Shown here piece by piece: positions 1-64,000 of a stretch of DNA of 64,000 nucleotides. This DNA comes from Lacrimispora indolis DSM 755 (lineage in GTDB: Bacteria; Bacillota; Clostridia; Lachnospirales; Lachnospiraceae): the NCBI RefSeq assembly GCF_000526995.1, contig NZ_AZUI01000001.1, forward strand, positions 5,436,001 to 5,500,000. The letters run 5' to 3'. The position numbers were made by a program, and so were the translations under genes. A model generated the notes under the pieces. It had not been told where the DNA came from, made no database searches, and was given only the letters and a program-made list of their open reading frames with translations. How positions within the stretch are numbered: position 1 is the stretch's first letter; each line of letters begins with the position of its first letter.

Positions 1-421
1 CGCAAGCAGTCGGCTCACCTAAAGAGGCCGATTCCATACTCATACCTTCCGGCACCTTCACCACACCATATCCGTTATGTACAACTGGAGCCACAAAATA
101 ATCTGCCATGGTATTATACCAGCCAAAAGACATTACCTTGTCTCCCACTTTAAAGTCAGTTACATTTTTACCCACTTCAACAATTTCACCAGCTGCTTCA
201 TGACCCATTTTCAAAGGATAAGCATGATGTGCCTCATTGTTACTTGCTGCCTGTTCAATCAGAACCTCCCGGGGCATCTTTCCAAGGGAATAATTTTTAT
301 CAGTACCGCAAATAGATGACATATACGTTTTCACCAGTACTTCATTGTCCCCCACCTCCAAATCAACGTTCTCCAATACAACTTCATTTGGTTTTTTTGT
401 TACTACAATTCTGCTCTGCAT
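1..421 (-). CDS. Zinc-dependent MDR alcohol/polyol dehydrogenase, N-terminal part (cut by window edge)
   Basis: Partial gene; the frame stays open to base 1. The start ATG (421-419) follows AGGAGG. The visible 140 residues show the GroES-like half of a medium-chain dehydrogenase: a zinc-ligand segment SSICGTDKN near residue 36, and MGHEAAGEIVEVG with the second zinc ligand near residue 75. The family oxidises alcohols or polyols with NAD(P), and the substrate cannot be told from this half. It lies downstream of a sigma-54 promoter and next to a sigma-54 activator gene, so it is probably that activator's target. Confidence 0.85.
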   Translation of the reverse strand, partial: MQSRIVVTKKPNEVVLENVDLEVGDNEVLVKTYMSSICGTDKNYSLGKMPREVLIEQAASNNEAHHAYPLKMGHEAAGEIVEVGKNVTDFKVGDKVMSFGWYNTMADYFVAPVVHNGYGVVKVPEGMSMESASLGEPTAC

Positions 422-483
422 AATTTCCTCCTGTACTTATAAAATTGATAAAGGTTAATCAATTACCTTTGTCAATATATACA

Positions 484-499
484 GCAATTTCCGTGCCAA
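484..499 (-). promoter_or_regulatory. Sigma-54 (-24/-12) promoter of the left-edge dehydrogenase
   Basis: The minus strand reads TTGGCACGGAAATTGC, an exact match to the sigma-54 consensus TGGCACG-N4-TTGC with correct GG/GC spacing. Transcription would begin near 472, about 50 bases before the start codon at 421. The enhancer-binding activator encoded just upstream (611-2389) is the natural partner. Confidence 0.9.
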
Positions 500-570
500 C
501 TTATTTTCCACGGTTTTTATGCAAAAAGCAGGGGTATTTTTCTCATTTTTCTCAGATCAAGGTTTAAAAA

Positions 571-605
571 ATTCTCATAATGAAAATTTTTTTCATTATG
601 AGAAT
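571..605. promoter_or_regulatory. Perfect 16-bp palindrome: likely activator site, possibly also a terminator
   Basis: Arms 571-586 and 590-605 are perfect inverted repeats with a 3-base centre; the half-site core is TTCTCATAATG. The centre lies about 100 bp upstream of the -12 element, the normal place for an enhancer (UAS). It is also 6 bp past the stop of the activator gene and is followed on the minus strand by a T-run, so it could terminate that gene. The stem is very AT-rich for a terminator. Confidence 0.65.
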
Positions 606-610
606 TCTGT

Positions 611-2389
611 TTAAACTTCTTTATTGAGACGCCTGTACAGAGTAGCCAAACTAATTCCCAGATTCTTAGCCGCCACCTTCTTCCCCTCTGTCGTATTTCC
701 GTATTTTTTGATTGCTTCCTTTATCTGAGCCATTTCTACGGTTTTCAAGTCGCATCCCCCGCTAATCTGTTTTGTCACAGGAACAGACGGTGTTTTAACT
801 TCCAATATCTGAACCGGCAATGAACTGATTCCTATACCACCAGACAGATTATCCGCGCTCATGGATATCATATACTGAACCACATTTTCCAGTTCCCGTA
901 TATTGCCCTTCCACTGGTAGCGGCAGAGATAATCCATGGCTTCCTTCGAAACCTCCTCCACATTAACCCCAAAAAATGAACGGTATTTATTCATAAAATA
1001 TCGTACCAGGAGAGGAATATCCTCCGGACGTTCCCGAAGAGGAGGAAGGTGAATTTCAAAAATATTAAGTCTATAATACAAATCCTCCCGGAACTGTCCT
1101 TCATCCACCATTTTTTCAAGATCCTTGTTAGTAGCTGATATAATACGGATATTTAAGTCAATCTGTTTACTACTGCCCAATCGATCCAATTTACGTTCCT
1201 GAAGGACCCTGAGAAGTTTCGCTTGAAGATGGAACGGCATATCCCCTATTTCATCCAATAAAATCGTTCCCGTATTAGCCATCTCGAATTTTCCGATTTT
1301 TCCGCCTTTTTTTGCGCCTGTAAATGCTCCCTCATCATAGCCGAACAATTCTGACTCCAGAAGTTCCATGGGAATCGCAGCACAATTTACAGTAATAAAC
1401 GGATTCCCGCAACGGTCTGATGCATTATGTATGGCTCTTGCAAACATTTCCTTTCCGGTTCCGGTTTCACCAGTCAATAAAATATTGGGCATGGTCTTGG
1501 CCACCTTATTTGCAATATCCTTAAGGCGCCTCATATGCATGCTTTCTCCCAGAATATTATCAAAAGTGATCTGATTTTCACGATACGCCTCGCCAGCAAC
1601 CCGGCTCCCCACATTCTTAATTGTTTTAAAATTCAGGATTTTAGCCAAATCCTCACGCCCGTTAGCCACCTTATAAAATAAGGCACCATAGCTTTCTTTT
1701 CCAATTGTTATATTTTCATATATATTGACACTTTCTTCCATAATCATATTATGGAAGACCGGATCAGGTATTAAGTCCAAAATATTCTTTCCAATAGCTT
1801 CCCCTTGCTCCATCTTAAAAAGATTCATTGCCTTTTTATTGATATTACATATGATATTATTTGCATTTAAAAGTACATATCCATCTGATATCTGCTCCAG
1901 CACCTGATTTAACACTTGATTCTGGTTATCTAACTTCCTGTAAATGACTTGTTCTTTACGGCGCACATCTTCTTCTTTTAATTTGAGTTCAATCAGTTCA
2001 CACATACTTTGTATGAAATTCAGAAGCCCTCTCCGCTCATCCTTTACTTTTTCAATATGTTCCTGTTCATAGCAGATGAGTCCCATGACTCCCACAACTT
2101 CGTCATTGTACACAATGGGACAATGTATATATCCCGTTTCCTTACAATTCTGTCTTTGATTACAGGCTAAGCAGGCCGAGCTATTGCGATCCACGGATGT
2201 ACTGATTGCATATTCTCCGGTTTCAATTACCTGCTTCACCACTCCCCCGCTTTTAGGTACCGGTTTATATACAGTTCCTGCTACCCGCTGCAAACGATTA
2301 TCAATGACCTGCGTGTCGATTCCGATTGCAAATGTGATCCCTTGTGCGATCCGTTGGATAAACTCCTTAATTTCCATCAAATCAGACAT
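611..2389 (-). CDS. Sigma-54-dependent enhancer-binding activator (Cys-rich sensor, PAS, AAA+, Fis HTH)
   Basis: 592-residue activator. The N-terminal region (about 1-140) looks GAF-like and has four cysteines at 73, 76, 82 and 90 (CLAC...C...C), which could hold a metal, Fe-S or redox centre. A PAS domain follows at about 155-230. The AAA+ domain has a Walker A (GETGTGKE), the sigma-54 contact loop GAFTGA and a Walker B ending LLDEIGD. The C-terminus is a Fis-type HTH ending in LGISLATLYRRL. The family remodels sigma-54 polymerase using ATP. The nearest target is the dehydrogenase with the sigma-54 promoter at 484-499. The signal it senses is unknown. Confidence 0.93.
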   Translation of the reverse strand: MSDLMEIKEFIQRIAQGITFAIGIDTQVIDNRLQRVAGTVYKPVPKSGGVVKQVIETGEYAISTSVDRNSSACLACNQRQNCKETGYIHCPIVYNDEVVGVMGLICYEQEHIEKVKDERRGLLNFIQSMCELIELKLKEEDVRRKEQVIYRKLDNQNQVLNQVLEQISDGYVLLNANNIICNINKKAMNLFKMEQGEAIGKNILDLIPDPVFHNMIMEESVNIYENITIGKESYGALFYKVANGREDLAKILNFKTIKNVGSRVAGEAYRENQITFDNILGESMHMRRLKDIANKVAKTMPNILLTGETGTGKEMFARAIHNASDRCGNPFITVNCAAIPMELLESELFGYDEGAFTGAKKGGKIGKFEMANTGTILLDEIGDMPFHLQAKLLRVLQERKLDRLGSSKQIDLNIRIISATNKDLEKMVDEGQFREDLYYRLNIFEIHLPPLRERPEDIPLLVRYFMNKYRSFFGVNVEEVSKEAMDYLCRYQWKGNIRELENVVQYMISMSADNLSGGIGISSLPVQILEVKTPSVPVTKQISGGCDLKTVEMAQIKEAIKKYGNTTEGKKVAAKNLGISLATLYRRLNKEV

Positions 2390-2761
2390 TTTTTATCCCT
2401 CCCGTCCACCTTCATAAAACGGAATGATTCCTCTACAGTTTTACCTGAACAGACATAGGATTCTGCCTATATCCTCATTACAACCCCGCTCCTATTGGCA
2501 TTATATCATATAATTTCCAAATAGACTGTAATTTTATAGAAATCCCCCTATCTTCCACTAATTGTTTGCTCTGCTGCTTCTTTATTGTCATATATGAATA
2601 CTTCTTTCGTATTTGTTTAGACAGTTAGCTCTGACAACCATATAAAATAATAACACATCTTTCCATTGTGTCTGAGAATTTCTCAATTATGACTCTGATC
2701 ATTTGAGTCGGTAGACCGGTATATATACTCTTTCCACAAGAGAATATAATACAAAACAAGC

Positions 2762-3673
2762 ATGGAAATAAAAATCAATGACTATTACGGACCTGAACAT
2801 TTTAAAGCCATCAACGAGGATAATTACAATGTATCAAGAACATGTGAGTATGAGAAAAATGCAATGCATCATATTCATAATTCCAGCGAAATCTTAATCA
2901 TAGAAACAGGCTCAGCCGATTATTATATATCCGGACAAAAGTACCATGTTGAAAAAAATGATATTTTAGTGATCGGTGCTATGGAGCATCACCAAAGCAA
3001 AATTTTACAGCCCCCCTATAGCAGATATGGGTTTACCATAAAACCTTCTTATTGCAGGAGCTTAAATCTGGAAGACGATTTGATGCAGGTTTTTTCCACA
3101 CCTGCTCCGGAGCTGTTTGAGAGTCATTATAAGAACCTAAACCCTGATATAATCCATCAAATAATCGAGCTGCTGTGTTATCTGAAAAATGAAGTGGAAT
3201 TTAATGAGTCGTTCCGCCCGCAAATGGAACGAAGCATCATTACCCAAATTGCGGTATTATTGTTCCGTGCATTTGAGACGAAAAAGCGGGGCCGTGTTCT
3301 ATCTGTCATGAATGAAAGAATGCTGGAAATCAAGGAGTATATCAACTTACATTATCAGGAAAAAATAGATTTACAGCGCCTGAGAGACCTTTTTTTCTTA
3401 CATCCTTCAACGATCAGCAAAGAATTTAAACGATGCTGCGGAATGACCTTAGTTAAATATATTAATACAGTAAGGGTATGTGAAGCTGCTAAATTACTGG
3501 AAAGCAGTCAATATAGCATATCCTTGATTTCAGACAAATGCGGCTATGAAAATGTGAATACTTTCCTAAGACACTTTAAATCCATAATGCAAGTATCACC
3601 TCTTCAATATAGAAAATCCGTACAGGAATTCTTTGAAAAAAAAGAGTATTTTAGGCCGAACGACCTGAAATAA
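2762..3673 (+). CDS. AraC-family regulator with N-terminal cupin domain
   Basis: 303 residues. Residues about 30-110 look like the AraC-type cupin sensor (HHIHNSSEILI, then YHVEKNDILVIG). The C-terminal 100 residues are a double HTH (LHPSTISKEFKRCCG and SLISDKCGYENVNTFLRHFK). It is divergent from the sigma-54 activator across about 370 bp and is one of few plus-strand genes. The inducer and targets are not evident. No strong Shine-Dalgarno precedes the ATG. Confidence 0.88.
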   Translation: MEIKINDYYGPEHFKAINEDNYNVSRTCEYEKNAMHHIHNSSEILIIETGSADYYISGQKYHVEKNDILVIGAMEHHQSKILQPPYSRYGFTIKPSYCRSLNLEDDLMQVFSTPAPELFESHYKNLNPDIIHQIIELLCYLKNEVEFNESFRPQMERSIITQIAVLLFRAFETKKRGRVLSVMNERMLEIKEYINLHYQEKIDLQRLRDLFFLHPSTISKEFKRCCGMTLVKYINTVRVCEAAKLLESSQYSISLISDKCGYENVNTFLRHFKSIMQVSPLQYRKSVQEFFEKKEYFRPNDLK

Positions 3674-3970
3674 AAAGTCAAATAACAATTGATACGGACT
3701 GAAAAAATGATTTATGCTGTTTTAAGCACAATTTTGCCACAAGACATTCCTGGACTTGGGAGATAAAAGATAACAGTAAAATGGAAACAGAGGAATCCGG
3801 TTACGCCAACCCGATCCCTCTGTAAAAATTGTAATTTGAAAAGGTATCTATCTCATGAAATGAAATTTCAAATTCCCTTCTCCCGTGTAATTTGGGGGAA
3901 TAAGCGGAGTATTTTAATGATTACCCGGCGAAAATCCACCGCCGTGATATAGCCCTTTGAAATGTTTTTA
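3674..3970. other. Intergenic stretch between convergent genes, with a possible coding relic
   Basis: 297 bp between the AraC gene and the MFS gene. On the minus strand, about 3855-3960, a frame reads GYITAVDFRRVIIKILRLF and then ends shortly after. It looks like the last codons of some decayed protein, but I cannot name it. No clear terminator hairpin was found. Confidence 0.35.
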
Positions 3971-5182
3971 CTACGGTTTACCTATCTCAATCAGCGAACG
4001 TGCCCAGAGCAGCGTAATACCGCTGACGAATATCACCATGCCTGATGCAATCAACAGCCACTCAATCCGCACCACATCACCCAAGGGTCCGAACACAACC
4101 ATTCCGAGCGGCATTGCCAACCCGCTGAACATCATCATAACGCTGAATACGCGCCCCATTTTGTCCGGCTCTATTTTACTCTGGAGCAGCGTCATACTGG
4201 GCGTGTTAAACAACGGCATAGTAACGCCGCAGGCGAGCATTACGCCTAAATATACCCAAAAATCCGGCACTACACCGAGCAGAAAACCTGTCAAACCGAA
4301 TAGAGCGCAAGCCATGACAATCGTGTGGGCCTTATTTTTGAAACCGCCCCACACAGAAATCAATATGCCGCCTACGACCGCGCCAAGGGAAAATGCAATT
4401 TCAATCGCAGTCAGCCTCCAAACATCATCCCCGAATGTACGGGCGGCCTGAAGAGGAGTAAGCAAAGCAGAGGGCGACGCGAAAAAGCTGAAGAACGCGC
4501 TGTAAATGATAATAAGCTTCAGCCACGCCTTGGAGTTGATATACCGCAGCCCCTCACGCAGTTCGTGAAAGTATGCCTTTACACCAGGCTTTACTTTCTC
4601 GGCGTGCGGAACGCCGGACACCTTAACAAATATCAAAACTATGCTAATTCCTATGGCCGCAGTCACCACATCAATGAAGAAAATGTATTCAATCGGTAAG
4701 AACGACAGCAATGCCCCTGCTGCCATCGGTGCGACAAACATATTCAGCGACTGGATTGAGCTTTGAATGCCGTTGAATCGCTGCAAACTCTCCGTCGGCA
4801 CAATTTGCGGTATCATTGCGGATACGGCAGGCTGCTGTATGCCTTGTCCAAATGCCCGTGCAACTACAACTATGAACATAAGCCAGATATTTTTGTTGCC
4901 GGAGATGTACGCGGCCGCCAAACCCAGCGTTATCAGCGCGATACACCCATCGGATATTACGATAAGGTGTTTGCGATTGTGCCTGTCCGCCCATACGCCC
5001 GCAAACGGCGAAATCAGCGTCATAGGCAATAGCGCAGCGCAGGTGAACAGCGTCATAATCACTCCTGATTTGGTTTCAAGTGTGATCTGCCAGGTTATGG
5101 CGTGTTGCACGAGCATTGAGCCGAACATTGACACGAACTGCCCAATGATATATAATGTTGCGTTACGTTTCCAGTTAGTCAT
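3971..5182 (-). CDS. MFS efflux transporter (MFS_3, MefA/EntS-like)
   Basis: 403-residue membrane protein with about 12 hydrophobic segments. After the second helix it has the MFS signature FAGVWADRHNRKHLI. The fold and sequence style match the MFS_3 exporters (macrolide efflux MefA, enterobactin exporter EntS), which expel drugs or small metabolites by proton antiport. It stands alone with no resistance gene or regulator beside it, so the substrate is unknown. It is GC-richer than the flanking DNA, which suggests acquisition by transfer. Confidence 0.85.
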   Translation of the reverse strand: MTNWKRNATLYIIGQFVSMFGSMLVQHAITWQITLETKSGVIMTLFTCAALLPMTLISPFAGVWADRHNRKHLIVISDGCIALITLGLAAAYISGNKNIWLMFIVVVARAFGQGIQQPAVSAMIPQIVPTESLQRFNGIQSSIQSLNMFVAPMAAGALLSFLPIEYIFFIDVVTAAIGISIVLIFVKVSGVPHAEKVKPGVKAYFHELREGLRYINSKAWLKLIIIYSAFFSFFASPSALLTPLQAARTFGDDVWRLTAIEIAFSLGAVVGGILISVWGGFKNKAHTIVMACALFGLTGFLLGVVPDFWVYLGVMLACGVTMPLFNTPSMTLLQSKIEPDKMGRVFSVMMMFSGLAMPLGMVVFGPLGDVVRIEWLLIASGMVIFVSGITLLWARSLIEIGKP

Positions 5183-5976
5183 TTCAGCACCTCATCTTTA
5201 TTGGCAGTCAAGTAATCCATTACGAGCCTTCCAGCCTCTCAACCGCCTGTGAAATATTTTTGCCTGCTTTTGGTACGTTTAGTCAATCGGATACATGCAA
5301 TCCGCTTCACCAGGCATGACCTTACAGCTGCTTCATGTCAAGCTTCGCCACCTACAGAATAGGCAATGTTTTTCTTTATCTCTCCTCTGTGGATTTTATC
5401 TGCAACGGCTTGATACCTGCTAATCTTCAAATCTGTTTTAAATTCTGACAGCAGAACTGTATACAACTGCAAAGCATACCAGGATGATTCCCGGAATAGA
5501 GCATGTTTTATTCTTGTACTGTTTTAGTTAGGGGATAGTTGTTATGCTCCATTGGTCACCCTTATTCCTTATCTAAATTCAAAGTTATGACCTTAATATA
5601 TCATTGTATATTTCCGGAACTTTAATCCAACCCATTCACAAGAATTTTGTTGAAAACTGATTTTTTATCTCCTCCTATAGTAGTCAATAGCACTATCCAC
5701 ATTATATCATATTATTTATCTGAAAAATAATAGTTTTTGTTATTTTATGGATTATATATATTATTTCAAGATCTATAACAAATAAGCAAGCTTTAGTCCA
5801 GTCTGCTTCCCTCTTTTGTAAGGAGGCAAGCCATGTATGATGTTATAGCCAGACTATCTTAATGCAGTAAACATATTAAATTCTCAGCTTTACTTTTACA
5901 TAAACCCGGTACCATCATTTCCAAATCTGTTTTTCCATAACAATATTCAGAAATATAGAATGACAGATATAATAAA
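5183..5976. other. Long gene-free region upstream of the MFS gene
   Basis: About 800 bp with no convincing gene. Close to the MFS start the minus strand has a short open run ending NISQAVERLEGS and a stop, which may be the tail of a lost gene. The rest is AT-rich with many stops in all frames. No tRNA or clear riboswitch was recognised. Confidence 0.4.
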
Positions 5977-5998
5977 GACGTGAACATAACTGTTCACG
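5977..5998 (-). terminator. Weak hairpin at the end of the PTS-cutC operon
   Basis: Arms CGTGAAC (5979-5985) and GTTCACG (5992-5998) are separated by six bases and followed on the minus strand by TCTTTATT. The position, 150 bp past the cutC stop, fits an intrinsic terminator with a poor T-run. Confidence 0.45.
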
Positions 5999-6015
5999 CC
6001 TCATAGGTCCATCAT

Positions 6016-6105
6016 CTATTTTCTATATAATTCCACAAGCATCTCACAATTCCTTGTATTTAAAACCTTGATGACCACAGTATCTGTTTCCCCTTGGAAA
6101 TAAGT
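6016..6105 (-). repeat. Dispersed 3'-flanking repeat, copy E
   Basis: A member of the diverged repeat family described under findings. The minus strand carries CCAAGGGGAAACAGATACTG, then GGTCATCAAGG and AGGAATTGTGA, corresponding to the conserved CCAAGGG...TGGTCATC...CAGGGAAT core. It lies just downstream of cutC in the same orientation. Confidence 0.55.
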
Positions 6106-6148
6106 TATATTTTGAAGAATTTTTTGTTGGAATTATATTTACACCACT

Positions 6149-6904
6149 TTATTTATTCTGAACATTTTTTAAAACTTGTACAGCCTGTATTACTTTTTCT
6201 TTTGATGTCTGCCAAAGGGCGTATTCATCTCTTTCAGGAAGCCCCATGCTTACTCCTGCTTTTCGATATGTCATGCTGCTTTCCACCACAGCTTTTCCAG
6301 ACATATGATAAGAGGCGATTCCGGTAAGTGGAATTAATTTTTCGATTAATTCAGCATTAATCCCTCCTGCTGCCAGGATCTCAATTCTTCCTGCACTTTT
6401 CTCATTAAGCTCTTTTAACAGTTCTCTGCCATTCCACGCATTCCCACTCTGTCCGCCAGTCAAAATGGTTTTCATTTCTAAAGAAACTGCCTGTTCCATA
6501 GCTTCCATTGGATTTACGCAGGCATCAAATGCTCTGTGCAGTGCAGTGTCCATGTTTCCGGCTATTTTGATCAGTTCGAACATTCTTTCCTCATCCAGCT
6601 GTCCGTCTGGCCTTAAGATTCCGATTACCACACCGTCGGCTCCCAATTCATGATACATCTGTACTTCCTCTTTTAATTGTTCAAATTCATAATCATTATA
6701 GCAGTAATCACCGTACCTGGGACGCAGAAGGACACGGATTTTTACTTCCGTATATTTTCTTACCAGCTTAAACAATGCCTTTCCCGGAGTCACACCGCCT
6801 ATTACCAGATTGCTGCAAAGTTCAATCCTGTCGGCTCCTGCTTTATCCGCATTTATTGCAGACTGCACACAATCTGCACATACTTCTAATACTGAATGTT
6901 TCAT
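6149..6904 (-). CDS. cutC: CutC family TIM-barrel protein
   Basis: 251 residues from the ATG at 6904, chosen because GAGGAAGAGG sits eight bases before it. The CutC family is a TIM barrel long annotated as copper homeostasis. Family segments visible: ADRIELCSNLVIGGVTPG near the start, VRVLLRPRYGDYCY-type strand, GADGVVIGILRPDG, ALHRAFDAC and ILTGGQSGNAW. It is the last gene of a mannose-family PTS operon after a SIS isomerase. That context suggests a role on a sugar derivative rather than on copper; this is inference. Confidence 0.9.
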   Translation of the reverse strand: MKHSVLEVCADCVQSAINADKAGADRIELCSNLVIGGVTPGKALFKLVRKYTEVKIRVLLRPRYGDYCYNDYEFEQLKEEVQMYHELGADGVVIGILRPDGQLDEERMFELIKIAGNMDTALHRAFDACVNPMEAMEQAVSLEMKTILTGGQSGNAWNGRELLKELNEKSAGRIEILAAGGINAELIEKLIPLTGIASYHMSGKAVVESSMTYRKAGVSMGLPERDEYALWQTSKEKVIQAVQVLKNVQNK

Positions 6905-7018
6905 AATTACCTCTTCCTCTTTACGGAACCGCTTTTCCCTGTACTGCATCTTTTAAATCAAGCGGATCAAAGCCTTAAAGTGATTTTGGAATTCTCCATC
7001 ACTTCTTCCTTCTTTGTT

Positions 7019-7723
7019 TTAAATATGCCAGATTTTATCTGCATATTTCTGTTCAATAGCATGATTGAACTCTCTTCCTCCGTCAATATTAGCGCTCTTA
7101 TAAACCGGAGGCTCATACCCTTTAGACATCATATCCTGTATTGCTTCATAAATCATTTGCTGCAGCAGAAGGCACGTACTGAATGAAGAAGTTCCGCAGA
7201 CTTTGTAATCCAGCCCTTCAACTTCCAAGGCGGCATCCCCAAATGCGGAATGGTTATCCAGAACCACATCTGCGAACTCATATAAAAGCTTACCGGAAGA
7301 ATGTCTGGAAGTTGAACCTTTCGATACCTCCAGTGCAGTTACCACAATCAGCTTATTGCCTTTTTTCTTTATGTAATCAGCCATTTCTATTGCAAACGGG
7401 TTTCTGCCGGAGTTCGATATGAGTATGAAAATATCATTCTCTCCTATGTTCACCTGGCGCATTAAAAACGGTGCATTTCCTTCCACACTCTCATACATTC
7501 CTTCTGCCTTGTCACGGATAAGCTTGCTTGGAATCAAACCTCCGGCTCTTCCGCATACTTCAATTGCACCTGCATAGGAATGCCCGCTTCCAAATGCCTG
7601 CAGAATTCCTCCGTTTCTGATAGAATCTGAAACCAGAATGGCCGCCTCATGAATGTGCTTCTGTTCAGATGCCTCCAGTTGGTCCATAATTTTTCTTGAT
7701 TTGTTAAAATACTCCATTCCCAT
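7019..7723 (-). CDS. SIS-domain phosphosugar isomerase/etherase-like protein
   Basis: 234 residues, a single SIS domain with the phosphosugar-binding segments [13 protein letters not shown] (about 43-55) and [13 protein letters not shown] (about 102-114). It resembles the UPF0309 sugar-isomerase group. SIS proteins isomerise or cleave phosphorylated amino sugars. It lies between the EIID gene and cutC in the PTS operon, so the likely substrate is the 6-phosphate that this PTS delivers. The GGAGAG ribosome site supports the ATG at 7723; a second ATG two codons on is possible. Confidence 0.88.
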
Positions 7724-7807
7724 AATATCTCTCCTTACTGTATTATTTAATTTTCTACCGCACCACAGAACATCCCTGCCGTCTGCCGGGAACGGTATAC
7801 CGTCTGT

Positions 7808-8629
7808 TTATCCTAAAAATCCAATTGCAGCAAAAATGATGGATGCTGCCATAACAATCAAGATTGCCTTCGTAGAAGTCATCTTTTTCTTTCCAAGTAA
7901 AATATAGATTGTTGCTACAACCAGAACCGGAACAAGGCTTGGCATAATCTGATCTAAAATGTCCTGTCCTGCCAAAGTCACATCTCCAGATGTAAAAGTT
8001 GCTGTTACATCTGCTCTGACTACAGTTGGAATCAAAGCACCCACCACGGTAATTCCAAGCAGTGTTGCCGCACTTGTCAATGCATCCAGCTTGTTTTTTG
8101 CAGAGGCAATTAATTTTGTTCCTTCTCTGTAGCCAATTCCTACTGTGAAATAACGGAACGCCATAATTGCAATGTTAACCAATATCCAGATAACAACACC
8201 TGTCACATTCCCCTGCTGCCCCATATAAGCAGCTATAGAACCGCAAATCGTCGGTATCAGGACTCCAAATATGGTATCACCAACACCGGCAAAAGGCCCC
8301 ATCAGACCTGTCTTAATACCACTTGCTGTTTCAACCCCATCTGAACTGCTGTTTTTTCCCTCTGCCTCTGTTGCAGCATCAATGCCCAGTATAAATCCGC
8401 CCATATGTGGAGTTGTGTTAAAAAACTGCACATGATTCCTCATTGCTGTTCTTAAGTCATCCTCTTTTTTATATAATTTACGCAAAACAGGAAGTATGGA
8501 ATAAAGGTAACCTATTGCCATCATCTTTTCATAGTTCCATGTAATCTGTGATGCCATAATCCATCTTTTGCTTACTCTGTTTATATCCCGGCTTGTAATC
8601 TTTTCCTGATTAGTCTTCGTATTCTCCAT
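7808..8629 (-). CDS. PTS mannose/fructose/sorbose family EIID
   Basis: 273-residue integral membrane subunit of a mannose-class PTS permease. It has the family N-terminal segment RWIMASQITWNYEKMM, the GVGDTIFGVLIP region (LMGPFAGVGDTIFG, about residue 110) and C-terminal hydrophobic helices. With EIIC it forms the sugar channel. Its start overlaps the end of the EIIC gene by 20 bp, indicating coupled translation. Confidence 0.95.
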   Translation of the reverse strand: MENTKTNQEKITSRDINRVSKRWIMASQITWNYEKMMAIGYLYSILPVLRKLYKKEDDLRTAMRNHVQFFNTTPHMGGFILGIDAATEAEGKNSSSDGVETASGIKTGLMGPFAGVGDTIFGVLIPTICGSIAAYMGQQGNVTGVVIWILVNIAIMAFRYFTVGIGYREGTKLIASAKNKLDALTSAATLLGITVVGALIPTVVRADVTATFTSGDVTLAGQDILDQIMPSLVPVLVVATIYILLGKKKMTSTKAILIVMAASIIFAAIGFLG

Positions 8630-9419
8630 CTAACAATCCCTCCTGAACAACACCCTGATTTACTGCAACAATGTTCTGGCTTTTCGCTGCCTCTTGTTTA
8701 AATGCGATGATTGCCAATGCCACTCCCATGATTGCCACTCCAACCATTGGCACATTCAAATAAGCTGCTGCAATGAAACCGATGAGCAGATAAGCAATAT
8801 AGTCTTTGACAGGTAGATATCTTAGCAGGATTGCTATGCCCACTGCAGGAAGCAGCCCTCCGGCTACTGACAGACCGTTCATCAGCCATTCCGGCATATG
8901 CCCTGTAATGGTATTTACAAGATTCTGCCCGAAAATCAGCATCAGGAATACCGGAATGGCTCTGGAAAGCCCCCACGAAAGAGCTCCCAGCCATGTATTC
9001 TTTGCGATTCCTTTAAAGTCCATCCTTTCTATTGCTGCCTCCACTCTCTTGGAAAAGAACACATTGGAAAATCTTGCAAGGACGTCCAGCTGCACCATTA
9101 AGAGCCCTACAGGCACCGCAAGTCCCATACCAAACTCCATTCCCTTTCCTGACGTGATTGCAAATACGGTCCCAATCATCGCACCAGTTACATAATCAGG
9201 TATGGAAGCGCCGCCATATGTTCCTACCCCAAGGATCATTAACTGAAGAGTAGCCCCTACTGCCAGTCCTGTTCCCATGTCACCCATGACAATACCGGTG
9301 ATCGTCCCAATTATAACCGGCTGATTTGCAAATATAGATGTAGATAAGCCTTCACAAATAAAAAAGAATGCTAACAATGTCAATACTATAATCTGCCACA
9401 CTTGAATTTCCATTCTCAA
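8610..9419 (-). CDS. PTS mannose/fructose/sorbose family EIIC
   Basis: 269-residue multi-spanning permease subunit. Family features: the N-terminal helix pair with GTITGIVMGDMGTGLAVG, and LGVGTYGGASIPDYVTG. It transports the sugar together with EIID. It overlaps EIIAB by 4 bp and EIID by 20 bp, so the three are one transcription and translation unit. The sugar is unknown; mannose-class systems also carry amino sugars and fructosyl amines. Confidence 0.95.
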   Translation of the reverse strand: MRMEIQVWQIIVLTLLAFFFICEGLSTSIFANQPVIIGTITGIVMGDMGTGLAVGATLQLMILGVGTYGGASIPDYVTGAMIGTVFAITSGKGMEFGMGLAVPVGLLMVQLDVLARFSNVFFSKRVEAAIERMDFKGIAKNTWLGALSWGLSRAIPVFLMLIFGQNLVNTITGHMPEWLMNGLSVAGGLLPAVGIAILLRYLPVKDYIAYLLIGFIAAAYLNVPMVGVAIMGVALAIIAFKQEAAKSQNIVAVNQGVVQEGLLDGEYED

Positions 9420-10324
9420 TACCTCCTCACTTCATTTATGAAAGACGTGAATTTTTTCTTATCGTCATTGGGAACCATCTGAGCATAGACTTGTACGCCG
9501 GATTTCTCAATATCCAGAATATCCTTAATTTCTTCTTTCGTGCAATATATTGATTTTGTAATTTGTTTCCGTCCGTCTTTCACTCCCATGTTCCCAATGT
9601 TTACTTCCTTTACTTTGATCCCTGCTTCAAGCAGTTCATGGATTGTTTCCGTCTTTCTCACAATGAGGAATACTCTCTGTCCTGTGTATGCACCTTTGTT
9701 CAGCTTCCTCGCCGCAGAAGCTACTGACAGGACACTTAGCCTGATACCTGACGGAACTGCTGCCTGCAGAGCCCTTTTGCTGATCTCATCGCTTAAGATA
9801 TCGTTGTCCACTATCATAATTCTTGTGACACCAAGGGTACGTGTCCAAAAGGTTGCCACCTGGCCGTGAATCAGACGTTCATCCAGCCTGAAATTCACAA
9901 TACCGTTATTTTCCACCGGCTCAGCAGATTCAGCAACTTTCTTTGTCTTTTTTTCCGCAGATACCCCTTCTCCGGTAATTATTTCTTTTGACTGTTCCAT
10001 TGCACTCTCCAGCGTATCACCTATACTCAATGCAATCAGCATACCCAGACATAGTCCTGATACCAGCGCAACAGATGGATACTCATGTCTTATGGTAATT
10101 GCTGCGTTATAAGGCGTCCCTCCTTTTATGTCGGTAATAATTGCCTGGCACTGTTCTGATCCTTTTTCCACAAGAATCTTTCTGTAAGCATTCTCAACCG
10201 ATTCTTTTGTCATTTCTTCTGTAAAAGTCACAACTGTAAACTGAGGTGCTGCTCCAGAGATCATTTCACAGCTCTTTTTACAAGCCTCAGCATATTCGCC
10301 ATGTGAAGCAATAATATAATACAT
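9416..10324 (-). CDS. PTS mannose-family EIIAB fusion
   Basis: 302 residues from the ATG at 10324, chosen over an upstream in-frame start because AGGAGGAAGGG precedes it. EIIA (about 1-125) has the phosphorylatable His8 in IIASHGEYAEA. A charged linker (about 125-140) leads to EIIB, whose active His153 lies in FRLDERLIHGQV. It relays phosphate from HPr to the incoming sugar. It is the first gene of the operon EIIAB-EIIC-EIID-SIS-CutC. The likely regulator is the RpiR-type gene 420 bp upstream. Confidence 0.94.
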   Translation of the reverse strand: MYYIIASHGEYAEACKKSCEMISGAAPQFTVVTFTEEMTKESVENAYRKILVEKGSEQCQAIITDIKGGTPYNAAITIRHEYPSVALVSGLCLGMLIALSIGDTLESAMEQSKEIITGEGVSAEKKTKKVAESAEPVENNGIVNFRLDERLIHGQVATFWTRTLGVTRIMIVDNDILSDEISKRALQAAVPSGIRLSVLSVASAARKLNKGAYTGQRVFLIVRKTETIHELLEAGIKVKEVNIGNMGVKDGRKQITKSIYCTKEEIKDILDIEKSGVQVYAQMVPNDDKKKFTSFINEVRRY

Positions 10325-10745
10325 AGCCCTTCCTCCTAACGTTTTCACTCAACACATCACGACTCTTTCAATAAAAAACGAATCTCCTCTCAAAATAAAC
10401 TTTGTAACAGGAACAAAACTTCCGGTCTTTGTGCTGGCAAAACCTGCCGCAATGGAAAACAAAATAAAATATATAGACCGAAACATTCTTTAAAAAACCA
10501 ACAGGCTCCCCATAATTCTACGGCTTTTAATAACCCTCTAACATCTTTTACTCCTTTCATGGCTGATTTAATCAATTTATAATGCATAATAACCTGGTGT
10601 TTATTATAAATATAATCACTTTAAAAATCTTTAAATTTCGCTTTTTGGAAACTTTTTTAGCTATTTCACCTCATTTATCCGAACAAAATTTAGCTATTTC
10701 TAACAAAAAAACAGACTCTCACATGAAAGTCTGTCTTTTCTCAGC
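10325..10745. other. Promoter region between PTS operon and its regulator
   Basis: 420 bp, AT-rich. It must hold the PTS promoter on the minus strand, but I could not pick a convincing -35/-10 pair. A 65-codon minus-strand frame (10390-10587) has no family resemblance and a poor ribosome site, so I do not call it. No sigma-54 promoter was found here. Confidence 0.4.
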
Positions 10746-11558
10746 TTATCTTTCTTTCTCTTTTCTGATTTTTCTGTACACGTCTACGATCAGATCCACA
10801 ACTACACGTTCAATAATCAGATGATTCTGCACATCTGTTGTTAAATGATATAAGACCGGATACGTGATACAAGGGTCATACGCGGCCTCTTTGTTGGAAG
10901 TAATCAACGCTATCCGTCCCTTAGTTTTTTTTATAAATAATTTAGATGAATTTAAAGCTTTCAGCCCATCCCTGTAAATATACTGTCCGGAATTAGAAAA
11001 TATAATAATCAGAGTATTCTCGTCTGCCTGATTAATAAATTGTTCCTGCTTTATATCAAAGAGATTCGTTTTTATATATTTCCTCTCCTCTGCAATCATA
11101 TACATAAAATCCATAGCAACCGTTTCCGAATAAACGGCTCCGAATGCAGCAACCTTTTCATATTCGTAAAGAGCCTCTGCCAGTTTTTGAATCTGCTCCA
11201 TATTAATTCCGGACAGAAAATTCTTAATATCACCAGAAAGGATTTTTAAATATTGTTCAATTCCTTTTGCTTCTATAAACTGGTTCATCGACAACTTTTG
11301 TTCATTTCCAGTATATATGCTTCTCTTTTTCTCATTCCTGACATTATCCCTAAACTCTTTGTAATCTTCAAAACCAAGGCGCTTTATGAATTTAGAAAGT
11401 GTGGACTTGGAAATGTGGCATTTTGCCGCAACCTGGTCAATCGGCAAAAACTCAACCTCGTATATCATATCCAGCAAACGTTTCGCGATATGTGCATCTG
11501 TAGAACCAAACTCACAATCATTCAGTAAATTCAACAAACGATAAGCAACAATATACAT
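10746..11558 (-). CDS. MurR/RpiR-family sugar-phosphate-responsive regulator
   Basis: 270 residues. The N-terminal HTH (about 30-75) includes IDQVAAKCHISKSTLSKFIKR. A C-terminal SIS domain (about 105-250) contains KVAAFGAVYSETVAMD and LIIIFSNSGQYIYRDG. RpiR proteins bind a sugar phosphate through the SIS domain and regulate an adjacent catabolic operon. It sits 420 bp upstream of the PTS operon on the same strand, so control of that operon is the obvious inference. TGGGAGGA precedes the start. Confidence 0.9.
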   Translation of the reverse strand: MYIVAYRLLNLLNDCEFGSTDAHIAKRLLDMIYEVEFLPIDQVAAKCHISKSTLSKFIKRLGFEDYKEFRDNVRNEKKRSIYTGNEQKLSMNQFIEAKGIEQYLKILSGDIKNFLSGINMEQIQKLAEALYEYEKVAAFGAVYSETVAMDFMYMIAEERKYIKTNLFDIKQEQFINQADENTLIIIFSNSGQYIYRDGLKALNSSKLFIKKTKGRIALITSNKEAAYDPCITYPVLYHLTTDVQNHLIIERVVVDLIVDVYRKIRKEKER

Positions 11559-11767
11559 CCATTATCCTCCCATACCTCAGTATACTTCTCTAAAATTTTA
11601 TCAATATCGTCTTTATTCATTTTTTCCAGCAGTTCTTCAACTCTGCTCTCCTCTAAAGTTGCAATTTTCCGCCGGAATGATGGTTGATCCTGGTGGTACA
11701 CCATCCTGCCGCTCTGCTCGTTTGCTCCTTCCCTCAGTCTGGATATATTTGAAAAGGCGGCCTCCAT
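11531..11767 (-). pseudogene. Short unrecognised ORF overlapping the rpiR-type gene start
   Basis: 78 codons with a coding-like composition at the C-terminal end (RVEELLEKMNKDDIDKILEK). It overlaps the regulator start by 28 bp, has no good ribosome site, and I do not recognise a family. It may be the tail of a decayed gene or a non-gene. Confidence 0.3.
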
Positions 11768-12073
11768 TTGACATCATCAAAAATAGTTGTCAATGGTTGT
11801 CACCGCCTGCTTGCAGCAATTCTAAATTTTTTGTTAATCCTAATTATATGCGGGATAATAAACTAACTGTCTCAATATTCCGGGTTTTAGCTGGGATCAT
11901 TCTACCACATTCCATTCTTTTACGAAAGTACTATTTTTCATTAAAGACCATCTCAACTGGAGAATTCAGACTTTTATAAATACTTCTATCTGATAACCTC
12001 TGACGATATCAGATGGATTCAAATACCTTCCTGCAAAACCATCAGCTTCATTGCAGCAGCTGATTTTATATAA
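11768..12073. other. Gene-free spacer
   Basis: About 300 bp between the rpiR-side ORF and the oxidoreductase beta gene. It is AT-rich with stops in all frames. No strong hairpin or RNA gene was seen. Confidence 0.4.
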
Positions 12074-12919
12074 TTATATAAAACTGTGAATCAGATTCTT
12101 GAGTACGCTTTCCTCTGTTTTTTGTTCTAACAGTGGCAGTCCGTCTTTTAAAAGCCTGTTTTTTCGGTGAAACTCCGTTTTTTCTTCCCGGTATAGGATA
12201 CCGGTGGGGATTTTTTCGCTGACTTCCATTGACATTTTAATGGCTTCCAGCCGATCCGTCGGGTCATAATCGTCACCAAGAGGCGCCGCCATTTTTTTAT
12301 AATAGGCAAAGGTATTGATTTTGTTGAAGCTGATGCAGGGCTGCAGGATATCCACAAACGCATACCCTGGATAAAGGATGGCCTCCTTCATGATGCTTAC
12401 CAGCTGCTTTGAATCACCGCTGAAGCCTCTCGCAACAAATCCCGCTCCCGAAGCAATGGCCAGGAGTACCGGATTTAAGGGCGTATTTCTGTTGCCGTCG
12501 GTCTGAACTCCCGTAATGAGTCCTTCACCGCTGGTGGGTGATGCCTGCCCCTTGGTCAGTCCGTATATCTGATTGTCATGAACAAAATGTGCAATATTGA
12601 CATTCCTTCTTATGTTGTGAATAAAGTGGTTGCCGCCTTCGCCATAAGAGTCCCCATCTCCGGAATTTACTATGACAGTGAGCTTTTCATTGGCTATTTT
12701 GGCAGCAACTGCAGCCGGGAGGGCCCTTCCGTGAAGCCCGCAGAAGCTGTTGGCACTTAAATACTGAGGTGTTTTTGCTGCCTGACCGATTCCTGCCACC
12801 ATCAGCACTTCATTTGGTTTTATGCCCAGCTCCTCCAACGCCGTTTTCAGGCTGTTTAATATGGAGAAATTTCCGCACCCCGGACACCAGGCTGTTTCAT
12901 AAGTTGTGAATTTATCCAT
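12074..12919 (-). CDS. korB: 2-oxoacid:ferredoxin oxidoreductase beta subunit (TPP-binding)
   Basis: 281 residues. The N-terminus has the beta-subunit signature WCPGCGNFSILNSL (Cys for the cluster site). The TPP-magnesium motif is GDGDSYGEGGNHFIHNIRRN, and YGLTKGQASPTS follows. With the alpha/gamma subunit it decarboxylates a 2-oxoacid (2-oxoglutarate or a related acid) to acyl-CoA and reduces ferredoxin. Its start codon directly follows the stop codon of the alpha gene. No separate delta ferredoxin subunit is present, which is common for the two-subunit type. Confidence 0.93.
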   Translation of the reverse strand: MDKFTTYETAWCPGCGNFSILNSLKTALEELGIKPNEVLMVAGIGQAAKTPQYLSANSFCGLHGRALPAAVAAKIANEKLTVIVNSGDGDSYGEGGNHFIHNIRRNVNIAHFVHDNQIYGLTKGQASPTSGEGLITGVQTDGNRNTPLNPVLLAIASGAGFVARGFSGDSKQLVSIMKEAILYPGYAFVDILQPCISFNKINTFAYYKKMAAPLGDDYDPTDRLEAIKMSMEVSEKIPTGILYREEKTEFHRKNRLLKDGLPLLEQKTEESVLKNLIHSFI

Positions 12920-14587
12920 CTACTTGGAACCTCCTTCCAACACATGCTTTGCAATTTCTTCTCCGGATATCTGTCTGCCGTCATATTTCAAAATGCTTTT
13001 ATGGCATTCTATGCCTGTCTGCTCCCTTATGAGGGAGGCCAGCTGGCCTGTGGCATTCTGTTCCACGTTGATTAAAGTCCTGTTCTTTGCATAGGTTTTC
13101 AGTTTTTCCTGAGGAAGGGGATAAATATCTCCAAACACCAAAGCGCCATAGCTTCCATTCCCATTTTTATTTAACAAGGATACGGCTTCCCTGATGGGAC
13201 CATAGGTAGAACCCCAGCCCAGGAGAAGGGTTTCGCACTGCTCTTCTCCCATAAACTCCGGCTCCAACAATTCCTGGATAAGGCCCTTTAATTTTCTCAT
13301 CCTCTTATCCACCATTTGATTCCTGACTTCCGCTGATTCCGTTATCCAGCCTCTTTCATCATGCTCATCACTGTCAGCGGCCACAAGATGGCTGGTCAGC
13401 CCCGGAATAAGCCTGGGAGAGATGCCGTCTTCCGTTATCCTGTAACGCAGATACTCCCCTTCCGCTTCTCTGGCATGACTGATCAGTTCCAAGCCGGAGG
13501 TATCAAAGGGCTTTACGCAGGCTGTTGTATCTCCAAGATACTGGTCACTGAGCAGTATGACAGGAAGCTGGTATTTCTCCGCTAAGTTCAGCGCCCGGAA
13601 GGTCTGATAAAAAGCATCCTCATGATTTCTCAAAGCTATGACCAGCCTGGGAAATTCCCCCTGTGATGCAGAAATAACGAATTTTAAATCGCTTTGCTCT
13701 GTTCTTGTGGGGAGACCGGTCGCCGGGCCGGGCCTCTGCACATCAACGGCCACCAGCGGAATCTCCGCAATGCCGGAAAATCCCAGCGCTTCCACCTTTA
13801 AGCAGAAGCCGCCTCCGCTGGTCCCGGTCATGGCCCTTGCTCCTGCATAGGAAGCACCCAATGCCATATTGACTGCAGCGATCTCATCTTCCGCCTGCTC
13901 CACCACGATCCCCGCCTCATGACCCACGGAAGCCAGATATTCCAAAACAGCCGTGGAAGGAGACATAGGGTAAGCGGAATAAAACTTAAGCCCTCCGGCC
14001 ACCGCTCCAAGTCCCAGGGCCTTGCTGCCTGAAATGAGCATATAATCTTTATATCCTCCATCCAGATGCTTAAATTTCGCTTCAACAGCCGTGTATCCTG
14101 CTTCAGCCGCTTTTACATTGACATCAAGGATCTCTTTCTTCATGACACCTGCCATGACGTCAACCGCATATGTAAATGGCTCGCCAAAGAGCTTCAATAC
14201 CGCGCCCACTCCCACGCTGCCGGAGGCCTTCACATTCCCCAGTTCTTTCGCAGTTTTATTCATGGGAAGCTTAATGACCCTGGAATCCCCATCCGGATAA
14301 GCAAAGCTGCTGTCACATAATATAAATCCTTTGGCCGTCAGCTTATGCTTATGCAAATCAATGGTTTCCTCATTTAAGGCAACGATCCCATCTAAAACAT
14401 CGCTGTGTGAGGTTATTTCCTCTGTCCCGAAACGAAGCAGGGAAAAATTGTGCCCGCCGCGCACGCGGGACATGAAATCTCTGGTGGTATAGATATAATA
14501 GCCGGAATGCTTCAGCAGCTTTTCCAGAATTGCAACCGTTGTGTCAATGCCCTGCCCGGCAGCGCCACCAATCAGAATATTATACAT
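12920..14587 (-). CDS. korA: 2-oxoacid:ferredoxin oxidoreductase, fused gamma-alpha subunit
   Basis: 555 residues. Residues about 1-180 are the gamma domain (GGAAGQGIDTTVAILEKLL, then TRDFMSRVRGGHNFS). The rest is the alpha (pyrimidine-binding) domain with TGTSGGGFCLKVEALGFSG and VDVQRPGPATGLPTRTEQSD. This gamma-alpha fusion is typical of bacterial KorA. AGGAGGAAAG precedes the ATG. It may serve general 2-oxoacid metabolism or the acid made by the neighbouring catabolic cluster; a gap and a terminator separate it from that cluster. Confidence 0.93.
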   Translation of the reverse strand: MYNILIGGAAGQGIDTTVAILEKLLKHSGYYIYTTRDFMSRVRGGHNFSLLRFGTEEITSHSDVLDGIVALNEETIDLHKHKLTAKGFILCDSSFAYPDGDSRVIKLPMNKTAKELGNVKASGSVGVGAVLKLFGEPFTYAVDVMAGVMKKEILDVNVKAAEAGYTAVEAKFKHLDGGYKDYMLISGSKALGLGAVAGGLKFYSAYPMSPSTAVLEYLASVGHEAGIVVEQAEDEIAAVNMALGASYAGARAMTGTSGGGFCLKVEALGFSGIAEIPLVAVDVQRPGPATGLPTRTEQSDLKFVISASQGEFPRLVIALRNHEDAFYQTFRALNLAEKYQLPVILLSDQYLGDTTACVKPFDTSGLELISHAREAEGEYLRYRITEDGISPRLIPGLTSHLVAADSDEHDERGWITESAEVRNQMVDKRMRKLKGLIQELLEPEFMGEEQCETLLLGWGSTYGPIREAVSLLNKNGNGSYGALVFGDIYPLPQEKLKTYAKNRTLINVEQNATGQLASLIREQTGIECHKSILKYDGRQISGEEIAKHVLEGGSK

Positions 14588-14760
14588 AGACTTTCCTCCT
14601 TTTGAATTTTGACTAATTATACCTTATTTTTGCATTATTTTCAACATTTCCCTTGCAATGCTTGAAACATTTGCATCAAATTTGTTAATTTTTTATTTAT
14701 TACAGCAAAATATATTAAAATTCATAATTTAACAGACTGATCATCGGACCAACTGAAGGT

Positions 14761-14820
14761 AAAAAAACATCCCCACCTGAAAGTACAATGCTGTTAAAGC
14801 ATTGATTCCGGTGAGGATGC
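14761..14820 (-). terminator. Terminator of the catabolic cluster
   Basis: The minus strand reads CATCCTCACC, a loop with its own inner stem, then GGTGGGGATG and seven Ts (14767-14761). It lies 70 bp past the stop of the DASS transporter gene, closing the transcript that ends there. Confidence 0.85.
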
Positions 14821-14889
14821 TCCTATTTGATTTGAAATGGTTAAAATTAAGCATCAACCGACAGTTCCATGCTAAATATCATCAAAACA

Positions 14890-16374
14890 TTAGTATAATC
14901 CTGTCATTAATCCAATACCAAGCATGCTTAAAGCTACTATTACACAAGAAGCAATAGACATAATTACTCCTATTTTTGCAAAATCTTTGATTGAAAAATA
15001 ACCGGCCGAATATGCAATTACGTTTGTTGGAGTAGAAGTAATTAAAATAAATGCTTGAGAAGTTGCTAATGCTGCAGGGAATGCAATAGATAATGTAGGA
15101 ACTCCAATAGTCATAGAAAGCTGTATAACAATTGGAATAACAATACTTGCAGATACTGTAGCACTTGAAAGAGCAATATTCATAAACGATATACTTAATA
15201 CAACAATAAAAATCATCATAAAGGCGCCAAATTCACCTATGCTTCCTAATAAACCAAGAGCGATCCAGTTTGCAACTCCAGTGTTATAAAGTATCATACC
15301 AAGTGATATACCGGAAAGAACTAATATGATACTACTCCAGGAAATTTCTTTTTCAATTTCTTTGTATTTTGTTTTACTAACACCCGGGAAGAAAAAAAGC
15401 ATTGTGGTAAAAATAACCGGCAATGAAATTGGAATTGAAACGCCTAATAATGCTGATACTTGAGGGGAAAATAGCCAAAGTAAAACTGTAATAACAAAAA
15501 CAATTAGGGTTACTTTTTCATCACGACTGAACTTAGGTTGATTTTTTGCTTCTCTTTTAATTTCTTCATTTGTTTTTTTAAGATACTTAATTTCAGGTTT
15601 AAATACTAATAAAAGTAGACCCCATGCAACAGGAATATGTATTAATGAAATTGGAACTCCATATATCATCCAATCTAAGAATGTCATTTCAATTCCCGCC
15701 ATATCTTTCATAAAACCAATTGCTAATGGATTTGGGCCATTTCCTGCAGGAGTTCCAAAGCCTCCTATTAAGCTACCCCATGCAACAGAAATGAGAAGAG
15801 CTTTACCAAAGTTACTTTCCATTGGCTTTACCCCTTCATCATCTAAAAGAGCTTTGGCCAAGGGCATAAGCATAGCAGCAACAGCCATATTTGAAATCCA
15901 CATTGATAATAAAGCACCTACTGTTATAAAGCCTAATAAAACGTATTTTGTATTATTTCCGGTTATTGAAAGACAACTGATAACAATTCTTTTTCCAAGT
16001 CCTGATTTATTGATAAATGCACTGAGGATAAACACACCTATAAAAAACACAACAGTGTTATTTCCAAAACCTATTTGAACAATATTAGAAAAGGAATCAA
16101 TTCCAGCCAATGCTAATAATACCATTGACAGTAAACCTGTAAAGTGAAAAGGTATTGCTTCTGTTATCCAAAGTATGAGAGAGAAAACTAAAATAGCCAG
16201 TGCTTTTTGTCCTTCAGCTGTTAACGGTGCATCCTTTATATCTGTAAAAGATGCCGGCAAGCTAATATTCATAATAAACATCAACACAATAATACTAATA
16301 CCTATATAAATCCATCTTTTTAAATCTAAAGATAAACCATTTGATTTACCGGGTACGGTTTCCATTTTTTTCAT
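14890..16374 (-). CDS. DASS-family (SLC13) sodium:carboxylate symporter
   Basis: 494-residue multi-spanning protein. It carries the SLC13 features: ILWITEAIPFHFTGLLSMV near residue 65, the SNMAVAAMLMPLAKALL segment near 160, and ITSTPTNVIAYSAG near 445, matching the second SNT-type sodium/substrate motif. The family imports di- and tricarboxylates, sulfate or related anions with sodium. It is last in the order dehydrogenase to transporter, so the imported substrate is probably an acidic, perhaps cyclic, compound processed by these enzymes. GGAG precedes the ATG. Confidence 0.92.
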   Translation of the reverse strand: MKKMETVPGKSNGLSLDLKRWIYIGISIIVLMFIMNISLPASFTDIKDAPLTAEGQKALAILVFSLILWITEAIPFHFTGLLSMVLLALAGIDSFSNIVQIGFGNNTVVFFIGVFILSAFINKSGLGKRIVISCLSITGNNTKYVLLGFITVGALLSMWISNMAVAAMLMPLAKALLDDEGVKPMESNFGKALLISVAWGSLIGGFGTPAGNGPNPLAIGFMKDMAGIEMTFLDWMIYGVPISLIHIPVAWGLLLLVFKPEIKYLKKTNEEIKREAKNQPKFSRDEKVTLIVFVITVLLWLFSPQVSALLGVSIPISLPVIFTTMLFFFPGVSKTKYKEIEKEISWSSIILVLSGISLGMILYNTGVANWIALGLLGSIGEFGAFMMIFIVVLSISFMNIALSSATVSASIVIPIVIQLSMTIGVPTLSIAFPAALATSQAFILITSTPTNVIAYSAGYFSIKDFAKIGVIMSIASCVIVALSMLGIGLMTGLY

Positions 16375-16564
16375 TACCTATCTCCTTTTTTTACGTTTTT
16401 CTTCACAATATACAAAAAAAATGAAAGTTGTTTACTTGCCCATATATCGGTCCTTGTTGCAATCAAAATAGGAATAGATAAAGTTATTCATCCCTGATTT
16501 TTGTGCACCTTGACTTACCAATACGATTTGATAATACACCCCTAAAAATTTAAATACTAACTGA

Positions 16565-19426
16565 TTATTGCTTTGACATTTCGTTTAATAGCTTTTCCGG
16601 GTTAGCCGGAAGTGAAGTTATACGCACTCCAACAGCATCATAAATTGCATTAATAATTGCCGGTATAGTTGGTAGTGGAGCCGGTTCTCCAATTCCTTTT
16701 GCTCCAAGGGGGCCAAAAGGATCTATCTCTTCCACTATGCTGGAGTGAAACATTGGAACATCCACACTGGTAGGCAGAATATACTTTGCAAAATCCTTAT
16801 TTACAGGTATGCCTTCCGATAATTCAAAGTTTTCCATTATGGCTTGCCCAATACTTTGAACAGCACCTCCTTCAATTTGCCCTTCAATGCCTTGAGGATT
16901 TATTGCTCTTCCAACATCATGAGAAGCCCAAATACCAAGAACATGAACCTCTCCTGTAGATGAATCAACAGCAACCTCTGCAATCTGAGTTCCAAACACA
17001 TATGCCTGCCAAGGCTTACCTTTACCATTTACAGGGTCTATGGCTTCATGATGAGCTGTAAATGTGCCTGAACCTAAAGGAACGATACCTCTAACCTTTT
17101 TACAAATATCTACAGCCTCTTTAAGTGAAAGATTATAATTGGAATGCCCTGGTACAAAAATTCTTCTGTTTTTCATACATATAGAGGTTGAATTAACATT
17201 CCAATATGCGGCAATCTCTCTGATGAATTTTCCTTTTACATCTCTGCAGGCGTTTAAAACTGCATTACCAATCATATAGGTTTGTCTGCTTGCTCCGGCA
17301 TGAGCTGCTTCAGGAGCTCTTGCTGTATCATTGTCCCCAATGATAATATCATCAGGATACATTCCAAGTTCATCTGCTGCAATCTGTGTTAAAACTGTCA
17401 GAATACCTTCGCCAATCTCGGTAACACCGGTTAAAACTTTAGCAGTACCGCCATCATCAATTTCGACAAATGCACTGGCTCTATCAGCAGTTGCAGAACG
17501 TCCTATTGCATACCATGAAGTTCCGACACCACGGCCATATTTAAACCTTGATTTACAAAGTTCAAGTGCAGCCGGAGATTTAAACTCACTTCCCGGTATA
17601 AAGGGTTCTGCGACTTGATCACCTTTTAAATCTTTTCTCACTTGGCCTCTTATATTGGAAGGACCTGATTCCCATTTAGCCATTTGAGCACATTTTTTTA
17701 ATGTTTGTGTATAACCTACCCTGCCTAATACTTGTTGAGTATGCGTTGAACTTCCATCCTTTAATCCGTTTAATAAGCGAAGTTCAATAGGATCAATTTC
17801 CAAACGCTGTGAACAAATATCAATGGTGGATTCAATTGCAAAAGTTGGCTGCAATACTCCAAAAGTTCTCATCGCACCGGAAGGAGTATTGTTTGTATAA
17901 TAGCCTTTAGAAATAACCTTTACATGATCAATTTCATAAGGGCCTGCCCCTAACATGGCCGCTTTTGCGACAGTTCCTTTCGTTGAAAAGCAATATGCTC
18001 CTCCATCTGCTTTTATTTCAATTTCTATAGCTTGTATTTTGCCATTCTTTTTTAATCCAATTTTATGATGAATTAATACAGGATGGCGTTTCGCACTGCC
18101 AATCATGGAATCTTTTCTGGAAAAGACCAACTTCACAGGACGCTTTGTTTTAAGTGCGGCAAGAGCAAGAATTCCTTGATAAATCATGTCTTCTTTCCCG
18201 CCAAAACCTCCGCCTACAGGTGTCATAATAACCCTGATTTTGCTTATAGGCATATTTAAAATCTTTGCTAAAAGCATACGGTGCTGCGTAATATCCTGAT
18301 CACATGATTTTACAACCAATACACCATCGGGATCTAAATATGCAAGGCCTGCTTCCGTTTCAAGATAGGCATGATCAACACATTGAGTTGAATAATCTTG
18401 TTCTATAATTATATCACTATTGCTAAAACCGCTTTCAACATCTCCTTTTATAACAGATGTTGTGCTAACCATGTTATTGGGATGATCATTATGAATTACT
18501 GATTTACAATTAATCGCCTCTTCAATGCCGGAAACTATGGGAAGTTTACTATATACAATTTCAATTAGTTTTTCAGCTTCTTCAGCTTCTTCTAAAGTTT
18601 CTGCAACAATAGCTGCAACCGGTTCGCCATAAAAACGAATTTTACTCTTTGCCAAAACAGGTTGATCATGATAGTAAACTCCGAATCCATCCTCCCCTGG
18701 TACATCCTCACTGGTAATAACAGCTTCAATACCGGGCATTTTTAATGCCTTTTCGTAATCAATACTTAAAATATCAGCATGAACTTCTTTGCTTCTGACA
18801 AGATGTATATGAAGCATTCTGGGCATCTTCATATCAGCTGCATATTCAAGAGCACCTGTAACTTTACCTTTCGCATCAACTCTTTCTGTACAAGAGCCGA
18901 TTATCTTGTCGGTATCAGTAACAATTGGTTCTAAACAATCGACGCTTTTTTCATTATTTAATATATCCCTGGCCAATTCTATAGCATCCATTATTTTAGC
19001 ATAACCTGTACATCTGCAAATATTTCCACTAAGGCTTCTTCTGATTTCATTTCTATCCGGATTTTTATTCTTTTTTAATAAAGATGTTGCTGCCATGATC
19101 ATACCCGGAGTACAATAACCACATTGAACAGCTCCAACTTTCATGAAAGACTTTTGAATAATGCTTAATCCTTCGAGACCAATGCCTTCTATGGTTAGAA
19201 TTTCACAGTTATTAGCTTTGATAACCGGTATCAGGCAGCTTTTTTTTAGTACTCCATCAAGTAAAACGGAACATGTTCCGCATTCTCCTGCATTGCAACC
19301 TTTTTTTGTCCCGATTAAATGAAATTCTTCTCTTAAAAAATCTGCAAGTCTCATGGACGGAGCAACATATTTACAAACTTTTCTTCCATTTACTTTCATT
19401 TCAATCTTTTCAAGTTGTGAATTCAT
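16565..19426 (-). CDS. Xanthine-dehydrogenase-family molybdoenzyme: [2Fe-2S] domain fused to Mo-binding subunit
   Basis: 953 residues. The N-terminal 155 residues form the two [2Fe-2S] modules, with cysteines at 44, 49, 52 and 64 (GCNAGECGTC...C) and at 102, 105, 137 and 139 (CGYC, CRC). The remainder is the aldehyde oxidase/xanthine dehydrogenase large subunit: a/b hammerhead, then VGGGFGGKED, GAMRTFGVLQ and the catalytic glutamate in GAKGIGEPAPLP near the C-terminus. The FAD subunit is encoded separately at 19700. Such enzymes hydroxylate C-H bonds of heterocycles, aldehydes or aromatics with water. A molybdopterin cofactor is expected. AGAGGAGGA precedes the ATG. The substrate is unknown. 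Confidence 0.92.
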   Translation of the reverse strand: MNSQLEKIEMKVNGRKVCKYVAPSMRLADFLREEFHLIGTKKGCNAGECGTCSVLLDGVLKKSCLIPVIKANNCEILTIEGIGLEGLSIIQKSFMKVGAVQCGYCTPGMIMAATSLLKKNKNPDRNEIRRSLSGNICRCTGYAKIMDAIELARDILNNEKSVDCLEPIVTDTDKIIGSCTERVDAKGKVTGALEYAADMKMPRMLHIHLVRSKEVHADILSIDYEKALKMPGIEAVITSEDVPGEDGFGVYYHDQPVLAKSKIRFYGEPVAAIVAETLEEAEEAEKLIEIVYSKLPIVSGIEEAINCKSVIHNDHPNNMVSTTSVIKGDVESGFSNSDIIIEQDYSTQCVDHAYLETEAGLAYLDPDGVLVVKSCDQDITQHRMLLAKILNMPISKIRVIMTPVGGGFGGKEDMIYQGILALAALKTKRPVKLVFSRKDSMIGSAKRHPVLIHHKIGLKKNGKIQAIEIEIKADGGAYCFSTKGTVAKAAMLGAGPYEIDHVKVISKGYYTNNTPSGAMRTFGVLQPTFAIESTIDICSQRLEIDPIELRLLNGLKDGSSTHTQQVLGRVGYTQTLKKCAQMAKWESGPSNIRGQVRKDLKGDQVAEPFIPGSEFKSPAALELCKSRFKYGRGVGTSWYAIGRSATADRASAFVEIDDGGTAKVLTGVTEIGEGILTVLTQIAADELGMYPDDIIIGDNDTARAPEAAHAGASRQTYMIGNAVLNACRDVKGKFIREIAAYWNVNSTSICMKNRRIFVPGHSNYNLSLKEAVDICKKVRGIVPLGSGTFTAHHEAIDPVNGKGKPWQAYVFGTQIAEVAVDSSTGEVHVLGIWASHDVGRAINPQGIEGQIEGGAVQSIGQAIMENFELSEGIPVNKDFAKYILPTSVDVPMFHSSIVEEIDPFGPLGAKGIGEPAPLPTIPAIINAIYDAVGVRITSLPANPEKLLNEMSKQ

Positions 19427-19501
19427 AATCCTCCTCTCTTTATCATTTGAAAATTATATTTAATTTCAAATGATTGATTGTAAAATCGAAATAGACAACC
19501 A

Positions 19502-19581
19502 AATAAAAAAATCCACAGTAATTTTCCATGATGGTAGTATAGAGTTACGACACAACATCTGCCGAAGGAAAATTACTGTGG
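19502..19581 (-). terminator. Long-loop hairpin with T-run in the molybdoenzyme leader
   Basis: Perfect 15-bp arms (19513-19527 and 19567-19581, core CCACAGTAATTTTCC) enclose a 39-base loop and are followed on the minus strand by ATTTTTTTATTT. It sits 75 bp before the molybdoenzyme start. It could end read-through from the FAD-subunit gene or act as a regulated attenuator; the long loop is unusual for a plain terminator. Confidence 0.6.
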
Positions 19582-19599
19582 GCGCACCCAATTATATAT

Positions 19600-19640
19600 A
19601 AAAAACGTAGAACGCAAGTGAGGAGCACTTAACTTTTACG
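19600..19640 (-). terminator. Terminator after the FAD-subunit gene
   Basis: The minus strand reads CGTAAAAGTTAAGTG, loop CTCCT, then CACTTGCGTTCTACG and TTTTTT. The stem has an internal bulge. It lies 60 bp past the FAD-subunit stop and just before a second hairpin, so the molybdoenzyme gene may be separately controlled. Confidence 0.65.
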
Positions 19641-19699
19641 GAACGAGGGCAGATACAAGCTCTAAAACGGCTGAAATATTGCAATTTACATTTACTTTT

Positions 19700-20581
19700 T
19701 TATTTCAGTACAATATTAATTTCAGCAAGTGATTCATAAAGACCATCTGGCAAAAAATTTCTAATAACCGTTTTTCTATACTCTCTTCTGCTTCGAGACT
19801 GAACAATATCAGATGGAATATATTTAACAATTTCATGAATAATTTCCTTTGAAATAAGGTTACCTTTTAAATTGTCTTCAATCTCTTTTAACCTTGCAGG
19901 AAGCGGACCAACTCCTCCAAACGCAATTCTCACATCTTCAAAATATCTACCTGTTTTATCAGCTTTTACTAAAAAAGCAGAATTCACAGCAGAAATGCAT
20001 AAAGAACGCCTAAGCCCTACTTTTTTAAATGCACATCCATAATCTTTTAATATAGGACATGAAACTGAGTGGATAATTTCACCTTTAAATAATGCGGTTT
20101 TACCAACTCCCTTAATAAAATCAGCGATTGGTATATCTCTTTTGCAGATGCCTTGCTCATTCTTCATAATAGTATGAATGATTGCATCCATCGCTAATAA
20201 AGGCGGAAGCATATCTCCGGTAGGAGATGCATTGGCTAGGTTTCCTCCAACGGTTGCCATTTCTCGTATTTGCTGTTCAGCAAACCAGATAGCTGCATGC
20301 TTCATCAAAGGCACATGGTCAGTCAACCTGGGATCTTCTAAAAACTGTTGAATCCTGGTATTAGAACCAAATGTTATAAAATCATCTCTGGATTCTATAA
20401 TAGAAAAATCTCCAATGCTGCTTATATCGACAGCAAATTTGGGATTACTAAAAACATTTTTTTCTTTTGCAAAAAGGTCTGTTCCTCCGGAAATAATATC
20501 AAAAGAATCATCATTACTTTCAATTATACTGAAAAGTTCTTCCTTTGATTTGGGCATATAATAGTCTTTGTATTGAAGCAT
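19700..20581 (-). CDS. FAD-binding subunit of the xanthine-dehydrogenase-family enzyme
   Basis: 293 residues of the CoxM/XdhB type. FAD-binding segments are ISGGTDLFAKE (about residue 35) and MATVGGNLANASPTGDMLPP (about 110); the C-terminal CO-dehydrogenase flavoprotein domain contains AFGGVGPLPARL. It passes electrons from the Fe-S clusters of the 953-residue partner to NAD or another acceptor. It is the gene immediately upstream of the partner, but two hairpins lie between them. Confidence 0.92.
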   Translation of the reverse strand: MLQYKDYYMPKSKEELFSIIESNDDSFDIISGGTDLFAKEKNVFSNPKFAVDISSIGDFSIIESRDDFITFGSNTRIQQFLEDPRLTDHVPLMKHAAIWFAEQQIREMATVGGNLANASPTGDMLPPLLAMDAIIHTIMKNEQGICKRDIPIADFIKGVGKTALFKGEIIHSVSCPILKDYGCAFKKVGLRRSLCISAVNSAFLVKADKTGRYFEDVRIAFGGVGPLPARLKEIEDNLKGNLISKEIIHEIVKYIPSDIVQSRSRREYRKTVIRNFLPDGLYESLAEINIVLK

Positions 20582-20594
20582 GCAACTTTTTCTC

Positions 20595-21701
20595 CTATCC
20601 CGGTATCTTCACAACAACTTTGATAGCGTCATCAATTCTTTCTTTTGAATATTTCAGCGCTGTAAGCAAATCATTAAAACCAAATGTATGAGTATGGATT
20701 AGAGAAGCATCAAAATATTTTTCACTGATTAATGAAGCAGCTCTGTGAACAGCACTCTTACCTTCACCTCTAATACCAAACATAGAAATATTATTGCGAA
20801 CTAAAGCTGCGACATCAACTTCAACAGGCTTTGACGGGAAAGCGGCTAAACAGATTTTTCCACCTCTTTTGAGCATCTTGGCAGCATCATTGATAGCACT
20901 TGCAGCTCCAGAGCATTCCAGTACATAGTGAACACCTTCACCGTTCGTAATCGTTTTAACTGCTTCAACTACATCTTCATTTCTGACATTTACCGTATAA
21001 TCTGCACCAAGTTTTTTTCCAAGTTCAAGTCTGCTATCTCTTGTACCCGTCAAAATAACCGGACTCGCGCCTAAAGTTTTAGCAACCGCTACTCCCATTA
21101 AACCGATAGGACCCGGACCTGTTACAACCAGCGACTGACCTGCAAATAAACCGCCAAGTGCATCTAAGCCATACATAGCGGTTCCGGCTGTTACAATCAG
21201 TGTTGCTTCTTCATCTGTAACATTGTCTCCGACATGACATAAAGTATTAACATTGTTAATAGCATATTCAGCAAAGGCGCCGTCTGTTGTAAAGCCGTTA
21301 GCTCTGTGACCTTTGTCATTTCCTTCGTAATTTTTGCCATAGTTTAAGCAGGAGGTATACATACCTTCACGGCAACGTTCACATCTTCCGCATCCGGCAT
21401 GAATCTCCACGGCTACTCTATCACCGACTTTATACTCATCAACGCCTTGTCCTAACTTTACGATAGTACCCATGTATTCATGACCCGGTGTAAACCCTTT
21501 ATTGAAAGGTAAACCACCTTGAATCAAAGCAGGTGAACCACGTTCGATAATCTCTAAGTCAGTTGCACAGATCGCTACTGCATCAACTCTTACAAGTACT
21601 TCTGCTTTTCCGGGTTGCGGAACTGTTTTTTCTGTTAGTGTAAGCTCACCGGGGTTTCCCAAAACCCACGCTTTCATCTTCTCGGGGATTTCATACTTCA
21701 T
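20595..21701 (-). CDS. Zinc-dependent medium-chain alcohol/polyol dehydrogenase
   Basis: 368 residues. Catalytic zinc site: CATDLEIIERG and PGHEYMGTIV; structural zinc cysteines CGRCERCREGMYTSC; Rossmann motif VTGPGPIGLMGVAVAK. It resembles threonine/sorbitol dehydrogenases, which oxidise secondary hydroxyls with NAD(P). It lies between the IolD-like gene and the FAD subunit; 13 bp separate it from the latter. A plausible role is oxidising a ring or chain hydroxyl to the ketone used by the IolD-like enzyme. AAGGAGATA precedes the ATG. Confidence 0.92.
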   Translation of the reverse strand: MKYEIPEKMKAWVLGNPGELTLTEKTVPQPGKAEVLVRVDAVAICATDLEIIERGSPALIQGGLPFNKGFTPGHEYMGTIVKLGQGVDEYKVGDRVAVEIHAGCGRCERCREGMYTSCLNYGKNYEGNDKGHRANGFTTDGAFAEYAINNVNTLCHVGDNVTDEEATLIVTAGTAMYGLDALGGLFAGQSLVVTGPGPIGLMGVAVAKTLGASPVILTGTRDSRLELGKKLGADYTVNVRNEDVVEAVKTITNGEGVHYVLECSGAASAINDAAKMLKRGGKICLAAFPSKPVEVDVAALVRNNISMFGIRGEGKSAVHRAASLISEKYFDASLIHTHTFGFNDLLTALKYSKERIDDAIKVVVKIPG

Positions 21702-21786
21702 AAAAATATCTCCTTTTTAATGTTATATTTTACCTGTAGCAATTTGCATCTGCTACTAATAATTTAAACGGATCTACTATGTTGTT

Positions 21787-23667
21787 TTAAAAGCCAATTT
21801 CATGCTTCAGTTTCTGAACCCTTTCGCACCAATTGCCAACATTCCAATCTCCGAAAGCACCAAGACCGGACAATTCATCACTTCCGTAATATACAGGAAC
21901 ATGGATCAGGGACAGTCCATCATACTCATATGCCTGCTTTAAAGCTTTTTCTAATTCTTCTATGGTTTCTCCGCCATAGAAACCTTTCACACCTTTTACA
22001 GACTCTGCCATTTGTACGTAGTCAACAACCACTGCATCATCGGTTTTATATTCTTTGTCATACTGAGAGTATTGAAGACTGGTGATAGCGCCCATACGGC
22101 GGTTATCAAACAGGACAATCATACCTTTTAATTTATGTTGAACTGCATCAATTAAAATTTGAGGATTCATCATAAAGCTGCCGTCACCTGTAAAGGCCAT
22201 AGGATATTCATTCTTCCCGGACAATGCAAAAGCAAGCATGGAAGAAACTGCAAAACCCATATAAGATGCACCGGTTTCTGTTATCGTTTGTCCGGGTTTT
22301 TCATCAGTCACAATTTGGAAACCATTTGCCTGAACATCACCTGCATCAAATATTTTAATGCATCCATACACATCAGCAAAATCTACTGCTTTTTTTATTG
22401 CAGCCGGTTCTGTTAGAATAGTTTTTTTCCATTTTTCATCTTCTAAAACAGGATTATCATATCTTAATTGTTTAAAAGAATCCCACTCGTTCCGTTTATT
22501 TATGCACTCTTTTAACCACTCAGGGTCAGATGATTTACTTTTGGCATTTTTTACCAGATCTATTAATTTCAGGATAACTTCCTGTGCATCTCCTTGTAAA
22601 CGCACACTATTGTTATACTGACCCAAGTCATCATAATCACAATTAATATTAATGATTTTCCTTGCCTTTCGATAAGCAGTTCCGGAACTATCCCATTGAC
22701 AAACGCCTCTTGCTCCAATGACAATCATTAAGTCACATTCATTCATAGCATAATTTCCGCAAATTGATCCTTTAGAACCGCCAACACCCATATTGCGCAA
22801 TTTTGAATATGGATATAAGCCCGGGACCTGAGGGCCATGTACATATGCGGCATCGATGAGGTCTAAAAATTCCTCTAATACTTCAGGAGATACATTTGCA
22901 GCTCCGCCTCCGGTTTTAACTGTGATTCTGGTTGAATTACAGATAGACTCCAGTGCGTCATTAAAAAGATTTAAATCTGTACTTATGATTTTTGACTCCT
23001 GTGATCTTTGAGGAAACTCAAGCAAATTGCAGTCTTTCATCAATTTTGGTTGAATATTCATTGGAAGCAACATATAAAACGGTGATTGTTTTACACCCCC
23101 ATTGACGGTAGCATCACCTCTTTTTAAAGCTGTAAAAACAGCTTCCGGGGTATGTAATGAATATGCAGATCCTAGTGTTGAAAAAAGACGAAGAAAAAGC
23201 TCTTGTTCTCTTTTCGGGATTTGCTGCATATTCGGTCCTTCACTATGACTTGTTTCATCTCCCATAAGATAATATACGCCAAGGCCATTGGACAATGAAA
23301 CTAAGGATCCGGCTACTGCTTGTAACGCTCCTGGTCCAATAGAAGTAAAAACTGCCGAAACTTCATTATACTTCCATCGAAGCATCGATGCCACATGAGA
23401 TGCTTCTACTTCATTGCGGACATTTACTGTCCTGATAGCATTTTCTTCTTCGTATATACGCAGTATTTCTCCTACATCTGTCATTCCATGACCAAAAATA
23501 CCTATAAAAGTTCTGACACCTTGATTTAATAAGCCTAAAACAACAGCTTCACTGAGACTGATATCCTGAAATTGTTTTAAGCTGCCTGCTTCTACAGCTT
23601 TTTGTAAGGTGCCATAAGTTTTAATCTCTTTCGCACGTTTTCTTCTTTGTTCAATTATTTCATTCAT
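21787..23667 (-). CDS. IolD-like TPP-dependent hydrolase (acetolactate synthase superfamily)
   Basis: 626 residues with the three TPP-enzyme domains. The pyrimidine domain has IGIFGHGMTDVGEIL and the glutamate in VRNEVEASH; the TPP domain has FTGDGSFMMNPQILIDA and LFDNRRMG. Length and the GIFGHG opening match IolD, which hydrolyses a trihydroxycyclohexane-dione in inositol breakdown. No other inositol gene (iolB, C, E, G or J) is present, so the natural substrate is probably a related cyclic 1,2- or 1,3-dione. It sits 12 bp downstream of the RpiB-like gene. GAGG supports the start. Confidence 0.85.
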   Translation of the reverse strand: MNEIIEQRRKRAKEIKTYGTLQKAVEAGSLKQFQDISLSEAVVLGLLNQGVRTFIGIFGHGMTDVGEILRIYEEENAIRTVNVRNEVEASHVASMLRWKYNEVSAVFTSIGPGALQAVAGSLVSLSNGLGVYYLMGDETSHSEGPNMQQIPKREQELFLRLFSTLGSAYSLHTPEAVFTALKRGDATVNGGVKQSPFYMLLPMNIQPKLMKDCNLLEFPQRSQESKIISTDLNLFNDALESICNSTRITVKTGGGAANVSPEVLEEFLDLIDAAYVHGPQVPGLYPYSKLRNMGVGGSKGSICGNYAMNECDLMIVIGARGVCQWDSSGTAYRKARKIININCDYDDLGQYNNSVRLQGDAQEVILKLIDLVKNAKSKSSDPEWLKECINKRNEWDSFKQLRYDNPVLEDEKWKKTILTEPAAIKKAVDFADVYGCIKIFDAGDVQANGFQIVTDEKPGQTITETGASYMGFAVSSMLAFALSGKNEYPMAFTGDGSFMMNPQILIDAVQHKLKGMIVLFDNRRMGAITSLQYSQYDKEYKTDDAVVVDYVQMAESVKGVKGFYGGETIEELEKALKQAYEYDGLSLIHVPVYYGSDELSGLGAFGDWNVGNWCERVQKLKHEIGF

Positions 23668-23679
23668 ACTTAAACCTCA

Positions 23680-24294
23680 TTAATCCTCAATATATTTTTG
23701 TAATAGAGTTTGTGTTTTTTTATCTAAGACACTGATAAAACCAGGGAAACAGGCAACTGCTTTTACAATTTCATATGGCATATCATCAAGTATTTCAAGA
23801 AAAGGTCTATGGGCAATTTGAGAAATACGTGAAAGAGTCTGTCTTGACTTTTGCTGTGATTCTTTTCTGGTTTCAGGATAGCCGCATCCACTTTCAACGC
23901 TGAAAATCCGATCAAAGATAAAACGAAGATTTACATCTGCCGCCCAGCCATAACCTTGATTTAAGGGTAAAGAAATACAATTTCCTCCATTGATTTGTGT
24001 GAACAGCCAGGCGTCTAAAGAAGTAGAAATCAGTCCGCAAAATACTCCCGGATACTGCATCGCAGCATTTAAATATCCTTGTCCTGTCCCACAGCCTCCA
24101 ACAACAAAATCAACTGAGTCAGAGTTTAATAACATCGCTGTCATTAACCCTGTATGTATATATGTCAGTTCCGGCAATTCTGGATTTCCGGTCATACCTA
24201 AATTTAAAACTTCATGTCCCCGGCCTTCTAATGCCTTAATAATATCACTGTTTTTTTGTTGAGCGCTTACTTCATTGATTACTGCGATACGCAT
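23680..24294 (-). CDS. RpiB/LacAB-family sugar isomerase-like protein
   Basis: 204 residues. The core resembles ribose-5-phosphate isomerase B/LacAB: MRIAVINEVSAQQKN and the active-site loop VVGGCGTGQG (Cys present), then FCGLISTSLDAWLFTQINGG. It is about 50 residues longer than typical RpiB, with a C-terminal extension containing ISQIAHRPFLEILDDMPYEI. It probably interconverts an aldose/ketose or a related hydroxy-ketone in this pathway. AAGGAGG precedes the ATG. Confidence 0.85.
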   Translation of the reverse strand: MRIAVINEVSAQQKNSDIIKALEGRGHEVLNLGMTGNPELPELTYIHTGLMTAMLLNSDSVDFVVGGCGTGQGYLNAAMQYPGVFCGLISTSLDAWLFTQINGGNCISLPLNQGYGWAADVNLRFIFDRIFSVESGCGYPETRKESQQKSRQTLSRISQIAHRPFLEILDDMPYEIVKAVACFPGFISVLDKKTQTLLQKYIED

Positions 24295-24322
24295 AAATAC
24301 CTCCTTATTATTCTTGATAGTT

Positions 24323-25264
24323 TTAATCGGTATTTTTAATTAATTCTTCTGTTCTGTCTGCAATATCCTGAACATTCATTTTCAGTTTACTAAATATGGC
24401 TTCATCATCACCTGACTCAAGAAAAATATCCGGAAAACCAATTCTAAGCAGAGGACAACAATGTTTTTCTGTTAATACTTCCGCAACAGCACCGCCAAGA
24501 CCGCCAATTCTGCTATGATTTTCAACAGTTATAATTCTTCCGCATTCTCTGGCTGCTTTAATAATTATTTCTTCATCCAACGGTTTTATTGTTCCCATAT
24601 GAATCACACGAACATTAATTCCTTTTTTCCGCAGCAGCTTACCGGCTTCTAATGCTTTTGGACTCATCATCCCGGTTGAAATAATTGCAGCATCCTTTCC
24701 ATCCATGAGCTCAACACCTTTTCCTAATTCCATCTTATAAGACTCCGGAAAGATAGTAGGAACAGGACATCTGACAGTTCTTAAATAGACCGGTCCCGGT
24801 GTTTCAAGTGCTAAGCGGACAGCAGCTGCAGTTTCAATCGCATCACTTGGATTTAATATTGTCATATTTGGCATGGCTCTCATAAGTGCCATATCAGCTA
24901 CAGATGAGTGTGTCGCTCCGGCTCTGCCCGTCGGAAGGCCGACATAAGCAGCATTAATTTTAACGTTTAATTTTGTATATGCAACCGAAACACGAATTTG
25001 ATCAGCCGCACGTTTTGCTAAAAAGACAGCAAAAGCAGAAACAAAAGGGATACAGCCAACAGACGCCATTCCGGCTGCCATTCCAACCATATTTGCCTCC
25101 GCAATTCCACATTGGATAAATCTTTGTGGATATTGTTCTCTAAAAAGATGTGTTTGTGTTGAAGGACATACATCCGCATCTAATACATGAAGCATAGGAT
25201 ATTCATCAGCGAGGTCTACTAAAGCTTTTCCAAAAGCCACTCTTGGTGCAACCATATTATTCAT
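24323..25264 (-). CDS. Transketolase, C-terminal subunit (set 1)
   Basis: 313 residues: pyrimidine-binding domain (ARVAFGKALVDLA-type start, then FIQCGIAEANMVGMAAGMAS with the catalytic Glu) and the C-terminal domain (IITVENHSRIGGLGGAVAEV). It pairs with the N-terminal subunit two bases upstream to make a full transketolase, as in split transketolases of anaerobes. It would move two-carbon units between sugar phosphates or analogous substrates of this pathway. Confidence 0.93.
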   Translation of the reverse strand: MNNMVAPRVAFGKALVDLADEYPMLHVLDADVCPSTQTHLFREQYPQRFIQCGIAEANMVGMAAGMASVGCIPFVSAFAVFLAKRAADQIRVSVAYTKLNVKINAAYVGLPTGRAGATHSSVADMALMRAMPNMTILNPSDAIETAAAVRLALETPGPVYLRTVRCPVPTIFPESYKMELGKGVELMDGKDAAIISTGMMSPKALEAGKLLRKKGINVRVIHMGTIKPLDEEIIIKAARECGRIITVENHSRIGGLGGAVAEVLTEKHCCPLLRIGFPDIFLESGDDEAIFSKLKMNVQDIADRTEELIKNTD

Positions 25265-25266
25265 AC

Positions 25267-26091
25267 TTATCTCTCCAATTCTTTCATAGCCAAGGCATAT
25301 TCCTCTTTATTAGGAGCCTTGCCATGCCAATGGTAATCATTTTCCATAAATGAAACGCCTTTACCTTTGACAGTCTTTGCTAAAATCATAACAGGTCCTT
25401 CATTTGATAAGTTTTTAGCATGTTCAAGTGTTGATACAAGCTCTGTCATAGAGTGTCCGTCACATTCTAAAACAGTCCAGTCAAATGCTTCCCATTTTTT
25501 CTTTAAGGAACCCAGTGAGAGAGTTTTATTTACTTCTCCCGATAATTGAACACCGTTATAATCGGTAATACCAATCAGACCTTTTGTTTTATTTGCCCCT
25601 GCATACATAGCAGCTTCCCACACTTGACCTTCTTGAGATTCTCCATCGCCAAGGAGTGTATATACATAAAAATCTAAATTTTTTGCATCTCTGCCGGTAC
25701 ACATACCTATACCTAAGGATAAGCCTTGACCTAAAGATCCGGATGAAATATCAACCCCCGGTGTTTTGTGCATATCCGGATGTCCTTGGAGAATAGTTCC
25801 TTCTTGATCAAAAGTCAAAAGCACTTCCAATGGAAAGAAACCTCTCTTAGCCAATGTACAATAATATCCGGGTGTTGAGTGTCCTTTGGAAAGGATAAAA
25901 CGATCTCTGTTTTCCATTCTCGGATTGCTTGTATCTATATTCATTATACGAAAAAATAAGGCAGTCAGAATATCGGCTTCGGATAAAGAGCCTCCGGTAT
26001 GACCGCATCCTGCATTAAAAATTGTCTTTAATATGTGACGTCTGATATCAATAGCCGTAGCTTCAAGATCAGGAATACTCATTTTATTCAT
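25267..26091 (-). CDS. Transketolase, N-terminal subunit (set 1)
   Basis: 274 residues, TPP-binding domain: GCGHTGGSLSEADILTALFF, LSKGHSTPGYYCTLAKRGFF and the TPP/magnesium motif LLGDGESQEGQVWEAAMYAG. It forms one enzyme with the downstream C-terminal subunit. It is the second gene of the cluster, after the semialdehyde dehydrogenase. TAGGAG precedes the ATG. Confidence 0.94.
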   Translation of the reverse strand: MNKMSIPDLEATAIDIRRHILKTIFNAGCGHTGGSLSEADILTALFFRIMNIDTSNPRMENRDRFILSKGHSTPGYYCTLAKRGFFPLEVLLTFDQEGTILQGHPDMHKTPGVDISSGSLGQGLSLGIGMCTGRDAKNLDFYVYTLLGDGESQEGQVWEAAMYAGANKTKGLIGITDYNGVQLSGEVNKTLSLGSLKKKWEAFDWTVLECDGHSMTELVSTLEHAKNLSNEGPVMILAKTVKGKGVSFMENDYHWHGKAPNKEEYALAMKELER

Positions 26092-26151
26092 AATTTTACT
26101 CCTAGCCTATTTAAGACTTATCATTATAATCGGTTTATGTTGCGACTATCC

Positions 26152-27654
26152 TTATATTGTACCATCCCATGTTGACACTTCGGTCTGATGGATCTCACCT
26201 TCATCAAACCAATGACTCGTTACTACTTTCGTCTCTGTATAGAAACGGTAGCCGTCTTTTCCAAGGCAGTGTAAATCGCCTATAAAAGATTTCTTATGTC
26301 CCGAGAATGGGAATGCACCTACTGGGACGGGAATACCAACATTCACACCAACCATGCCGCCATCTGTGTATCTTGCAAATTCTCTTGCATAATATCCGTT
26401 TTGCGTAAATATAACAGAGCCGTTTGCAAATTCATTGTGATTCATAAGCGCCAAACCTTCATCAAAGTTTTTCACACGTTTGATACAAAGTACGGGACCA
26501 AATATTTCGTTGTCTCCAATTGTCATATCCGGTTTGATGTGGTCTAAAATAGTTGGCCCGATATAGAATCCGTTCCCGAAACCTTCCACCTTCACACCTC
26601 TTCCGTCTAACGCAAGCGTAGCACCTTCTTCCAAACCTTTTTCTATCCAGGAAAGTACGGATTTCATATGAGACTCATTGACTACAGGGCCCATTTTTGA
26701 TTCTTTATCATACGCAGGACCCACTTTTATTTTAGAGGCCAAATTCACAATTTCTGCAACCAGTTCATCCGCAATTGCTTCTTCCACAACCACTACAGGC
26801 AATGCCATACATCTCTCTCCGGCACAGCCAAATGATGCATTGATGATGCCTGCGGCCGTCCTCTTAATAGGCGCATCCCTTAAAACTAAAGCATGATTCT
26901 TCGCTTCGCACAAAGCCTGCACTCTTTTTCCGTGAGCTGCTGCCGTGGAATAAATATGCATCCCCACGCTTGTAGAACCGACGAAACTGATACCTTTGAT
27001 GTCTTCATGTTTTAATAAGATTTCTGCTTCATTTCTTGAACAAGTTACAATATTAAGCACTCCGTCAGGTAATCCGGCCTCTTTATATAATTCAGCAATC
27101 CTCATACACGTCTGCGGTGTAAATGTAGCCGCTTTTAATACGATTGTGTTACCGCAAGCGATACACATAGGTGTCATCCATCCCATAGGAATCATTGCCG
27201 GAAAGTTGAAAGGAACGATTCCCGCAAATACACCCAACGGCTCCCTGTATAATACAGTGTCATATCCGGAGGACGCATCCATAAGGCTTTCACCCATCAT
27301 AAGAGACGGCGCTGCGATTGCTTGTTCCGTACCTTCTTTTGCCTTTAAAACATCTCCTTTTGCTTCATCCCATGTCTTTCCATTTTCTGTAGCCAAGAGA
27401 TGCGTCAATTCATCCATGTGCTCAATCAGTAAGTCACGTAATTTATATAAAATTTGCACTCTCTTGATAACCGGTGTACCGGACCAACCGGGATAGGCCG
27501 CTTTTGCCGCAGCTATTGCTTCTTCAACCTCCTGTGCTGTACAAGTCGGAACTTGTGCAATCACCTCTCCCGTACTCGGGTCAAACGCATCCAAATATTT
27601 TGTTGTTTTTGATTCTTTAAACTCTCCATTGATAAAATAAGGTAGTCTTTTCAT
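26152..27654 (-). CDS. CoA-acylating (methyl)malonate-semialdehyde dehydrogenase
   Basis: About 500 residues from the ATG at 27654, matching the usual family start (MKRLPYFINGEF); an upstream in-frame GTG at 27708 is possible but has no ribosome site. Family marks: catalytic Cys in FGCAGERCMALPVVVV, VPFNFPAMIPMGWM, and GIPVPVGAFPFSGHKKSF. IolA/MmsA enzymes turn malonate- or methylmalonate-semialdehyde plus CoA into acetyl- or propionyl-CoA. In this cluster it would handle the C3 fragment released after ring opening by the IolD-like enzyme, as in inositol catabolism. Confidence 0.92.
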   Translation of the reverse strand: MKRLPYFINGEFKESKTTKYLDAFDPSTGEVIAQVPTCTAQEVEEAIAAAKAAYPGWSGTPVIKRVQILYKLRDLLIEHMDELTHLLATENGKTWDEAKGDVLKAKEGTEQAIAAPSLMMGESLMDASSGYDTVLYREPLGVFAGIVPFNFPAMIPMGWMTPMCIACGNTIVLKAATFTPQTCMRIAELYKEAGLPDGVLNIVTCSRNEAEILLKHEDIKGISFVGSTSVGMHIYSTAAAHGKRVQALCEAKNHALVLRDAPIKRTAAGIINASFGCAGERCMALPVVVVEEAIADELVAEIVNLASKIKVGPAYDKESKMGPVVNESHMKSVLSWIEKGLEEGATLALDGRGVKVEGFGNGFYIGPTILDHIKPDMTIGDNEIFGPVLCIKRVKNFDEGLALMNHNEFANGSVIFTQNGYYAREFARYTDGGMVGVNVGIPVPVGAFPFSGHKKSFIGDLHCLGKDGYRFYTETKVVTSHWFDEGEIHQTEVSTWDGTI

Positions 27655-27726
27655 TGATATACAAAGCCAGTCCCTTCCGCCTTTCGGCAACTTATAGTCA
27701 GTAATCACAAAGCTTTAAATGCAAAA

Positions 27727-27778
27727 AACAAAGAAAGTTTTGTACTATACTTAATTTAGCACAAAACTTTCTTTGTTT
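27727..27778 (-). terminator. Hairpin between the LysR gene and the catabolic operon
   Basis: Arms AACAAAGAAAGTTTTGT (from 27727) and ACAAAACTTTCTTTGTTT (to 27778) flank a short loop and are followed on the minus strand by a T-run. The position 70 bp past the LysR stop fits a terminator. Because it lies just upstream of the dehydrogenase start it could also be part of a regulator site. Confidence 0.6.
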
Positions 27779-27848
27779 CCAATACTTAATTTATCATAAA
27801 TTTATAATAAATTTGTTATCATTGGCAAAATATGTATGTTTGCATTAG

Positions 27849-28745
27849 CTAAAAGCACGGTTCATAGTTGTCGGAAGTTTCAAAATAGCGGATCAAATAG
27901 TCCCTGAAGTTCTTAGCGGACGAAGACAAGTAATCATCCTCTCGCCACGTCAAATTTAAATAGCTGTAACACCTGGGAAATGCAACAGGAAGCAAAGAAA
28001 TATTATCACCGCCCAATACTTTGCCCCAAGTAATAGAAGGGGTAAAGGATACTCCCAGCCCTTTTTCAATAAAATTTTTTACCGTTTCCGGACTATTACT
28101 TTCCAGAATAATTTTGGGCTTAAAGTTCACCATTTCACAATAAAAGTCAGTTATCGTACGGATACTTTTGCCTTTTTGCAAGCAGATAAAATCCAATTCA
28201 GATAAATCATGTAAATTTATTGCTTCTTGATCTGATAAGGGATTGCTTTTAGGCAGGGCAACTAAAATTTCTTCTCTAAACAACGAACATGCGCAAGGAT
28301 GATCGAAGATCGGATGAGCAGTAGAGTATAAAAATAAATCATGGGCGGCATTTGATGCTGTTTTATAATCCCCATGCAAAATTTTAAATTTAGTCGTTGG
28401 GTAAATTTTGTTAAATTCCATTATAATTTCAGGAAGTATTTTTGATGCCGATGACAGAGAAATAATGACTGTGGTGTCAAAATCTTTTTTACTCTCCTCA
28501 ATATCTGTAGTAATACCGTCAAGCTCCTTAAAGACCCTGTTTGTTCGTTCTAACAGTATTTTGCCATATGTATTTAGCTTAATGTACTTGCCTACTCGAT
28601 CAAAAACCGCCACACCCAATTCATTTTCTAAATTATTGATTGTCCGGCTCAATGAAGGCTGCGCAATATGAAGTTCATTAGCAGCCTTAGTGAAATGTTC
28701 CAATTCCGCAATTTTTTTAAAATACAATAATGATTGAAGATCCAT
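27849..28745 (-). CDS. LysR-type transcriptional regulator
   Basis: 298 residues. N-terminal winged HTH: LYFKKIAELEHFTKAANEL, then AQPSLSRTINNLENELG. The substrate-binding domain covers about 90-298 and includes FIEKGLGVSFTPSITWGKV. It precedes the catabolic cluster on the same strand, separated by a hairpin, and is the best candidate to control it in response to a pathway intermediate. ATGAGGGGGTG lies upstream of the start. Confidence 0.92.
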   Translation of the reverse strand: MDLQSLLYFKKIAELEHFTKAANELHIAQPSLSRTINNLENELGVAVFDRVGKYIKLNTYGKILLERTNRVFKELDGITTDIEESKKDFDTTVIISLSSASKILPEIIMEFNKIYPTTKFKILHGDYKTASNAAHDLFLYSTAHPIFDHPCACSLFREEILVALPKSNPLSDQEAINLHDLSELDFICLQKGKSIRTITDFYCEMVNFKPKIILESNSPETVKNFIEKGLGVSFTPSITWGKVLGGDNISLLPVAFPRCYSYLNLTWREDDYLSSSAKNFRDYLIRYFETSDNYEPCF

Positions 28746-29195
28746 ATTTACACCCCCTCATGTTTCAATGTACTGTAAAGTTACATAGCCCTATTTTTAT
28801 TTAAAACCTTATATTTCAAAGGTTATACCACTTTTTTAAATAAAAACTCAACCTTCCTACACTAAAAACGGGAATTGTTCCTTAAAAGATCAATACTTTA
28901 GCTCACAAAGCAGCATTCAAAAAACGGTTTGTACATATTCCAAAGCTTTTTGCAAATAGTTTGGCAGATGTTGAATAAAGCTGGCTGTATGTGCGTTCAG
29001 TACGTCGCAGTAATGGTTTTGGGCTTCATAAAACCATTGGTGATTCTTGCGGAAGGCAAGATTTCCACAATTTATAGTTTACTACAATATTCGAGATGTT
29101 TCAATATAAACATTCAACCACCAAAAAGTGTCAGAATTGAATTTTCAAATTCCATTCTTTCAATCTCCTTTTGGCGTAACTTCAAACAGCCCCTT
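28746..29195. other. Intergenic region with a coding relic (28917-29078, minus strand)
   Basis: 450 bp between the LysR gene and the second transketolase. On the minus strand, 29078-28917 is an open frame of about 54 codons ending in a stop, with a clearly protein-like sequence (QWFYEAQNHYCDVLNAHTAS, then FIQHLPNYLQKALEYVQ). It has no start codon or ribosome site, so it looks like the tail of a lost gene. I do not recognise the family. Confidence 0.5.
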
Positions 29196-30164
29196 TTATT
29201 TTTTATATCCTCTGACAAATTCCAGCACCTGCCGGTATATTCCCATTTCATCCAACTGATACTTTTGCAATAATTCCTTTGCCGGTCCGGACTCACCAAA
29301 CACATCCTGGATTCCTATTTTCTTCACCGGAACCGGGTATTCTTTGCACACGGCATCACAGACCGCACTTCCCAGTCCGCCCACAGTTGAATGCTCTTCA
29401 ACCGTAACAAGCTTCCCGGTCTCTCTGGCTGCCCTGCAGATAAGTTCCTCGTCCAGCGGCTTGATAGTATGGATATTGATGACTCTTGCAGAAATCCCAT
29501 CAGATTCCAGACGCTTTGCTGCTGCAAGTGTTTCCCACACTTCAAGGCCGGTGGCAATCAACGTCACATCCGTTCCTTCACGCAGCACAACACCCTTTCC
29601 CAGTTCAAACCTATAATCCGGCGTATCGTTGATCACAGGAACTGCCAGACGTCCAAACCGCATATATACCGGTCCTTCATATTCCGCCGCTGCCTTTACC
29701 GCTGCTTTTGCCTCTATGTCATCTGACGGGCAGAGCACAACCATCCCCGGAATTGTCCTCATCAGGGCAATATCCTCGTTGCACTGATGTGTGGCTCCAT
29801 CCTCCCCGACAGAAATACCTGCATGGGTAGCCCCGATTTTCACATTCAGGTGGGGATAACCGATGGAATTCCTGACCTGCTCAAACGCCCTGCCTGCCGC
29901 AAACATGGCAAAGGTGCTTGCAAACGGTATCTTGCCCGTGGCAGCAAGACCGGCAGCAATTCCCATCATATTGCACTCTGCAATCCCGCAGTCCACATGA
30001 CGCTCCGGATATGCCTTTTTAAAGATTCCGGTCTTTGTTGCTGCCGCCAGATCCGCATCCAATACAACGATTTTATCATTTGCCTTCCCCAGTTCCACCA
30101 GAGCATTGCCATAGCTTTCCCTGGTGGCAATCTTCTTTACAGCAATTTCCTTTATCTCAGGCAT
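29196..30164 (-). CDS. Transketolase, C-terminal subunit (set 2)
   Basis: 322 residues: ATRESYGNALVELGKANDKI, catalytic Glu region VDCGIAECNMMGIAAGLA, GEDGATHQCNEDIALMRTIP, and VTVEEHSTVGGLGSAVCDAV. It overlaps its N-terminal partner by 13 bp. It differs clearly from set 1, so it is not a recent duplicate. Together with the transaldolase upstream it forms a pentose-phosphate-type sugar rearrangement unit. Confidence 0.94.
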   Translation of the reverse strand: MPEIKEIAVKKIATRESYGNALVELGKANDKIVVLDADLAAATKTGIFKKAYPERHVDCGIAECNMMGIAAGLAATGKIPFASTFAMFAAGRAFEQVRNSIGYPHLNVKIGATHAGISVGEDGATHQCNEDIALMRTIPGMVVLCPSDDIEAKAAVKAAAEYEGPVYMRFGRLAVPVINDTPDYRFELGKGVVLREGTDVTLIATGLEVWETLAAAKRLESDGISARVINIHTIKPLDEELICRAARETGKLVTVEEHSTVGGLGSAVCDAVCKEYPVPVKKIGIQDVFGESGPAKELLQKYQLDEMGIYRQVLEFVRGYKK

Positions 30165-30991
30165 AATGCTTCACCTGCTTTCTCCAAATCTGCCATCGCA
30201 ATTTCATACTGCCCGTCATCAGGCGCAGTCCCATGCCATGCTACAGAGCCCTCCATAAAAGAAACTCCCTTGCCTTTTATGGTTTTCGCGATGATGGCTG
30301 TTGGCCTCCCCTTTGTCTGCCTTGCTTCCTCAAATGCATGCTCGATCTGTTCAAAATCATGTCCGTCAATATTGATGACATGGAAATTAAACGCCTCAAA
30401 CTTTTTGTCAATGGGATATGGAGAGCAGACCTCATCAATAGAACCATCAATCTGAAGTCCATTATTATCGACGATAACCACCAGATTATCCAGTTTTCTA
30501 TGGCCGGCAAACATCGCTGCCTCCCAGACCTGTCCCTCTTCTATCTCCCCGTCTCCAAGAAGGGTATACACCCGGTATGGTTCTTTGCTCAGCTTTGCAG
30601 AAAGCGCCATCCCCACCGCTGCTGAGATTCCCTGTCCCAAAGAGCCGCTGGACATATCCACCCCCGGAATATGCTTTCTGTCCGGATGCCCCTGTAAGTA
30701 GGAGCCGGTATGGCGCAGGGTCTTTAAGTCCTCCACCGGAAAAAACCCCCGGTTTGCCAGGGTTGAATAATACCCCGGTGCCACATGGCCTTTGGACAGC
30801 ACAAACCGGTCCCTGTCTTCTTTTGCCGGATGTTCCGGGTCAATATTCATCTCCCGGAAATAGAGCCAGGTGAACAGGTCTGCCGCCGACAGCGAGCCGC
30901 CGGGATGACCGGATTTTGCACTATGTACTGCGGTCACTATCCCTTTGCGGATTTCATTTGCCGATTTTTCCAATTCCAGATAATTCCCCAT
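30152..30991 (-). CDS. Transketolase, N-terminal subunit (set 2)
   Basis: 279 residues: SAKSGHPGGSLSAADLFTWL, LSKGHVAPGYYSTLANRGFF and LLGDGEIEEGQVWEAAMFAG. TPP-binding half of a split transketolase. It is 18 bp downstream of the transaldolase-family gene and overlaps the C-terminal subunit gene. This half is closer to the standard housekeeping N-terminal subunit than set 1 is. Confidence 0.94.
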   Translation of the reverse strand: MGNYLELEKSANEIRKGIVTAVHSAKSGHPGGSLSAADLFTWLYFREMNIDPEHPAKEDRDRFVLSKGHVAPGYYSTLANRGFFPVEDLKTLRHTGSYLQGHPDRKHIPGVDMSSGSLGQGISAAVGMALSAKLSKEPYRVYTLLGDGEIEEGQVWEAAMFAGHRKLDNLVVIVDNNGLQIDGSIDEVCSPYPIDKKFEAFNFHVINIDGHDFEQIEHAFEEARQTKGRPTAIIAKTIKGKGVSFMEGSVAWHGTAPDDGQYEIAMADLEKAGEALCLR

Positions 30992-31009
30992 CTTCTCTCT
31001 CCTCCCAGC

Positions 31010-31663
31010 TTACTCTCCAAAAACAGCACGGTAATCCGCCTTAAATTTTTCAATCCCCTGATCAGTCAGCGGATGTTTTGTCATCTGTTCCAGTACGCCG
31101 TACGGAACCGTGGCAATATCCGCCCCTGCAAGCGCACAGTCAATTACATGAATGGGGTTCCGCACACTGGCGGCAATAATCTCCGTTTCAATCCCTGAGA
31201 TATTGAACATATCTGCAATGGTCCTGATTAGGTCCATTCCTGGCTGGGAGATATCATCGAGACGTCCCAGAAACGGTGATACATAAGTGGCACCTGCCCG
31301 TGCTGCCAGCAGCGCCTGGTTTGCACTGAAAACCAGAGTCACATTGGTTTTGATTCCCTCTGCGTTCAAAACCTTCACCGCTTTTAAGCCTTCTACTGTC
31401 ATGGGAATTTTAACAACCATGTTTGGATGGATTGCCGCAATCTCACGCCCCTCTTCAATCATTCCCTGGGCATCTGTCGTTGTCGCTTTTACTTCTCCGC
31501 TGATTGGTCCGTCTACAATAGAAGTAATCTCACGGATCACTTCCACAAAATCTCTGCCTTCCTTTGCAATCAGTGACGGGTTCGTTGTTACCCCGCAGAT
31601 AATCCCCATATCATTTGCCTTTTTGATATCCTCTACCTTTGCTGTGTCAATAAAAAATTTCAT
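31010..31663 (-). CDS. Transaldolase/fructose-6-phosphate aldolase (TalC/FSA family)
   Basis: 217 residues from the ATG at 31663, preceded by AAAGGGGAAG; an upstream GTG in frame is less likely. TIM-barrel class I aldolase: [29 protein letters not shown], the Schiff-base lysine in [10 protein letters not shown], and [15 protein letters not shown]. The small-subunit family includes both transaldolases and F6P aldolases, and sequence alone does not separate them here. Its operon with a transketolase favours transaldolase. Confidence 0.92.
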
Positions 31664-31797
31664 TTTTCTTCCCCTTTCATTCACCTTAATATTATTTTCA
31701 TTTTATGTATTAATTCATTTAATAAATACATTCTATTAAACAATAACATCTTTTATGAAAATGTCAATAGGTTATTTCCACTTTCTGAACCGGCCAG

Positions 31798-31858
31798 CCA
31801 AAAAAAACAGCATCAAAGTCATCTCTCGCGCAAACGTTCCATGACTTCAATGCTGTTT
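31798..31858 (-). terminator. Terminator of the ROK regulator gene
   Basis: The minus strand reads AAACAGCATTGAAGTCAT, an 18-base loop, then ATGACTTTGATGCTGTTTTT with an eight-T run. It lies 25 bp past the ROK stop codon. The gap to the transaldolase start implies a separate promoter for the transaldolase operon. Confidence 0.9.
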
Positions 31859-31881
31859 CAGCATAATTCCAATATTCAATT

Positions 31882-33075
31882 CTATATAAACTGTCCCGGG
31901 CTGTCAAAGACCCTGTCAATCGCCACGATAGCCCCGCCGGTTAAGATGGGGTCCCCCTGGTATGTGCTGATGGAAAGGGTAAGCTCTTCCCAGACATCCG
32001 GCAGAATCCCTTTCTGCACCGTCTCCCGCACGGTCTGCTCCATCAATTCCGGGTTTGGGCGTGCCATATCGTCACCGATAATAATCCGGTCCGGGTTAAT
32101 CACATTGACAATATTTATGATTCCCACGCCAAGGCTCTCGCATGCTCTGCGGTAATGCTCTGTATAGGCTGTATCGCCGCTTCTGATTCCCTGCTCCAAA
32201 TCCTCAAAATTACAGCCTTCCATACCGGCCCGCTCCCCATACACTGCCTTTACAAGCTCCAGCGAAGAAGCGTAGCGTTCCAGGCAGCCTCTGTTTCCGC
32301 AGGCACATGGCTTTCCGTTTCTGTCTATGGTCATATGCCCAATCTCACCCGCTGTCCCCAGCGTTCCTTCGTAGATTCTGCCATTCATCACGATTCCAGC
32401 ACCAATCCCCTGACCAGCAGCAATGTAAACCAGAATATCATCATGATAGGCGTCCTTCAAATCCCACATATGAGCATAGGCTCCGGCATTTGCATTGTGT
32501 TCTAAGAACACCGGGATATCCATCTCCCTGTCAAAAAATGCTTTCAAATCAATATCTTTCCATATATCCGCACCCGTTATCAATGCAATACGGTTTTTCT
32601 TCGCAATAAAAGGCCCCGGTACTGCAAGCCCCGCAGCCAGCACAGTGTCCTTCCCATACTGCTGAATCATCAGGCACATCCGCCCCGCAATCTGATTTAA
32701 GATTTCTTCCGCACCGGGCTGTTTTTCCGGCTCGAAATCCACGCGCTCCTTCACAATCTCCTTACCCGTCAAATCAAACAGTCCCACACTGTAATGCTTT
32801 CTCGCAAGCCGCACGCCAATGACCCGGTAGCCGTCAGGATTGATGGACACTCCAATCGACCGGCGCCCTTTGCTGCCATTTAAGAAACCAACCTCCTTTA
32901 CGATTCCCCAATTCAGGAAATCTTTCATGATGTTTGTCACAGTCGCCTGTTTGAGCCCTGTAAGTGCCGCCAGATGTGCCCTGGAGCATACGCCTTCTCT
33001 TCTTAAACTTTTTAAAAGGAGAGACCGATTCATCTCCTGTGTCACATCCTGGTTAATTCCCCGGTTCTGATTCAT
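31882..33075 (-). CDS. ROK-family repressor (NagC/XylR type)
   Basis: 397 residues. N-terminal winged HTH (about 15-65) with SRAHLAALTGLKQATVTNIM. The sugar-kinase-like body has GIGAGIVMNGRIYEGTLG and the zinc cysteines CACGNRGCLERYAS. ROK repressors sense a free sugar. It lies upstream of the transaldolase-transketolase operon on the same strand and is the likely regulator of it. GAGGATG precedes the ATG. Confidence 0.92.
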   Translation of the reverse strand: MNQNRGINQDVTQEMNRSLLLKSLRREGVCSRAHLAALTGLKQATVTNIMKDFLNWGIVKEVGFLNGSKGRRSIGVSINPDGYRVIGVRLARKHYSVGLFDLTGKEIVKERVDFEPEKQPGAEEILNQIAGRMCLMIQQYGKDTVLAAGLAVPGPFIAKKNRIALITGADIWKDIDLKAFFDREMDIPVFLEHNANAGAYAHMWDLKDAYHDDILVYIAAGQGIGAGIVMNGRIYEGTLGTAGEIGHMTIDRNGKPCACGNRGCLERYASSLELVKAVYGERAGMEGCNFEDLEQGIRSGDTAYTEHYRRACESLGVGIINIVNVINPDRIIIGDDMARPNPELMEQTVRETVQKGILPDVWEELTLSISTYQGDPILTGGAIVAIDRVFDSPGQFI

Positions 33076-33179
33076 TCCGTCATCCTCGCCGCTCTATAAT
33101 ATGCATCAGATATAGCTTTTGTCAGTATTTTATATTATATCATGTTTTTTTGATATACGTCAAATATGTGGCCCTTCTT

Positions 33180-33262
33180 TCATGTTCTCTTTTATTATCA
33201 ACTAAACAATTTTATTCCGATTCCTGCTGTAGCGGTAATTCCTGTGGTTGGCCTTGAAAATA
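33180..33262 (-). repeat. Dispersed 3'-flanking repeat, copy F (degenerate)
   Basis: Directly after the helicase stop, the minus strand has AGGCCAACCACAGGAATTAC, then CTACAGCAGGAATC, resembling the family core TGGTCATC-AGAATTACAG-CAGGGAAT. This is the weakest copy; the match is short. Confidence 0.35.
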
Positions 33263-33266
33263 TCAT

Positions 33267-35510
33267 TCAGTTCTCTTGGGCTTCCACATTGTTCCCCATA
33301 AATACAGCCCTCCTGTACTCAAATGCCTCTTTTAACCCTTCAAAATCCAAATAGTCCTCAATAAATTGTTTGCGCAGTAAGTGAAAAGGAATAAACTCGT
33401 TATATTTACCGTCAATCTGCACTTTCTCAGGTAAAGGAAGCTCATATAAATCCAGATCAGATTTTATAATATCGGAAATAATATATTCCAATTCTTCTTT
33501 CGTTCCAGTAAAATTCACCTCTAAATAGACACAAGTAATCCAAGGATGTTTACTTCTTATTTTCCTTTTCAACAACGCGTAGTGAAGAGTTAATAGCTGT
33601 CGTGTCCCCACCCAAGGGAATACCGCGTATTTTATATCGGAAAGAGGGGTAACCAGATTTTCTAAAATACCGCTATTTCGAGCAATGTATTGTATTTCCG
33701 TTAATCGTTCACGGCACCTCTCACTCAAGTACGGATATGACATATCACCCTGAAGAATGCCGCGGACCTTTTTCACTAAAACAGTATGCAGCTCTGCATC
33801 GAAATCCACGTCCCAGTCAACTACAGAAATGCCTGGTACCTTTTTAACAAAAATAACCTTTGATTTTGTATTGACATCAACTGTTTCCCATGTCATGCCC
33901 GCCAATGCAAAACGGGTACCAACGGGGTAAATCTTATCAACAGTACCGATTGTGCGGTTTTCATCTTTAACAAGCAAATATTCCGGCGCAAGGAAAACCG
34001 TGAGAAAATGATGACTATTTACAATCTTTTCTCCTTCTCTGCCGATCATCAAGCCCCCATGTTCTGTTCGCTGTAATTGCTCAATATTGATAAGATGAGT
34101 CAATAACTGTTTATAATCCTCCTGGGAGATATGGCGAAAGCAGCCCAAAGTAAGGATAGCCTGCGCAAGAGCTGCAGGGGACAGTTCACCACTGCTTTTT
34201 AAGTGGCTCATCGTTTGATGGTACAGAAGGTTATACGCATGATGATGGGGATAAATCGGTTCTATCCAATGGTCCTTTATATACAGCTCAATAATAGCAA
34301 TCGTTCGGATAAACTCCCAATTGATAGGTCCCAGTGTATCAGCTGGATTAATTCGGATATCTTCAACAAAAGTGAATAGCAGTTGCGGAACCTGACCTCG
34401 GCGTCCACATCTGCCAAGACGCTGTGCAAAGCTGGAAACGCTAAGAGGGGCGCCGACCTGTACCGCCTGATCCAGCGAACCAATGTCAATACCTAACTCC
34501 AATGTAACGGTTGCACCGGTGACAATTTTTTCATCACTTGATTTCATCTCATCTTCTGTGTTTTCGCGTAGCAGCGCAGAAACATTTCCGTGATGAACCC
34601 GGTAAACATCAGGCGCTTTTTTTTGTAACGCAATTTCACGAAGATTCGCCATAACAAGTTCGGTTTCTTCCCGGCTGTTTGTAAAGATGATAGTCTTTTT
34701 ATCAAGCGTCATTTTAAATAAATATTCGTAATGCTCACGATCACCCATATTCCCGCCTGTTACAACCTTGTTATCGCTTGCGTCGCTGTCAGCGGTATCA
34801 CGCTCATCGTGTAGGTTAATAAATCGTTCCACATGAAGTTTGATACGCTTCTTTCCATCTTCCGTTATGGGAGCAGCGCAGTTACGGCCGGTTCCTGTGT
34901 TGAGCCAGTTCTGAGCGAAAGACACATCACCCAGCGTTGCCGAAAGGCCGATACGCCTTGGATTTACGCCAGTCAGCTTTTGAAGGCGTTCTAAGATGCA
35001 CAACAGCTGAATACCGCGTGCATCGCGCATAAACTGATGTACTTCATCAATAATGATAAACTGCAAATCAGAGAACATTTGGAGGCAAGCGCCACGCTTG
35101 TTGGTCAGAAGGCTTTCAAGTGATTCCGGGGTGATTTGGATAATCCCTTCCGGATGCTTGATTAACTCATTTTTCTTGGTTTGTGATGCGTCACCGTGCC
35201 ATTTGCAGACAGGAATATGTGAATCAACAAGTAACTGGTCAAGGCGTTTGAACTGGTCGTTAATAAGAGCTTTCAGCGGTGAAATATACATTACGCCTAC
35301 CGAACGGGAAGGTTTCTCATACAGTTCCGTAAGCACAGGTAAAAAAGCCGCTTCTGTTTTTCCAGAAGCTGTGCCGGAGGAAAGCAGTAAATTGTCATCG
35401 CTGCCCCAAATGACCTCGCAAGAGGCAACCTGAATTCCACGTAATTCCTCCCATTTGTTCTGATATATGAAATCCTGTATGAAAGGAGCAAGTCTGTTAA
35501 ATACATCCAT
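33267..35510 (-). CDS. DEAD/DEVH-box helicase, BrxH/Lhr-like (defence-associated)
   Basis: 747 residues. Helicase core in order: LRGIQVASCEVIW Q-motif region, Walker A SSGTASGKTE (46-52), ISPLKALIND, Walker B IIIDEVHQFM (155-158), GLSATLGD, TNSREETE, VTLELGIDIG and the arginine finger QRLGRCGRRGQ. A roughly 300-residue C-terminal part has no motif I can name. It is like the BrxHI helicase partnered with BrxD in some BREX systems. It is third in a tight operon with a BrxD-type ATPase and a TerB-domain protein, and is probably an effector that translocates on invading nucleic acid. Confidence 0.88.
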   Translation of the reverse strand: MDVFNRLAPFIQDFIYQNKWEELRGIQVASCEVIWGSDDNLLLSSGTASGKTEAAFLPVLTELYEKPSRSVGVMYISPLKALINDQFKRLDQLLVDSHIPVCKWHGDASQTKKNELIKHPEGIIQITPESLESLLTNKRGACLQMFSDLQFIIIDEVHQFMRDARGIQLLCILERLQKLTGVNPRRIGLSATLGDVSFAQNWLNTGTGRNCAAPITEDGKKRIKLHVERFINLHDERDTADSDASDNKVVTGGNMGDREHYEYLFKMTLDKKTIIFTNSREETELVMANLREIALQKKAPDVYRVHHGNVSALLRENTEDEMKSSDEKIVTGATVTLELGIDIGSLDQAVQVGAPLSVSSFAQRLGRCGRRGQVPQLLFTFVEDIRINPADTLGPINWEFIRTIAIIELYIKDHWIEPIYPHHHAYNLLYHQTMSHLKSSGELSPAALAQAILTLGCFRHISQEDYKQLLTHLINIEQLQRTEHGGLMIGREGEKIVNSHHFLTVFLAPEYLLVKDENRTIGTVDKIYPVGTRFALAGMTWETVDVNTKSKVIFVKKVPGISVVDWDVDFDAELHTVLVKKVRGILQGDMSYPYLSERCRERLTEIQYIARNSGILENLVTPLSDIKYAVFPWVGTRQLLTLHYALLKRKIRSKHPWITCVYLEVNFTGTKEELEYIISDIIKSDLDLYELPLPEKVQIDGKYNEFIPFHLLRKQFIEDYLDFEGLKEAFEYRRAVFMGNNVEAQEN

Positions 35511-35516
35511 CTTAGT

Positions 35517-36833
35517 TTACACCTCGAAATTTAAAAAATCACTGTGTATGGTTTCATCGGACAGACCACCTTTGGCCATTTCAAAGCTGTTGCTGCCTAA
35601 AATATCAGACACACTTCTATTTGGGTTCTGATACAGAATATTGACAAGTTCAATGAAATCACGGATGATTTCTCTCGGAGTGATATGTGTGCCTGCACCA
35701 ACACGATTATATTCCACTGTCAGAAAGTACAGTAAATCCTCATGACTCATGGTAGGTGTATAGTTGTATAGCTGTGCATGAATGTCCCGCAGTTTTTCAA
35801 CGAGAACATACACCTCTTCTTGCGTAAGCATTTGCAGCCTGATTATGGGAGCGGTTAAGTCCTTCATCTCGTCAGTGGCAAAATGTCCTTCTGCAAGGCG
35901 GGACCGAAGGGCTTCATAACTGAACAAACCTCTGTATTTATCTTCAATGCACTGAGGTGTACCGCCGATTAAAAATCCAATATGCTTTGCTTTGCCCTGT
36001 AACACGTCGTTATACATAGTCAGAATTTTTTCATAATTGTTTTGTCTTGTGATGGAGTTTGGAATCTTATAGATATTGACAAGTTCATCAATGAAAACCA
36101 ATAGTCCTTTATACCCGGCGTTTACTAAAAAAACAGCAAATATTTTCAAAAAATCATACCATGTTTCATCCGTAACAATGAAATTGATATCCAAATCTGC
36201 CTTTGCTTCTTTGCGGGATGCATATTCACCGCGAAACCACTTCAGTACATTTGATTTCATTGCGCCATCATCTTGTTGGTAGGCTCTCCAGTAAGCAGCA
36301 ACTGCCTTGGCGAACTCGAAACCGTTGACCATACCCTCAAGAGAACCGGCTACGGCATATATCTGTTTTTCAACTAATCGATTGAACGCTTCGCCTTCTG
36401 CTTCGGACTGTGCTCTTATAGACGCCTGTATTCCTGATATCCATTTTTCCAAAATCAACGGCAGTGCACCGCCATCCGGCTTTGATTTCGTTGAAAGGTT
36501 TTGGATCAGTTCTTTGTATGTTGCAAGTCCCTGCCCTTTTGTTCCTGCAAACCGTCGTTCAGGTGAAAGGTCGGCATCAACCACTGCAAAGCCTTTTGCT
36601 GTAGCATAATTGCGTATGGTTTGAAGTAAAAAGCTCTTACCGCTGCCGTACTTACCAACAATAAATCGAAAAGAAGCACTTCCATCCTCAATCATTTCAA
36701 TATCATGTAAAATTGCTGCAATTTCCTGTGTTCGCCCTACGGTGATGTATTCAAGTCCTATGCGGGGAACGACACCGCCCTTTAATGCATTTATCAGTAT
36801 ATTGGCTATCCTTAACGGCAATTTATTTTCCAT
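35517..36833 (-). CDS. BrxD-type ATP-binding protein (DUF2791)
   Basis: 438 residues. P-loop ATPase with Walker A VGKYGSGKSFLL (60-67) and Walker B GLLVFIDELVNIY (243-250). It has the family segments GLEYITVGRTQEI, LIGGTPQCIEDKYRGL and HITPREIIRDF. DUF2791/BrxD ATPases occur in BREX type 2-like systems and in stand-alone TerB-helicase operons. It lies 6 bp upstream of the helicase and 4 bp downstream of the TerB-domain gene, so the three are one unit. The precise reaction is not known. Confidence 0.88.
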   Translation of the reverse strand: MENKLPLRIANILINALKGGVVPRIGLEYITVGRTQEIAAILHDIEMIEDGSASFRFIVGKYGSGKSFLLQTIRNYATAKGFAVVDADLSPERRFAGTKGQGLATYKELIQNLSTKSKPDGGALPLILEKWISGIQASIRAQSEAEGEAFNRLVEKQIYAVAGSLEGMVNGFEFAKAVAAYWRAYQQDDGAMKSNVLKWFRGEYASRKEAKADLDINFIVTDETWYDFLKIFAVFLVNAGYKGLLVFIDELVNIYKIPNSITRQNNYEKILTMYNDVLQGKAKHIGFLIGGTPQCIEDKYRGLFSYEALRSRLAEGHFATDEMKDLTAPIIRLQMLTQEEVYVLVEKLRDIHAQLYNYTPTMSHEDLLYFLTVEYNRVGAGTHITPREIIRDFIELVNILYQNPNRSVSDILGSNSFEMAKGGLSDETIHSDFLNFEV

Positions 36834-36837
36834 TATA

Positions 36838-38532
36838 TTACACCATTTCCTTAATTTTATTTATATATTCTTCATATATAGTCGGACTATCGTCAAGTTC
36901 AAGAATGTTATCACCGATTGTGTCAATCGCCTTTTCATTAATACTGTCAGCCAGCACTTCCAGCATAACTCCGTTGGCATCTGCAAAATGCTTCAGATTT
37001 GTATCCCCTTGAAGTATTAATTTAAGCGCATTCACTTCTGTTTCGCCGAGTATATGAAAAAGACTTGTCCAATTGTCCTGCCTTGCTGCAGAGACATCGG
37101 CTAAAACAGTTTGCGATATAACAGGACTAGTCTCTACTGTGCTTGATTCAAAAAACATCATAGGTTCGGTATCTGGCACGATTAGTTTTTCCTGAGTGTT
37201 ATCAGCTTCAAGTCTTATTTTATGAAGAGAAGTTTCATCCACGGATACAACAATTTTTGTCGCTTCTTTGTAATACTCATTCACCGCTTCGTGAATTATA
37301 TTTTTAAGGGAAAGGCCCACAGATTCAAGCTTTTTTATAAGCTCTCTGTCAACCGAATTAATATCAGCAGACAGCTTGTGTTTGAATTTTGTAACTTTTC
37401 GTAACTCGGATTCTGTTTGTTTCATAATATAGCCAATGAGCTGCCGACCGCTATTCATAGACAGCGTGGAGCTAAAAGACCAATTGTTTTTAGAACATAT
37501 ATATATTTCTTTATCGGAAAACACAACTTTCTTATCCGGTATCTTAATCGCTGAATAAAACAATGCATCCTTAAAAGGCGTCCATACAGACATCTTATTT
37601 GTCGGATAAAAAATCAAATCGTCAAAAATGATACCAGCTCTATTAAAAATAATTCTAATTTTATGGATTACTGTACAAAAACAATCTCTGAGCTGCCCTT
37701 TTGTATCGTCGGTAAAAAAAACTGATTTTCTGATATCATACTTTGAAATATTGCAAAATAAATCAAAGTTGTCGTTCATGTCTGTTTCGTACAGGAATAC
37801 TTTGGCATAATGTTCTTGCAGATTATTTTCACAGACAAATTCCTTAAATGGCTTGGGGAGGTCATAATAAATATGATAGTCCTTTATCCATTTAATCACA
37901 TATTTATCAATCGAAGAGTTAAAACGCTTGAAAGCTCTCCAGAAAAACATAAGCTTATCAAGTCCTTCCTGAGAATCAACCACTCCGATATTGTGAATCA
38001 GCTCGTAAATATAAACAAAAGCATATGATAACGAAACGTTTGTGACATTACCTTTCCTTATATCAGTCCGCCATGTGAAATATGTTCTGAGCTGTGCATA
38101 ACTCATTTGCTGGTAATAAGGAAAGTAGTTTGAAAACTCTACATAACCATTGTAATCATCCTCGTAATCCTTCATAAAAACAGCTTGTTTATAGAATACT
38201 TTGGAATTATTAATCCGTGTTTGTTTGTCATAAAAATGAGAATTGAATTTAAAAGGAATCTGGATATCTCTTGCTATTTGTCTCATTTCATTAAATATCT
38301 TACGATTCTCATCAACGACAGGATTTACTGCTTGTGCCTGAGGTGCAGAAAATGTCTGATTGCGGTTTGTTCCTCCATCAATTTCAATCTCAGCAAAAGC
38401 CTCATCTTCAGGGGAAACAGAAGTGACATTTTGCAAAAACTGCTTTAATTGATTTTCCTTTTCTTCAAAAAAAGAAATTTGTCCCGGTATTTTTACAGGT
38501 TTATATTTCTTGTCATTTTTGTTCATACGCAT
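36838..38532 (-). CDS. TerB-N/TerB-C domain protein of the BrxD-helicase operon
   Basis: 564 residues, first gene of the operon. The N-terminal third resembles the TerB-N domain: FSNYFPYYQQMSYAQLRTYF, then FTWRTDIRKGNVTNVSLSYA and FVYIYELIHNIGV (about 130-185). The last 80 residues (VNALKLILQGDTNLKHFADA, then LEVLADSINEKAIDTIGDN) fit TerB-C, which is metal-linked in characterised relatives. Such proteins have been linked by genome context to phage-defence operons with DUF2791 ATPases and helicases. No Shine-Dalgarno lies close to the ATG. It could be the sensor; this is inference. Confidence 0.8.
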   Translation of the reverse strand: MRMNKNDKKYKPVKIPGQISFFEEKENQLKQFLQNVTSVSPEDEAFAEIEIDGGTNRNQTFSAPQAQAVNPVVDENRKIFNEMRQIARDIQIPFKFNSHFYDKQTRINNSKVFYKQAVFMKDYEDDYNGYVEFSNYFPYYQQMSYAQLRTYFTWRTDIRKGNVTNVSLSYAFVYIYELIHNIGVVDSQEGLDKLMFFWRAFKRFNSSIDKYVIKWIKDYHIYYDLPKPFKEFVCENNLQEHYAKVFLYETDMNDNFDLFCNISKYDIRKSVFFTDDTKGQLRDCFCTVIHKIRIIFNRAGIIFDDLIFYPTNKMSVWTPFKDALFYSAIKIPDKKVVFSDKEIYICSKNNWSFSSTLSMNSGRQLIGYIMKQTESELRKVTKFKHKLSADINSVDRELIKKLESVGLSLKNIIHEAVNEYYKEATKIVVSVDETSLHKIRLEADNTQEKLIVPDTEPMMFFESSTVETSPVISQTVLADVSAARQDNWTSLFHILGETEVNALKLILQGDTNLKHFADANGVMLEVLADSINEKAIDTIGDNILELDDSPTIYEEYINKIKEMV

Positions 38533-38854
38533 TTTAATTACGAGAAATACCCGCTGCCTCCTTTTTTTGATTTAAGCTGCCTCACTTAAAGGTCTATTCC
38601 TTTCAATCTTTGACGGTTGTAAACAAACTCAATTGATCATCATCTTCATCACAATTTTTTTATTGCTACCGATAGAGATAATATACCATATTATTATGGA
38701 TAACGCAAACAAATGTTCTTACCGTTGATTTCCTCCTCACCGTGTGTTCAAAGCAAAACTCACAATAGAAAACAAGGCACAGATTATTATCCCTGTCCCT
38801 TGTTATCTACTATCGGCTATAAATTTACATGTAATTCAATATTACTTTCTTCAT
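38533..38854. other. Promoter region of the TerB-BrxD-helicase operon
   Basis: About 320 bp of AT-rich DNA upstream of the TerB-domain gene, with an AAGGAGG at about 38560 that is too far from the start to serve it. The region continues into repeat copy A. No second regulator or methylase gene lies between the operon and the recombinase relic. Confidence 0.4.
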
Positions 38855-38935
38855 AATTTGACACAAACTTCACAATTCCCTGCTGCTGTAATTCTGATGA
38901 CCACAGCACCTGGCGCTCCCTTGGATGAAGCTCAT
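38855..38935 (-). repeat. Dispersed 3'-flanking repeat, copy A
   Basis: The minus strand reads CCAAGGGAGCGCCAGGTGCT, then GTGGTCATCAGAATTACAGC and AGCAGGGAATTGTGAAG. It matches copies B and C closely in CCAAGGGA, GGTCATCAGAATTACAG and CAGGGAAT. It directly follows the serine-recombinase relic. Confidence 0.65.
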
Positions 38936-38949
38936 TTTTATTAAAATTT

Positions 38950-39212
38950 CCGTTCTCACCCTTGGTGTATCCCATAAAACTTTTATGGTTGAAATGAACC
39001 AGTCATTGTTCAAAATTTCTCACAATACCCCAACGAGTATTCTCACTTAGATTGCGGCTTTCTTCCTGTGCTTGGCTACTTAGTATGGTAATAAGAAATT
39101 CGTCCCACAAGCAATCAAGATAGAGTATCTGTTCATTTTCACCCTGTAAATAATCCTTTATTGCCCTTTGAACGCTCTCCGGCAATCGAAGTTTTTGTCC
39201 GCCTCTCCCTCT
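38950..39212 (-). pseudogene. Serine recombinase fragment (decayed)
   Basis: In one frame the minus strand encodes FLITILSSQAQEESRNLSEN, then TRWGIVRNFEQ, a stop codon (TGA), and HFNHKSFMGYTKGENG. This is the helix-E region of large serine recombinases (consensus ITILSS.AQEESR..SENV.WG). The catalytic N-terminus and the DNA-binding C-terminus are missing. It begins in frame right after the stop of the transglutaminase gene. It marks a former integrative element. Confidence 0.75.
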
Positions 39213-40115
39213 CTAATAGTCATTTTCTGCCACAGGATACCTGCTCCTAAAGCTCTCCGCATCATACTCACTGTCTCTAATATGATCCGGCATTGAATGA
39301 TCACTTTTCAAAAAATAATCATCCGTTTCCAGCAGCTTATCCCAGGTTACGTCCAAATTATAATATGCTCCGTTCAGCTCCACAAGATTCCATGCATGAA
39401 GCTGAGCGGTTCCGTCATGATCCACAGTTCCCTTTACTATTCGGCAGTCTATTCCCGCTTCCCTTAACAGCCTGTACGCCGCCACGCTGTAGCCCTGGCA
39501 TCTGGCAGTACGGTTGATCAGTGCCGCATAGGCCGTGGTATCCAGATGATAGTTATCATTGTTCTGATGAATGATGTCATACGTCACAGTGCTGTACAGA
39601 TAATCATGGATTTTCCGTATCTTTTCATAATCCGATGCAAACAGATCAATATCCAGCTTTTTCAGAATTTCCTTAACCGCACTGTCTGTCCTCGTTTCCT
39701 GTTCCGGTGTTGTATAATATATGGGTTCTATTCTTATGGTATAGAGGTACTGTGTGCCTAGCCATATATGACTGTAAGACAATGTATAGCCACCGTACTG
39801 ATAGCGTATGTAATCCCCGTCAGTCGGTTTGTCATCGATTTCAAGTGCGTTCATCATCAGATCCTCAACCAGCAGGCTGATATCGCCCATGTATTCGCCC
39901 TCAGTATAAAAGGTCAGTGTGATACGTCTGTCATGCTGCTTTAGGCTTTTTTGAACGATATCTGTAATTTTGCCCTCATCTTTAAGCACAATATCATATA
40001 CTCCGCTGCGAACATACTTTTTTGAGGTATCCTGCCTTTTTGCTGTCGCCGCAGCTACAGAGATTCCCATAAGCAAAAGAATTCCGGCTGCAGCAATCTG
40101 TTTATATCCTATCAT
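39213..40115 (-). CDS. Exported transglutaminase-like protein
   Basis: 300 residues from the ATG at 40115, preceded by GGAGG; the longer frame upstream is not used. An N-terminal hydrophobic segment (about 6-25) suggests export or anchoring. The transglutaminase-like core has Cys in RTARCQGYSVAAYRLL, His in HAWNLVELNGAYYNLDV and the Asp of DVTWD, giving the Cys-His-Asp triad. The family acts as cell-wall-associated peptidases or cross-linkers. It lies 144 bp downstream of the iron operon on the same strand; whether it belongs to it is unclear. Confidence 0.85.
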   Translation of the reverse strand: MIGYKQIAAAGILLLMGISVAAATAKRQDTSKKYVRSGVYDIVLKDEGKITDIVQKSLKQHDRRITLTFYTEGEYMGDISLLVEDLMMNALEIDDKPTDGDYIRYQYGGYTLSYSHIWLGTQYLYTIRIEPIYYTTPEQETRTDSAVKEILKKLDIDLFASDYEKIRKIHDYLYSTVTYDIIHQNNDNYHLDTTAYAALINRTARCQGYSVAAYRLLREAGIDCRIVKGTVDHDGTAQLHAWNLVELNGAYYNLDVTWDKLLETDDYFLKSDHSMPDHIRDSEYDAESFRSRYPVAENDY

Positions 40116-40258
40116 GCTTCCTCCGGAATATAAGTATTTGCTGTCAATCCGGCACATAAGTATCCCATATTGTATAGGACATAACATTCATGGCCATTCC
40201 CGGGCTGCTTAAGAAAGCACACGTACCGGAACATGCCAAGTCTCCGATACTCGCTTAT

Positions 40259-40711
40259 CTACTTACTTCCGGCCTGCTTTAGGGCATCTTCAGCTGCCTC
40301 TCTGAACAGATCATAGTTAACTGTAGCTCCGGATATAGCATCTACTTCCTTTACACTGCCGCCTTTTACCAGCTGGTCTGCATATTTTTCACATGAAGCT
40401 ACAGCCTTCTGTGCCATGTTATAATAATCACGGTTGCTTATCTTACCGCCCTCCATACCATAATCTTCTGCTTTTAATGTACCGTCCGGCTCATAGGTCT
40501 CAAAAGTGCATTCAGTTATGACTCCTCCGCTTATGGTAATATCAACCACTCCGTAACCATTGCCATAGCTTGTACCATCCTCCTCATCATACACTGAGCT
40601 CTGTCCTTCATAGGTACCGTCGCTGTAGCTTGCTTTATTTCCTCCGCAGGAAGTCAGCCAAACCATACAGCTCATAATCATCAATAAACCTATGCCATTT
40701 TTTAAACTCAT
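40259..40711 (-). CDS. FMN-binding (flavinylated) lipoprotein
   Basis: 150 residues from the ATG at 40711 (GAGG nearby; an upstream GTG is less likely). Signal peptide with lipobox LTSC, Cys22. FMN_bind domain with the covalent flavin-attachment motif DAISGAT (Thr130), preceded by GVVDITISGGVITECTFETY. An extracytoplasmic flavin carrier; ApbE would attach the FMN, and it is not encoded here. It is the last gene of the P19/FTR1 iron operon, where Campylobacter has thioredoxin-like proteins, so it may supply electrons for iron reduction. Confidence 0.9.
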   Translation of the reverse strand: MSLKNGIGLLMIMSCMVWLTSCGGNKASYSDGTYEGQSSVYDEEDGTSYGNGYGVVDITISGGVITECTFETYEPDGTLKAEDYGMEGGKISNRDYYNMAQKAVASCEKYADQLVKGGSVKEVDAISGATVNYDLFREAAEDALKQAGSK

Positions 40712-40722
40712 AAAAGTCCGCC

Positions 40723-41415
40723 TCACTCTGTGAATCTGATATGTCCGGTAAAATTCTCATTCACCGTCTGTCTGGCTATCCTGCCGCTTCGCAGCACGAT
40801 CTGCCTCTGCGCTACATCTCCTACCTCAGGGTCATGGGTGACCACGATCAGTGTCGTGCCTTCCTCATGCAGCTTGCGAAACAGCTCCACGACTATCTCT
40901 TCATTGGCCTCGTCTAAATTACCCGTGGGTTCATCTGCGAGGATGATTTCCGGATAATTGATCAGTGCTCTTGCCACGCATACCCGCTGCTGCTCTCCCC
41001 CGGAAAGCTGACTCGGCAGGTGTCTTGCTCTTTCTGCCAGACCTACACGATCAAGAGCTTCCATGGCCTCTTTCTCATCCGGAACACTGTGATAATACTG
41101 TGACAGCATAACATTTTCCAGCGCCGTGAGATAGTTGACCAGATGGAACTGCTGAAATATCAATCCGATCTTATCGCGCCTTATATCTGTAAGCCTTTTG
41201 GCCGGTTCTTTCGCTACATCCACTCCGTCTAACAGCACATGCCCCTTAGAGGGCTTGTCCATGCAGCCGATAATATTCATCATAGTGCTTTTGCCTGAGC
41301 CTGAGGGGCCCATGATTGATACCCACTCGCCCTTCTCCACCGAGAAATTCACATCGTCAAGAGCATGGAGGTCACCATAGATCTTAAATACATTCTGAAA
41401 CTCTAAAAGACTCAT
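40723..41415 (-). CDS. ABC transporter ATPase, MacB/LolD type (P19 iron operon)
   Basis: 230 residues: Walker A MGPSGSGKSTMM, signature QLSGGEQQRVCVARALI, Walker B IILADEPTGNLD and the switch His in VVTHDPEV. It powers the two FtsX-like permeases encoded just upstream. In Campylobacter the matching genes are Cj1661-Cj1663. Its start is 3 bp past the permease gene. Confidence 0.94.
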   Translation of the reverse strand: MSLLEFQNVFKIYGDLHALDDVNFSVEKGEWVSIMGPSGSGKSTMMNIIGCMDKPSKGHVLLDGVDVAKEPAKRLTDIRRDKIGLIFQQFHLVNYLTALENVMLSQYYHSVPDEKEAMEALDRVGLAERARHLPSQLSGGEQQRVCVARALINYPEIILADEPTGNLDEANEEIVVELFRKLHEEGTTLIVVTHDPEVGDVAQRQIVLRSGRIARQTVNENFTGHIRFTE

Positions 41416-41418
41416 ATA

Positions 41419-42555
41419 TCATTCTCCCTTCAGTACCAATGCCGGGTCAACAGATGTTGCGCTGCGTATCGGAATCAGGCATGCAATGCTTGTGACGGCG
41501 ATTGAGACTATGATTGTAATCGGTACGAGTAGCGGCCGAAACGAGATATAGCTGCTGAAGACATTGACACTTACGAACTGTGCAAATGCGAATCCGACAA
41601 ATGATCCCAATATGCCGCCAAGTGCTCCGAGCACCACTCCTTCTCCCATGAATTCAGTGATGATACCTTTGTCTGTGGCTCCGATTGCCTTCTTAAGGCC
41701 TATTTCGCTTCGCCTTTCTGAAACTACCGCTGTCATAGTCGTAGCGACACATATCATGGTAAGCGCCAGTACGATGACAGTTACTAAAAGTACCAGTGCC
41801 TGCAGCTTCGAGAGCACAGTGGTCTCCGAGGCCGTGACCCTTTTTACCAGATTCGCACTGATTGCGGTGCTGCTTTCGTTTATTTCCTCCACATACTTCT
41901 GCAGCTGTGCCGAAGATGCAGAAACGCTGACCTCCGCTATATCCACGTTGTCAGACTTACCTGTAAGCTCTGATATATCCTCCATGGAGATATAGACATA
42001 TTCCTCTTCAGAGCCGCCTGTATTCAGTATTCCGGTTATAGTAAAGTCGATGGTGCTGTCCATCTGGGTCTTATCCTCCGGTGTGAAATTAACACTTACA
42101 CTGTCTCCAATACTGAGTTCAAGGCTTTGGGCAACATTTTTCCCTACCAGTATTTCATGGGCATAAGCGGGATATGTCCCATCTACCAGCCAGTATGGGC
42201 TGGTTTTTTGTACGTCAGCCATCTCAGTCCCCGCTGCCATGATCGGCTGCTCATGTATTCGTACGGTGTTGTACTGATACGGAGCGGCCCCCACCAGCTC
42301 TGCTGAAGGGATAACTGCGAGGCTCTCCTGCATTTTTGCAAGAGTAAAGCTATCTGCTGCCGGCATAAAAATCATATTTGCACCGTAGCTTCGAAACTGC
42401 GTGCCCATCTGCTGCGGTACATCTACATATATTGTCACAAGTCCCGAAAGTATGGTGGCTCCTATGGCTATTGCAAGCAGTGCCACCAGCATACGGGATC
42501 TGCGCCTCAAAAGTGAGGCGGTGATCATACGAAACAGCATTCTTCTTTTCTTCAT
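41419..42555 (-). CDS. FtsX-like ABC permease (P19 iron operon)
   Basis: 378 residues. One N-terminal helix, a large extracytoplasmic domain (about 45-255) and three C-terminal helices with the FtsX segment VVSERRSEIGLKKAIGATD. It is the MacB-type architecture, likely driving mechanical transfer outside the membrane and not classical import. Paired with the 430-residue permease and the ATPase. GGAGGAAA precedes the ATG. Confidence 0.9.
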   Translation of the reverse strand: MKKRRMLFRMITASLLRRRSRMLVALLAIAIGATILSGLVTIYVDVPQQMGTQFRSYGANMIFMPAADSFTLAKMQESLAVIPSAELVGAAPYQYNTVRIHEQPIMAAGTEMADVQKTSPYWLVDGTYPAYAHEILVGKNVAQSLELSIGDSVSVNFTPEDKTQMDSTIDFTITGILNTGGSEEEYVYISMEDISELTGKSDNVDIAEVSVSASSAQLQKYVEEINESSTAISANLVKRVTASETTVLSKLQALVLLVTVIVLALTMICVATTMTAVVSERRSEIGLKKAIGATDKGIITEFMGEGVVLGALGGILGSFVGFAFAQFVSVNVFSSYISFRPLLVPITIIVSIAVTSIACLIPIRSATSVDPALVLKGE

Positions 42556-42582
42556 AATATAGTTTCCTCCGTGCTGCTGTAT

Positions 42583-43872
42583 TTATCTGCCATGCAGTAC
42601 CTCTGCCGGCTGCAGGCCAAGCAGCATTCGAATAGCAGGAACACTTCCTGCAAGCGTCACGGTAATAACCAGAACGCCTACTATCGGTATGACTACAGTT
42701 CGTATGGCGATAGCCGAGCCGAATACGCTCTGTCCGATTATCTGAGCAAAGCCTATGCCTGCGAAAAATCCTGCGATTCCTCCTATGACAGATGCGATCA
42801 GAATTTCGGTAAGCACCAGTATGGTTACGGAATGATTATAGGCTCCTATCGCCTTCATCAGTCCTATCTCACCTGAACGTTCCATCACGCTGGCAGTCAC
42901 CAGGTTACTGATACCCAGTGCCGATCCGATAAGGCTCAGCACCATGATCAGCAGCATAAGAAGTTCTGTCTTATTGAGTATTGCGCCTTCAGAATCAGCC
43001 ACCTGCCTGACCGGTGATGCTACCGAATCCGTGATGACCTCCTGGATCTGATAGCATATGGAGCTGACATAGGCTGTACAGTACCAGACCTCATACTGTG
43101 CTACAGTCAGAGACGAGGGATTTTTAGCTGCCTTTTTCGCCAGCTCATTATCCGGTGTAGTCAGTGCGCTGACCTCTATGCTGTCGATGCAGCCTGACAG
43201 ATCCGCCAGATCCTGTACCACCCCAAGCGGCACATAGAGCTGACTGTCCTCATCTCCTCCGGACTCATAGATGCCCACTACGGTGAGTTCTTTTGATGCC
43301 GCAGTGCCGTTAAGCGTTATACGGTCACCCACCTTTATACCTTTTTTATCAGCTAATGAAGCGCCTGCCATAGCTACATCGATGCCCATGTCCGATTTTT
43401 CATCGATCCACTGTCCTTCACGTATATCCCACCAGGAACGCAAGCTGCTCATACCGGCATCCAGCTGTTCTCCCGTTGGCAGATCTAAATGGTGGTCGAA
43501 CCAGCTTCCCACCACCTCCACTTTAGTCCCATCAGACAGATCAGCCGGCACGGTAGTAAACGGTGCGAAATCCACTATATTAAAGGCCCAGAATATGGTC
43601 TTTATATTGCCAAGCTCCGATTCTTTTAAATATGCACCGCCCTTTTTCTCACCATCGACATCATAGAGGCTGCTCACTACAGAGGACTGCTCCGGCACCA
43701 CAGTGATATTGGCACCATAGGTTTTAAGCTCCTGGTTGACCTTGTCTCCCACATCCATGACCACGCTTATCATCGCTGTCGCCAGCGATGAACCGAGAGC
43801 TATGGTCAGTGCGATCATAAGCATCTTCTTCCACTGGTGGAGAAGTGTACCTCGAATCATTTTAAAGAACAT
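42583..43872 (-). CDS. FtsX-like ABC permease, larger paralogue (P19 iron operon)
   Basis: 429 residues from the ATG at 43872, preceded by GGGGGAGAA; the longer upstream frame is rejected because it overlaps the previous gene. N-terminal helix, extracytoplasmic domain, then three helices with SVMERSGEIGLMKAIGAYNH. Same fold as the next gene; together they probably form a heterodimer. Corresponds to one of Cj1661/Cj1662 in Campylobacter. Confidence 0.88.
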   Translation of the reverse strand: MFFKMIRGTLLHQWKKMLMIALTIALGSSLATAMISVVMDVGDKVNQELKTYGANITVVPEQSSVVSSLYDVDGEKKGGAYLKESELGNIKTIFWAFNIVDFAPFTTVPADLSDGTKVEVVGSWFDHHLDLPTGEQLDAGMSSLRSWWDIREGQWIDEKSDMGIDVAMAGASLADKKGIKVGDRITLNGTAASKELTVVGIYESGGDEDSQLYVPLGVVQDLADLSGCIDSIEVSALTTPDNELAKKAAKNPSSLTVAQYEVWYCTAYVSSICYQIQEVITDSVASPVRQVADSEGAILNKTELLMLLIMVLSLIGSALGISNLVTASVMERSGEIGLMKAIGAYNHSVTILVLTEILIASVIGGIAGFFAGIGFAQIIGQSVFGSAIAIRTVVIPIVGVLVITVTLAGSVPAIRMLLGLQPAEVLHGR

Positions 43873-43885
43873 ACAATTCTCCCCC

Positions 43886-45133
43886 TTACTTAAACTCAGA
43901 TTCATGTTCCAGCAGCCTTTCTACCGGAACTACAATATTGCCGTTTTCAATTCTATAGTCAATGGGAATCGGGTTACAGCCACCTTTAAATCCTATGGTA
44001 TTGATATTCATGATAACATCGCATAGGTTGCAGACCACCTGCCCATTCTTTTCATAATAACCTGTCTCACCGCAGATCTCGCAAGCGTCCAGGCCTATGC
44101 CATAGGAGGCTGAATTCGGCTTTTGAATTATAATAAATCTGATGACAACATCATTATCAGTGGTATAACCAAAGCGGTGCAGATGTCCGTCATTTACCTG
44201 GTCAAATGGTATTGTGAAATTATCTCCGTCAATCTTTGCCTCCTCTATGGGTGAAAGCTCGACTTCCTTGTTTGCATAAGCATTAACAGCCGTCATAATA
44301 CAGATCACGAACGCAAAACATAGGATACCCAGACCGCTGAAGCGTCTTAGTTTCCTCCATTTGGCTATAATCTTTCTGCGCTGAGCATTGTTCTCATAAG
44401 GTTCATTGGCTGAATAGCTTCTGATCAGCAGTATCACAGGCACCACTACGGCAACAAGTATCGTCATATATATGAACCAGACGCTTAAATTAGAGGCGTA
44501 CTTCGATATCACGAATAACGTGTGGTTAGATGCTATCAGCCTTTTTGCCAGAAGTATTCCAAAGGCTGAGGCAACCTGCTTTAAGGCATTTATAAGAAGT
44601 ACTGAGGATGTCAGAACCAGCGCCGTATTCTTCCCCATATACACCATCCCCTGGTATACGGATATTCCCATGATAATGATCAGTAAAAAACCTAAAAGCA
44701 TACCCAGGAACTTTACAATAAAAGCGGTAGACATGACCGTCTCCTCCGTTAAGAGGATCGTATGCGGCATTTCAAAAAAAGCCGGCAAAAAGTACAAAAA
44801 CAGCATGGCCAGTTCTGTCGCAAGCATGACTGCCGGAAGGTACTCTGCCTGCTTTTTAAGTCTTTTCCCTAAAAAAGTAAACACAAAAAACAGTGCCAGC
44901 ACAGCCAGAGACACTGTATAGATATAAAGATTCCATATACCGGTATCCACCTTACTGGTCATTGTTTTAGTAACAGACATAACTATGGCACTGACGATTC
45001 CTGCTATAAAACCGATCCGCATGATAAACGCCGCTCTGCCCTGATATGCGATTCTTATATATGCCAGAAGCATCCCTGCCATAATAGCCAGCGCTGCCAG
45101 CTGTTCTGTTGATTCCACAAGATATTTTAGCAC
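43886..45133 (-). CDS. DUF2318 Fe-S-type membrane protein of the P19 system
   Basis: About 415 residues. Eight or so helices (about 10-290), then a C-terminal soluble domain with CEICGETGYYEKNGQVVCNL and its CxxC...CxxC cysteines, typical of DUF2318. The best start is the GTG at 45133 (GGGCAGG nine bases before); a GTG at 45214 lies inside a hairpin and lacks a ribosome site. In Campylobacter the matching protein is Cj1660. The protein may pass electrons across the membrane to reduce iron. Confidence 0.85.
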   Translation of the reverse strand: MLKYLVESTEQLAALAIMAGMLLAYIRIAYQGRAAFIMRIGFIAGIVSAIVMSVTKTMTSKVDTGIWNLYIYTVSLAVLALFFVFTFLGKRLKKQAEYLPAVMLATELAMLFLYFLPAFFEMPHTILLTEETVMSTAFIVKFLGMLLGFLLIIIMGISVYQGMVYMGKNTALVLTSSVLLINALKQVASAFGILLAKRLIASNHTLFVISKYASNLSVWFIYMTILVAVVVPVILLIRSYSANEPYENNAQRRKIIAKWRKLRRFSGLGILCFAFVICIMTAVNAYANKEVELSPIEEAKIDGDNFTIPFDQVNDGHLHRFGYTTDNDVVIRFIIIQKPNSASYGIGLDACEICGETGYYEKNGQVVCNLCDVIMNINTIGFKGGCNPIPIDYRIENGNIVVPVERLLEHESEFK

Positions 45134-45183
45134 TCTGTACACCTGCCCTAAATATGAATGATTTAACTTGTTATGAACAGAAA

Positions 45184-45218
45184 CGCTGTGCCGCAGAAAT
45201 ACCTCCCCCGGCACAGCG
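45184..45218 (-). terminator. GC-rich hairpin between P19 and DUF2318 genes
   Basis: Arms CGCTGTGCCG and CGGCACAGCG (45209-45218 and 45184-45193) with a 15-base loop, followed on the minus strand by TTTCTGTT. The T-run is weak, so it may only lower the expression of the following genes or stabilise the upstream message. Confidence 0.5.
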
Positions 45219-45236
45219 CAGTGTTTTTAAGAACGA

Positions 45237-45890
45237 TTACCACTCCTGAGGAGTATAATCCCAACCCTCAAATGTGTAGGTCAGATTGCCGTCATCAAAA
45301 TACTTGTCGAAAGAACCGCCTGGGCCCGTCTCAGCGTCTGTATGCAGCAGGTAACCGTTCTCCTCAGGGCTGTGTATCGTGAACTCCAGAGAATATGTAT
45401 CTGCATTGGGAAGTGCAATATTGGCCCCATAGTGAGGTCCGTCAGATGCGCTCATCTCCATGAACGTTCCTTCTGCAGCAACCTTTCCGTCAGAGCCTGT
45501 AAGCTTATAATCAACAGTCAGGTAAGGAACCCAGTCACCCACACCAAATCCCAGATCATTCTGGAGCGCTGAAATGTCGGCCTCAAGATGGAGATCGAAG
45601 TCTTCTATGTTGCCATTGCCGTTAGACATAGGTACCGGCTGGAAATAAACAGCAGAAAGATTGATAAAACCGACTTCCTCATCCTCAAAAATCGGATACT
45701 CGGTGAAGCCTGCAGCTTCGCCGGGTGCTACCGCAGCATCAGAGCTGACATTGGCCTCCACCTTCTCTGCCTCAGATGCCGCTACCGTTGTTGCTTCAGC
45801 TTCAGTCGTAGATGCTGTGCCTTTGCCGCAGCCGCTTAATGCAAAAGCTGTAATTGATGTGCACATGAACAGTACAAGTGCCTTATTCAT
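45237..45890 (-). CDS. P19/Tp34-family iron-binding lipoprotein
   Basis: 217 residues. Lipoprotein signal with SGC (Cys21), followed by a low-complexity Ala/Ser/Thr/Glu linker (about 25-60), then the P19/Tp34 beta-sandwich domain: FEDEEVGFINLSAVYFQPVP and HYGANIALPNADTYSLEF, HTDAETGPGG. The family binds copper/iron outside the membrane and feeds FTR1. The gene follows the FTR1 gene. AAGGAGGAA precedes the ATG. Confidence 0.9.
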   Translation of the reverse strand: MNKALVLFMCTSITAFALSGCGKGTASTTEAEATTVAASEAEKVEANVSSDAAVAPGEAAGFTEYPIFEDEEVGFINLSAVYFQPVPMSNGNGNIEDFDLHLEADISALQNDLGFGVGDWVPYLTVDYKLTGSDGKVAAEGTFMEMSASDGPHYGANIALPNADTYSLEFTIHSPEENGYLLHTDAETGPGGSFDKYFDDGNLTYTFEGWDYTPQEW

Positions 45891-45991
45891 AATTATTTCC
45901 TCCTTAAATAGGTGATTTATTTTAACTCCGGACAGTTAAGTTAAATACTGCTGTCTCAGGAATTAGCGTGATTAAAACTTCCGCTGCAGGA

Positions 45992-47449
45992 TCATTCTCT
46001 CTGAATATGCAGCTCGTCGAGTATTTCCATTACCTCTTTTTTCAGGGCCTCATGCTTTGCTTTCTTTTCTTCGGCTTCAAGTACCAGGCGCTCCTGCGCA
46101 CGATTCTTTTCCGCTTCGATATGGATGGCGCGATTCTTTCTGGTCTGTATGATAAACAGTGTCACCGCAATAGCCAGAAGAATCAGCTGCGGAAGCAGGG
46201 TCTGAACTGTCGGGTAGATGCCCAGAACATCCAGAACATCATTGGTCGGAATCCATGCCAGCCATTCAGGAGACATCATGGTGATGACATCGCCCTCAAT
46301 CAGTTCCTTAATGCCTGCGCCCAAAAATGATATGGACATAAGTGACATCAGCACGCCGGTAGCAGTAAAGAATGGCTTGATCGGAATCTGAATGCTGAGA
46401 AAATGAATCGCAAGATAAACGAACACCAGGCATATACAGCCGATTATGAAACCTGCCCATACGCTTCCGGTATTACTGTTTGCCAGCATCGGCTGGTAGA
46501 ACAGCACCACCTCTGCCCCCTCTCTGAAAACAGCTAAAAATGCAGTAAATGTCAGTGCAAAGCTGCTTCCTCTCGCAGTGGACTTCTCAGTTTTGGTCTT
46601 AACATATGAAGTCCATGCATCTGTCTCAGATTTAGACAGCATCCAGTTGCTTACATAGAAAAGCACGCACACAGCTGTCAGAGCTGTAACTCCTTCTATA
46701 ACCTCCTGTGAAGCACTGTTGGCTAGTTTCAGCTGGTTTAAAAGCCATGCAAGCACGAAGCTCCCCACTATACCTACGGCCGATCCTATATAGACCGGAG
46801 TCACCAGCTTCCTGCGGCGCTTTCTGTCATCACCCGCAGACTTTACCAGATATGCTATGATGGCGCCTACGATGAGGATAGCTTCAAAGCCTTCCCTTAG
46901 TATGATCGAAAAACACGCGGTAAATGTTGCTACAGCTGCAGATGTTCCGCCCGAAGACGATGATGATGAGCCAGAAGAATCATCGCCGGATGCTGTTCCA
47001 TCTAAAACATTGGCATCCTCACGAAGCATTGATGCAAGCAGATCTACCTCTTCATTGAAATCATCGATACTGCCCCCTTTTTTGGCTATGGCTTTACAGG
47101 CCGAAAATTGCAGCTCCATCTCTGTCTTTCGGGAGCCGGATATATACCCCATAGCTATCCGTTCAAAACCGGTCGTTTCATAATACCCATAATAGCCATG
47201 ATTGATACAATCATAGGCCGCCTTGGCATCTCCTGCTGCATAGTACTCCTTGCCTGTCTCAAATACAGCCTCCATGGCATCTACCACATCATTCCAGGTC
47301 GAAGCAGGCTGCCCCGACTCCTGGTATTCAGCCCAGGTAGCATAGTAAGACTCCTCTGCATGCACAGTCTGTGTCATATAAGTAAGCAGGCAGCACACCA
47401 TGATGAGCATGGCAATCAGCCTGTTTATCCTGACTTCTTTTCTTTGCAT
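45992..47449 (-). CDS. FTR1-family iron permease with extracytoplasmic N-domain
   Basis: 485 residues from the ATG at 47449 (GGTGG five bases before; TGATG overlap with the ATPase stop). Signal peptide (to about 33), a helical extracytoplasmic domain, a Ser-rich linker (about 155-170), then seven helices with both FTR1 iron motifs: REGFE (about 185) and REGAE (about 309). The N-domain resembles that of the FTR1/EfeU group with an imelysin-like part. It imports iron across the membrane; oxidation or reduction partners are the P19 protein and the flavin lipoprotein. Confidence 0.93.
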   Translation of the reverse strand: MQRKEVRINRLIAMLIMVCCLLTYMTQTVHAEESYYATWAEYQESGQPASTWNDVVDAMEAVFETGKEYYAAGDAKAAYDCINHGYYGYYETTGFERIAMGYISGSRKTEMELQFSACKAIAKKGGSIDDFNEEVDLLASMLREDANVLDGTASGDDSSGSSSSSSGGTSAAVATFTACFSIILREGFEAILIVGAIIAYLVKSAGDDRKRRRKLVTPVYIGSAVGIVGSFVLAWLLNQLKLANSASQEVIEGVTALTAVCVLFYVSNWMLSKSETDAWTSYVKTKTEKSTARGSSFALTFTAFLAVFREGAEVVLFYQPMLANSNTGSVWAGFIIGCICLVFVYLAIHFLSIQIPIKPFFTATGVLMSLMSISFLGAGIKELIEGDVITMMSPEWLAWIPTNDVLDVLGIYPTVQTLLPQLILLAIAVTLFIIQTRKNRAIHIEAEKNRAQERLVLEAEEKKAKHEALKKEVMEILDELHIQRE

Positions 47450-48135
47450 CAAATCCACCTTTCTTTCTTAATTATTCCGGCATCCATGCGATAGATAGAA
47501 TCGGCATAACCAAATGTATCCTTGTCATGGGTTGCTACAAAAACTATCTTCCCCTGGTCCGCCATATTTCTCAAAAGCTTTAGAACGATCTCTGTATTTT
47601 CATCGTCTAAATCAGCTGTCGGTTCATCAGCCAGGATTACATCCGGGTTTCGTATAAGCGCCCTGGCAATTGCCATGCGCCTCATCTCTCCTCCTGACAG
47701 ATCTGACGGTCTTACATCTCTTAAATTACCTATGCCGGTCTCTTCAAGAAGCGCCATAGCCCGCTCTTCTTCGCCGGTATCGGCTGCACGGAACAGCGTG
47801 CACGGCAAAAGTACATTATCCAATACTGAAAGTGACTGTAATGCAGCTTGTCCCTGGGGAATAACTCCAAAATGCTCATTACGGTATTGAGACAGCCTGC
47901 TGTCATCCATACTGTACAGCTCGTCATCATCCAGTTTTACGCAGCCATTGCTGGGTTTTAAAAGACCTGACAATATATTAAGAAGCGTACTTTTACCGCT
48001 GCCTGAACGTCCGAATAAAGCGATGAGCTGTCCGGAATTAAGTGACAGCGACATATCCTGTACAGCATAGAAAAAATTGCTTCCGCCGTTTTTTCGCATG
48101 AACCTTTTATTTATTTTTTCCGCCTGCAAAATCAT
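47449..48135 (-). CDS. ABC transporter ATPase (second set, P19 operon)
   Basis: 228 residues: Walker A LFGRSGSGKSTLLNI, signature DLSGGEMRRMAIARALI, Walker B ILADEPTADLDD, switch VATHDKDT. It has MacB/LolD character. It overlaps the permease gene upstream (4 bp) and FTR1 downstream (1 bp), so translation is coupled. Serves the 402-residue permease. Confidence 0.93.
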   Translation of the reverse strand: MILQAEKINKRFMRKNGGSNFFYAVQDMSLSLNSGQLIALFGRSGSGKSTLLNILSGLLKPSNGCVKLDDDELYSMDDSRLSQYRNEHFGVIPQGQAALQSLSVLDNVLLPCTLFRAADTGEEERAMALLEETGIGNLRDVRPSDLSGGEMRRMAIARALIRNPDVILADEPTADLDDENTEIVLKLLRNMADQGKIVFVATHDKDTFGYADSIYRMDAGIIKKERWI

Positions 48136-49340
48136 CCGTTATCACCTCTCATTACCAGCGCCGTATCCATTCTGCTGATTCTGTATGCACTAAATGAGGC
48201 CGACGCTGAACTCGCTGCAACGGAAACGCCAATCGCACAGAGAGCCATCATCCAGAGCCTCCCGGTCCCCGGAATCAGAAACGGCAGATTCAAAGATGTT
48301 TCAATCAGGCTGCTGAATAAAGAGACCATAAGAACCGCAAAGGCAGCTCCGGCGGTGCTTCCTGACACGCTGACCAGTATCGTCTCTCCCATTAAAATGG
48401 TAATCAGCTTTTTCCTTGAGGCACCCGCAAGGCGAAGTACTGCAAATTCTTTTTTTCTCTCATTTGACAGCACAAAAAATGCGATTGCCATAATCGTCAG
48501 CACCAACAGCCACACCACCACTACCAGTGCTCCAGCAATATCCGAAATGCCCGAAAGCTTACCCGCCACATCAGAGACCATATTCTGTGTTTGAACCGCC
48601 TCTACGCCTCTTACATGGATATTGATATCATTGAGAACCTCTTCAGCAGAGTAACCGTCAGCCACATTGATCAGCACAGAAGATACGATCTGTTCCGGAT
48701 CAACGCTGCCAAAATCGAATATCTTCTTTTCCTTTGCTGCTGAAATCAGGGTTTTTATGGTATCTTCGTTGGCATATACAGCCGAATCCAGATAAGTTCC
48801 GGTTTTATCAAGCTTTGCCGCCACACTTACATCTGAGCCGTAAAACGTCAGTTCATCCCCCATAAATGCATTGAGGCCGCTGCCCACCAGCACCTCCATA
48901 TAGCCAAGTTTTTTGTTATATGTACGCTGTGCCCACGGAAGAATCGTAAAATCTGTTGCCGGATCAAATCCTATGATCTGCACTTTGTAAGAGCAGCAGC
49001 TGGATGTGGACGAGGCCAGAAAGAACTGTTCTGACATCTGCCCGATACCGCTCACCTTAGACAGTCTGTCTACATACGATTTATCCATGTAGAAATATCC
49101 CGGATTACCCTGAAGAATTAATCCTGTTAGAGCGGACTTCGTGACCGCCTCGTAAGGAACCACCATGATATCAGCTCCCAAGCGCGTTTCCAAAGAGTTC
49201 AATCCGTTTTTCAGACCTGATATCATCAATGATCCTGCCAGCACGGAAAAGCTTAAAAGTGCCGACAACGCTGTCATCGCCGCTGTTCTTACAGGTCTGT
49301 GCAGACAGTTGCGAACCGGAAGACTTTTAAAAATTGACAT
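48132..49340 (-). CDS. FtsX-like ABC permease (second set, P19 operon)
   Basis: 402 residues. Topology as MacB/FtsX: N-terminal helix (TALSALLSFSVLAGSLMIS), extracytoplasmic domain (about 45-260), then three helices with SNERKKEFAVLRLAGASRKK. It is paired with the ATPase that it overlaps. A second ABC set beyond the Campylobacter one is a notable addition to the operon. GGAGG supports the start. Confidence 0.9.
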   Translation of the reverse strand: MSIFKSLPVRNCLHRPVRTAAMTALSALLSFSVLAGSLMISGLKNGLNSLETRLGADIMVVPYEAVTKSALTGLILQGNPGYFYMDKSYVDRLSKVSGIGQMSEQFFLASSTSSCCSYKVQIIGFDPATDFTILPWAQRTYNKKLGYMEVLVGSGLNAFMGDELTFYGSDVSVAAKLDKTGTYLDSAVYANEDTIKTLISAAKEKKIFDFGSVDPEQIVSSVLINVADGYSAEEVLNDINIHVRGVEAVQTQNMVSDVAGKLSGISDIAGALVVVVWLLVLTIMAIAFFVLSNERKKEFAVLRLAGASRKKLITILMGETILVSVSGSTAGAAFAVLMVSLFSSLIETSLNLPFLIPGTGRLWMMALCAIGVSVAASSASASFSAYRISRMDTALVMRGDNG

Positions 49341-49341
49341 G

Positions 49342-49767
49342 TCACCTCTTCCTCCTAAGGTTCACCGGCAGCGATACAGCAGTTATTATCAAAATCGCAC
49401 AGCAGACCGCCAGAACAGCTGGACGCATGACCGCATGACATCTCATGGTATCTGACATACACATAGATATCAGCACATCAGGAAACAGCATAGCAAGGAT
49501 AGTGACCGGTATCCCGGCCGTGATAAATGCCGCTTTGATCTTTCGGTCCTTTGCTATCATGCAAAGAATGTACAAGATGATCAGGACTGCGCCCGTACCC
49601 GTCACCGCGCGCTGCGCCCAGTGGCACAGCATGTAGCTGCCATCCTCCTTAACGCTGCAGGCATGAAACAAAAATTGTGTGCCAAAGGTCAAAAAAATAC
49701 TCAGTGCCAGTAAAAGGACTGATAAAAGATTACTCGCTGTATGGTCGGATTTCATATTCTGACACAT
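49342..49767 (-). CDS. DUF4418 membrane protein
   Basis: 141 residues with four hydrophobic segments. The family marks are Cys/Met/His residues around the helices: FHACS, MLCHWAQRAVTG and DTMRCHAVMRPAVLAVCC. DUF4418 genes often neighbour flavinylated (FMN_bind) proteins and ABC transporters, which fits this operon. It stops 1 bp before the permease start. AAAGGCGG sits right before the ATG. Confidence 0.85.
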   Translation of the reverse strand: MCQNMKSDHTASNLLSVLLLALSIFLTFGTQFLFHACSVKEDGSYMLCHWAQRAVTGTGAVLIILYILCMIAKDRKIKAAFITAGIPVTILAMLFPDVLISMCMSDTMRCHAVMRPAVLAVCCAILIITAVSLPVNLRRKR

Positions 49768-49963
49768 GCCGCCTTTCTATCTGTTTTTTCTTATCTGGTG
49801 GAAGCCTCATTGATTCAGGCTTCCAATCAGTTGCCATTTTGTTTCTGTCCGCTCGATCGGCAGACTGCTGTCTGCTGCTCCAGAGATATTCCTTCTGTTT
49901 TCTGGCATTCTCAGAGCGCACACCGGGGTGGTTGTGTGGACTAATATTTTTATAGCCATGCAT
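49730..49963 (-). CDS. Small basic protein of unknown function, overlapping DUF4418 gene
   Basis: 77 codons from an ATG preceded by AGGAGGAGCAGGT, an excellent ribosome site; it overlaps the DUF4418 start by 38 bp. The sequence (SPHNHPGVRSENARKQKEYL) is polar and charged with no signal or helix, and I do not recognise it. It may exist for translational coupling of the operon. A longer reading to 50050 is unlikely. Confidence 0.5.
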   Translation of the reverse strand: MHGYKNISPHNHPGVRSENARKQKEYLWSSRQQSADRADRNKMATDWKPESMRLPPDKKKQIERRHVSEYEIRPYSE

Positions 49964-50061
49964 ACCTGCTCCTCCTGTATAATTACTGGGTGATGTGTTC
50001 ATTGTTCTGCATATCCGTCCTGCGAAGCCGCTTATGATCCGCACATACATGCTTAGACCGC

Positions 50062-50508
50062 TTACTTTTCCTTCAAAGCTTTTAAATATGATTTTCTGTA
50101 TTCACAAGGTGTTGTTCCGACAACCTTTTTGAATACATAACAAAATTGTGACAGGTTGCAGAATCCGACCTGGATGGCTATATAAGAAACGCCGAGCTTA
50201 GAATGTATCAGCAGCCTCCTGGCATGTTCACAGCGTATTTCATTGTAATATTGCAGCAGCGTCATTCCGGTTTCCTTCTTAAATACTCTGCACAAGTAGC
50301 TTTTATTTACGAACAATCTGTTCGAAATATAACTCAGATCAAATTTCCGAGGGAATGTTTCATGCATGATCTCCTGCGCTCTGAAGGTAAGCTCTGATTT
50401 AGATTCATTCCACCGTGCATTCTCAGGGCTGCACCGATTGCAGATTTCGTATTCACCATCACAGCGTTTATCAGGCCAGGATAATACTTTTAGCTGTTCA
50501 CTACACAT
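50062..50508 (-). CDS. Short AraC-type regulator with N-terminal Cys cluster
   Basis: 148 residues. Only the double HTH is present (about 45-140): RKFDLSYISNRLFVNKSYLC and IAIQVGFCNLSQFCYVFKK. The N-terminal 35 residues hold four cysteines (2, 16, 23, 26; CDGEYEICNRC), a possible metal or redox site. It is the first gene of the iron operon, downstream of a DtxR-like operator. AGAGGA precedes the ATG. Confidence 0.82.
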   Translation of the reverse strand: MCSEQLKVLSWPDKRCDGEYEICNRCSPENARWNESKSELTFRAQEIMHETFPRKFDLSYISNRLFVNKSYLCRVFKKETGMTLLQYYNEIRCEHARRLLIHSKLGVSYIAIQVGFCNLSQFCYVFKKVVGTTPCEYRKSYLKALKEK

Positions 50509-50556
50509 AATTCATCCTCTTTCTTTGTTTTCTCCCGTCATGCCCTTGAACGCGTC

Positions 50557-50587
50557 AGTTAGTGTAAACTAACTAAAAAGTATTATA
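50557..50587 (-). promoter_or_regulatory. -10 element and DtxR/IdeR-like palindrome of the iron operon
   Basis: On the minus strand TATAAT (50587-50582) is followed after seven bases by AGTTAGTTTACACTAACT (50574-50557), a palindrome with 7-bp arms. The TTAG/CTAA halves resemble DtxR/IdeR iron boxes. It lies over the expected transcription start, 50 bp upstream of the AraC start, the right place for iron-dependent repression. The -35 is poor. Confidence 0.6.
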
Positions 50588-50701
50588 TACCCTAATCATA
50601 TACTTTGATATCCTGATATTGACTTTTTAGTGTTAATTTGTGTTCTTAAACAGATACAAAACTGTAAGCGAGCTCTGTATATTATTTAAAATCATGAATT
50701 C

Positions 50702-50945
50702 TTATTCAAGGCAGAGCCGTTTAACAAGATAGCCCAATTTATATACATTAATTTCAGTTACTTCCAATTGTTTAAGAATGGGATACTCTCCAGCAAGTTC
50801 TCTGACAAAGCAATCATGCACGGCAATACTTCCAATACCGATGGCCTGGAGATTTTTATATACGCACTCATGATCATATTTTTATAGTAACTCATTTCCA
50901 TTTCTAATCTTTTGTGCTGTTCTTCAAATTTCGTGCTGATACGGC
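50702..50945 (-). pseudogene. Relic of a regulator (LysR- or MerR-like)
   Basis: The minus strand encodes, in broken frames, KFEEQHKRLEMEMSYYKNMI (50945-50880; MerR-type C-terminal style) and then IGIGSIAVHDCFVRELAGEY (50860-50702), ending KLGYLVKRLCLE and a stop. It has no start. The first segment recurs at 54491-54550. Family assignment is a guess. Confidence 0.45.
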
Positions 50946-51120
50946 AGTTGGCAGTAGGCCGGAACCCGTTTCAATGGTAATTTTATAACCTTTTTATATA
51001 TTTTCCTTTCCTTGATACACAAACAGCGTGAAGGTTGTTCAAACCTTCACGCTGTTTGTGTATCAAGTATTTATTTTACTAATTTGCTTCCCGTTGCAAC
51101 AGAACGCAACATTCTGTATT
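50876..51120. repeat. Repeat block 1 containing a perfect 26-bp hairpin
   Basis: About 245 bp resembling 54491-54759 in the same order and orientation: regulator relic, TTTTATAACCTT spacer, hairpin, then the CCGTTGCAACAG end. The hairpin arms (51011-51036 and 51042-51067, core ACAAACAGCGTGAAGGTT) are perfect with a five-base loop. Flanking T and A runs on both sides suit a two-way terminator. The 3' part grades into repeat copy B. Confidence 0.65.
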
Positions 51121-51290
51121 CCCTGTTGCTGTAATTCTGATGTCCATTGATCCTAATACTCCCTTGGCGTAAGAGCATATTTCCAGAAATTCTGGCGCTT
51201 AATATTTGTAAATGACATAAACTGCATCACATCATCCATACTCACCATTTCTGCCGGGTCAAAATGAGCTCCTTGATTCCCAACTAACCT
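51095..51290 (-). repeat. Dispersed 3'-flanking repeat, copy B, with coding relic
   Basis: The minus strand reads CGCCAAGGGAGTATTAGGAT, CAATGGACATCAGAATTACA and CAACAGGGAATACAG. Just before it is an open relic: FDPAEMVSMDDVMQFMSFTN, then FWKYALTPREY and a stop. Copy C has the same LTPRGY-stop. It lies downstream of the HTH gene, past about 200 bp without features. Confidence 0.65.
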
Positions 51291-51492
51291 CATTTCTTAT
51301 GCCCATTCAACCAAAGAAGACTGTAGAATAGCTTTATCAGAAGGCCTCTGTAATCTTTGAGAAAGCTTTTAATTCCGTGTCATTTCTTATCCGTATTCGC
51401 GTCTTATTCTTACAAACAGAACAAAGAAGCCATTTCTCTTTTTCCACAGGCTTTACCTCTCTACTGTGGAAAGACAAACCGCATCTTTGCAC

Positions 51493-51699
51493 TCAGCTAT
51501 TCTTATATTCCAAAATATCACCAGGCTGACATTCTAACACTCTGCAAATAGCTTCTAAAGTTGAAAACCGGATCGCTTTTGCTTTGCCATTTTTTAATAT
51601 TGAAAGGTTAGCCATTGTTATCCCAACACCCTCCGAAAGTTCTGTAACACTCATTTTTCTTTTAGCCAGCATGACATCAACATTCACTACAATTGCCAT
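51493..51699 (-). CDS. YozG-type HTH (Cro/CI) regulator
   Basis: 68 residues from the ATG at 51699 (GAGGTGACGAAT before it; a GTG three codons upstream is possible). One compact HTH: KRKMSVTELSEGVGITMANL, SILKNGKAKAIRFSTLEAIC. It matches the short YozG group that is almost always paired with a DUF2975 membrane protein, as here. It probably represses its own operon. Confidence 0.9.
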   Translation of the reverse strand: MAIVVNVDVMLAKRKMSVTELSEGVGITMANLSILKNGKAKAIRFSTLEAICRVLECQPGDILEYKNS

Positions 51700-51709
51700 A
51701 TTCGTCACC

Positions 51710-52189
51710 TCATATCGTCAAATCATTTTCCGATTTGACATCGACAGCGTCCTGTAAAAGTCGTTTCAATACAGAAGTAAAAACGGCAATTAAAAATGCG
51801 CTACCCGATATTAGCAAGCCCAGTAACACAAACCCCGGTGTATCATCGTCTAATTGCACCAGTGTATAAAAGAAAGGCAATCCTCCCACTGTAACAATAA
51901 TAAAAACAACAATAGCGCAGCGTGTAATAATATCCAAAGACTTTACAGACAATTCCGAAAACGCACAGCCTGTGTCAATATATTTCAACAATTTCATTGC
52001 TTGATGCAGCGCGATATAATAGGGTGTGGCCGCTGCGTATGTCCCAATAAACCCGATATATTCCATGTGATATGGATCAGGCCTGTTTTCAAAAAAAGCA
52101 ATCCATGCAATAACACCACATATGGCAAGCATGACAACTCCAGCGAAAACAACAGCACAACGAAGGATGATAGTCGAACAGCGTTTCAT
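51710..52189 (-). CDS. DUF2975 membrane protein
   Basis: 159 residues with four hydrophobic segments (about 10-30, 55-75, 90-115, 125-150), typical of DUF2975 (YoaS). With the YozG-type regulator 10 bp downstream it forms a common two-gene Firmicutes module of unknown role. AGAGAGGTG precedes the ATG. Confidence 0.9.
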   Translation of the reverse strand: MKRCSTIILRCAVVFAGVVMLAICGVIAWIAFFENRPDPYHMEYIGFIGTYAAATPYYIALHQAMKLLKYIDTGCAFSELSVKSLDIITRCAIVVFIIVTVGGLPFFYTLVQLDDDTPGFVLLGLLISGSAFLIAVFTSVLKRLLQDAVDVKSENDLTI

Positions 52190-52317
52190 GAAAGCACCTC
52201 TCTCTTTATGATTTACTTGATTATAAACAAATATTTATCGTTTGTCAATAAATATTTTCTGCAAATAGAAACATTTTTTTTATGCACCCTGTCCATCAAC
52301 TCAAATGCAAGATGAGA

Positions 52318-52444
52318 TGCCACTTTGTAACTCGAAAAGCCATCTTTGTAAATGACAATTGAATATTTGTAACCGAAAAGCCACTTTTGTACTCGAAATG
52401 CATGTTTTGTAAACCAGAAGCCACCTTTGTGACTGAAATGCAGT
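52318..52444. repeat. Array of about six imperfect 20-bp repeats
   Basis: Unit approximately CTTTGTAACTCGAAAAGCCA, with variants such as TTTTGTAAACCAGAAGCCAC and CTTTGTGACTGAAATGCA, set back to back with no spacers. Such strings occur at the ends of IS21-like elements, where the transposase binds. No IS21 genes remain here. A single similar unit (TTTTTGTAAGCCAGAATGCA) lies at 53993, inside the IS30 end. Confidence 0.6.
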
Positions 52445-52445
52445 T

Positions 52446-52520
52446 TGATTTTTTGCTTTTATTGTTGTATGATAATAAAAATGCGTATGCCTAAGGGAGG
52501 TCAATTCCCTCTCGATTTTT
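52446..52520. repeat. 75-bp direct repeat, left copy (flanks IS30)
   Basis: Nearly identical to 54092-54166 (one difference seen). It contains TAAGGGAGGTCAATTCCCT, a short hairpin followed by CTCGATTTTT. It abuts the left end of the IS30 element. Confidence 0.85.
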
Positions 52521-54085
52521 TTGTAATCGGAGAATCCACCCCTAATTCCTTAGACAGATTAGACGTTGGCGGCATGCAAATTTATTATTTTTTGAGTAGA
52601 ACAGGTTTTAGCATGATGTCTCCGGGGGCAACCGGATTACATCCAAGTTTTAGTAAAACCTCTTCTCCATGATAAAAGCTGAAGGTTTCGTAGGGACTAC
52701 GATTGTTCAGCTTTTTCTTTTATAAGAATTAATGTGATTCATCATCAAGCTGATATCATCCTGTGTAAGATTGTTAAAGCTTTTTCCTTTGGGAAGGACT
52801 CTGCGTATCAGTTCATGATTTACTTCGATCGCCCCCTTTTGGTATGGACTCCCAGCATCACAATAAAATACTCTGGTCCTTAAGCCGGCGAAACGGTCTG
52901 GCCCATACTCAATTGCTTTCGGATTTGAGAATTCACTTCCATTGTCAGTCAGAATTACTGGAAACAGCTTTTTAAACAGCTTATGCTCCAGTGTCTGATG
53001 CAGGTTATCAAAAATAACGGTTACTGATTTTGAAGTATTCGCATCACGTAAAAAAGCAAGCATGAAGCTGCACTCCACAAAGTGGAGGGTAAGAAGGCAT
53101 TTGCCTCCTTTTTCCCCGATGACAGAGTCCATTTGCACAAGGTTCGTGTCAGGGGATTTCTCAAGGAACTCACAGAAATTCTTATAATTGCGGTCGATCC
53201 GGCAGCCTTTATCAACTTTGAATTCCGGCTTTTTGTATCGCTCCCGGAACTTTACTTTTCTTGGCAGATCAATGTTTCTGATGTCAAACAAACATGCATC
53301 AATGTAGTTATAGATGGTCTTTTCACTGCACATCAATTCATCCTGGTGATTGATATAGATCTGGTTGACCGATTGCCCCTGTTCCACGAGAGGAGTAATG
53401 ATATGGTTGAGCCTGCTGATTTCCTCTTCTGAAACACAAAGACCGCTCCTTGAGGCAGAAATCTTCTCATGTGCGTGGATGTGAGCATGCTCTGCATCAT
53501 AAACAGTTTTCAGAAGAGTGCACTTACCAATGGTTTGGCAACCATTGCAGACATAGGGTGCCCGAAATCTTGCCATACAGATTTCTTCAAGGAAGTCTGT
53601 GCAATTCGCATTACAGGACTGGCACAGCTTACAGTAGCTATCTGATTTACGAGTACATTCTTTTCCACAGATTTTTTTCTTCCGGCAATCGAATCTGCTT
53701 TTACAGGCATTGAAAGGAAACCCGGGATAACCAGTGGCAATGTGCGAGCTGTATTTACGCACTTCTCTGGAGATGGTAGTTGGATTTTTATCCATGCGGC
53801 GTGCGATCTCCATAAATGACAAAGAATCTTTAAGATATTTTTGCAGGCTGAGCCTGTCTTCGTAAGTAAAAAATTTAGACATCCAATATCCTCCGTTCTG
53901 CCGCCAACTCTTTTAGGATATAGGAATCAAGCAATCTAAGGAAACGGAAAAGACTGGTAATCTCAACATTCAATGAAAGAACATCAATCATTTTTGTAAG
54001 CCAGAATGCAACCTTCTGGTATCTATATCTAATTTATAAATTTTATCTCAATTTGGAATCGGAAGGGTTGCATTTCGATTTACAA
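52521..54085. mobile_element. IS30-family insertion sequence
   Basis: About 1.57 kb. Probable ends: left TTGTAATCGGAGAATCCACC and right (minus strand) TTGTAAATCGAAATGCAACC, imperfect inverted repeats. It holds one transposase gene on the minus strand. Flanked by 75-bp direct repeats rather than the usual 2-3 bp target copy. Confidence 0.7.
52707..53882 (-). CDS. IS30-family transposase
   Basis: 391 residues. N-terminal HTH (RLSLQKYLKDSLSFMEIARR, DKNPTTISREVRK), a Cys-rich zinc-like insert (about 58-125) seen in a subgroup of IS30, then the DDE catalytic domain: VQMDSVIGEKGG (D), VILTDNGSEFSNP (D) and YQKGAIEVNHELIRRVLPKG (E). Full length and apparently intact, so the element may be active. 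Confidence 0.93.
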   Translation of the reverse strand: MSKFFTYEDRLSLQKYLKDSLSFMEIARRMDKNPTTISREVRKYSSHIATGYPGFPFNACKSRFDCRKKKICGKECTRKSDSYCKLCQSCNANCTDFLEEICMARFRAPYVCNGCQTIGKCTLLKTVYDAEHAHIHAHEKISASRSGLCVSEEEISRLNHIITPLVEQGQSVNQIYINHQDELMCSEKTIYNYIDACLFDIRNIDLPRKVKFRERYKKPEFKVDKGCRIDRNYKNFCEFLEKSPDTNLVQMDSVIGEKGGKCLLTLHFVECSFMLAFLRDANTSKSVTVIFDNLHQTLEHKLFKKLFPVILTDNGSEFSNPKAIEYGPDRFAGLRTRVFYCDAGSPYQKGAIEVNHELIRRVLPKGKSFNNLTQDDISLMMNHINSYKRKS

Positions 54086-54091
54086 TTGAGC

Positions 54092-54166
54092 TGATTTTTT
54101 GCTTTTATTGTTGTATGATAACAAAAATGCGTATGCCTAAGGGAGGTCAATTCCCTCTCGATTTTT
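54092..54166. repeat. 75-bp direct repeat, right copy (flanks IS30)
   Basis: Right partner of 52446-52520. After it comes GTCAATAAATATTTTCTG, which also occurs at 52244, upstream of the left array, so the duplicated unit is larger than 75 bp. Confidence 0.85.
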
Positions 54167-54490
54167 GTCAATAAATATTTTCTGTAATTAGATTTTTTTA
54201 TACACCCTGTTCATTATCTTACACTTCTACACAAAAATCTACTCTTGGAGCATATCACACTTGTCTATTTTATATTAGCAGCATTTAGTTTATGTCTTAA
54301 GACAAAAGAGATAAAAACGCTTATCCTATCTGATTTACTCATAATTCACCTTAACGTACATATACAATCGATATGTCCGGCTCGCACAATTGCCATCCAA
54401 TCAATTAATCCACTACACCTGGATTTTCTCAGACCACTTTCGCAATCGAAAAAAATGCCTGCGAATTCCCACTCTGAATTATTAAAATTA

Positions 54491-54759
54491 AATTTTTATA
54501 GTAACTCATTTGCATTTCTAAACTTTTGTGCTGTTCTTCAAATTTCGTGCTGATACATCAGTAGGACGCAACCCGTTTCTTTTGATTTACACTATTCTCC
54601 AAATCACTTACTGACAATTTTATAACCTTCTTTATTTATTTTTCTTTCCTTCATATACAAACAGCGTAAAGGCTTGAACAACCTTTACGCTGTTTGTATA
54701 TCAGATATTCATTTTTCTAATTCTCCTCCCGTTGCAACAGAATACAACATTCTGTATTT
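54491..54759. repeat. Repeat block 2 with 20-bp hairpin
   Basis: Diverged copy of 50876-51120. The minus strand has the regulator relic KFEEQHKSLEMQMSYYKN. Perfect 20-bp hairpin arms at 54653-54672 and 54682-54701 (core ACAAACAGCGTAAAGG). It ends with the shared CCGTTGCAACAGAATACAAC. It lies downstream of the nitrilase gene. Confidence 0.65.
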
Positions 54760-54805
54760 GTTGAGGCAGCAATTCGGATTCTCGTAAGACATAGTTTGAC
54801 CTTGG
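54735..54805 (-). repeat. Dispersed 3'-flanking repeat, copy D (degenerate)
   Basis: The minus strand carries TTCGCCAAGGTCAAACTATG, then GAATCCGAATTGCTGC and ACAGAATGTTG, a worn version of copy B. It lies just past the nitrilase stop (54888). Confidence 0.5.
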
Positions 54806-54887
54806 CGAACCACTTACTTTTCCACCTAAAAGAGGCTGTAGGTCTCTTTTTGAATGGCTCTGTCACATCGTGCGCCTACAGCATAGT

Positions 54888-55703
54888 CTATATTTCCTCA
54901 ACTTTGTATAGGTCCGTTCTTCTGGCACTCAAAAGAGGCAATTGACTTCGTATACTTTTGTTCATTTCCAAATCAATATCAATTACAATGATTATCGGCT
55001 TTTCATCAGCACGGTAAATAACGTCTCCCCATGGTGATGCCACAATCGAATTTCCATATGAAATGTAAGGACCATTTTCATCCCTGGCAGGGGCCACACC
55101 AATAGTATATAATTGGTTATCAACTGCTCTCTGGCGGAATAAAAGTTCCCAATGAGCAGGACCCGTTGTCATATTAAAAGCAGCAGGAACAACGATCATC
55201 TGCACACCATTCAATGTCATAATACTGCTAAGCTCAGGGAATCGCATATCAAAACAGAGACAAAGACCTATTTTAATACCGAAAACTTCAAACATAGTAA
55301 TGCTGTCTCCTGGAGAAAAAACATCAGATTCTTTAAAGCTCTGTCCGCCTTTTACGTCAATGTCAAAAAGATGAATTTTTCTGTGTCTTGCCACTTCGTT
55401 TCCATTAGGGGCAAATACAAACGAAGTATTGAATATCTGGTTTCCATCTCTTTCAGGCATACTTCCGCCAATAAGAAATACACCGTTATTTTTTGCCGCA
55501 TCAGACAGCGTTTTCCACGTCTGTTCTCCTGCTTGTTCGGCATAGACTGGAAAGTCCTTATTGGCATAAGGGCACATAAACATTTCAGGAAGTATAATCA
55601 ACTCTGCGCCTTGTTTGGTACACTCGTAAATGCTCTGTACAGCATATGAAAGGTTCTTTTCTTTTTCACTTGCAACTGGCATTTGTATCAATCCGATTTT
55701 CAT
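54888..55703 (-). CDS. Carbon-nitrogen hydrolase (nitrilase/omega-amidase type)
   Basis: 271 residues from the ATG at 55703 (GGAG six bases before). The catalytic triad is visible: Glu40 in LIILPEMFMCPY, Lys in RHRKIHLFDIDV and Cys in GLCLCFDMRFPELS. The group hydrolyses omega-amides such as 2-oxoglutaramate, or N-carbamyl compounds. It follows a DppA-type D-aminopeptidase gene after 126 bp. Their shared role may be turnover of amides or D-peptides. Confidence 0.9.
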   Translation of the reverse strand: MKIGLIQMPVASEKEKNLSYAVQSIYECTKQGAELIILPEMFMCPYANKDFPVYAEQAGEQTWKTLSDAAKNNGVFLIGGSMPERDGNQIFNTSFVFAPNGNEVARHRKIHLFDIDVKGGQSFKESDVFSPGDSITMFEVFGIKIGLCLCFDMRFPELSSIMTLNGVQMIVVPAAFNMTTGPAHWELLFRQRAVDNQLYTIGVAPARDENGPYISYGNSIVASPWGDVIYRADEKPIIIVIDIDLEMNKSIRSQLPLLSARRTDLYKVEEI

Positions 55704-55829
55704 ATTGGACTCCATCATATTTTTTTCTTAATCTATTTTCCGAATTTTGAATATCCTCCAGTATTTGATTCATAAAATCAATATTTACTAAAAAACAGCT
55801 GTTTGCACCTTTCAACATCAATAAATATA

Positions 55830-56645
55830 TTAATTGCTATTTGCGATTTTTATCATAGCTGTTAATGCTCTATAGATATCAATAATTGTTTTTCCACTAT
55901 ATAATACAATATTGGGGCTAACAAGCTCTGTTCCAGGCATTATTGATGCTGATTCGGCTTGACCGCTGTTAAGGAAAGTAACTCTCATTTCAAGTGGCCC
56001 TTGTATTTTTATAGGGTTAATATTTCTTGCATTCAATAAAGCCACTTTACTTTTTTCCATTATTTTTTCAGATGCTACAGATGGTGTTAAACATTTTGCT
56101 GCATATCTTCCATATGATGTTTTGACTACAACTGTTTCAATTGCAGAATTTATGTCTTTTACTTCCTGCTCCAGAATGTTGTCACCTGATACTAAAACAA
56201 CTGGAACATTAAAATGACCTGCAACACATGCATTCATATAAAACTCTCCAGCATCTTTACCATTTATATTTATATTTGAAATCACACCTCCATGAAAAGA
56301 GTGACTCAAAACCCCACTTACATTCATCCTGGAATGATAGCCTATAAATATTGCTGCATCAAACGATGAATCTAATCCTTCCATCATTGCACCCTTATGC
56401 GATGGACCAGTAATTAATTGAGCTTTACTGTTTAAAGATTCTATAAGTATATTAGTTCCGACACCATGAAGATCATTTACAACAATTTCTGTTGCACCAA
56501 TCTCAATTGCTCCTTCGATAGCGGCATTGACCTCTTGAGTCATAAGTTCTCTTGATCTCTGATAATCCCGCTCCCCAGGTAATACCTGATTAATAGCCGT
56601 AATTCCGCTTATGCCTTCAATATCTGATGAAATATATATCTTCAC
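55830..56645 (-). CDS. M55-family D-aminopeptidase (DppA-like)
   Basis: 271 residues, start GTG at 56645 preceded by AAAGGTG. M55 metal ligands: SSDIEGISG (Asp8, Glu10), VNDLHGVGTNILI, and FIGYHSRMNVSGVLSHSFHG with its histidines. DppA is a zinc D-aminopeptidase releasing D-amino acids from peptides in the cytoplasm. No DppB-E transporter is nearby. Confidence 0.9.
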   Translation of the reverse strand: MKIYISSDIEGISGITAINQVLPGERDYQRSRELMTQEVNAAIEGAIEIGATEIVVNDLHGVGTNILIESLNSKAQLITGPSHKGAMMEGLDSSFDAAIFIGYHSRMNVSGVLSHSFHGGVISNININGKDAGEFYMNACVAGHFNVPVVLVSGDNILEQEVKDINSAIETVVVKTSYGRYAAKCLTPSVASEKIMEKSKVALLNARNINPIKIQGPLEMRVTFLNSGQAESASIMPGTELVSPNIVLYSGKTIIDIYRALTAMIKIANSN

Positions 56646-57033
56646 AATATCACACCTTTCATATTAATCTTTAATTAAGTATTAAAAAGGAAAAATTCCA
56701 TACCCCCTTTGAATAAGTACTGCCAAACAAATGCAATTTAATAGTATCTTAGAAAAAAGTATTAAACTCACTCAACAACGTCTTTTCTAAAAAATACTTG
56801 CAAGGTTATACATAATCGCTAAACTGTGTTATCTTCCCTTTTGACCACAATATGTTATCATTACCATTGTTTCATCATTCCTATAGACGGACGTTTTATA
56901 TTACATGACAGAAGTAAACTGATGGATTCTTAGATGGGGTAAGATTTTCCCCCACCTGTTGCCGTTTCCCCTGCAATATCTTTTAATTAATGGCAAAGCC
57001 AATTGCCCGACCTTACAAATTGGAAGTTGTTTA
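56646..57033. other. Intergenic region with repeat copy H (56845-56960)
   Basis: About 390 bp. CCACAATATGTTATCATTAC, then CATTCCTATAGACGGACG and GGGGTAAGATTTTCCCCCAC align with copy G and with 63699-63744. The first 200 bp next to the DppA start must hold its promoter; none is obvious. Confidence 0.45.
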
Positions 57034-57396
57034 TCAAACAAACTCAATTACTTCAATCTCATTTCTATCAATATCATTCAGACGAGTTTCATAAGTACCC
57101 CAGTCATATCTAATTGCATCGGACAATACGACACTTTTCTCTCTCATGTGTTCAATTGTAGAATCGAGGTTTGGGGCATGAAAAACAAAAGATTGATGTC
57201 CAGTTGGTTCTAGATTACACCTTTTTCAATCCTATATACAAATCATAGGTATATTTTCGAAAAAGCCAAAATAAACACTATTTGTATTATCATCATCTGT
57301 TTTGATAATCGGTATTTCTAATATTTGTGTATAATATTCAATAAGCTCTTCTGTTTTTTCGGAGAAAATATGTGTACAGTAATATCCTGTTATCAT
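57034..57396 (-). pseudogene. VOC/glyoxalase-family gene, broken by two nonsense codons
   Basis: From an ATG at 57396 (AGAGAGGTGAG before it), about 120 codons in one frame. The first half reads THIFSEKTEELIEYYTQILE up to PMICI, then TAG and TGA (57234-57232, 57228-57226), then EPTGHQSFVFHAPNLDSTIE to DRNEIEVIEFV. Both halves fit one VOC domain, so it is a recent loss of function. It lies next to the intact VOC gene. Confidence 0.85.
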
Positions 57397-57433
57397 TATC
57401 TCACCTCTCTCAAATTTCGATATAACTGGGAAT

Positions 57434-57850
57434 TTATGTTTCATTCGTACTACCGATTTCAAGTAGATTTCCCTCAGGGTCGGTAATATAAAAGTTGCGA
57501 ATGCCAAAAGGATAGGTGATAGGTTCGCCTGTAGGAAATTGTAGACCCAGCTTTGATAACCGCTCATATTCCATATCCACATCAGCAAAGCTGGGTAACC
57601 AAAGGGCAATTTCAAACGTCTGATTGATTCCTTTTGGTGGAATATAGCTTTCCCCGATTGCCTTCACGAACTCTTTCCTACTATACATAAATAGGGATAA
57701 CAAACCGCTTTTAGTTTCAAACTCTGCGAAATCCCCACCAGTCCACTCCGTATAAAAGCCTAAAATATCTCTGTAGAACCGAACCATACTGTCTATATCG
57801 TCAACTAATAGACCCGCACCTATCCTTACATCTTTTCCGTTCAAAATCAT
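57434..57850 (-). CDS. VOC-family (glyoxalase-like) protein
   Basis: 138 residues from the ATG at 57850 with AAGGAGCTG directly before it; the longer frame upstream is not used. VOC fold: GAGLLVDDIDSMVRFYRDIL, then FAEFETKSGLLSLFM and the end ITDPEGNLLEIGS with the metal-site Glu. The family covers glyoxalases, dioxygenases and resistance proteins, and the function is unknown. Not related in sequence to the adjacent VOC pseudogene beyond the fold. Confidence 0.88.
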   Translation of the reverse strand: MILNGKDVRIGAGLLVDDIDSMVRFYRDILGFYTEWTGGDFAEFETKSGLLSLFMYSRKEFVKAIGESYIPPKGINQTFEIALWLPSFADVDMEYERLSKLGLQFPTGEPITYPFGIRNFYITDPEGNLLEIGSTNET

Positions 57851-57942
57851 CAGCTCCTTTATATTTAGAAATTTAATTTGCAAATTCCAATTTATCTCTA
57901 AGCCACAAGACAAAAGTGCTTATTCTACAAAATTCAAACCTT

Positions 57943-58195
57943 GTACCAAAACGTTTATTTCCCTTACCCCACCACGGTAATCGGAAACATATTTCACCTT
58001 GCTCAATCACAAAAGCACACCTACATATCCTGCCCAAATCCCTGAAACCCTTTGATTTACTAGGCTTTCCGCTTCAGCAACACCACTGTCTACACATTCC
58101 TGTAGACGAAACTTTTATACTACATGGCATATCAGATTATGTAAATTTGGAGCGAGGTAAAATATTACCCCATCTCTTACAGGTTATTCGCAGTT
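57943..58195 (-). repeat. Dispersed 3'-flanking repeat, copy G (extended)
   Basis: The right part has CATTCCTGTAGACGAAACTT; the left part shares about 150 bp with 59150-59300 (AAAACGTTTAT, CCTTACCCCACCACGGTAA, CACAAAAGCACACCTA, AAACCCTTTGATT). It lies directly downstream of the 295-residue unknown gene, in its orientation. Confidence 0.7.
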
Positions 58196-58212
58196 GACTA
58201 TTTTTAATATTT

Positions 58213-59100
58213 TTAAGGAATTGGATATATTATATTCCAGTTAATATCTGGTTTGAAATAATCATCTGAAAGTATTTCATCATTCTCTGATAACCATGCA
58301 CCAAAAAAATCTTCTGTCATTCCTTCGGTTAGTGTAAAAATTATTGATGCGGGAAATTTTCGTTTCCGTTTTATATAATCAATACGATATAAATCTTCAG
58401 AATCTATAATTGAAGAATATGTATACGCCTCTACTAAATCACAAAGCTCGGCTTTTTGCCATGTGTTTAAGGCAACTTGACGTTGTTCTTCTGTTTTTAA
58501 ATAATGCTTTTCTATATAGTTCTGAATTCTAAATCCCGTCAATTCAGCTAACTCTGCTACAATTCCACAACATCCTACAACATTCTCAAAAACAATTTTT
58601 CTTTGATAACCATTAGCAGGAAACGCATAAGAAAAAAGTTCTCTATCATTCCGTAATTCCTCAATTTTTGTGTAAATTTCAAACGAAAGATTTAAATTTA
58701 ATTTAGCAATAATATCTTTAGTTATTGTAGAAAGTTTAGAATGCGAAATTCGGGATAATTTTTCAATACTACTCCAAGGTTGATGTGGATCCACAAAAAC
58801 TAATGATCTGGATATATTAAATAAAGCGTAATAAAGGAGATACGGTACTGCAATAAAAGCATTATGCTCAATACAATAAGATGCCGTATTTAACATCAAT
58901 GTTGAAGCCATTACCATTTTTGCTGACTTATATGTTCTTATTATCCATTCTACATTGAGATGGCTGTCCCACCCATTATTACAAAGCTTTGAGAAATTTG
59001 AATCTACCCAACGTGTATACTTTTTAACCTCTTCATGACTAATATTTTTCCGTTCTAAATAATTAAAATCAAAATAAAAGTGCTCTGGCTCATATCTCAT
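58213..59100 (-). CDS. Unknown protein, possibly HEPN-like
   Basis: 295 residues, GGATTAG before the ATG. Not recognised. It looks largely helical and soluble, with aromatic-rich segments (YLLYYALFNISRSLVF, about 95-110) and ISHSKLSTITKDI, which recall HEPN nucleases, but no clear R-x4-H was seen. The C-terminus (FFGAWLSENDEILSDDY) is acidic. It sits between two copies of the dispersed repeat, as a separate cassette-like unit. Base composition is AT-rich. Confidence 0.6.
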   Translation of the reverse strand: MRYEPEHFYFDFNYLERKNISHEEVKKYTRWVDSNFSKLCNNGWDSHLNVEWIIRTYKSAKMVMASTLMLNTASYCIEHNAFIAVPYLLYYALFNISRSLVFVDPHQPWSSIEKLSRISHSKLSTITKDIIAKLNLNLSFEIYTKIEELRNDRELFSYAFPANGYQRKIVFENVVGCCGIVAELAELTGFRIQNYIEKHYLKTEEQRQVALNTWQKAELCDLVEAYTYSSIIDSEDLYRIDYIKRKRKFPASIIFTLTEGMTEDFFGAWLSENDEILSDDYFKPDINWNIIYPIP

Positions 59101-59149
59101 TTTCTAATCCTTTTATTGGCATTATTAAGCCATTAAAAGTAAGCCCCCT

Positions 59150-59372
59150 TTCTTTTACCAAAACGTTTATTCTCCTTACCCCACCACGGTAACCCAAAAT
59201 ATATTTCACCCCAATTAACCACAAAAGCACACCTAAATATCTCGCCTAAACTCCCTAAACCCTTTGATTACTGGCTTTTCTTCTCCAGCAATACTATGGT
59301 TTCGACATTCCCTGTTTCTGTAATTCGGATGACCATTGCACCTAGTATCCCCTTGGCGTCAGGCTGTTTTTA
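59150..59372 (-). repeat. Dispersed 3'-flanking repeat, copy C (longest)
   Basis: The minus strand has CGCCAAGGGGATACTAGGTG, CAATGGTCATCCGAATTACA, GAAACAGGGAATGTCGAAAC and TTGCTGGAGAAGAAAAGCCA, then the 150-bp part shared with copy G. The IS66 element inserted just beyond. With IS66 removed it would lie directly downstream of the gene at 62006. Confidence 0.75.
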
Positions 59373-59520
59373 GCAATTTTACCACCTTGTCCGTAAGCGC
59401 TTAATAAAACAGTGCTTATTATATAATGATTAAGATCCATGTCATAATTAATTCCATATAATTAGAGCTTTTTGAGTTATAGTTTTTCAAGTTTTTCAAG
59501 CTCTAGGAATGGAGGCATTT

Positions 59521-59880
59521 ATGGATCAAGTTACTCAAACAAAAGTTTTATTCCGCAGAGAACAATGGAAAAAGATCATTGCGGAATGCCAGGCCAGTGG
59601 CCTTCCCGTTAAGACCTGGTGTGACCAGAATGGTTTCAAAGAACAGTCCTATTATTATTACCTTAAGAAGATTCGTGAACAGGAAATCGAAAAGATTCCT
59701 GTAGCACTGCCTGATCCAATGGAGAAACCGGTTTTATTTAAAAAGTTGGAGGTGCAAACACCTATTCATACACAAGCTGCTGTAATCATACATCTTCCGG
59801 CTGCATCACTTGAAATACACAATGGTGCCACGCAGCAGATCATTGAGACTGTGCTCCTTGCACTGAACTGCTTATGTTAG
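59521..59880 (+). CDS. tnpA: IS66 TnpA
   Basis: 119 residues from the ATG at 59521 (GGAGG five bases before; the ATG at 59509 lacks this). HTH-type accessory protein of IS66: FRREQWKKIIAECQASGLPV, KTWCDQNGFKEQSYYYYLKK. Overlaps tnpB by 7 bp. Confidence 0.92.
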   Translation: MDQVTQTKVLFRREQWKKIIAECQASGLPVKTWCDQNGFKEQSYYYYLKKIREQEIEKIPVALPDPMEKPVLFKKLEVQTPIHTQAAVIIHLPAASLEIHNGATQQIIETVLLALNCLC

Positions 59881-60230
59881 GAGATATTACTATTGCAAAG
59901 GACATTTACATTGCCTGCGGTTATACCGATATGCGTAAGTCGATTGACGGACTTGCCGCTGTCGTACAGGAGCAGTTTCACTTAAATCCTTTTACCCCAT
60001 CACTTTACCTATTCTGTGGAAAACGCCGTGACAGGATCAAATGCCTGCTGTGGGAAGGAGATGGATTCTGCCTTTTATACAAGCGCCTGGAGAATGGAAG
60101 CTTCCGCTGGCCGCGCTCGGAGGAAGACGTAAAGCCTATCACATGGCAACAGTTCCGCTGGCTGATGGAAGGTCTTGAACTGGAACAGAAAACGGTTATT
60201 CTGCCAGCTAAACCGGCTTCGTTCTGTTAG
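59874..60230 (+). CDS. tnpB: IS66 TnpB
   Basis: 118 residues with the Orf2 signature YIACGYTDMRKSIDGLAAVV, LYLFCGKRRDRIKCLLWEG and RWPRSEEDVKPITWQQFRWL. Required accessory protein of IS66 transposition. Intact. Confidence 0.94.
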   Translation: MLGDITIAKDIYIACGYTDMRKSIDGLAAVVQEQFHLNPFTPSLYLFCGKRRDRIKCLLWEGDGFCLLYKRLENGSFRWPRSEEDVKPITWQQFRWLMEGLELEQKTVILPAKPASFC

Positions 60231-60320
60231 CTTCCAGTGCCAGAAAAGCCTGTATTCACTGGCTTTTTAGCTACTTTTGTGGTATAATTATTGTATCAAA
60301 AATATAGGGTTGAAACTATA

Positions 60321-61861
60321 ATGGACAATAAAGAGGCTTATATCATGCACCTCGAAAACACAATACAAGACCTACAGAATCAGATAAGCAACTTAAATGA
60401 AATAGTCCTGTTTCTCCGTAAAGAGAAGTTTGGTTCTTCCAGTGAAAAAACTCCAAAGGAAGAAATCGATGGTCAGCTTTCTTTATTCAACGAAGCTGAA
60501 ATGGAAGCAGATGCTTCTCTTCCTGAGCCTATAGTAAAGGACGTCAAAGGTTATAAACGTAAAAATACAAAAACCAAACGCGAAGAACTGATCAAAGATC
60601 TTCCTATAAGAGAAGTTCCGTGTACACTACCAGAAGATGAGCAGTTCTGTGATCAGTGTGGTACACCATTAAAAGTACTTGGTACACAGGTTCTGCGTGA
60701 AGAGCTGGAATACATTCCGGCAAAACTTCGGATCGTCAGGTACATACAGACTGTTTATGAATGTTCGAAATGTAAGCGCTCTGAGCATCCATATATTGTG
60801 AAGGCAGAAACTCCAACATCACTTATGAATCATTCCCTTGCATCTGCGAGTTCCGTGGCAAATGTCATGTACCAAAAGTATGTCAATAGCATCCCTCTTT
60901 ACCGACAGGAAAAGGATTGGGAACAGCTGGGGATTGCTCTAAGCAGAGCAACTATGGCTAACTGGATTATTCGATGCTCGGATGACTATTTTAAACCAAT
61001 CATCGACCACCTTCAGCAAAAGCTGTTGGAACGCGATATTCTCCATTGCGATGAAACGCCTGTCCAAGTCCTTAAGGAGGAGGGTAAGAAACCACAGACG
61101 AAATCTTACATGTGGTTATACTGTACCGGTAATGATGGAAAAGAACCAATTGTTCTTTACGATTACCAGCCTTCCCGAAACGGGGACAATGCAGTAAACT
61201 TCCTGAAGAACTTCAAAGGGTATGTCCATTCAGATGGATACTCCGGATACAACAAACTTTCCGGAATAACCCGTTGCGGCTGTTGGGCTCACCTACGAAG
61301 AAAATTTGTAGAAGCCATCTCTACAAAGAAAGCCGAGGGGGCTTCATTGACTCAGGCTGAAATCGGAAGGGATTACTGCAATCAGCTTTTTAAAATCGAA
61401 GAAGGATTAAAAGATCTTACCACAGAAGAACGATTAAGCAAGCGTCTTGAACTAGAAAAACCAGTTCTTGAGGCCTTTTGGTGTTGGCTTGATAACCTTA
61501 ATTATCTCAAGGGATCTGCCCTTGGAAAGGCAGTTGTCTATGCAAAGAACCAGAAACCTTACATGGAGAATTATCTTCTTGATGGGAGATGTTCCATTTC
61601 AAACAATGCAGCTGAAAATGCCATTCGTCCATTTACCGTGGGGCGAAAAAACTGGCTGTTCGCAGACACTCCAAAAGGAGCGAATGCGTCTGCTGCTGTA
61701 TACAGTACGTCGAGACCGCAAAAGCAAATGGTCTTAATGTATATACCTACTTAGAGTATTTATTACTTTACATGCCTGACACTGATTGGCGAAACCATCC
61801 AGAATTACTTGATGATCTGATGCCGTGGTCAGCGGATGTACAAAGTGAATGTAAGAGGTAA
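60321..61861 (+). pseudogene. tnpC: IS66 transposase TnpC, frameshifted near the C-terminus
   Basis: From the ATG at 60321. The N-terminal zinc region has CDQCGTPLKVLG and CSKCKRSEHPY; the DDE core has LHCDETPVQVLKEEGK, YVHSDGYSGYNKLSG and RCSISNNAAENAIRPFTVGR. At about 61705 the frame slips: the original frame ends at 61754 in PQKQMVLMYIPT, while the normal IS66 tail (VETAKANGLNVYTYLEYLL, PDTDWRNHPELL) continues one frame over to the stop at 61861. The core lies before the slip, so partial activity is possible. Confidence 0.9.
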
Positions 61862-62005
61862 GGCTCAGGGTTGGTTATTATAACTGATCCTGTTTTTAAT
61901 TTTAAAGGCACTCTTTTATTAAGCGCTTACCCTTGTCCTTGACAAGCATCATTATTTCTGAGTTTCAGTATTTTTCCTTTCTGTTAAATGTTTGAATATC
62001 CATAA

Positions 62006-62623
62006 CTATTTATTATAATTTTTTACACAAAAATACTTTTCCTGTGTAAAGATTTTAGACAGAACAGGTGGTATATTGTCTAATACCGTTTGTTTTGTTA
62101 TTTGAAACGCTTTGTTCATACCTAGCATATTGCTAATTTCGCTATTTGATCTCTTATCACTTAGTATCCTGAATAATTGTTGAAAGAATGCTGGCACAGA
62201 TACAATCGCTCCATCACGAAGCATATTATCCAAATAAAATCGCATCATATTTTCAAAAGATACTATACCATCTTTATATTCAATCATAAGAAGCTCGCTT
62301 TCTCCCGAATATTTCCAGGTGCTATACTGCTCAAGCTCGTTAATAAAATTAATAAACACCCTATCACTAAATGACCAATCAATACCATCTATTTTAGTAA
62401 CTACCCTTCCATCAGGATAACTCCCATACCAATAAGCCCCATATCCCGGTAAATAAAAATTTTTACTTTTTCCACTAAGGTGATGGTAATGATTTAGACT
62501 TTTCAAGATATCTTCACCTACCTCTAACTCAGGTCTTGTAATAAGAATTCCAATTGTATCTTCTTTAATTTGATTATTATTTATATCTCTTAACATTTCC
62601 TGGTATGTAATTGCTTCTAACAT
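62006..62623 (-). CDS. Unknown protein
   Basis: 205 residues; GGAGATAGGGTG before the ATG. Not recognised. Soluble and mixed alpha/beta; the N-terminal part has ITRPELEVGEDILKSLNHYH and YLPGYGAYWYGSYP, an aromatic-rich stretch. The C-terminal half is helical (FFQQLFRILSDKRSNSEISN). The gene stands alone downstream of an XRE regulator and beside mobile DNA. It could be an accessory or defence gene; there is no direct evidence. Confidence 0.6.
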   Translation of the reverse strand: MLEAITYQEMLRDINNNQIKEDTIGILITRPELEVGEDILKSLNHYHHLSGKSKNFYLPGYGAYWYGSYPDGRVVTKIDGIDWSFSDRVFINFINELEQYSTWKYSGESELLMIEYKDGIVSFENMMRFYLDNMLRDGAIVSVPAFFQQLFRILSDKRSNSEISNMLGMNKAFQITKQTVLDNIPPVLSKIFTQEKYFCVKNYNK

Positions 62624-62795
62624 ATTGTCACCCTATCTCCATATTAAATATAGTATAAAATATCAAATATTCCTTGTTTTATATTTTTATAAATTTTTCT
62701 ATAAGATAAAAAATAATACTTATAAAAGATTAATTTATGACCATAATTGAAGTGGCGGTATTTTACTTTAAATCTTGTTTTATTAATACATTTAT

Positions 62796-63392
62796 TTATG
62801 GACTTTCTCTGATAAAATCCTTCAAAAATTCAGGTAAATATTGCTCACATATATCTGCTCGTACTATTGCCTCTCCCCCATATATTAAGAAAACAGTAGC
62901 ATCTAGCTCACTATTAATAACCATAGGTTTTCCCATAACTTGTGTACAAGTTTCTATCGCTTCCTTTGGCTTTACTGGTCGTAATCTTCTGATTTCTAAT
63001 TTATATTTATCATCTGCCCATCCTACCCATTGAGTTTGTCCTCCAATATAATCATCTTTCAAATTAATCCAAAAATACGTCGCTTCTTTTTTTATTTCAT
63101 AATTATTCAAACACTTCAAATAATGGCTGTATAATTGATTGTAACCGTCTTCTCCCTTTAATTTATACTCGCGCTCCTCTATCTCTTCTTTATAGCCCTT
63201 CAATCCAAGCAAATAATCTGCGGAAACATTAAAAAATGTTGCAAGTTTAACTAAAGCATAAGTGTCTGGCCTATATCCTCCCTCATACCTTTGTATTGAT
63301 TTCATTGTGACGTCTAACTGTCTTGCAAGATTTTCTTGAGTGAGTCCAGCTGCCACTCTCAATTCTTTTATTTTTTTTGCAAATGACTCCAT
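62796..63392 (-). CDS. XRE-family regulator with unknown C-terminal domain
   Basis: 198 residues; AAAGGAGGGG before the ATG. Cro/CI HTH at 1-65 (LRVAAGLTQENLARQLDVTM, KSIQRYEGGYRPDTYAL, NVSADYLLGLKG). The remaining 130 residues (LKDDYIGGQTQWVGWADDKY) are not recognised and may sense a ligand. It is 170 bp upstream of the unknown 205-residue gene on the same strand, so the two may form a pair. Confidence 0.85.
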   Translation of the reverse strand: MESFAKKIKELRVAAGLTQENLARQLDVTMKSIQRYEGGYRPDTYALVKLATFFNVSADYLLGLKGYKEEIEEREYKLKGEDGYNQLYSHYLKCLNNYEIKKEATYFWINLKDDYIGGQTQWVGWADDKYKLEIRRLRPVKPKEAIETCTQVMGKPMVINSELDATVFLIYGGEAIVRADICEQYLPEFLKDFIRESP

Positions 63393-63889
63393 ATTTTCCC
63401 CTCCTTTATGCTCTGATTATATCGTATTTGGCACGGGATTAGTAGAGACACTTTTGTCTTAAAAAAGAGAAGGAAATAACTATGGGGGAAATTTAGTCAA
63501 TAAATTCCCAATTAAGATAATTTTTTCACCTCTCCTATTTATTAATTTAAAAAGGTTTTATCTTCAAACATCTTATGCCATCCGTGGACACAGCGAAAAA
63601 ACGGGGCCCAAAATCGCATTTTTCAGCTCCGTTTTTCCTCATTTTCAAGCAAAAAAACACAACATCTTGTGATCTAATCCTGATTTTCGTCCTTATTACT
63701 ACAATATGTCATCCTTATCACCGTTTCAACATTTCTGGAGTGTGTAAAAAAGATTATAGGAAAGCATGATTATGCCTGATGACGTATAATTAATTTCGCA
63801 AATTTAATTTCATAAAAATAGACATGGTCTATAGCCGTTTGGTAGAATTAAGTTACCACACAAAATACTCTCAAAGGAGGCTATAGAAC
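63393..63889. other. Gene-free region with repeat copy I and the IS256 left end
   Basis: About 500 bp. CTACAATATGTCATCCTTATCACC (63699 on; given here as two motifs CTACAATATG and TCATCCTTATCACC) matches copy H. Bases 63818-63850 (AATAGACATGGTCTATAGCC-like) are probably the terminal repeat of the IS256-type element that begins here. Confidence 0.45.
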
Positions 63890-64000
63890 ATGTCTGATAA
63901 TATTATACAATTAAATCAGGAACTTATCCATAACGAATTGAAAGATTTAGTACGCAACAGCGTTGAGGAAACCCTCAATGCCTTGCTGGATCATGAAGCA
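63890..64000 (+). CDS. IS256-family transposase, N-terminal start (cut by window edge)
   Basis: 37 codons, ATG at 63890 with AAAGGAGG ten bases before. The N-terminus (IIQLNQELIHNELKDLVRNS, VEETLNALLDHEA) matches IS256-type transposases. The catalytic part lies outside the window. Confidence 0.88.
   Translation, partial: MSDNIIQLNQELIHNELKDLVRNSVEETLNALLDHEA

Follow-up and report, generated by a model that had tools for sequence, protein, structure and literature searches.

Several described catabolic routes share components with the gene cluster examined here. In the sulfo-TK pathway (SqwGH, SqwI, SqwD), as presented in the excerpted text of PMC11659671, a split transketolase with a replaced phosphate-orienting His carries out two ketol transfers, with glyceraldehyde-3-P as acceptor and xylulose-5-P gained; an isomerase acts on the remaining unphosphorylated aldose, and one variant has a CoA-acylating aldehyde dehydrogenase. 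The cluster shares the changed His position (columns equated here), an RpiB-like gene adjoining the transketolase (kinship with SqwI is not implied) and a CoA-acylating dehydrogenase, and the same acceptor and gain are predicted for it. It differs from that account in that its substrate would be a carboxylate and not a sulfonate, its dehydrogenase is of the IolA type, one ketol transfer would suffice instead of two, and a ThDP enzyme, an alcohol dehydrogenase (ADH) and a Mo enzyme are added upstream. For oxidative 2-deoxyribonate catabolism, the excerpts of PMC6365646 propose two routes, one using a BKACE and the other a CoA synthetase, dehydrogenase, thiolase and CoA transferase; enzymes of these kinds occur in two gene sets found among relatives of the cluster (D2 and D4 below), and a Mo enzyme serving as sugar dehydrogenase is a further likeness, whereas a ThDP enzyme, isomerase or transketolase is not among the parts described in those excerpts. 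In the DhuI–DhuD route, DhuI, of the RpiB/LacA/LacB family, isomerises an unphosphorylated deoxy-uronate (PMC12838403, in part). The cluster is similar in its RpiB-family isomerase, predicted to act on a free deoxy-uronate, and in the KduD-like SDR of some of its relatives, but the DhuI–DhuD route ends in KDG, and the words 'transketolase' and 'TPP' have 0 occurrences in the available text of that paper.

The myo-inositol (iol) pathway has in common with the cluster a predicted IolA-type dehydrogenase and an IolD-like ThDP enzyme carrying the IFGHG motif, while the cluster is unlike it in having no match to iolB/C/E/G/J and a ThDP enzyme far from true IolD. The cyclohexane-1,2-dione hydrolase (CDH) of Azoarcus, known for its dione chemistry, belongs to the same ThDP superfamily but is distant from the enzyme of the cluster. 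A search of the PMC literature on transketolase with inositol or malonate semialdehyde, and on quinate, returned no description among the matches listed, and the statement of the sequence-only reading that no described pathway has this gene set thus holds within the literature searched.

The gene cluster and its enzymes

The window, a stretch of 64,000 nucleotides from the 6.38 Mb, single-contig genome of Lacrimispora indolis DSM 755, contains ten minus-strand open reading frames spanning positions 14890–28745, and their families and order as first listed were matched by the ORF list and by profile searches. The run begins with a LysR-family regulator (27849..28745; HTH_1 and LysR_substrate domains). 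Intergenic gaps from this gene to the FAD subunit of the Mo enzyme measure 2–140 bases, forming a tight run, and gaps of 273 and 190 bases lie ahead of the Mo large subunit and the DASS gene, respectively. No sugar kinase is found among the gene families of the ten ORFs, as had been claimed. Just upstream, also on the minus strand, family matches identify a second transketolase, likewise split, and a TalC-type transaldolase (29196..31684), which make up an ordinary pentose-phosphate set and could serve to recycle xylulose-5-P; a 2-oxoacid:ferredoxin oxidoreductase (12074–14587, family match) follows the DASS gene.

The second gene (26152..27708, minus strand) encodes an IolA/MMSDH-type CoA-acylating malonate (methylmalonate) semialdehyde dehydrogenase, which scores 569 bits against TIGR01722 (MMSDH; cut-off 448.5) and has 1t90 as its nearest solved chain. 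It is 77.8% identical to IolA of a separate iol operon of the host, and malonate semialdehyde is therefore its likeliest aldehyde as judged from sequence, so that the acetyl-CoA named earlier as a product is, by IolA-type chemistry, a likely end product. That iol operon, located elsewhere in the genome, comprises a class II aldolase, iolA, iolC, iolD, iolE and iolG, and a scan of ten proteins recognised no iolB there. The inositol genes iolB/C/E/G/J had been called missing, and profile searches indeed gave no match to them among the ten cluster genes, but iolC, iolE and iolG are present in the other operon; 'missing' thus means only that the cluster is a second unit, distinct from the inositol operon.

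The split transketolase consists of an N-terminal half (25267..26091; Transketolase_N) and a C-terminal half (24323..25264; Transket_pyr and Transketolase_C), both on the minus strand, and its nearest solved chain is 6yaj, a split transketolase. In the C-terminal half the canonical pocket is not retained: Tyr107 (motif RSYR) takes the place of the phosphate-orienting His and GRAG that of GEDG, while both His and GEDG are present in the second transketolase of the window, whose Ser position is occupied by Ala. In the sulfofructose transketolase of Faecalicatena the motif reads RAFDR, a His to Asp change that PMC11659671 reports from an AlphaFold comparison and ties to substrate specificity; residue 107 of the window enzyme corresponds to residue 108 of that protein when columns are matched by position and alignments.

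The adjoining RpiB-like isomerase of the DhuI kind (23680..24294, minus strand) scores 209.5 bits against PRK09273 (cut-off 137), and its nearest solved chain, over residues 1–180 of 204, is 4u8e (E 1.8e-50), S. agalactiae gbs1892, which we take to be DhuI. No SDR that might stand for the reductase DhuD was found by profile searches among the ten genes of the unit.

At the core of the unit lies the IolD-like ThDP enzyme (21787..23667, minus strand; TPP_enzyme N, M and C domains). Its best curated match is IolD (TIGR04377) at 151.7 bits, far below the cut-off of 715, whereas a genome profile search gave 912.2 bits for the true IolD of the host at 2448529, to which the window enzyme is 21.8% identical. 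The motifs IFGHG and RNE are common to these two proteins and missing in two other ThDP paralogues of the host. The match to CDH (E 9.1e-10) is weaker than those to acetolactate synthases, and many other members of the superfamily match better. An AlphaFold model was obtained with pLDDT 84 and pTM 0.88, and fold comparison did not separate the families. From sequence and fold, the reaction may be a dione cleavage, as the motifs shared with IolD would suggest, or else a decarboxylation.

The remaining minus-strand genes encode import and oxidation functions. A Zn-dependent dehydrogenase (ADH; 20595..21701) is Tdh/IolM-like, with 220.9 bits for Tdh, 213.5 for a second Tdh model and 199.7 for IolM, all below cut-offs, and is 65–89% identical to the ADHs called in 14 loci carrying ADH and Mo genes. 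The xanthine-oxidase-family Mo enzyme is formed by an FAD subunit (19700..20581; FAD_binding_5, CO_deh_flav_C) and a Mo/2Fe-2S large subunit (16565..19426), the latter best matched by the NCBIfam models for Se-dependent XDH (583.4 bits) and the aldehyde oxidoreductase NF045668 (571.1 bits, full length), both below cut-offs; the Pfam domains Ald_Xan_dh_C, MoCoBD_1/2, Fer2_2 and FAD_binding_5 occur over the Mo subunits. The last gene (14890..16374) encodes a DASS sodium-coupled anion symporter (TIGR00785, 256.7 bits; cut-off 198.6), and a DASS gene adjoins that of the Mo large subunit in four related loci. An acid had been proposed as substrate and is likely, given DASS in the window and TctABC in proteobacterial relatives. 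ADH relatives (61%) on Thermus plasmids adjoin TctABC, a creatininase-family gene and a TIM-barrel isomerase, and their position beside TctABC lends further support to an acid.

Conservation across relatives

A scan of species genomes yielded 385 relatives of the ThDP enzyme, from which the best 80 loci were kept and, with the window, gave 81; locus contents were established by ORF calling and clustering followed by matching to module members, and all counts over these 81 loci are lower bounds, many contigs being short. The relatives range over Pelagibacteraceae, Polynucleobacter, Spirochaetota, Chloroflexota, Planctomycetota and Clostridia, while in the window's own family the enzyme is found in 2 of 397 genomes, the host's included, and is thus patchily distributed. 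Anaerotruncus colihominis DSM 17241 and Phaeobacter piscinae S26 are among the carriers of the cluster. An RpiB-like gene occurs in at least 41 loci, a split or full-length transketolase in at least 28 and both in at least 26, alongside MMSDH (at least 14), SSADH-like (at least 16), IlvD-like (at least 15), ADH (at least 27), Mo large subunit (at least 23), GFO/IDH (at least 38) and SDR genes (at least 8). This recurrence of the same partners makes the grouping more than chance and bears out the idea that the genes form one unit; separate known units were seen neither for the ThDP/isomerase/transketolase core nor for ADH, Mo and ThDP genes. The LysR regulator noted by the sequence-only reading heads the run in the window but does not hold as a family rule: an IclR regulator, which the window lacks, is present in at least 40 of the 81 loci.

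Importers (TctA in at least 10 loci, DASS 6, GPH 12, CUT1 10 and CUT2 9, each a minimum) and first oxidation steps vary among the 81 loci, and DASS and ADH with Mo genes are restricted to part of the ThDP-enzyme family. In a grouping made in this analysis, the upstream set U1 consists of a GFO/IDH dehydrogenase, frequently joined by sugar importers, while U2 combines ADH and Mo enzyme, frequently joined by importers of acids; both sets are present in two loci. Downstream, D1, the window's set, is isomerase and transketolase with or without MMSDH. D2 (four loci) is isomerase, cupin, BKACE and ADP-forming CoA ligase, a fifth locus having only a BKACE-like gene; D3 is SSADH-like plus IlvD-like; and D4 (two loci) is isomerase, CoA ligase, CoA transferase, SDR and thiolase. 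The gene names in D2 and D4 come from one representative per cluster, the BKACE and the D2 CoA ligase scoring below NCBIfam cut-offs. In seven of the 81 loci no set of either kind, upstream or downstream, was seen. MMSDH accompanies 13 of the 28 transketolase loci and another aldehyde dehydrogenase two; no aldehyde dehydrogenase lies within the available stretch, often a short contig, in the other 13.

When the downstream label is mapped onto a quick tree of the 81 ThDP proteins, in which 20 of 78 inner branches are open, at least 26 changes are required, a count inflated by short contigs, against a shuffled mean of 44.8; the label is thus clustered, yet has changed repeatedly. U2 appears in two distant clades, one of Proteobacteria and one of Clostridia placed among spirochaetal U1/D1 enzymes. 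Plasmid records follow the same pattern, with U2/D3 in Phaeobacter, U1/D3 in Labrenzia and a third upstream set in Salipiger. With both upstream and downstream sets varying, the constant element is the ThDP step.

Two partners were followed further. An RpiB-like gene was found in 13 of 15 whole genomes searched and, coordinates being compared by hand, is single-copy and inside the ThDP locus (adjacent or within about 5 kb) in 11; the host genome has three copies and one draft genome two. It is absent from the other two of the 15, both of D3 type with SSADH and IlvD instead. Additionally, all 25 readable C-terminal parts (20 split, 5 full-length) from the 28 transketolase loci have another residue in place of the RSFHR His: Tyr in 15, Ala in 5, Asp in 4 and Phe in 1. 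These linked transketolases share 23–62% identity with that of the window and include very different families, so that the replacement probably has more than one origin. As a control, 50 copies were found in 13 genomes, and the motif was read in the 30 of them reported as loci; 13, one of them the window's second transketolase, were already in the set, and 17, from 12 of the 13 genomes, were unlinked. The latter have His in 10, Asp in 5, Arg in 2 and Tyr in none, the two Arg copies (30–35% identity to the window's second transketolase) being probably DXS-like. In the readings made, the Tyr form is thus confined to linked transketolases, while the Asp form occurs in linked and unlinked ones alike, and loss of the His is by itself not specific.

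A proposed kinase-free route and its rivals

The cluster is a real, conserved and, within the literature searched, undescribed catabolic unit. The reading that we prefer, at a probability of about one half, is that it encodes a kinase-free carboxylate twin of the sulfo-TK pathway that runs via 3,4-dihydroxy-5-oxopentanoate. Its observed basis is the gene content, the conserved partnership, the altered transketolase pocket and the IolA paralogy; every reaction, the C5 intermediate and the direction of flow are what we infer from there. DASS would import an acid that the Zn-ADH and the Mo enzyme oxidise, and the ThDP enzyme would then cleave a C–C bond to give the C5 compound 3,4-dihydroxy-5-oxopentanoate (OHC-CHOH-CHOH-CH2-COOH). 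The DhuI-like isomerase would convert this to the 4-ketose, from which the split transketolase could move a C2 ketol unit onto glyceraldehyde-3-P, yielding xylulose-5-P for the pentose-phosphate set next door and malonate semialdehyde, to be turned by the IolA-like dehydrogenase into acetyl-CoA and CO2. The C5 structure is arrived at backwards, since malonate semialdehyde requires the ketose HOOC-CH2-CHOH-CO-CH2OH and hence, before the isomerase, that aldose. As a first guess from carbon balance, the starting acid would be a C6 acid losing CO2. For the Mo step, no substrate tried fitted by carbon and electron balance, which counts against the preferred reading. So do the presence of MMSDH in just 13 of the 28 transketolase loci, the Asp form in unlinked transketolases, the D2 scores below cut-offs and the restriction of DASS and of ADH with Mo genes to part of the family.

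The main argument for this route is that four exchangeable downstream sets would reach central metabolites from the one C5 compound. Beside D1, either D2 (by BKACE) or D4 (by thiolase) would convert it to glyceryl-CoA, and D3 would oxidise it to 2,3-dihydroxyglutarate, which an IlvD-type dehydration would turn into 2-oxoglutarate. A broader form of the proposal, offered tentatively and with the odds somewhat against it, is a widespread, modular and unnamed pathway. Here a C5 deoxy-uronate would be produced by a new ThDP enzyme and dismantled without a kinase by ketol transfer, by BKACE or thiolase, or by oxidation and dehydration, and the first step would be ThDP chemistry undescribed for sugar acids.

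The preferred route has its most serious rival, possible though unlikely, in a ring opening, whereby ADH and Mo enzyme would make trihydroxycyclohexane-1,2-dione from a cyclic acid (e.g. quinate or shikimate) and the ThDP enzyme would open it as IolD does to the C6 5-deoxyuronate, on which isomerase, transketolase and dehydrogenase would then act. IolD being the best curated match, the IolM-like as well as Tdh-like character of the ADH and the company kept by its Thermus relatives are in keeping with this, and the IFGHG and RNE motifs suggest a dione hydrolase, which counts against the C5 route, as we know of no abundant C5 cyclic dione. Hydrolytic opening of a carbocycle, as the earlier reading had it, nevertheless does not follow from shared motifs in an enzyme so far below the IolD cut-off and so divergent from the true IolD. 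C6 deoxyuronate is the usual IolD product, and chemical reasoning weighs against such an opening, since a single transketolase step on the C6 compound would give malate semialdehyde, and only the C5 one malonate semialdehyde. Furthermore, the end products of D2, D3 and D4 would then be tetronate or 4-hydroxy-2-oxoadipate, and no gene for either was seen in the loci.

It is improbable that the ThDP enzyme is instead a 2-keto-acid decarboxylase acting on the unsaturated-uronate product DHU, the new aldehyde being oxidised by GFO/IDH in U1 or by the Mo enzyme in U2. This would accord with the kinship of the isomerase to DhuI, the KduD-like SDR of some relatives, the IclR regulators and sugar ABC and GPH importers common in the loci, and the proposal, in the excerpts of PMC6365646, that a Mo enzyme oxidises deoxyribose in Pseudomonas simiae. 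However, no more than 9 of 30 genomes contained GH88/GH105 hydrolase genes, and by coordinates and contig numbers none of their 24 matches lies in a ThDP locus, so that the idea failed its test. We give little credence to two units adjoining by chance, one for import and oxidation (DASS, Mo, ADH), the other made up of the ThDP, isomerase, transketolase and IolA-like genes: the wider gaps in the Mo–DASS part and the existence of close ADH relatives with no ThDP enzyme nearby would allow it, but both distant U2 clades have their ADH and Mo genes next to that of the ThDP enzyme. Least credible is a sulfonate pathway, a sulfo-TK variant made up of SqwGH, SqwI and a dehydrogenase of the CoA-acylating kind, which would account for the three same activities in a row and the same altered His position, but the dehydrogenase is an IolA paralogue, D2, D3 and D4 require a carboxylate, and profile searches named no sulfonate-specific family among the ten cluster genes.

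If the C5 route is true, dismantling of unphosphorylated acids by transketolase would be a general strategy rather than a sulfosugar peculiarity. A ThDP family named in the sources only as thiamine-pyrophosphate-dependent, acetolactate-synthase-like or IolD would gain a testable product, and one catabolic core would be common to Pelagibacteraceae, spirochaetes and gut Clostridia.

Transketolase copies outside the clusters

At the position of the phosphate-orienting His of transketolase, Asp is found in five split transketolases encoded away from the gene for the IolD-like ThDP enzyme (L121, L127, L130, L131 and L139), and the AlphaFold model of a sulfofructose transketolase in PMC11659671 likewise carries Asp there. 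These five enzymes may belong to the sulfo-transketolase pathway or represent other transketolases acting on non-phosphate substrates. The genome of L. indolis itself yields 10 matches in total to the transketolase C-terminal half, and a further such half in that genome, at G000:C1:5994094-5995008, is interrupted by an internal stop; the total of 10 covers the whole genome.

Surroundings of the unit in the window

Directly downstream of the DASS importer gene lie genes for 2-oxoacid:ferredoxin oxidoreductase subunits (12074-14587), of which distant relatives (29–32%) occur at L065 only, among the other 80 loci (the best 80 of 385 ThDP relatives). Additionally, a Sorbose/mannose-type PTS is encoded with SIS-domain and CutC genes (6149-10348). 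Three genes on one strand at 33267-38532, namely a DEXH helicase-like gene, a BrxD-like gene (162.2 bits, below the cut-off of 350) and a 564-aa gene with no family assignment, are possibly part of a defence island.

Neighbours and gene sets at other loci

In Pelagibacteraceae HIMB114, a bacteriorhodopsin-family gene (L076:15193-15942) comes after the gene cluster combining the upstream ADH and Mo enzyme genes with the downstream SSADH-like and IlvD-like genes; in a second Pelagibacteraceae genome (L058), an ORF grouped with this one by sequence clustering stands in the corresponding place. On a Salipiger plasmid (L089:11947-22261), the ThDP enzyme is accompanied by an upstream set of a third type, made up of beta-hydroxyacid dehydrogenase, HbpS-like, AP_endonuc_2 TIM-barrel and TRAP genes, and then by SSADH and IlvD. 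Thermus plasmids carry an ADH relative adjacent to TctABC, creatininase-family, Tm-1-like, class II aldolase and TIM-barrel genes (L099:7406-16452), a set that constitutes another candidate acid pathway.
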